DNA of 28,222 bases, taken from positions 1 to 28,222 of IMG/VR virus record IMGVR_UViG_3300013286_000044; one strand, written 5' to 3'. Origin of the DNA: a virus. The notes beneath the pieces are model-generated. The model was not told the origin of the DNA, did no database searches, and worked only from the letters and a program-made list of their open reading frames with translations. Below are positions 1 through 28,222 of the stretch, in pieces; positions within the stretch are counted from its first letter, which is position 1, and the number at the start of each line of letters is the position of its first letter. Both the position numbers and the translations under genes were made by a program.

Positions 1-519
1 TACATGAGTTAACAACAATGATGTTCCTGATGCGCTATAACTTTTTAAACCTAATTCGTCAAATACGAAACCGCTGGTATTACTGCTGGCATTGTCAAAT
101 GCTGACTGTCCCAGTGTGCTACCGTCGCCGTAGTCTAGCAAACAGGTAACAAAAACGTCAGTATAATTTGTACCAGTTACGTGGCGTGTTTCAATATAGT
201 TTCTTGTAGGATCTGTATTTGTACTAGAGTTAGCGTTGACTACTTTTACATACTGCTGATTATATAGGCTAGCATTGCTTCCTGAGCTGTTTGGTGTCAA
301 ATAGGTAATAATACCTGTAGGATCTACACTAGTTCCACCATTGCCAAAGGCCATTTGTTGGATGTAACCCTGTCCGCTGTTAGCTAGACTCTGTGCCAGA
401 GCATTACTCATATTTTCATAGTGGATAGCATTGCGCTTGTTTACATAGATTTCCTTGCTTTCAGGATCCCATATCTTAATATGACCCTCTATGTGAACTC
501 CTGTTTGATCTTTGTGCAT
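1..519 (-). CDS. Partial virion structural protein (C-terminus outside the window)
   Basis: An open frame of 173 codons runs from an ATG at 519 leftward to the window edge without a stop, so the C-terminus is missing. The start is supported by a purine-rich AAAGAGAG at 526-533, 6 nt upstream, and by a late-type box at 540-546. The protein opens MHKDQTGVHIEGHIKIWDPE and continues with an N-rich, polar sequence. It contains SLANSGQGYIQQMAFGNGGT near residues 44-63 and an FDELGLKS motif near 154. There are no visible catalytic motifs, signal peptide or membrane segments. Its place directly downstream of the giant baseplate gene, with its own late-type promoter, suggests a tail or baseplate component. 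It does not resemble T4 gp8, which follows gp7 in T4. I do not recognise a named family, so the structural role is inferred from context. Confidence 0.75.
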   Translation of the reverse strand, partial: MHKDQTGVHIEGHIKIWDPESKEIYVNKRNAIHYENMSNALAQSLANSGQGYIQQMAFGNGGTSVDPTGIITYLTPNSSGSNASLYNQQYVKVVNANSSTNTDPTRNYIETRHVTGTNYTDVFVTCLLDYGDGSTLGQSAFDNASSNTSGFVFDELGLKSYSASGTSLLLTHV

Positions 520-539
520 AGTTAACTCTCTTTATCTAA

Positions 540-546
540 TATTTAT
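540..546 (-). promoter_or_regulatory. T4-type late promoter -10 box (ATAAATA)
   Basis: The minus strand reads GATAAATATT here, matching the core of the T4 late promoter (TATAAATA) recognised by gp55-bearing RNA polymerase. It lies 20 nt upstream of the ATG at 519, in the 48-nt gap after the giant gene. It would let the partial structural gene be transcribed independently of the long upstream operon. The same spacing recurs at three other minus-strand gaps in this window. Confidence 0.6.
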
Positions 547-567
547 CAATGTGTATTATCTGTTATT

Positions 568-3500
568 TTATTGCTTAGAATCTTTATACCATGTTCCAGG
601 AACAGCTTTTAAGAACTTAGCAACGTCAGTTGAATCGTTTAATATGTTTACTGTGCTATCCCAAGCAAATCCCTGGCGTTTTACCACAGTTACCTGTGTA
701 CCTATTGCTAATTTATTAGTCAATCTAACCTGTTTTGCAGATCCATTAACTGCGAAATCAGCATCTAATTGTATATCACCTTCTGGACTATCTGGTGCTT
801 GATTGACATTATGCACTTTGTATGGTCGTTTCTTCAATCTAATATTGCCTATGAAGAAAGTCCACTTGGCAGTATCAGAAGTAAAGACTGCGCTACTAGT
901 GTGAGCAGTCTTGCACTGATATGTGTAACTACCAATAGTAACTATAATTCCCACAGCATAAGTAGTGTTTGGTGTCCATACGGAACTAGTATCATACCCG
1001 CCAACAAACACATCAATATCATTGCTTTGTCCGTAGCCTGTGGGTATACTTGACGTATAACCTGTGGCGTATGACCAAGTTGTTGTCGCCTTGGTGGGTG
1101 TTATAATATTTAAATTAACTGTGTTTGTACCGTCGCTGATAACTTGCTCAGTGATGGTATTTTCAACATACGGTATTGTTTCGCTAGCGCCGATTTCCTG
1201 CACCCAAGAACCGGCATTATGTATCAATGGTGTTCCAGTTCCCAATGTACCCCTACGAAGTTTGCTTAATACATTACCGTTAATGGCAAAGAACTCAATA
1301 CGCTCTCCTCGGATCTCAATAATACCCGGTCTATTATTTGCAGTACTAGGCAAGTCAAATGTAGTTGCATCTGCAACGGTAATTGTAGCATCATTATAGT
1401 TCAAGGTCTTTGCTAGATATGTTTCTTTGTTGCGATTTAATCGTTTAAAGTGTACACGATTTAACATGTCTTTAAACTGCATATATGCGATTCCGCTGGT
1501 TAAAACATTACTACCATAAGTGATTAATGTGACTTTATCAGTTACCACAGTTCCAGATGCTAGGGTAATAGATACACGATCATCATTTAATTTATAATCA
1601 ATCGCAGGAGTTAATAATAGTCCGTTCTTAACGACCCACACATAATTGTCATTTATAATTGAACGATTTAATGCTAAAATACCGCCGGTGATTGACTTGT
1701 AATTGAAATAGGTTACAGTATCCGGAGTAAGTGCTAGGCTAGAAGAAACATTAATGTCAGTTCTTTGGATATCTAACACATCATGTTTGTATGAGCTGAT
1801 GACTTCAACAACGTCTGAACTAGTGTATATTTGTTTAAATGTAATTGAATTCAATGCCGGATTGTACGTATACTGTTGATCAGAAGCGATACTAGCAATC
1901 AATTGTTTTCCGACATACGTGTCATACACAGTTTGATTGATTGAAATTGTTATTCCGCTGAGATTAATAGTATAATCTGATCCGATAGATAATAATGTTC
2001 CGTTGGCTAATATTTTTATGTCACCGATAGAAACTGTATAAGGTAAGAATATAGTAGGATCGATCGTATAATCTAAAGTTTTATTTGCTATGGTAAAATA
2101 ACTATTATTAGGACCAGTTAATATTGACTGATTGACTCGAACAATAACATTAGTTTCGAGAGGTAAACGATCACCTATTGGATATTGTAATGCATAGGTA
2201 GTGGCACCATTAGTCGGCACTGATTCAGTTTTAGTAATAGCAAATGTCTGTTGATTTCCACTAACTATGATATAGTTAATAATAGAACCAGCAGTCGGCG
2301 GTGTGCCAAATCGTATTCCAATTCGATTGGCACTTACATATGTACTGTCTGTTTTAAATAATCTTGGGCTGATAGCAATACCATCAATATATATTAAACT
2401 AGTTACTGAATCTAACCAAGGAGCTTTAGTAATAAATTCCAGTGTCGAGCCGTCAGTGACAAAATAATCAATATCTAATATGTTGTCCCCGTTGAAACCA
2501 AGGCTGAATATCGATACTATACTGTTTGCGGTCGGTACTGATGTAAAGTTTATTCGTTTATTTTTATAATCAACTGTGTAATCTGTAGCATATTTTTTAA
2601 TTGTTGATCCAACTTTGACAACTACTGCTCGTGGACTTGAAGGTGTTTGTGTGATTATAAAAGCACTGTTAGATCCATCAGCGACATAATTGTCAACTTT
2701 GATATTTGCACTACCCGTAATCGGTTGATCAAATACTTTGATAGCAACTGTATCTACTACCTGTCCTGGAACTACTTCTTCAGGGGCAGGGCTGGTAGTT
2801 GGTGTAACTAATCCGTCGCCATCTACTAGTATATCGTCTGCTGACAAGCCAGTAGCAGTACTATAAGCAAGATTGCCGCCAGTTAGTGCAGTATCATAAT
2901 CAGTGTCTTGAGGTTTGATAGAACCATCGCTGGTACTTTGTCTCCAGATAAATCTGTCGCCTGCAAGTACTGTAAATGTATTTGGTATTGTAAATGTTGC
3001 TGTAGAACCACTTGCAGTTATCGACGTCATGATAGCACTAGAGTTAGTTTGACTGCCTGTTCCATAATTTGGATCATCAAGTCTCACAGGTTCGGTTTCT
3101 GTTATAATATTCAACTGTGTTCCGTTCAATAACGGAGTTGCTAGTGTCACGTTACCATTAGAGAATATTGAAAAATCGGTTGGTTGCCCTAGTGTTCGAG
3201 TAAAGACGATAGTTGATCCGTTTGGCACATTTAGATAAAGTATTTGACTTAATGTAACTGTATTTGTGCCGCTATTGATAGAGGTAACTGTAGTATTCAA
3301 GGAAAAGGCAGCAACAGCAGTACAGGTTACTATGTCACCAAGATTAATTTTTGTTGTAGAATTTACTCTTAATAATCTTGTTCCCGCAGTTCCTGACAAT
3401 GTTACTGGTGCTAGAGAAGTTTGTGTTGTACTTGCTGTAACTACCGGAGTTCTATTTGATGCAGTATAAGAATATTTTACATCTAGTCCATTGCTGGTAT

Positions 3501-6500
3501 ATGATAATGTACTGGTGCGTACATAGTAGATGTTTAAAAGTGTACTAGCTGACGGAGTATACGGTAAAGTAAATGAATGAACTCCTGCGGCCACTGTTAC
3601 AATATAATCGCTGTATGTGGCATCAAAAGTATCCCACTTGTCCGTGTAATACGGTAATGCTCCCCATCCTGCGGCAACATCAAATCCTAGACCATTGATA
3701 ATCACACCGCCATAATCGATACCAGACATCAATTGCGATAGATCGTTACCTATTTGTCCAGTTTGTGGATCGTAATAGAAATGTGTCCTATCGGCGGCAT
3801 TTAATAAATCCCAATCTTTGATGTAAGTTACTTTAATAACAGCTAAATTGACTGGTGCTGTAGCAAATGTGATTGTTCCAGAATAGCTAGTGTAGCCTTT
3901 AGTAGTTGATTTCTTAACTGCTAGAGTATATACATCTCTCAGCACTGGAATTTCACTAGTTTGTCCCGGAGATGTTATAGTAACAGAACTGTTACCAATC
4001 TTGATATCAGGCGACCATACTAGATTAAATTGTAGTTTAACGCCAGTACCAACAAATGTTTCAGTTTGCTGTAGTTGAGTGATATAGTATGACTGTGTTA
4101 ATCTGTCAAATTTAATTTTTACTAAAGAAGATCGAACAACGCCATGAGGCATATTAGCTTCAAGACTATTGCCGATAACCGCTACAATCCTTGCGGCGGT
4201 ACCAGTCGTTGATAATCCGCCATCTAATGTAACTGTTGGGGCTGACAAATAACCACTACCACGTGTTAGTAATACTATTCGATTTATTTTGCCATTGGCA
4301 AAAAATGCTCTTGCAGTCGCTCCGGTTCCCGAATCACTGGTAATTTTTACCACTGGCTCTGTTATATATCCGTCACCGGCGGTGACTATCCGCAGTTCAG
4401 TTACAATAAATCCTACGTTATCTAACCAATTTTTCCACGGATATGTTTTTATTGCGGCGTTGTCTGCTTGTATCTTACCATTGGTAATCCATGTGTTAAT
4501 GCTGACTATTTTATTATTATCGTATACTGCTGGAAGATCAAAGTCGCTTACCATTGTATTAGAATTATCTACTTTAGAATAGGCGCTGACATATTCACGA
4601 ACCTTGGTACGATACGGTTTTACTTCATTTACATATGCTTGGAAGTTTGATAAATTGTCAATTTGATAGTTAACCGGTTGGCTTAACTCTCCGATATTAT
4701 GTTGTGCCTTGACAAAACTTGTTTTAAAAATCCAATCAATATATACTTGTTCACTTAGTGCATATCTTACACTGGTAAAAAATAAATCTATATATTTTTG
4801 TTTAAGTCCGTCTGTTAGAATATCGTTCTTCAAGGCATTTAATACTATTCTTAATTCATTTATGGCTTCGCCGTCAAACACTGCGCCGTCAAAAGTAGAA
4901 TCATCGTAACCGATACTCGTATTAGCGAACTGATAAAAACTTGATTTAAATTGTATTGTACCTTTTTGCACACCCACAACATGGTAACTTTGTGTCCAAT
5001 CGATACTAGAAGAAATTGCATATCTGTATAGCAACTGCCAGCCATTTGTTGAACTAGTACGAACTAATACCAGTTTACCGATGATAGGATTGATAGAATT
5101 TAATTGATCAAACGTATCAACACCATAGTCGGCGGCTGAAAATTGATTATATCCAGTTGCATACCAATCAATATATTCCCAATAGTCTCTTACATCATAT
5201 GTTTTAGATTTAATTCTAGACCATACTTTTCCAGACGGATCATAAGAATAAATTGCCCATGCGCCTATAGATTGTGCATCACTGTAAACTAATACAGAAT
5301 AGTCTCTAACAATTGCCACAGTATTTGCATCATAACCTTCGCCAGCAGAAGAAATAGTTGCTCCGGTTATTTGCCCCAATGTGTTGATAGTTGCTCGGAC
5401 AACTGCTCCAATACCGCTACCAACAATACTAATGAACGGCGGATACAAATAACCAAGCCCAGCAGAATTGATTGTTATTCCTGTGATCCTTCCATCGACT
5501 ATCACGGGTGTAAGATCTGGACGTTTAAATGAGCCGATGCCAACGTATGGCAATTCAGCATCGGTATCAATAGTAGTATCATATAGCCCGCTAGGGAGAA
5601 TCTTTGTTCCATCTATTAATGTTACATAATCTGGGTATGCATCATACTTTTCTAAGTTTGTAAGATTTTTTACTTGAACGATTTGATTTTCAGACAAGAT
5701 AATATTAACCTGTTCCATAAACTGTTTAACTGCTTCAAAACGATTTACAAACATGCTCTGACGTGGTCTGTTTTCAATACCGTATCGTAATTTTATTGGT
5801 TGTTTTAAATCAGGAACTGTCAATCCATTAGAATCTCTACCACACAAACTATCAAACCATTTGTGTTCTATAGTTGTAGGTATTACAGTAGTTTCTTCAT
5901 CGCTGATAATTTTCCAATGACTGTGTACATTTCTATCAGTCGTATCAATAGTCCAATATTCAACCGACAATACAACACTATCTGCTGTTAGCATTGACTT
6001 AACGTTAGTAAGGTTAAATGAATCTATCCCGGTTAATGACAAATATTCATATCCCTGACCTCTTGGATTTCCAATTAATGCCGCAACTTCAGATGCTGAA
6101 ATATATCTACCTGAAACATTAGGCACAATAGTTTTATTTTTAACCCAGAAATAATAAACGCTTCTAAATGACTGGCTTGTAGTATCATATGTCTGGCTAA
6201 CGCTATATGCAGTATTTCCGTATAAACTCTTTCCGCTGATATTCTTAGCAAGGCCAGCTTCTGTATCAGCTAGATTGTCCCAATCAACGGGTTTATATAT
6301 ACTAGATACCCATTCATAGATATCAACCGTTGCTCCGGCTGCTAGTGTATTCCAATTGTTGGTTCTATAAACAATATCTTGATCATATGGATCGATAAAT
6401 TTTGTTGTTCTTAGATCCCACCACAGTTTTCCTACTTGCTTTGTAGTCCACGGTTTATCTACATTAAGAATTACCGTATCATTTCCCACAGTATATTCAG

Positions 6501-9500
6501 CTGGATCGTAGAACGAACTGAATGTTATTTCTTCGGCTGCTGGACCTGCTATTTTTCCCTGTAGAGGATCAATAACATCTAAATGCTTGATTAATTCGCC
6601 AGTAGTTCTATTGTATAAGAATGCTTTTTTAATTTTTGTAACATCTGGTTTTATACTTTCGGTATGTGTTTTTGTCCAGGTATATGTATTTGGCAATTTA
6701 TAATAATCATATACTGCACCAGAAGATAATGTTTGATCAATAGTAGTGGGTGCGCCGACAATAATATGATTCAATCCTACTGCAAAACCAGTACCATATC
6801 CATCATTCAATGTGTTCGTAGTTGATAACGATTCGCTAAAGACCCACTTGGATGAGTAGTTGTCATAGATATCCACCTTACCGCTATCGATTTGTCTAGT
6901 AATGAATGTAGTACTATTTTTATCAAATGTTGTTTGTGTTTGATCAAATGTCATCTCATTAATAGTATCACCGCGTGAGCTATAAATTATCAGTGTGCTG
7001 TCTGACATAAACTCAACTTTACTACCAAAAAGTCCAGAATTTTCAGGAATATGATTTATGATAGTTTGATACAGTGTATAAGAATTACTGGCACGCTTAT
7101 AAACATATACCGAACCCTGATTTACGCTAGTGTCGGTTGCCAATGTATCAGATACCACTAGATAAGTTCCATCACTTGAAAGTGCTATAGAAGTTCCAAA
7201 CGCAATACTGGTACCTATTAATGTTTGAGAAACTGTCTTGTATACTACTACAACTGCGCCTAAATTTGTCCCGTCAACTGCCGATAATGCATAGGCAGAT
7301 GTGTGATCACCACTGACTGATATAGTAGATCCAAAATTTCTTCCAGTTGGAATACTATACAGTGTTGACAGTTGATAGTTAGTAAAGAACCAACCGGCTA
7401 CACTAAATGTTAAAATACCAGATGGGGTGCTGTCGGGTTTGCCGCTTAATTGTAAAGTTTTAGAACCAATCACAACAGAAACAGTTTGTCCGCTAGTGAA
7501 TCCAGTTCCCGTGACAGTCATTCCTGGTAAAATTCCAACCGTAGATGTTACAGCAATAATACCACCAACGGTACCGACTGGGTTAAATGCTGTTGTAGCT
7601 TCACCGACTGTTCCAAAAGCAAAATTATATACTTTGCTAGTTCCAGATGCTCCAACTATAAGTTGATCTGTCAACCCATTAGTTGTTGAAGTAAAAAATC
7701 TTAAACTTGATCCGAATAATTCATTAACGGTCGGGATTGGACTGACAAAGGAATCTACTAAGGTATAGATGTTATCCGAATCTTTCTTATAAAGATGTAC
7801 TACACCCTGTGCTGATAATGTACTGTTTGATCCCGCATCATCGATAGGAATATAAGGTACGCTTTCCCAGTAGGTATTTGCGGCTTGGCCAGTTGCTGGC
7901 GCATGGTTCTGTGTGTTTACAAGTGCTCTATAAAAATAAACTGTTGATCCTGCACCAGTTACAGAAATTATATCACCGATTACATAAGATGTTAGACTGC
8001 TATATACACCCTTGTATCGTGTGTAAGCATACCCAACACCGGGACTACCGGTAGCTAGCCAGGTACCATCATTACTGAATGCCATTACAGTCGCATATAA
8101 ATTAGCCAATATTATTTGATTAGTAACATACGGCTTGGTTATTAGTTGACGTTGGATCCAAGATGTCTTAACACTTGCTTTATCCCAAGTTACAATATCA
8201 CCATTGGCCGTCGATATTCCAAGAATGTTCCCCGACGCATTAATAGCTACAAATCTACCATAGTTTAGGCCAGTAGCTGGTGTAGAATTAAACAATCTAG
8301 TTGACGCATATACAGGATCATATGTCCAAGTGGCCCAGGTACCGTTTCCGCTATCATCAGTCCATAGACGTTCGCCTGCGACGAGTTTTCGAGGAATGAT
8401 ATCATCGATATTATCAATAGATAAAGTTCTCTGACTTAGTAACCCATAGATAATTACTTTTGATTGTTCGGTAAATGTCGACCAATTAGATGGGGATGCG
8501 TTTACTGTAAATGAATTTAAGGTTACGCTGATTATTTTGTAAAAACCGTTTATGTTTGTTGTTTGAGCTATACCTACATAGGCGCCGACTTTTAATTGAA
8601 CAATGTCGCGTAGAGTTACAGTTAATAAATTGTTATTATAAGTTATGTCAATAACTGAGAAATTAACATCTGTAAATCTATATACATTCCAACTATTATC
8701 TTCAAATGCACAAGACACATATGCCCCATTGTTAAAATAAGTCACATCGTAATTTACAATATCTGAAATAGTATTCAATGCGACAAATACTTCAGATGCT
8801 CGCACATAGCCTGCGCTACGAAGATAGGGTTGATAATTTTCCAATACAGGCCACGGCTTACTAGTATAACCAAGCGGCTTTAAATAAACATTGTTTGGAA
8901 TTTGTCTAATAATGAAATCAAGTGCATTAGGATCTGGCTGGCCAACTAGATAAAATCCTTGCGGATTGATTTTAAATTGTGCTTCATCTAAAACAAATTC
9001 AATATTTTCAAAGGCGCCGCTGGCACCGTACTGTCCTAATCTAATCATCCATTCTTCTTTGAATGACAAACTTTCTTTGCCGTCAGCACTTAACACGTCA
9101 AACAATTTATTTAAACTGTTTTGAGTACCTTTCTCACGAATCATCCCTTGATAGAATTTAAATTCACTTACATCATCTTTGATAATATTATCAAGATATG
9201 AACGCTTTTGATAACCAATTAAATGCTGGGCGACCTTTTGTTGGGTCGCATCAAAGTTATCACTGTCTAAGCTATAGAAGTCGGTAAATTGTGCTGCCTT
9301 ATATGTCCAGTTAGGAATAAGTTTAGAAGAAGGGCGGCTGGTTAATTTTAGCCATTGGGTTTGATCTAATAGTTCTGCACCAGGTACAAAATTTCTGACA
9401 GGATCTGCTTGTAAATAAAATTGGCCGTACTTGACTACTTCCCCGATATCATAATCTTTCCATGGTTGCCATTCTGTTATTACAGCTTCGTCAAATATAA

Positions 9501-12500
9501 AACCTGGTGAATTAAATCCACCGTTCCAGCCAACACTTGCATAACCTGCTACTGTAATTCTTTCTTGTCTATATCCGCTAGCAGGACTGTAGATAGTGTC
9601 GTTAAACATGGTTGAATTGTTTAGTAATACTACTTGTTCTTTTTGTATTAGATAAAAACTTGCACCGTATATTCCGTCATTAGTTGTAGAGCTATAGCTA
9701 ACTGCATTATCGCTTCTAAAAGAATTAATATAAGATTTCGCTAACGGTGTACCATCTACTTTAAAAATTTCATATCCGTTAAAGGGATTACCAATATCGT
9801 CCACGACCGCAAGAGTGGTATTAAAGGTAATCTTATCAGCACTAGGACTTAGGCTAATAACTCCACTTCCGACTGTGCTTAGATTATCTAGCTTGACAAA
9901 ATTCGCTGGATCAAAAGTTGAGCTAGCTTCTATATTTCTTACAGAACGATAATAGTCCCCATTGTATTTTACAATTAAATTAAATGGTATAGCGACCTCT
10001 GGTCTCCAGTCAGTCCACTTGTCTGCACCCGAACTCCAATTTTGTGTAGTCCAGAACATAAATTCTTTAGCACTTGTTTCCCAATTAGTGACAGTTCCAA
10101 GATTTTTATTAAATTCATCAAATACAAAACCTTGATCTTTTAAATATTCACCATAACCTAGTAAAAAGTCAACTACTTCTTGAACGCTGGTAAATGTTGT
10201 ACTATATGGTACGATCAATTCTTTAGTACGATCCCATAATTTCCTAAAGGTAGCATCTCGGCCGCCGACGATAGGAAGACCACTAAGTGCTTGATAATAT
10301 TTAGATTCAAATGTTATAGTAGTTGTATGATTAACTAACACTCGATAGTATTGTTGGGCTAATTTAACTATAGTGCCTACAGCATAATTTCTTGATGCAG
10401 TCCATGTACTAAATTTTTCAGAGATTCCGCCAACATTGATAGTTACTCCAGATTGAGTATATTGATAATATTTAAAAAACGGTTGAGTTCGACTATATCC
10501 CTTAACTTCATACCCGGATGTTACTTTACTAACAATTACTCCACTATAGACAATTTTCTTAACAGGACTTGAACTATTAAGAATAATAGTATAATCATCT
10601 TGCGGTATAAAAACTACAGTTGACGATGCATAAGTTTTGGAATCTAGTAATAAATTAAATTTTTGTTTGCTAGTAAATCCGCCAACACGATAACTGATTT
10701 GTGGTGCTAGATTTAGTAAATCGTATTGATATGCCGAATAAGATTTTAAATTATCACTTAAAATATAGTTAAAAAGATAGTTTACAATACCTGCAGTTTG
10801 GATTCGATTATCACTAGAAGTCGCATTAGGCAATAAAACATCTGACGGTTTAATTCTTAAATTAGTTCCTGAATAAACTAGTTGACCTGCTAAATTGCGT
10901 ACGATTCTCGATCGATCTAATAGCACACCAAAAGTATTAGCCGGTCTTAATAACATAGATGTTAAAATAATACTGAATGGAAAATGACTGCTTCTTCTCC
11001 AGGCAGCTTCTACCGGCCCAACATCACCAAATACAAAATCACTATCAGTTTGTTGAGTAACAGTTCCTCTCGCAAGTCCCGAAACTAGTGGGCTTAATAG
11101 ATTGCCATTCTCATCTACCGGAATATACTTCATTAAGAAAGGCTTGATATATTTTGTTAATGTTATTGCCGGAACTCCTGGTTCACGGACTACTCCATCG
11201 GCAATGTCCTGCCACATGACTCTGTTATCTCGACTATAAGGTGCTGGACCATATACAGTAGTCCACCATGACGGTTGATTGGTAAACCCTAGCATTTCCC
11301 AAGGACAGATATGTGGGCGGTCAGTATCCAATAACCATCGATATATTCCTCTCCAATAACCTGGTACGGTGGTACCGTCAGGAGCAGAATGTCCTGCATA
11401 GTTATAGGTAAAGCTGTTATTGAGATTATAATTTAAAGGTTTAGTAAATTCTTTATCAACTAAGATAGCCCATTTATAAAAACTCGGTGCTAGGACATTG
11501 TTAAATTCGTCGATGCTATACGAATTAGTCCTATTATAACTAGGTATAGTATCAGCAATATCATAAATGCTAGTGTCGTAGTCGACCTTGATATTATTAT
11601 AGATGCGTTTTTCTAACTCTAATATCACAGCATCTCGATAGTCGTTGTATGCCGCCACTTGGCTGCCGTCGTGGCCTTGTATCATGTTAACGGGGGTAAC
11701 AAGACTCGTATCGAGATAAATCTTAGGCTCATATTTTGGCCATATTCCCAACTTAGTCGGTGTTTCGGGCACGAAAGAACCATCAGTATTATCATATTCT
11801 CTAATAGTGATAGTATCATTATTTTGTAATGGAACCGTATTAGTTAGAACGATAAATCCTTGTTGATCAAAAGTATAATCCTTACCGTACAATAATTGGA
11901 TACCAGTTTCAAACCCGTTAAGATATACGCCCACTGCTTGGTTTGATAAGGTGTCTAAACTAAACACTTTGGTCAACGGATATGATTTAATTCTATAATC
12001 AACAACAGTTAACACGGTTTGCACGATCGAACCGTATGGCACCATGTCGCTGAAATAGTATGGAAATGTTTTTGGTTTATCTTTGTTGATGCGATTTAAA
12101 ATCATATCAACTTGACCTACAGGATTTGAATCAACTCCTAGCTGACTTGCAATACTGATAAAATTTTTCTTAAAGTTACTATAATCTTCACGATTTTTTT
12201 CAATCGCCCGAACAATATTGTTAGTTTCACTTGTGGTATGATAGATAGATAAACTAGCTGGACCGCTATGCTGTACAAATTTAGTACCGTATGGCGTTAT
12301 ATTTCCCAGATCTCGCAAATTACTTGGACCTGGGTAGATTCCAGAGAACATTGATAAATTATCAACTATAGAACTAACATGATCAATAACTTCGCCAAGA
12401 GTAAAATCCCCTATCTCATCATTCATAGGATTATTTTGTAAGTTAATAGGAATTTCATAGTATCCATTACTATTAATTGGCTGTTTTGCAAACGTTTTAA

Positions 12501-14676
12501 TTGTTAATATATCTGTAGTTAAGATATTGGTTTTCAAAACAATTTGCTTATATACTGTTTTCTCAACCAATGACCAAAGGCTTGGATCTAAACGAATGCC
12601 ATTCACATATACTCTCACAATTAGATCTGAAAGATTATCAACTTTATCAAATATGTCTATTGGAAAATTATTAACTAGATTACCAGTTTTAAAAACACGT
12701 ACCCCTGCTTGAACTGTTGAGACCGACGATCGTTGCCAACCATTTTGATAAACCAAATTACCAGCGTAGTCCTGTGTTGTTAGATAACCTTTTTTAATAT
12801 ATAATGTGGTTAGAGCAGTGGTTGTAGATAATTTGTATTGAAAAGTATCGGTAGCCAATGTAAAATTAAAAACAATATCGCCTATGTTACTAATATTTTT
12901 ATAAGTTAAATTAAATCCAAGAGCTGTATCAGTTACCCCGGTTGATGCAATCTTATAACTAAAAATTGAAGTACCAATAAAATTAGTACCAGGATATGTA
13001 TCAGTATCGCCGTATGAAATTTTATTATTATCAACTATATCAAATAATGGAGGTTGATTTATCTTTGTTTTTTGTTGAGATAATTTCCAGGTAGATCCAT
13101 TATACCAATACATCTGTCCTTGATTTTTATTTCCTTGCTTGACCAAGACCGTATTACCTACTACTGGTTGTGTAACTAATTCTAAATGAATTTGTCTATA
13201 TCCTAGGATATTTGTAAATGTCACTCGATATATGTTATTCTTTACCAGTCGATCGGTATCAGCAGTAAACAATATTAATTGCCCCTGTACTAGCGGCACA
13301 GCGTCGACATTATATCCCCTACTACCTTCGATAGTAGAAAATACATCTTTGGTAAATGTATCAACAACATCTACATCGCTAACTGCCAGTGTTCCAAAAT
13401 TGAATAATTTTAAATCGGCAGTAAATTCTATAATAGGTCGAACTGCTCGAGCAGTTTGATCCAATGTGATCGTGTTGCCTAAGTAGGCTGCAACAGCCTT
13501 GATTGTATCTTTATGGAACCATCGATTATATCTACTCCAAGGATTATGATCTCTACTACCACGATTTATTGTTAGGTAATCCTTGGTTGAAGCAAAATTA
13601 GATGAATCACTAAATGGTTGACTGTCAAAAGGAATACTGTCAAAATATACTGCTTCTGTTACTGTGTATGTGGTAATAACTTCAAGGACATTTTTATTAA
13701 TTAATTTGATAGAGGAACCCACACCTTCAACATAAAATTCTCCAGTGGCATATTTTGCAGGTAAAACATTTCCACCAAATGACACTTTCATTCCGTTTGA
13801 TAATGCTGTACCGTTTGATAATGTATAGGTCTTCTTTCCTAGTATGTCTGCTACCACATCGATATACGTATCTTCTTTGATATCAAGAATTTTTATAACG
13901 CCACCTAAGTTTCGATCAGACTCACTTTGATAGTACAACGTGCTGGGAGCGTTAGCTGGTATTTCAAACTTGATTGTTCCATCCACTACACCGCTGCCGG
14001 TCACTCCGTCAGTGTATCGATTAAATCGACCTATGGTTCTATTAATCTTAATGCTGAAAGGATTTCCTGGACTTGTAATTTCAAATATATATGTTTGACC
14101 TCTATATAAAGTTATTACAGGATTTGGCGTAAGCCCATCGGGAGTAAACAGATATTGATAGTCCGCACCCTCAGTCTGCAGTTGAACAGTGTATGTACTT
14201 GTTATGGCCTTTTGTTGGCCAAATATTCTGATTGTATCGGGGCCGTATGGGAGCCAGTAGTAATTTTGAAAGTTAACAAATTTATCCCAGTCGATGTGCG
14301 GATCCCAGCTGTAAAATTCTTGAGAATTTAAACGTGCATGATCATCAGTATTGCCGCCAAAAACCCCAATCTGATTAATATAATCTTGGTAGTCTTTATA
14401 AAATGTAGGATTACCTAGCGCATCTTTTACAGTGAAACTAGGTTCAAATTGATAATTTTGACGTTGGGCCGTAGGAGCATCGATATAAACGTCGTCTTTC
14501 ATTGCAGCCTTGGCAGTTTTTCTGCCAATGAACCCATTGATCTTTTTAACAGCTCCCGGCTGTACTAGTTGATCAACAGTAGCTTGTAAGAATTTCTTAT
14601 TCGCATCAGTTTTATAAAAATTTGGAAGAAAATTTACAGAAACTTTATTAGTACCATTTGGATTATTACTGGCCAT
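568..14676 (-). CDS. Giant baseplate-region virion protein, 4702 aa, in the gp7 position
   Basis: This single uninterrupted frame encodes 4702 residues and occupies half the window. Its ATG overlaps the gp6 stop codon (TAATG), with GGAG about 10 nt upstream, so it is translationally coupled to gp6. In T4 the gene after gp6 is gp7, a wedge protein of 1032 residues. Homology to gp7 is inferred from position only. Visible parts, in approximate residues: an N-terminal region (1-150) rich in aromatic and Asn residues, containing WDKFVNFQNYYWLPYGPD; CBM5/12-like motifs near 1430, 1565, 1740, 2230 and 4570; an FG-GAP-like beta-propeller at 2130-2660; GxGY repeats at 3050-3100 and 3425-3490; a beta-repeat ladder at 4015-4390; and an IEIRGERIEFF...LRRGTLGT segment near 4440-4490. 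There is no signal peptide, membrane helix or clear enzymatic motif. It probably forms the baseplate periphery or a host-contacting fibre-like structure. Confidence 0.85.
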   Translation of the reverse strand: MASNNPNGTNKVSVNFLPNFYKTDANKKFLQATVDQLVQPGAVKKINGFIGRKTAKAAMKDDVYIDAPTAQRQNYQFEPSFTVKDALGNPTFYKDYQDYINQIGVFGGNTDDHARLNSQEFYSWDPHIDWDKFVNFQNYYWLPYGPDTIRIFGQQKAITSTYTVQLQTEGADYQYLFTPDGLTPNPVITLYRGQTYIFEITSPGNPFSIKINRTIGRFNRYTDGVTGSGVVDGTIKFEIPANAPSTLYYQSESDRNLGGVIKILDIKEDTYIDVVADILGKKTYTLSNGTALSNGMKVSFGGNVLPAKYATGEFYVEGVGSSIKLINKNVLEVITTYTVTEAVYFDSIPFDSQPFSDSSNFASTKDYLTINRGSRDHNPWSRYNRWFHKDTIKAVAAYLGNTITLDQTARAVRPIIEFTADLKLFNFGTLAVSDVDVVDTFTKDVFSTIEGSRGYNVDAVPLVQGQLILFTADTDRLVKNNIYRVTFTNILGYRQIHLELVTQPVVGNTVLVKQGNKNQGQMYWYNGSTWKLSQQKTKINQPPLFDIVDNNKISYGDTDTYPGTNFIGTSIFSYKIASTGVTDTALGFNLTYKNISNIGDIVFNFTLATDTFQYKLSTTTALTTLYIKKGYLTTQDYAGNLVYQNGWQRSSVSTVQAGVRVFKTGNLVNNFPIDIFDKVDNLSDLIVRVYVNGIRLDPSLWSLVEKTVYKQIVLKTNILTTDILTIKTFAKQPINSNGYYEIPINLQNNPMNDEIGDFTLGEVIDHVSSIVDNLSMFSGIYPGPSNLRDLGNITPYGTKFVQHSGPASLSIYHTTSETNNIVRAIEKNREDYSNFKKNFISIASQLGVDSNPVGQVDMILNRINKDKPKTFPYYFSDMVPYGSIVQTVLTVVDYRIKSYPLTKVFSLDTLSNQAVGVYLNGFETGIQLLYGKDYTFDQQGFIVLTNTVPLQNNDTITIREYDNTDGSFVPETPTKLGIWPKYEPKIYLDTSLVTPVNMIQGHDGSQVAAYNDYRDAVILELEKRIYNNIKVDYDTSIYDIADTIPSYNRTNSYSIDEFNNVLAPSFYKWAILVDKEFTKPLNYNLNNSFTYNYAGHSAPDGTTVPGYWRGIYRWLLDTDRPHICPWEMLGFTNQPSWWTTVYGPAPYSRDNRVMWQDIADGVVREPGVPAITLTKYIKPFLMKYIPVDENGNLLSPLVSGLARGTVTQQTDSDFVFGDVGPVEAAWRRSSHFPFSIILTSMLLRPANTFGVLLDRSRIVRNLAGQLVYSGTNLRIKPSDVLLPNATSSDNRIQTAGIVNYLFNYILSDNLKSYSAYQYDLLNLAPQISYRVGGFTSKQKFNLLLDSKTYASSTVVFIPQDDYTIILNSSSPVKKIVYSGVIVSKVTSGYEVKGYSRTQPFFKYYQYTQSGVTINVGGISEKFSTWTASRNYAVGTIVKLAQQYYRVLVNHTTTITFESKYYQALSGLPIVGGRDATFRKLWDRTKELIVPYSTTFTSVQEVVDFLLGYGEYLKDQGFVFDEFNKNLGTVTNWETSAKEFMFWTTQNWSSGADKWTDWRPEVAIPFNLIVKYNGDYYRSVRNIEASSTFDPANFVKLDNLSTVGSGVISLSPSADKITFNTTLAVVDDIGNPFNGYEIFKVDGTPLAKSYINSFRSDNAVSYSSTTNDGIYGASFYLIQKEQVVLLNNSTMFNDTIYSPASGYRQERITVAGYASVGWNGGFNSPGFIFDEAVITEWQPWKDYDIGEVVKYGQFYLQADPVRNFVPGAELLDQTQWLKLTSRPSSKLIPNWTYKAAQFTDFYSLDSDNFDATQQKVAQHLIGYQKRSYLDNIIKDDVSEFKFYQGMIREKGTQNSLNKLFDVLSADGKESLSFKEEWMIRLGQYGASGAFENIEFVLDEAQFKINPQGFYLVGQPDPNALDFIIRQIPNNVYLKPLGYTSKPWPVLENYQPYLRSAGYVRASEVFVALNTISDIVNYDVTYFNNGAYVSCAFEDNSWNVYRFTDVNFSVIDITYNNNLLTVTLRDIVQLKVGAYVGIAQTTNINGFYKIISVTLNSFTVNASPSNWSTFTEQSKVIIYGLLSQRTLSIDNIDDIIPRKLVAGERLWTDDSGNGTWATWTYDPVYASTRLFNSTPATGLNYGRFVAINASGNILGISTANGDIVTWDKASVKTSWIQRQLITKPYVTNQIILANLYATVMAFSNDGTWLATGSPGVGYAYTRYKGVYSSLTSYVIGDIISVTGAGSTVYFYRALVNTQNHAPATGQAANTYWESVPYIPIDDAGSNSTLSAQGVVHLYKKDSDNIYTLVDSFVSPIPTVNELFGSSLRFFTSTTNGLTDQLIVGASGTSKVYNFAFGTVGEATTAFNPVGTVGGIIAVTSTVGILPGMTVTGTGFTSGQTVSVVIGSKTLQLSGKPDSTPSGILTFSVAGWFFTNYQLSTLYSIPTGRNFGSTISVSGDHTSAYALSAVDGTNLGAVVVVYKTVSQTLIGTSIAFGTSIALSSDGTYLVVSDTLATDTSVNQGSVYVYKRASNSYTLYQTIINHIPENSGLFGSKVEFMSDSTLIIYSSRGDTINEMTFDQTQTTFDKNSTTFITRQIDSGKVDIYDNYSSKWVFSESLSTTNTLNDGYGTGFAVGLNHIIVGAPTTIDQTLSSGAVYDYYKLPNTYTWTKTHTESIKPDVTKIKKAFLYNRTTGELIKHLDVIDPLQGKIAGPAAEEITFSSFYDPAEYTVGNDTVILNVDKPWTTKQVGKLWWDLRTTKFIDPYDQDIVYRTNNWNTLAAGATVDIYEWVSSIYKPVDWDNLADTEAGLAKNISGKSLYGNTAYSVSQTYDTTSQSFRSVYYFWVKNKTIVPNVSGRYISASEVAALIGNPRGQGYEYLSLTGIDSFNLTNVKSMLTADSVVLSVEYWTIDTTDRNVHSHWKIISDEETTVIPTTIEHKWFDSLCGRDSNGLTVPDLKQPIKLRYGIENRPRQSMFVNRFEAVKQFMEQVNIILSENQIVQVKNLTNLEKYDAYPDYVTLIDGTKILPSGLYDTTIDTDAELPYVGIGSFKRPDLTPVIVDGRITGITINSAGLGYLYPPFISIVGSGIGAVVRATINTLGQITGATISSAGEGYDANTVAIVRDYSVLVYSDAQSIGAWAIYSYDPSGKVWSRIKSKTYDVRDYWEYIDWYATGYNQFSAADYGVDTFDQLNSINPIIGKLVLVRTSSTNGWQLLYRYAISSSIDWTQSYHVVGVQKGTIQFKSSFYQFANTSIGYDDSTFDGAVFDGEAINELRIVLNALKNDILTDGLKQKYIDLFFTSVRYALSEQVYIDWIFKTSFVKAQHNIGELSQPVNYQIDNLSNFQAYVNEVKPYRTKVREYVSAYSKVDNSNTMVSDFDLPAVYDNNKIVSINTWITNGKIQADNAAIKTYPWKNWLDNVGFIVTELRIVTAGDGYITEPVVKITSDSGTGATARAFFANGKINRIVLLTRGSGYLSAPTVTLDGGLSTTGTAARIVAVIGNSLEANMPHGVVRSSLVKIKFDRLTQSYYITQLQQTETFVGTGVKLQFNLVWSPDIKIGNSSVTITSPGQTSEIPVLRDVYTLAVKKSTTKGYTSYSGTITFATAPVNLAVIKVTYIKDWDLLNAADRTHFYYDPQTGQIGNDLSQLMSGIDYGGVIINGLGFDVAAGWGALPYYTDKWDTFDATYSDYIVTVAAGVHSFTLPYTPSASTLLNIYYVRTSTLSYTSNGLDVKYSYTASNRTPVVTASTTQTSLAPVTLSGTAGTRLLRVNSTTKINLGDIVTCTAVAAFSLNTTVTSINSGTNTVTLSQILYLNVPNGSTIVFTRTLGQPTDFSIFSNGNVTLATPLLNGTQLNIITETEPVRLDDPNYGTGSQTNSSAIMTSITASGSTATFTIPNTFTVLAGDRFIWRQSTSDGSIKPQDTDYDTALTGGNLAYSTATGLSADDILVDGDGLVTPTTSPAPEEVVPGQVVDTVAIKVFDQPITGSANIKVDNYVADGSNSAFIITQTPSSPRAVVVKVGSTIKKYATDYTVDYKNKRINFTSVPTANSIVSIFSLGFNGDNILDIDYFVTDGSTLEFITKAPWLDSVTSLIYIDGIAISPRLFKTDSTYVSANRIGIRFGTPPTAGSIINYIIVSGNQQTFAITKTESVPTNGATTYALQYPIGDRLPLETNVIVRVNQSILTGPNNSYFTIANKTLDYTIDPTIFLPYTVSIGDIKILANGTLLSIGSDYTINLSGITISINQTVYDTYVGKQLIASIASDQQYTYNPALNSITFKQIYTSSDVVEVISSYKHDVLDIQRTDINVSSSLALTPDTVTYFNYKSITGGILALNRSIINDNYVWVVKNGLLLTPAIDYKLNDDRVSITLASGTVVTDKVTLITYGSNVLTSGIAYMQFKDMLNRVHFKRLNRNKETYLAKTLNYNDATITVADATTFDLPSTANNRPGIIEIRGERIEFFAINGNVLSKLRRGTLGTGTPLIHNAGSWVQEIGASETIPYVENTITEQVISDGTNTVNLNIITPTKATTTWSYATGYTSSIPTGYGQSNDIDVFVGGYDTSSVWTPNTTYAVGIIVTIGSYTYQCKTAHTSSAVFTSDTAKWTFFIGNIRLKKRPYKVHNVNQAPDSPEGDIQLDADFAVNGSAKQVRLTNKLAIGTQVTVVKRQGFAWDSTVNILNDSTDVAKFLKAVPGTWYKDSKQ

Positions 14677-17600
14677 TAAGTTGTTGCTCCGTAATTTGCG
14701 CTGGTTATATTTTGATTCGAGTTTACTGAATTCAATGCAGAACCTGTTACTGTTCTAATATTTGCACCGGTGATACCTGAAATAATTTCAATGTTATCAA
14801 CTGTTGCACCGTTGATAAAAATCTGATTGCTTGGACACGAAATCTGAAACAGACTGCCAAAGTATAAATCGCTTTGTAATGGTACTATAACAAAGTTTGT
14901 AATATCCGGTGCTAGCTTATTCATCACATAAGTTGATAATTCTGTAAAATAAAATGTATCTCCAAAGTTCCAATTATCTAATGCAAAGAAAGTATTGATT
15001 GCAGTTACTACCCTTGCCTTAATGTCATTGTCTGATACCACGCTATTAGAATTTTTAGTTACCTTGAATGTTGCTTGAACTGCTCTATCGGCAGTAGATC
15101 CGAACAACACTTTATATGATACCGGGTGATATACAATTTCATCGCTTATCGATTTAATTAAATTTAAACTTGGTGCCAGTAAATTATACAGTTCATCTGA
15201 ACTAGGAGGCAGGGGTAGGTTCACTAGATTATTAGATAACCACTGTCTATAAGATATATCGTAATTCTTAGTTAAAATATAAACATCAACTATATTGCTT
15301 GCACTTGGATCTATGCGAGAATTATAATCAGCACTGTGAGTATACTGGAATTTTAAATTGTCTCTACCTATAAACACTTTATAGTCTAAAGTAGGAACTA
15401 ATTCTGCTGTTGATAAATTTAATTTCTTAACTACTTTGGTATCGGCAAAATAAAAATACTGACCATTTGGATAAGTTGTTAAACTGGTTAATACAGATGA
15501 TTGTGTAGAAGCAATCACTACTGTATTTTTTGTATTACTGATATATTGATATTCTTCTTGTCCATCATTTAACAAGTAACGTTGTTGAATAATATATTTT
15601 GCTAAGGCATTAGATGTAGGTGCGACAATATTTGAGAATGTTTCAGGATCCTGAATTGCACCATTGTCAGTATCTTCACTAAAGCTAATTATTATTTTTT
15701 TATTATCAATATATCCGTCAACTCCTACATATTCTTTTACCACTTTCCATTGTTGATCTCTAGTAAATGCTAAAGTAGCATCCGGTTGAGTGTTTATGCT
15801 CAGCACGTTAATTTGATCCGAAACTACTTTTCCTGTAGAACTGTCATATATAGGATCGGTACTATCAAAATAAAAGCGAACTTGTTTATCACTTTCAAAC
15901 ACATATCTTAATAATCGTGTGGTAACTGTATAAAATACGTTATTTGTAGTAAACAATAATAACCAGCTGGCATCCTGTTGAGTATTTGTCGTATCTCCCT
16001 GATTTCCTAGACTAAAAGCAGATATTGTATTAAGATTAGCTTCGTATACGATTTGCCACGCTTGTATCGATGCATTGTAGCGAAGGCCAAATGGTTTGTT
16101 TGCAAAAATTAAATCTATCATTGTTGTAATAACAGACGAACTAATAGATGTTGTCAACTGCGGCAATAGCTTTGAAAGAATTGAACCGGATGGTATCGGT
16201 TGATTCAAAGTTATAGGCCCAAGCCCTGTACTTAATTTGCCAGTATTATTAGCAGTACCATCGCCGCTGACGCTAACCACTTCGGCCCAGATGTAATTAG
16301 ATGCGCCCGGAACTGTTGCTGTTCCCGTAACCAATGCGTTGGCATTTTTTGTGTTAAAGTATTTTCCGGTAGGTGCTGTAAATTTAATCAGCGCACCTTT
16401 AGTAAGATATCTCAAGTCAGTGTTTGTATATGATCCAACTTTATATGTGCCCGCATCAACTACATCACCCACGTAACCAGTTGATGACACTGAATCAGAT
16501 GTAGTTTTATACCATGCGATATTTAAACTTGCTGTTAAGAAATTGACAAAATTACTGTAATAAAAATTAGCCAAGTCTGCACTGGCTAGCAGTGTTGTTA
16601 TTCGATTAGATATAACTGCCTGTATGTCAGTTTTAGTTACGTAATTAAATTGAATACCCGTATCAGTGTAAAAATCCTGATAAATTACTCCGTCATCAGC
16701 GAAAAGATTTGTACTACTGTACTTTCCCGTAGGGTCTGATAAATCAAAATATCTACTGATACCGCTACTGGTTCTATTGACACTTTTAACTTTGGCTACC
16801 TGTTGTGATGCGGCCAGTGGACTAATATTATAGTCCTCGCCTGTAATCATACGATTCTGTGTATAGTAAGTTTGTGGAGCATTAGTTTTTATACTTGCAT
16901 TATCTTCTGTTGCTGTGGCATTGCTTACTGATGATGCTAGACTCAATGCAAGTGTTAACGCTTCGGCTTTTCCGGTGGCAGATGTATATGGAATAGTTAT
17001 ACTGATATTTCTAATATCAGCAGGATTAATAACATAGGACAATGTGTTGCTTACTCTATAATAGGTTCTAAACGATCCTAGAGGAAGATTTCCAAACGTG
17101 CCATCACTAAATGCCAGACTAATTTGATCATTTACACGAGTTACTACAGTATAGATATTTTTAATATTCTTATTTAAACTGTTATAAATGACATTATTAC
17201 CAGTTGTAGAACTTACTTTAGTCCACAATTCGCTTTCAGCACCATCTTGATTTAGTTTATACAACCATACATCGCTGTTGTTGATATTTGGTGTTGCCAC
17301 ATCGATGCTTTCGTTGCTAGTCGGTTGGGAAACTGTAAATTGTCCTGCTTGCAAATTACCTTGGGTAAAATTAAAAAAGAATCCGGTACCGGCGCTGCCT
17401 GCACCATGGCCGTCTTCTCTGTACACACATGCCGGTTTATTGCCAACGGATGGAGCTTCTTCATAAATGTAATTTTGACCTTTAAATGTAGTGCTGGTAA
17501 TCTCGAAGTTCATTGAACGACCGGCGACAGAACTGGTAAATCCGAAGATAGGAACGTTGGTATTGGTTGCATTAAATCTGTATTGACTTGTTGGAATTCC

Positions 17601-18140
17601 ATAAATCGTGTCTGATGCTGCCGGGCTACCAAATTGTTGCGATTGTGGTAGGGCCGCATTAATAACCTTGAAGAATTGATCATACCAATTAGTATTGCTG
17701 GGATCATTCCAAGAAATAATTTGATTAGCAACATTACGACCGTTACTGTCAATGACTGTTTCTGTAGTCTGTGCTGTTATGACTTTTAGTAAACCATTGG
17801 CCGCAATATTTCGCTTGGCATTGTAGCTGATTAATTGAGCTAGACGCAACACACTATCGCGTCGGCTGGCTAGTTCAAGAAAGTTTTCACGAGCATTTAG
17901 GTCAACACGGAAAGCAATACTTTGGCCCAGGAATGCTATAAGGTCGATTAGAGCAAGATATTCGCTAGATTCGATGTAATCGTTGAAATCTTCAGGATAG
18001 TTGGTCCGTAGATACTGGATCATAGTTCTGCGTAAATTCTCAAAATCGTAACTTTGAAAATCAGCATTTCGGAAACTCTGATAGATCTTTTTCCAATCTT
18101 CCGATATTAGTAAATTATTTTGTCTATCTGTTGAACTCAT
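14676..18140 (-). CDS. 6: Baseplate wedge protein gp6
   Basis: A 1154-residue protein starting MSSTDRQNNLLISEDWKKIY. The N-terminal 110 residues are the conserved gp6 head, with an acidic helical stretch (residues 40-60), then ALIDLIAFLGQSIAFRVDLN and ENFLELASRRDSVLRLAQL. A GHGAGSAGTGFFFNFTQG segment lies near residues 245-262, and a PVSYKVLFG / AVQATFKV region near 1010-1030 resembles the baseplate J / gp6 C-terminal core. gp6 dimers form the ring joining wedges in the T4 baseplate. T4 gp6 is 660 residues, so this version is much enlarged, mostly in its middle and C-terminal half. Its stop overlaps the ATG of the giant gene. A 50-nt gap with a late-type box separates it from gp25. The ribosome binding site is weak (only GGGA is visible). 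The family call is strong; the function of the added sequence is unknown. Confidence 0.88.
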   Translation of the reverse strand: MSSTDRQNNLLISEDWKKIYQSFRNADFQSYDFENLRRTMIQYLRTNYPEDFNDYIESSEYLALIDLIAFLGQSIAFRVDLNARENFLELASRRDSVLRLAQLISYNAKRNIAANGLLKVITAQTTETVIDSNGRNVANQIISWNDPSNTNWYDQFFKVINAALPQSQQFGSPAASDTIYGIPTSQYRFNATNTNVPIFGFTSSVAGRSMNFEITSTTFKGQNYIYEEAPSVGNKPACVYREDGHGAGSAGTGFFFNFTQGNLQAGQFTVSQPTSNESIDVATPNINNSDVWLYKLNQDGAESELWTKVSSTTGNNVIYNSLNKNIKNIYTVVTRVNDQISLAFSDGTFGNLPLGSFRTYYRVSNTLSYVINPADIRNISITIPYTSATGKAEALTLALSLASSVSNATATEDNASIKTNAPQTYYTQNRMITGEDYNISPLAASQQVAKVKSVNRTSSGISRYFDLSDPTGKYSSTNLFADDGVIYQDFYTDTGIQFNYVTKTDIQAVISNRITTLLASADLANFYYSNFVNFLTASLNIAWYKTTSDSVSSTGYVGDVVDAGTYKVGSYTNTDLRYLTKGALIKFTAPTGKYFNTKNANALVTGTATVPGASNYIWAEVVSVSGDGTANNTGKLSTGLGPITLNQPIPSGSILSKLLPQLTTSISSSVITTMIDLIFANKPFGLRYNASIQAWQIVYEANLNTISAFSLGNQGDTTNTQQDASWLLLFTTNNVFYTVTTRLLRYVFESDKQVRFYFDSTDPIYDSSTGKVVSDQINVLSINTQPDATLAFTRDQQWKVVKEYVGVDGYIDNKKIIISFSEDTDNGAIQDPETFSNIVAPTSNALAKYIIQQRYLLNDGQEEYQYISNTKNTVVIASTQSSVLTSLTTYPNGQYFYFADTKVVKKLNLSTAELVPTLDYKVFIGRDNLKFQYTHSADYNSRIDPSASNIVDVYILTKNYDISYRQWLSNNLVNLPLPPSSDELYNLLAPSLNLIKSISDEIVYHPVSYKVLFGSTADRAVQATFKVTKNSNSVVSDNDIKARVVTAINTFFALDNWNFGDTFYFTELSTYVMNKLAPDITNFVIVPLQSDLYFGSLFQISCPSNQIFINGATVDNIEIISGITGANIRTVTGSALNSVNSNQNITSANYGATT

Positions 18141-18158
18141 AATGTATCCCGTATCTTG

Positions 18159-18165
18159 TATTTAT
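18159..18165 (-). promoter_or_regulatory. T4-type late promoter -10 box (ATAAATA) before gp6
   Basis: The minus strand reads AATAAATACAAG in the 50-nt gap between gp25 and gp6, 18 nt before the gp6 ATG. It matches the T4 late-promoter core. A second, weaker TTAAATAC lies at 18183-18190, overlapping the end of the gap. This promoter would drive gp6 and, by coupling, the giant gene. Confidence 0.6.
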
Positions 18166-18190
18166 TTTATTGAGTAATGTGCGTATTTAA

Positions 18191-18634
18191 TTACACAACC
18201 AACAGGCCATTAGCTTGATCGAAAGTTAATCGTAAACTTTGCTGTATATTATAGGGAATAAATTTTAAAGTACATTGTATCTGTATTCCTTGACCGTAAC
18301 TTGTAACTATAACAGTTTCTGCTTTGACCCGAGGATCGTAGTTGATAATAGTGTTGACATTTTGTAATATTAGGTTTTTAATATCTTCAGTCAATGGTTC
18401 AAACAACAAGTCCCAGATTATACAACCAAACGTAGGATTCATAAGTCGTTCACCTTGTCTAGTATTAAAGTGATTGAGTATGTCTTGTTTGATTAATTCA
18501 AAATCAAAAAGATTATAATTTTCAGTAGACGCATTGATACTACTGAATCCTTTATACATCTTAGAGCCGCGATTATCAGGCTGACTAGTGGCCGGAAGTG
18601 TTATTTTATTGTATAAGTTTGCGTTTGAGCTCAT
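18191..18634 (-). CDS. 25: Baseplate wedge protein gp25 (T4 gp25 / GpW-gp25 family)
   Basis: A 147-residue protein close in length to T4 gp25 (132 residues). The core reads FDFELIKQDILNHFNTRQGE, then RLMNPTFGCIIWDLLFEPLT and NTIINYDPRVKAETV. These are the hallmark gp25 features: the RxGER-like turn, the MxPxFGxxxWdlLFEp motif and the late NYDPRV. In T4 and related contractile systems (TssE in type VI secretion), gp25 sits in the wedge core with gp6 and gp53 and helps initiate the sheath. The ATG at 18634 overlaps the gp5 stop codon by 1 nt (TAATG), with AAGGA just upstream, indicating translational coupling. No residues look lost. Confidence 0.93.
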   Translation of the reverse strand: MSSNANLYNKITLPATSQPDNRGSKMYKGFSSINASTENYNLFDFELIKQDILNHFNTRQGERLMNPTFGCIIWDLLFEPLTEDIKNLILQNVNTIINYDPRVKAETVIVTSYGQGIQIQCTLKFIPYNIQQSLRLTFDQANGLLVV

Positions 18635-20019
18635 TATTGATTTCCTTGTTCAGGAGGCGGATCTCTCCTAAAAGTGTCGATACTTGTTGTATATTTCTTC
18701 CAATATGTTGCTGTCGGTTCAACAGGAGTTGCCACAGCTTCTGTCTTAGACGGAAGGTGTGCTGTTGGATCTAGATGTTCATGTCCGGCCCAGGGTTCAT
18801 GTTGCGGAATTCTCGACGCTTTTGGGGCCGTGGCGGCAGACGGGCCATTCATGTGTATTTCAGTGGCCGTTTCTACATGATTTTTACCGCTTCTGATATT
18901 AGTCGTACCAGTCGCTGTAAGATTATTGTCGCCCACAGAGTTAAGATTAAAATTACGTTTTGCTGTAAGATTAATATCTCGATCAGCAGTGAAATTAATA
19001 TCATTTTCGCTATGCACACTTATACTATCTTCAGCATAAATGTCTATTTTTCCATTGCTGGTTAATTCTATCCAGGTGGTTCCCTTGGCATTTCCAATGT
19101 AGATCAAGTCTTCGCTATTATGCAAAAGTATTTGATGACCGGTACGAGTACGTATTCTTACAAGTTCATTGTGTGGTATATTGACATTGCCGCCTGTTTC
19201 ATTTTGTTCTATTGCCGCATACTCGGGAGGTCCTTCATTAGCAAATGTCTTACGAAGAAATGCCGAGTCGCCATCATCCATTACGAAAGATGATCCGCCT
19301 AATCTGCTGATAAAAGCAGATTCAACCTGTGCATCTTTTGGGCCTATTTTTCCTTTAGGAGCATTAACATTTTTATCTATCGGTCCTGGAGTACTAATAC
19401 CAAATACCATACTGGGCGCTTCTCTGCGGGCACTGCTAGTAGTAAGGCCCCTAGTATCATCTTTATCAAGACCTTGAATTTGTAAATGACCATATTGCGG
19501 ATGGATTGGTTTTAAATAATTTGTTGGTTCTATGCTCGTAGTTACTAATCTTTTATTATATTCGGCAACAGGTGATCGAAAACTTTCCCCAGCTACAGCG
19601 GCTGTGGCTGCAATACCTGGAACCATGAAGTTCATGTTTTCATCAGGAACGCATCCTATCCAAAAACCACGCTTGACATCACCTTGGATAAAAATTACCA
19701 TTACAGTGGTACCAACGTCTGGTGGCACCATCCACATACCATAACTTTTTTGTGTATTGTTATAGTTGTTAGACCCGTCGGTTGGATTTTCGGCATTGCC
19801 GCCGAGAAATTTTGTAGCAGTGACTCCATAAAACGGGCTGAGGTAACTGACTGTACGCAATTCACTGCTGTCAGTATTATTTCCAATAGGGCGTAATAAC
19901 TCAACCTGTAGAGTTCCCATAAAGCTAGGATCTTGATGACTGATCACTTTGGCCAAGAACGGGCCCGGATCCGGAGCAGGTGGAGTCGTTGAACTATGAA
20001 AGCCTTGTGCTGATGCCAT
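18634..20019 (-). CDS. 5: Baseplate central spike gp5 (OB-fold and beta-helix, no lysozyme domain)
   Basis: A 461-residue VgrG/gp5-type spike protein. An N-terminal OB-fold (about residues 18-140) contains PFLAKVISHQDPSFMGTLQV and, further on, MWMVPPDVGTTVMVIFIQGD and FWIGCVPDENMNFMVPG. A conserved SRLGGSSFVMDDGD segment lies near 240-253, followed by GHQILLHNSEDLIYIGNA near 300. The region 325-395 is built of about nine 8-residue units (GKIDIYAE, DSISVHSE, NDINFTAD, RDINLTAK and so on), typical of the triple-stranded gp5 beta-helix. The C-terminal tail has HEPWAGHEHLDP. T4 gp5 has 575 residues with a lysozyme domain between the OB-fold and the helix; none is present here. The ATG has GGAAAG 9 nt upstream and a late-type box before it. 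It probably trimerises on the hub and punctures the envelope mechanically. Confidence 0.9.
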   Translation of the reverse strand: MASAQGFHSSTTPPAPDPGPFLAKVISHQDPSFMGTLQVELLRPIGNNTDSSELRTVSYLSPFYGVTATKFLGGNAENPTDGSNNYNNTQKSYGMWMVPPDVGTTVMVIFIQGDVKRGFWIGCVPDENMNFMVPGIAATAAVAGESFRSPVAEYNKRLVTTSIEPTNYLKPIHPQYGHLQIQGLDKDDTRGLTTSSARREAPSMVFGISTPGPIDKNVNAPKGKIGPKDAQVESAFISRLGGSSFVMDDGDSAFLRKTFANEGPPEYAAIEQNETGGNVNIPHNELVRIRTRTGHQILLHNSEDLIYIGNAKGTTWIELTSNGKIDIYAEDSISVHSENDINFTADRDINLTAKRNFNLNSVGDNNLTATGTTNIRSGKNHVETATEIHMNGPSAATAPKASRIPQHEPWAGHEHLDPTAHLPSKTEAVATPVEPTATYWKKYTTSIDTFRRDPPPEQGNQ

Positions 20020-20040
20020 ATTAATTTACTTTCCGTGTGT

Positions 20041-20048
20041 CATTTATA
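20041..20048 (-). promoter_or_regulatory. T4-type late promoter -10 box (TATAAATG) before gp5
   Basis: The minus strand reads ATTATAAATGAC in the 37-nt gap between the hub gene and gp5, 21 nt before the gp5 ATG. It matches 7 of 8 positions of TATAAATA, with a final G. Its position fits the other late-type boxes in the window. It would start the gp5-gp25 unit. Confidence 0.5.
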
Positions 20049-20056
20049 ATCGCATA

Positions 20057-22318
20057 CTAAGCAGTTGGTGGCACAAAAGGCTTAGCATAAAAATCATCAC
20101 TGTCGTCACCATAACCCTGAGCCGGTGTTGCAACTGTTTTATCTGTAGTCGACGAATATGGTGGTGTGGGTGCGCGAGTTGATTCTTGCATTGGGCGGCG
20201 AAATGCTTTTAACTCTTGAGTAAACTGGCCATTTTGAAAAAGGCTATCAACATGGATCAGTTGATATAGTCCGCTAAAATTTATAATATTTTGACTCTTC
20301 CCAGTTTCCGGATCTTTATAAGTTTTCTTACCAAAATTATATAATCCAGTACCTTGATTAAGATCAATGGGGCTTTTATAGTTGACACGAATATCGACTT
20401 CGCCGCTAGCCCAGTTGACAGAGCCATCAGCATTTAAATTTTGAAACTCCGATGGCGCACTGTGATAATTTCCTAGTCCGCTTTGAACAATATAATAAGG
20501 ATCTCCTATTATTTTCATCCGTAATGCGGTCATTTCTATGCCTTTAGTAACAGCATCGTGCCATACCTTAGCGGCACGAGTGGCTTGGGTATCGTTGCCA
20601 CCTCCTCCTCTGAGGTCGTAGTCAGTTAATGTTTTAATAAATCGCACAGTTGGACTTTGTACCCCCGGGGAATTATCAGTTGGTTGTGATTTTCCGTTTG
20701 GATCAACTACCTTAGTCGGTGTACCCTTGGACGCATCACTGACTGACCGCTGTGTGTCGATCGACTGGGATGCCAGTGATGCCGGTAATTCAGCGGTAAA
20801 ACTATAATCAAATTTGAGTTTCCAGTCTATAATATCTACATTTTTTCCAGTAAACATATAGTTATATTCTTTTACTGCTTGTTTGTTTAGTTCAGCATAT
20901 CCTGGTGGTTTGCCTCCGGCCGCTAGAATCTTGCTAGTATGAGTTTTATAAAGGACTACTTTGTATACATGGAGATATGCTAAACGTCCAGTGGGGGTAT
21001 TAGGTTTTGAACTGATAATATACTGCTGTGGCACGATGGTCCACCAATTTCTTTCACCTTCTGTGGTCACCGCTTCCTCTCGGAGTGTTTCATCTGCAAA
21101 TGCACTTTTTAATAAAATGCTATTGATAGCAGACATCACACTAGAATCTTGGGGGAATGTAAATGAGTTCTGATCACCACCGATCGTGTTTTTTGATCGC
21201 ATAAAGTGATCAATTTCTTTATTATACACAACATTATCCGGAGTTTGCGGAGCATCGGCTTTGCCTACTCTCATTGCCGAAGCACCAAGGGCGTTGACCG
21301 TGCCAATGCTCTGCACTAGAGAACTGTTGATTTCACTTCTTGACACGCCCAATGTTGAATAGGTCGTTTTTAAATCATCAACATCGATATTCCCCATTAA
21401 AGTCGGTGCTGATAGTTTAGGTAGTGGTCCAGCGGCCATTTGATCTTTCGATGCGAGTTCGGTTGGAAAAAGGATAACAACTTCGTCTGCTTTTTCTAGA
21501 CTTTGTTCAGTGGCAATGGCTCGCAACTTTTTATTCATACCAGCTTGTAAACTACGTACACCAGTTTGTAAGACTTCCTGGACTGTTTTACCTTCAGCAG
21601 AAATGTCAGTTTTGAAATTAGCTGTAGCATCAGTTATCGCATCTAGGCCCCATGAAATTGCCTTGCAAGTATATTTAGAACCATTGGCATCGGCCGTCAT
21701 AGATATGTCTGCAAATTGAAAAGGAATATATCTTCGTGTTCCTGGAATATTTGACATGGCACCGGTTTCTTTATTTCCACGAAACTCAAGAGTAATTATA
21801 AATGGTGCGTCGCGCCAACTGACATTACCTTTACGAGTAGCGGCTGCTTGACATGCAATGAAGAACATGCCCAGACTATATGGTTCTATGATATCAAATG
21901 TTATTACTGTACCGCCTGGATTATTTTGTGTCTGAAATCCAATTAGACTGCTGAGTTTTAGATTATTAATAAAAAAATCAAACTGGCCAAGTGGGGTTTT
22001 GACGCGATTTGTCGGGGATGCATTTGCGCTTTTACAAATTAGCGAGATAGGTTTTCCAGCAATATAAGAACTGTATGGATCATTGATTTCAGCCTTGCTC
22101 AATGCACCTATACCTATCACATAGTCATATGTTGCATAGGCAAACAATGGATTCTTTAGCGGGAGTTTCACTCCTAACTTGGTAAAAAACTTACCTATGC
22201 TACCAAACGCTCCTGTTACGGCACTTGTAGCCCCTGCCACTCCACCGACACTTCCGATCGAGGTGACCACTGCGGCTGCGGCACCAATACTTGCTGGATT
22301 AATTGTTGGTCCAGTCAT
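20057..22318 (-). CDS. Baseplate hub protein candidate (gp27 position)
   Basis: A 753-residue protein between gp53 and the gp5 spike, a natural place for the hub protein that carries the spike. After a hydrophobic Ala/Gly/Val-rich N-terminus (residues 8-45) comes NPLFAYATYDYVIGIGALSK (near 56-75). The middle holds a beta-rich region and a stretch with polar and charged residues. The C-terminus has IGDPYYIVQSGLGNYHS near 625 and YQLIHVDSLFQNGQFTQELK near 685-705. That last motif, followed by RRP, is the kind of ending seen in phage hub proteins (a short beta-hairpin then G-x-F-x-Q-x-L). T4 gp27 has 391 residues, so this is nearly double and the assignment to gp27 is inferential. The ATG has TAGGAAT about 7 nt upstream; the gp53 stop is 1 nt away. 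The last 50 residues are Pro/Thr-rich and probably flexible. Confidence 0.6.
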   Translation of the reverse strand: MTGPTINPASIGAAAAVVTSIGSVGGVAGATSAVTGAFGSIGKFFTKLGVKLPLKNPLFAYATYDYVIGIGALSKAEINDPYSSYIAGKPISLICKSANASPTNRVKTPLGQFDFFINNLKLSSLIGFQTQNNPGGTVITFDIIEPYSLGMFFIACQAAATRKGNVSWRDAPFIITLEFRGNKETGAMSNIPGTRRYIPFQFADISMTADANGSKYTCKAISWGLDAITDATANFKTDISAEGKTVQEVLQTGVRSLQAGMNKKLRAIATEQSLEKADEVVILFPTELASKDQMAAGPLPKLSAPTLMGNIDVDDLKTTYSTLGVSRSEINSSLVQSIGTVNALGASAMRVGKADAPQTPDNVVYNKEIDHFMRSKNTIGGDQNSFTFPQDSSVMSAINSILLKSAFADETLREEAVTTEGERNWWTIVPQQYIISSKPNTPTGRLAYLHVYKVVLYKTHTSKILAAGGKPPGYAELNKQAVKEYNYMFTGKNVDIIDWKLKFDYSFTAELPASLASQSIDTQRSVSDASKGTPTKVVDPNGKSQPTDNSPGVQSPTVRFIKTLTDYDLRGGGGNDTQATRAAKVWHDAVTKGIEMTALRMKIIGDPYYIVQSGLGNYHSAPSEFQNLNADGSVNWASGEVDIRVNYKSPIDLNQGTGLYNFGKKTYKDPETGKSQNIINFSGLYQLIHVDSLFQNGQFTQELKAFRRPMQESTRAPTPPYSSTTDKTVATPAQGYGDDSDDFYAKPFVPPTA

Positions 22319-22319
22319 G

Positions 22320-22622
22320 TTATATTCCTAACACAGTTTTGAGACCGCTATTCTTTGGAATGTAAATTTTAGTTCCTGGTACAAAATCAAAAATAGGATC
22401 TTCGATCACATCCATATTACGTTGTGTAAATACCCACCATAGACCAGGATCACCGTATAGGTCAAAGGCTAGCAAATCAGGACGAAATGTATATTGTGGT
22501 TGTATCGTATATAAAAAATCATCAGGTTGTGAGCTTACTGGTCTAATAGACATCACATCGAGATAATCGTTGACTACTTGTGTAGTGAACCACGGACTTG
22601 TGTTTTGATAGTTTGATGGCAT
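22320..22622 (-). CDS. 53: Baseplate wedge protein gp53 (LysM-like)
   Basis: A 100-residue protein with the compact gp53 core: an aromatic N-terminal strand, then YTFRPDLLAFDLYGDPGLWW (near 49-68), VFTQRNMDVIEDPIFDFVPG (near 69-88) and TKIYIP near the end. The RPDLLayDLYGDpxLWWvF...RNxDxIxDPixDFxxGxxIyIP pattern is characteristic of gp53 and related LysM-like baseplate proteins. gp53 holds the wedge together with gp6 and gp25 around the hub. T4 gp53 is longer (196 residues), so this is a minimal version. Its ATG follows the stop of the upstream gene after a single base (TAATATG), with AGGAT upstream. The stop is one base before the hub start codon. Confidence 0.85.
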   Translation of the reverse strand: MPSNYQNTSPWFTTQVVNDYLDVMSIRPVSSQPDDFLYTIQPQYTFRPDLLAFDLYGDPGLWWVFTQRNMDVIEDPIFDFVPGTKIYIPKNSGLKTVLGI

Positions 22623-22623
22623 A

Positions 22624-23637
22624 TTAAATATATCCTGTTGGGCTAGTTAGGTAACCTCCGGTTACGAATCGATCTAGACTAAACTTACGAACACTATCTC
22701 TACTGTAAACTGGTATCAATTCTATCTGGAATGAACTTTTTGTAGGGACATGTGTGACACCGCCACTGGTTTTTCCACCAATACCGAATGTACCTAATAG
22801 ACCAGCTACTTGCCCCACGCCGCCTGCGATGCTACCTACAGCGGCTGTTACGCCGCCTATACCGGTAACTACATCACCTACTGTATCAGATAGACCCCCT
22901 ATACTGTCGCTAAGTCCTTGCAGTTCACCTGCGGCACTGCCAAATACTTCAACTCCAATATAATCACATTCATTATTCAGTGATACACTCATACTTTTAA
23001 CAACCACAGGCACATTTTTAAACACATAGTTTCCATATCCATTTAACATGATCACAGGCGGAGGATTTCCTGCCTTGGGATCGGCACCGCTGAACATCTT
23101 AGTCAGGGAACGAAGATAGTGTACCATGGCGATCCAATATAGTCCCTGCTCAGGATCTTCCACATACATGGGTGCTGTAATACTTATTGATCCAGGATCG
23201 CTACCTCTGTAAGCCTGGAAAGCATAATTAGTGTGTACAGCATCTATTGGCCTATAACTGGCTGCACTGGCAATTTTAATAGTAGGAGTATAAGGAAAAA
23301 TTAAACCGCCTGCATCTTTCAATGGTGTTAAAACCACGCTACTCCTAAAGCTAGACCAAGTAGACAGGCTTAGTCGCACACGCCAGTCATTTGCTCCGGC
23401 AGCACCTTCCCCGCTAAAACTGGCAATGGCACTTTCGATGTCACCTATGGCTTCGCCTGCAGAAGGCAAATCAATACTTCGAATAGCACTTGCATATCCT
23501 TCTGCACCGCCACCGGCAGCGGTAAATGCCGATGATACTGAACCAGCTAAATTACTAGCGGTGTTTATTGCACCGCCAATTGCCGTAAGACCGCCAGTTT
23601 CGGCACCTATTTGTGAATTGATTGTTTGGTCTGCCAT
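22624..23637 (-). CDS. Baseplate tail-tube initiator (gp48/gp54-like)
   Basis: A 337-residue protein, first gene of the leftward baseplate operon. The folded core runs from NDWRVRLSLSTW (near 82) through GLIFPYTPTIKIASAASYRP (near 110-129), a TNYAFQAYRGSDPGSISITA strand pair (near 135-154), LRSLTKMFSGAD (near 174) and GNPPPVIMLNGYGNYVFKNV (near 190). It closes with a beta-rich C-terminus, FQIELIPVYSRDSVRKFSLD. I associate this arrangement with tail-tube cap/initiator proteins of marine T4-like phages (gp48; T4 gp48 and gp54 have 364 and 320 residues). Both the N-terminal 75 residues and residues 230-290 are Ala/Gly/Ser/Val-rich and low-complexity. AAGGA lies about 12 nt before the ATG. It could be gp54 rather than gp48; only one such gene is in this window. 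Confidence 0.6.
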   Translation of the reverse strand: MADQTINSQIGAETGGLTAIGGAINTASNLAGSVSSAFTAAGGGAEGYASAIRSIDLPSAGEAIGDIESAIASFSGEGAAGANDWRVRLSLSTWSSFRSSVVLTPLKDAGGLIFPYTPTIKIASAASYRPIDAVHTNYAFQAYRGSDPGSISITAPMYVEDPEQGLYWIAMVHYLRSLTKMFSGADPKAGNPPPVIMLNGYGNYVFKNVPVVVKSMSVSLNNECDYIGVEVFGSAAGELQGLSDSIGGLSDTVGDVVTGIGGVTAAVGSIAGGVGQVAGLLGTFGIGGKTSGGVTHVPTKSSFQIELIPVYSRDSVRKFSLDRFVTGGYLTSPTGYI

Positions 23638-23663
23638 AATAAGTAATTGTCCTTTTGGTATAA

Positions 23664-23670
23664 TATTTAG
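23664..23670 (-). promoter_or_regulatory. Late-type promoter box (CTAAATA) before the baseplate operon
   Basis: The minus strand reads CAACTAAATATTATACC, 26 nt before the ATG at 23637. It is a one-base variant of the ATAAATA core seen elsewhere in the window. It would start the gp48-like/gp53/hub unit. It lies immediately next to the -35 hexamer of the divergent plus-strand promoter (23671-23676), so occupancy of the two promoters is likely to interfere. Confidence 0.45.
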
Positions 23671-23699
23671 TTGACTTTATTATGTGCGTAGTTTATAAT
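23671..23699 (+). promoter_or_regulatory. Sigma70-type promoter for gp55-gp47-gp46
   Basis: A -35 hexamer TTGACT (23671-23676) and a -10 hexamer TATAAT (23694-23699) are separated by exactly 17 nt. This is one base from the bacterial housekeeping consensus. Transcription would begin near 23706, leaving a leader of about 15 nt that contains the GGAG ribosome binding site. No T4 MotA-type middle motif is apparent. It implies early transcription of the sigma factor and recombination nuclease genes by unmodified host polymerase. Confidence 0.7.
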
Positions 23700-23721
23700 A
23701 TAATATCCGGAGAATGAATTA

Positions 23722-24585
23722 ATGACAGTTAAAGTTAACTACCTAAACAACAAGGATATGTTGTTAGAAATACACCGTTCAAAAAGTTCGTATTGTGTGT
23801 TTACCAAACCAGAATACCATCAATATGATATTATTTTACCCAGCATTGATAAGATCAATATACGAACTGTAGCAGAAGCCAAAAGAAATAGAGCTAAACG
23901 AATCGGAGATCTAGACTATCAGACTCGTAAAAAAGCCGGTGAAAAGGTCAAACAGGCCGACTGCGAAATAGACTATAAGAAAATTCAAAAATTAGATCTA
24001 GTGTTTAGGATCATGAGCTTTGATCATATTCCATTGAACAATACTCGCAAGAAAAATCCTAAAAGTCTTGCTGACCATAGAGATAAAGTAAACTTTCCAC
24101 CTTTCCAACATTGGAAGTTTGATGACACGACTCCAGAAAACTTAATCTGCGTGGGCAAGAGTCATTGGAAGGGCACATTAGACAAAGGTCACTTTGACAA
24201 GGATGCGGGCCAAATTACTCCAACTCTAGCCCGCATGATGTTAAAATTGTGTGAGAGGTATGCTACTCGAGGCAACGTTCGTGGCTATACGTACAATGAC
24301 GAAATGAAAGGTCAAGCTATACTACAGTTAACACAAATTGGATTACAATTTGATGAATCGAAATCAGACAATCCGTTTGCCTATTTTACTGCCGCGGTGA
24401 CCAACAGCTTTGTCCGTGTTATTAATATTGAAAAACGCAATCAAAACATCCGTGATGATATTTTAGAAATGAATGGTATGAATCCATCTTACTCACGCAC
24501 AGGCGCAGGAGAACATGCGGCTGCACTTAAACGCCACAACGAGGACACAATCAATGATACAACCAATGATACCCCAACTGTTTAA
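23722..24585 (+). CDS. 55: Late-transcription sigma factor gp55 with a large internal insertion
   Basis: A 287-residue gp55 homologue; T4 gp55 has 185. The N-terminus VNYLNNKDMLLEIHRSK (residues 5-21) parallels the T4 gp55 opening (NYVNNKELLQAI). The sigma core starts near residue 164 (QITPTLARMMLKLCERY) and continues with RGYTYNDEMKGQAILQLTQI, LQFDESKSDNPFAYFTAAVT (208-227) and FVRVINIEKRNQNIRDD. These match the region-2-like helices that bind the polymerase clamp and read the TATAAATA box. Residues 22-160 are largely extra. They include EYHQYDIILPSIDKINIRTV, MSFDHIPLNNTRKKNPKS and VNFPPFQHWKF. The C-terminus (NEDTINDTTNDTPTV) lacks the hydrophobic clamp-binding ending of T4 gp55. The ATG at 23722 has GGAG 9 nt upstream. 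The gene overlaps gp47 by 32 nt. It should direct transcription of the leftward baseplate genes. Confidence 0.85.
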   Translation: MTVKVNYLNNKDMLLEIHRSKSSYCVFTKPEYHQYDIILPSIDKINIRTVAEAKRNRAKRIGDLDYQTRKKAGEKVKQADCEIDYKKIQKLDLVFRIMSFDHIPLNNTRKKNPKSLADHRDKVNFPPFQHWKFDDTTPENLICVGKSHWKGTLDKGHFDKDAGQITPTLARMMLKLCERYATRGNVRGYTYNDEMKGQAILQLTQIGLQFDESKSDNPFAYFTAAVTNSFVRVINIEKRNQNIRDDILEMNGMNPSYSRTGAGEHAAALKRHNEDTINDTTNDTPTV

Positions 24586-25582
24586 AAAAGTTGCCTGTTT
24601 CACAGACATACATTTTGGTTTAAAATCTAACAGTGGTGTACATAACAAAGACTGTGAAGATTTTGTTGACTGGTATATTGCAAAAGCCAAAGAGGAGAGA
24701 TGCGATGTTGGAATTTTTATGGGTGATTGGCATCACAATCGTAATAGCCTTAATATCACTACTATGGACTATAGCCTGCGGGCCTTGGAAAAGCTGGGCC
24801 AGGCGTTCGATGCATTTTACTTTTTCCCTGGTAATCATGATTTATATTACAAAGACAAGCGGGATATACACTCTGTCGAATTTGGAAAATATATTCCCGG
24901 CATCACCGTGGTACATGAACCGACTACCATTGGGAACGTCACGCTCTGTCCATGGCTTGTAGGTGACGAGTGGAAGAGCATTGGCAAGAAAGGCGGCAAA
25001 TATATATTTGGTCACTTTGAATTGCCGAGCTTTTTTATGAACGCCATGGTGCAAATGCCAGATCATGGAGAAATACAACTTGATAGTTTTAAAAACTACG
25101 AACTAGGGTTCAGTGGACATTTCCACAAAAGACAGCAACGCCAGAATATGATTTACATTGGCAATGCATTTCCGCACAACTACGCAGACACATGGGATGA
25201 TGAGCGTGGCATGATGATATTAGAATGGGGCGGTACTCCAAAATATCACACATGGCCTGCTCAACCTACTTTCCGTACTACCAAGCTGAGCGAACTAATC
25301 GATCGTGCGGACGAAATAATATTGCCCAAGCAACATTTACGTGTTACACTAGATATAGACATCACATTCGAAGAAGCAAGTTTTATCAAAGAGAAGTTTA
25401 TCGCAGATTATGATATCCGCGAACTGACACTTATTGCCGAAAGAAAAGATATTGAAATTAACACTAATATTGATATACAGGCATTTGAAAGTGTTGATCA
25501 AATTGTGTCCAGTCAAATTATTAGTATTGACAGCGATCAGTTTGACAAAAATACTCTGTTGGAAATTTATAATAGCCTATGA
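24554..25582 (+). CDS. 47: Recombination endonuclease subunit gp47 (Mre11-type)
   Basis: A 342-residue calcineurin-like phosphoesterase, the nuclease subunit of the gp46/gp47 complex that resects DNA ends for recombination and recombination-dependent replication. All metal-binding motifs are present: TDIHFG (D18, H20), GDWHHN (D58), GNHD (N94, H95), GHFE (H154) and SGHFH (H189, H191). The length matches T4 gp47 (339 residues). I chose the ATG at 24554 because GAGGA lies 8 nt upstream and the start falls 17 residues before the DxH motif. The earlier ATG at 24515 would add 13 residues, has its ribosome binding site only 3 nt away and overlaps gp55 by 71 nt. The ATG at 24566 is also possible. 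The stop overlaps the gp46 start (ATGA), indicating stoichiometric coupled translation. Confidence 0.93.
   Translation: MIQPMIPQLFKKVACFTDIHFGLKSNSGVHNKDCEDFVDWYIAKAKEERCDVGIFMGDWHHNRNSLNITTMDYSLRALEKLGQAFDAFYFFPGNHDLYYKDKRDIHSVEFGKYIPGITVVHEPTTIGNVTLCPWLVGDEWKSIGKKGGKYIFGHFELPSFFMNAMVQMPDHGEIQLDSFKNYELGFSGHFHKRQQRQNMIYIGNAFPHNYADTWDDERGMMILEWGGTPKYHTWPAQPTFRTTKLSELIDRADEIILPKQHLRVTLDIDITFEEASFIKEKFIADYDIRELTLIAERKDIEINTNIDIQAFESVDQIVSSQIISIDSDQFDKNTLLEIYNSL
24705..24962 (+). CDS. Possible overprinted membrane peptide inside gp47
   Basis: In a different plus-strand frame within gp47, an ATG at 24705 is preceded by GAGGAG at 24692-24697, a 7-nt spacing. It opens an 85-codon frame. The peptide begins MLEFLWVIGITIVIALISLL: a strongly hydrophobic segment of about 20 residues, followed by a basic patch (KSWARR) and a second hydrophobic stretch (FTFSLVIMIYI). 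This layout would suit a small phage membrane protein. The alternative is chance: AT-rich DNA read out of frame often gives hydrophobic stretches, and the purine run also encodes KEER in gp47. There is no comparative evidence. Confidence 0.15.
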   Translation: MLEFLWVIGITIVIALISLLWTIACGPWKSWARRSMHFTFSLVIMIYITKTSGIYTLSNLENIFPASPWYMNRLPLGTSRSVHGL

Positions 25583-27357
25583 TAAAAATTAAAGAATTAA
25601 CTGTGCGCAACTTTATGAGTGTGGGCAATCAGACCCAGGCCGTTAATTTTGCCCAGCAGAATCTAACGCTTGTACTGGGTGAAAATTTAGATCAAGGCGG
25701 TGATGATAACGGTAGCCGAAACGGTACAGGTAAAACTACTATTGTAAATGCTTTGAGTTTTGCTCTATTTGGTAATGCATTAACCAACATTAAAAAAGAT
25801 AATCTTATCAACAAGATTAATAACAAAGGCATGTTGGTCACGCTGGCATTTGAAAAAGACGGTATGGACTATCGTATAGAACGAGGTCGTAAACCCAGTG
25901 TGATGAAATTTTATGTCAACGATCAAGAACAAGAAACAGACGAAATAGACGAAGCACAAGGTGATGTCCGTGAAACTCAGAAAGACCTAGACGAACTGTT
26001 GGGTATGAGTCACGATATGTTCAAGCATATCGTAGCACTCAACACCTATACGGAACCATTCTTAAGTATGCGGGCCAACGACCAGCGTGTTATTATCGAA
26101 CAATTATTAGGTGTTACCCTGCTCAGTGAAAAAGCAGAGCGTCTTAAAGAACTGGTCAAAATTACCAAGGATGAGATCTTCCAGGAAAATGCAGACATTG
26201 AAGCTGCCAAGAAATCCAATGATAAGATCCAGCAGAGTATTGACAGTTTAACAACTAGACAAACTGCTTGGGATAGTCAACACGATGCCGAACTTGAAAA
26301 GATTGGTCGTGCTATCATCGAACTTGAAAGTGTAGATATTGATGCTGAGCTTGCCAAACACAGCGAGCTAAAACTTTTCGAAGAAAAGTCAGCAAAGCTG
26401 AAAAGCCTGAACAAGGAGCGGGCTACGTTAGACAGCGCGATAGCGCAGGCGGAGCGAAGCGTAAAGAAGTACGATGATGAGCTTGCCAAGTTGCAGGACA
26501 AAAAGTGCCACGCTTGTGAACAAGAACTTCACGATCATAAACATGAGGAAATGTCCAACAGTGCTGTACAGCATCTGGGTGAGGCGATGAAATACTTTGA
26601 TAAAGTCTCTGCTGATCGTAATAAAATACAAAGAGAAATTGACACCGTTGGTCTAGTAAATACTCGTCCGGATACTTATTATGACACTGTTGAGCAGGCA
26701 CTTAAACATCAGAACAATCTTAAAACACTGGAAACTCAGCTGACGGTCAAAGCTGGCGAGACAGATCCATATCAAGAACAAATTGACGAACTACGGCATA
26801 CTGCCATGCAGTCTATTTCTTGGGATCGAGTCAATGAGCTTACACGACTTAAAGAGCATCAAGAGTTCTTACTCAAGCTATTGACCAGCAAGGATAGTTT
26901 TATTCGCAAGAAGATCATAGATCAAAATCTAGCCTACTTGAACAACAGATTGACCTATTACCTGGACAAGATGGGCTTGCCCCATACTGTCTTATTCCAG
27001 AATGATCTTACTGTGTTGATCACCCAGCTGGGGCAAGATTTAGATTTTGATAATCTAAGTCGAGGAGAGCGTAATAGACTTATCTTGAGCTTGTCGTGGG
27101 CGTTTCGAGATGTGTGGGAGAGTCTGTATCAGCAGGTCAACTTGCTGTTCGTAGACGAGCTGATAGACAACGGCCTAGATGCCGCGGGTGTTGAAGGCGC
27201 ACTGGCTGTTTTGAAGAAAATGGCACGTGAACGCAAGAAGAATATTTTCTTGATATCACATAAAGATGAACTGATTGGTCGTGTAAACAACGTGCTGAAA
27301 GTGATCAAAGAAAATGGCTTTACCAGTTATGCAAATGACTTGGAGGTCACTGAATAA
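25579..27357 (+). CDS. 46: Recombination endonuclease subunit gp46 (Rad50/SMC-type ATPase)
   Basis: A 592-residue ATPase, close to T4 gp46 (560). It pairs with gp47 to form the Mre11/Rad50-type complex that processes DNA ends. Visible elements: Walker A GSRNGTGKTT (residues 45-54, K52, T53); an N-terminal lobe ending near 170; a coiled-coil arm rich in Lys, Glu and Gln; a zinc-hook CHAC (C310, C313) at the tip; a returning coiled coil to about 450; the ABC signature LSRGERNRL (493-501); Walker B LLFVDELID (522-530, D526, E527); and an ISHKDEL segment (near 560) with the switch histidine. Nothing appears missing, so it should be active. The start codon overlaps the gp47 stop (ATGA). The short arm is typical of phage versions and shorter than cellular Rad50. 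The hook is followed by a His-rich stretch (HDHKHEE). Confidence 0.94.
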   Translation: MIKIKELTVRNFMSVGNQTQAVNFAQQNLTLVLGENLDQGGDDNGSRNGTGKTTIVNALSFALFGNALTNIKKDNLINKINNKGMLVTLAFEKDGMDYRIERGRKPSVMKFYVNDQEQETDEIDEAQGDVRETQKDLDELLGMSHDMFKHIVALNTYTEPFLSMRANDQRVIIEQLLGVTLLSEKAERLKELVKITKDEIFQENADIEAAKKSNDKIQQSIDSLTTRQTAWDSQHDAELEKIGRAIIELESVDIDAELAKHSELKLFEEKSAKLKSLNKERATLDSAIAQAERSVKKYDDELAKLQDKKCHACEQELHDHKHEEMSNSAVQHLGEAMKYFDKVSADRNKIQREIDTVGLVNTRPDTYYDTVEQALKHQNNLKTLETQLTVKAGETDPYQEQIDELRHTAMQSISWDRVNELTRLKEHQEFLLKLLTSKDSFIRKKIIDQNLAYLNNRLTYYLDKMGLPHTVLFQNDLTVLITQLGQDLDFDNLSRGERNRLILSLSWAFRDVWESLYQQVNLLFVDELIDNGLDAAGVEGALAVLKKMARERKKNIFLISHKDELIGRVNNVLKVIKENGFTSYANDLEVTE

Positions 27358-27359
27358 AC

Positions 27360-27623
27360 ATGCATCAAGATGAAGAGCTACATGCGCAACTGATGAAGTT
27401 GTTGCGTGAATATTTCGAAAGCAACCAGCAGTGGATGAACGAAGCCACCTATGCCAGTAGCATTCGCACCAGGCATCTGCTTAGTGATATTCGTGCTACC
27501 TGTAGCGCAAGGCGTAAAATAATTAGGCTGTGGCAAATAGAAAAACGAGCGCAACTCGACGAGCGTAAAGTTCGGCGTGCCGCTCAAAAAGGCAAGGATC
27601 AAGGCGACAAAAACACTAACTAG
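27360..27623 (+). CDS. Small basic helical protein of unknown function
   Basis: An 87-residue protein beginning 2 nt after the gp46 stop codon, with GGAGG about 13 nt upstream of its ATG. The N-terminal third is acidic (HQDEELHAQL). The remainder is strongly basic and predicted helical, including RHLLSDIRATCSARRKIIRL and EKRAQLDERKVRRAAQKGK. There is one Cys, no membrane segment and no zinc-binding pattern. The basic, Arg/Lys-rich second half suggests nucleic-acid or protein binding. Its position in the gp55-gp47-gp46 operon is compatible with a replication or recombination accessory role, but this is inference. I do not recognise a named family. Confidence 0.75.
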   Translation: MHQDEELHAQLMKLLREYFESNQQWMNEATYASSIRTRHLLSDIRATCSARRKIIRLWQIEKRAQLDERKVRRAAQKGKDQGDKNTN

Positions 27624-27626
27624 TTA

Positions 27627-28055
27627 ATGTCATGGACTTATCAAAATCAACTGGTAGAAGTGTTGCCCGAGGAATGTGTTGGGTTCGTTTATCTAATAAC
27701 AAACACACATACAGGTCGTAAGTACATAGGCAAAAAACTAGCTAAATTCTCAAAAACAACTTATAAAACAGTAAAACTCAAAAACGGCACCAAGAAAAAG
27801 AAACGAATCCGTAGCAAAATCGACTCAGACTGGCGTGAATATTATGGTTCGTCACCCGCACTAACTGAAGATGTCACGGCATTAGGCACAGCAAACTTTA
27901 CTAGAGAAATACTTTTTTACTGTACATCCAAATCAGAATGCTCATACATAGAGGCTCGCGAACAATTTAGTCGTCGTGTACTGGAATCAAATGACTATTA
28001 TAACGGTCATATTCAAGTGCGTGTACATGGTTCGCATATTAAGAAACTTCAATAA
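27627..28055 (+). CDS. GIY-YIG nuclease-like protein
   Basis: A 142-residue protein with a compact GIY-YIG-type core. GFVYLITN (residues 19-26) and KYIGKK (32-37) supply the two signature tyrosines (Y22, Y33). DWREYYGSSPAL (68-79) supplies the arginine-bearing helix (R70). NFTREILFYCTSKSEC and YIEAREQF (107-114) supply a glutamate (E109 or E112) in the place of the catalytic acid. A basic loop at about 43-64 (KNGTKKKKRIRSK) separates the YIG motif from the helix. GIY-YIG domains cut DNA in homing endonucleases and repair enzymes. No DNA-binding C-terminal module follows, so this looks like a single-domain nuclease rather than a typical homing enzyme. It lies 3 nt after the preceding stop and has only a weak ribosome binding site. 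The biological role is uncertain. Confidence 0.8.
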   Translation: MSWTYQNQLVEVLPEECVGFVYLITNTHTGRKYIGKKLAKFSKTTYKTVKLKNGTKKKKRIRSKIDSDWREYYGSSPALTEDVTALGTANFTREILFYCTSKSECSYIEAREQFSRRVLESNDYYNGHIQVRVHGSHIKKLQ

Positions 28056-28093
28056 TCTAGGCCTTTTAATCGCCAAATAAGCCCGCACAGGCG

Positions 28094-28183
28094 TTGATCG
28101 TGTGCCCGAAATCCGTTCTGATGTGTGACGGTAAGGTGTATCTGCTTGGCGACAGACCAGTAAACTACTGCCCGCAAGGATGA
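28094..28183 (+). CDS. Possible mini-ORF (20-29 codons)
   Basis: This frame encodes ALIVCPKSVLMCDGKVYLLG-like sequence and ends in CPQG. Possible starts are TTG at 28094 (29 residues) or ATG at 28121 (20 residues); neither has a convincing ribosome binding site. Its TGA (28181-28183) overlaps a run of three ATG codons that could start the next gene. The residue composition looks plausible for a real peptide, but the length makes this weak. Confidence 0.2.
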   Translation: MIVCPKSVLMCDGKVYLLGDRPVNYCPQG

Positions 28184-28185
28184 TG

Positions 28186-28222
28186 ATGAGATATGCCTAT
28201 AACTCATTTAGTTTATGTAAGA
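28186..28222 (+). CDS. Possible 5' end of a gene cut by the window edge
   Basis: Three consecutive ATG codons (28180-28188) follow AAGGA at 28176-28180. The third ATG, 5 nt after AAGGA, is the best spaced. The frame reads MRYAYNSFSLCK and stays open to the edge. Only 12 codons are visible, so this is a hint only. Confidence 0.25.
   Translation, partial: MRYAYNSFSLCK

Follow-up and report, generated by a model that had tools for sequence, protein, structure and literature searches.

The question raised by this locus is whether a gene of 4,702 codons, located where T4 has the gene for gp7 (1,032 aa), encodes a single protein and whether that protein does the work of gp7 in the baseplate. The gene occupies positions 568 to 14676 (minus strand) of the window (i.e., the whole stretch of DNA analyzed, a linear IMG/VR fragment of 28,222 bases). 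Its product, a giant member of PHROG 10938, would be a virion protein of the baseplate wedge.

One intact gene among baseplate genes

The window encodes one intact protein of 4,702 aa. As an earlier note on this DNA had claimed, the frame is open throughout, from an ATG start codon to a TAA stop codon, and the computed mass of the product (520.3 kDa; pI 5.4) agrees with the half megadalton proposed there. The remaining five frames over the gene contain 233 to 549 stops each, and the codon-position G+C periodicity is steady across its full length. Coupling to gp6 was also borne out: the ATG shares one base with the gp6 stop codon (TAATG), and a GGAG motif lies just 5' of the start. The gene is under strong purifying selection along its whole length (dN/dS, 0.05 to 0.10 in each 470-codon block), as measured against its two closest relatives (88% and 86% amino acid identity), which align across all 4,702 codons. 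A frame opened by chance or by misassembly, for which the origin of the sequence (i.e., a 28-kb metagenomic contig) might speak, is extremely improbable, since intact frames of the same length in independent contigs and the low dN/dS values place this frame far beyond chance. The same intact frame is present in isolated phages and in many independent contigs; thus, the assembly artifact that the earlier note had listed as a potential refutation is ruled out by the relatives and the dN/dS values. Searches of the window for tandem repeats and tRNAs were negative.

The genes on the minus strand are arranged in the order 337-aa virion protein, gp53-like protein, 753-aa virion protein, gp5-like protein, gp25, gp6, and giant protein. 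The gp53-like wedge protein (100 aa; positions 22320 to 22622) matches phrog_7145, and PF11246 just under the cutoff. The gp5-like hub/spike protein (461 aa; positions 18634 to 20019) was recognized by profile matches, the gp25-like sheath initiator (147 aa; positions 18191 to 18634) by PF04965 (50.6 bits), and the gp6-like wedge subunit (1,154 aa; positions 14676 to 18140) by phrog_10646 (993 bits) and phrog_219 (70 bits). The claimed T4 gp7 position holds both here, where the giant gene follows gp25 and gp6, and in the neighborhoods of its homologs, nearly all of which have the homolog directly after gp6 (e.g., PA5oct, RaK2, 121Q, GAP32, and Atu_ph07). In Vibrio phage 2.275.O, the annotation of the gene upstream of the homolog names only a CBM5/12 module; in SCTP-2, the upstream gene encodes a 3,096-aa hypothetical protein.

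Several other features of the window were noted. No Pfam lysozyme domain was matched in its 461-aa gp5-like protein, whereas the gp5 proteins of RaK2-type phages (~890 aa) have a lysozyme-domain match. On the plus strand, positions 23722 to 27357 carry genes resembling those for the late sigma factor gp55, SbcD/gp47, and SbcC/gp46, a neighborhood shared with PA5oct and GAP32. Since the gp47 frame, taken at its longest, begins within the gp55 frame, the true gp47 start is probably later. A 142-aa ORF (positions 27627 to 28055) matches PHROG 447 ("NAD synthetase") together with several homing-endonuclease families, and the PHROG label may be wrong. Located 3' of the giant gene is a 173-aa ORF (positions 1 to 519) that is cut by the window end and matches PHROG 11259 (function unknown). 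This neighbor differs from that in RaK2/121Q/GAP32-type phages, where the giant gene is followed immediately by a ClpA-like ATPase gene on the opposite strand (L005:23901-26210, L010:21905-24193, and L012:22960-25254). This ATPase could have a part in folding or assembly of the giant protein.

A widespread family of virion proteins

In a profile search, PHROG 10938 ("virion structural protein") matched the giant protein in five stretches (1,086 bits; E = 0). Because this PHROG and many isolated phages already hold homologs, we classify the protein, on the basis of sequence similarity, as a member of a known, widespread, unnamed, and poorly described jumbo-phage family rather than as a new kind of protein. 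Members of the PHROG (PA5oct gp355, RaK2 ORF070w, 121Q gp582, GAP32_230, CBB_236, Atu_ph07 gp180, and Phosso 294; 3,300 to 4,555 aa) resemble the window protein in their colinear conserved blocks and their location directly 3' of gp6, while identities in the aligned blocks are roughly 21 to 38%. The window protein differs in its longer middle insertion and its five CBM5/12-like modules, compared with zero to two in the PHROG members.

Homologs occur in at least 57 phage records. The jumbo phages detected by tblastn infect Pseudomonas, Agrobacterium, Sinorhizobium, Salicola, Vibrio, Erwinia, Serratia, Xanthomonas, Escherichia, Salmonella, Klebsiella, Pectobacterium, and Cronobacter, and their homologs vary in size (Atu_ph07, 4,449 aa; Phosso, 4,555 aa; PA5oct, 3,857 aa; SCTP-2, 3,807 aa; Vibrio phage 2.275.O, 3,771 aa; RaK2/121Q type, 3,323 to 3,342 aa). 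Colinear BLAST blocks were obtained between the giant protein and 11 phages, and alignment shows that it has colinear homologs among the virion proteins of PA5oct, RaK2/121Q-type, and Atu_ph07-type phages. A near-DNA search of phage records with the window yielded no match. One scan of IMG/VR with the first 1,925 residues as the query confirmed 533 relatives, and a complete ORF of 4,442 to 5,251 aa was present in 36 of the best 80. After the addition of more distant relatives, the complete homologous frames numbered 139, of which 136 consist of a single ORF of 3,127 to 5,251 aa (lengths bounded by the amount of flanking sequence taken) and three are shorter. Of these three, L118 looks like a natural 2,613-aa form with a new ATG gene behind it, while L053 and L212 are frameshifted in the variable middle and carry on in a different frame (L053:17980-18100 and L212:13220-13340), which may reflect sequencing error, decay, or a natural split.

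Virion proteomics, which the earlier note had proposed as a check, is available for orthologs, and these were detected in the virions of PA5oct, phAPEC6, and CBB. PA5oct gp355 is marked ESI-MS/MS in its GenBank record. For phAPEC6 gp245 (381.88 kDa), which is listed beside the wedge protein gp244, 17 peptides were reported (PMC7247149), and 21 peptides of CBB_236 were reported from the virion (PMC5259590). The tail map available for phAPEC6 is at ~25 Å (PMC7247149). On the basis of its size and neighbor, phAPEC6 gp245 is the ortholog of 121Q gp582 (the two phages are one species); the CBB_236 gene is the giant homolog. The peptide coverage of the orthologs (7 to 8%) is too low to show an intact protein in the particle. 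The giant protein might be a polyprotein, i.e., the product of one gene that is cut into several virion proteins after assembly, as its great length, the ClpA-like ATPase gene that comes next in several phages, and the interrupted frames of L118, L053, and L212 would allow. We consider this improbable, given that 136 of the 139 complete frames are single ORFs of >3,000 aa, that purifying selection is uniform, and that the authors of the RaK2 paper saw no evidence of cleavage in the proteins discussed there, among which the giant protein is not named (PMC3622015). In the open-access papers on RaK2, Atu_ph07, AP-J-162, MIJ3, and PA5oct, the protein appears at most as a table entry ("structural protein"), and we found no open-access paper describing the giant protein or calling it gp7.

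Conserved blocks and candidate sugar-binding modules

The conserved N-terminal block of the giant protein (aa 11 to 141; positions 14254 to 14646, minus strand, as for all features below) is detectable by BLAST in the giant proteins of isolated phages, and the main conserved block (aa 260 to 1912; positions 8941 to 13899) is colinear in, e.g., Atu_ph07, Phosso, PA5oct, RaK2, SCTP-2, and 121Q. Two more conserved blocks are colinear (aa 2660 to 2995, positions 5692 to 6699; aa 3128 to 3390, positions 4507 to 5295), the second with a helical pair. Lineage-specific regions are aa 143 to 260, aa 1912 to 2660, and most of the C-terminal 1,300 residues; the less conserved C-terminal part (aa 3400 to 4702; positions 571 to 4479) includes T7-tail-fiber-N-like units (weak matches). 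The variable insertion (aa 2000 to 2660; positions 6697 to 8679) has a weak FG-GAP match at aa 2492 to 2526 and is possibly a beta-propeller; propeller-blade matches, also weak, lie at aa 2620 to 2666. Beta repeats of the GGxGY type form two clusters (aa 3061 to 3115, positions 5332 to 5496; aa 3425 to 3501, positions 4174 to 4404), and repeats similar to those of the second cluster are found in cyanophage gp7.

Five CBM5/12-like modules were recognized. The first (aa 1420 to 1470; positions 10267 to 10419) resembles the chitin-binding module of a chitin-oligosaccharide deacetylase (Z = 6.9), the second (aa 1552 to 1600; positions 9877 to 10023) the tail spike of phage Milano (8fqc_P1; Z = 7.1), and the third (aa 1734 to 1782; positions 9331 to 9477) the A-1(L) tail fiber (Z = 5.5). 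The fourth lies at aa 2223 to 2278 (positions 7843 to 8010), and the fifth (aa 4565 to 4606; positions 859 to 984) contains the best Pfam stretch (aa 4567 to 4597). The whole protein scores 31.1 bits against PF02839 (cutoff, 26.2), and at least one such module is present in 117 of the 136 full-length relatives (maximum, seven). Structure prediction in pieces, another check proposed earlier, was run with AF2 for aa 960 to 2010 (pLDDT, 84) and aa 2620 to 3440 (pLDDT, 86) and gave CBM5/12-type folds at modules 1 and 2, which superimpose on CBM5/12-type chains over 44 to 45 residues (Z = 6.9 to 7.1; rmsd, 1.2 to 1.3). VIA-align returned nothing above a Z of 3.0 for the model of aa 2620 to 3440, and a PDB profile search with the conserved blocks produced no matches beyond CBM-type modules and, close to the GGxGY repeats, a single weak hit to a tailspike.

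The CBM5/12-like, GGxGY, T7-tail-fiber-N-like, and possible FG-GAP modules are typical host-facing modules, and the part of the giant protein at the baseplate periphery probably touches surface sugars. Of the two functions that the earlier note had offered (i.e., host contact or a large baseplate periphery), a large modular periphery was upheld, while host contact is only suggested by the five CBM5/12-like modules.

Proposed relation to gp7 and probable place in the baseplate wedge

In T4, each of the six wedges consists of a gp6-type dimer and one gp7-type subunit. T4 gp7 resembles the giant protein in its gene location after gp6 with overlapping stop and start codons and in a KG-containing helical segment, but it is 4.6 times shorter and has no direct profile similarity to the giant protein, and T4 also has gp8 to gp12. 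BLAST, HMM, and hhalign comparisons of the giant protein with seven T4-type gp7 sequences gave no significant match. PF21427, PF21428, PF21456, PF09684, and PF23786 did not match the giant protein or the region, and these models have a narrow reach (T4 also escapes PF09684, and the cyanophages escape PF21428). Foldseek and VIA-align searches with the model of aa 960 to 2010 were dominated by CBM-type modules and returned no gp7 structure.

An indirect connection is provided by the giant gp7 proteins of the cyanophages S-SZBM1 (6,619 aa, annotated as "baseplate wedge initiator"; L007:2218-22077) and P-RSM6 (8,573 aa; L009:5146-30291), which share with the window protein the slot after gp25 and gp6, a KGT core, and GGxGY beta repeats. 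T4 gp7 (aa 640 to 800) clearly matches S-SZBM1 gp7 (aa 641 to 790; P = 95.7%, E = 9.5e-9), and other alignments of T4 gp7 with the cyanophage core gave a P of 92% (E = 6.5e-7). The cyanophage core in turn matches aa 1780 to 1944 of the giant protein (positions 8845 to 9339), a gp7-like helical domain, with a P of 82%, an E of 1e-5, and a score of 36.6; the controls reached at most 19.7 (150 column shuffles), 12.4 (reversed profile), and at most 24.0 (windows of the same block not reaching the KGT region). Both proteins have a helix, then KGT, and then a second helix, and the K and G are invariant in 58 of 58 aligned giant sequences. Values were lower for a smaller alignment pair of the cyanophage core and the giant protein (A6 versus A8; P = 24%, E = 8.5e-4), for A6 versus the mixed T4 and cyanophage alignment A7 (P = 1.2%, probably because A7 is ragged), and for the whole giant block (aa 960 to 2010) versus cyanophage gp7 (P = 5%). 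The earlier note had also suggested comparing the N terminus with gp7; in this comparison, the match of aa 11 to 141 to the N-terminal helix-turn-helix of the core bundle in cyanophage and T4 gp7 was within the shuffle range.

We conclude with moderate confidence that aa 1780 to 1944 are related to the cyanophage gp7 core, and since that core clearly matches T4 gp7, the giant protein would be related to T4 gp7 as well. The gp7 identity that had been proposed from position thus gained a bridge through cyanophage gp7, while no direct similarity to T4 gp7 could be detected. The cyanophage proteins keep a second, C-terminal T4 gp7 motif (HPxGF; P = 62%, E = 7.5e-5; also seen with PF23786), for which the giant protein gave no detectable match. 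In the cyanophage proteins, the T4 gp7 core is split by beta-rich insertions into two motifs ~2,800 residues apart.

A rather unlikely alternative is that the giant protein is a peripheral adhesin or a tail-fiber-like baseplate protein and that an unrecognized small protein fills the gp7 slot. Most of its length consists of beta-rich modules seen in tail fibers and spikes (CBM5/12, T7-tail-fiber N-like, and GGxGY), and direct gp7 homology is not detectable, but its place after gp6 is conserved and the gp7-core match is specific to aa 1780 to 1944. Moreover, searches with Tail_P2_I, Gp7_helical, and Baseplate_wedge in eight complete jumbo genomes bearing the giant gene revealed no convincing alternative gp7/GpI protein. 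Pfam models detected gp25 in all eight genomes; gp8 was not found, gp9/10 gave only two weak subthreshold matches, and gp11 gave nothing above the cutoff (one match ran across stop codons). As positive controls, T4 was detected for all four families and two cyanophages were detected for gp8 and gp9/10. S-SZBM1 and P-RSM6 keep gp8- and gp9/10-like genes, unlike the giant-bearing jumbo genomes. These absences, including that of gp7 families, are supportive only, since the models are narrow; the missing gp8, gp9/10, and gp11 may reflect a limit of the Pfam models, and PA5oct gp358 is noted as gp10-like in its record.

We therefore favor, with a probability of about 60%, the reading that the giant protein forms the baseplate part that gp7 forms in T4 and works like gp7. 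It would be the third, gp7-type subunit of a jumbo-myovirus baseplate wedge, enlarged to about 520 kDa by inserted beta-rich modules. A virion would have six copies, which together would add about 3.1 MDa. Each copy would join a gp6 dimer via the helical core, and its remaining ~4,500 residues would make up the outer baseplate, substituting for gp8, gp9, gp10, and gp11 of T4. Binding of surface sugars and attachment of fibers would fall to the CBM5/12-like modules together with the variable C-terminal repeats. Small gp7 counterparts are known from other phages: one copy per wedge accompanies the gp6-type dimer in XM1, where this protein, gp17 (242 aa), also holds tail spikes (PMC10457771), and gp32 of A-1(L) associates with a gp6-type dimer and anchors spikes or fibers (PMC10966104). 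As compared through these papers, both small subunits have this role in common with the one proposed for the giant protein, although XM1 gp17 is about 20 times smaller.

More tentatively, a jumbo-myovirus lineage may have dispensed with gp8, gp9, gp10, and gp11 and may build its baseplate periphery and sugar-contacting surface mostly from one gp7-type polypeptide of 3,000 to 5,000 residues, with gp7 of cyanophages having grown by insertions along similar lines. In size, members of the family rank with the largest tailed-phage proteins, and their usual annotation is only "virion structural" or "hypothetical." Assigning the family a probable position within the wedge opens its role to experiment; the assignment also suggests that subunits ranging from 242 to over 4,000 residues can occupy one and the same wedge position.
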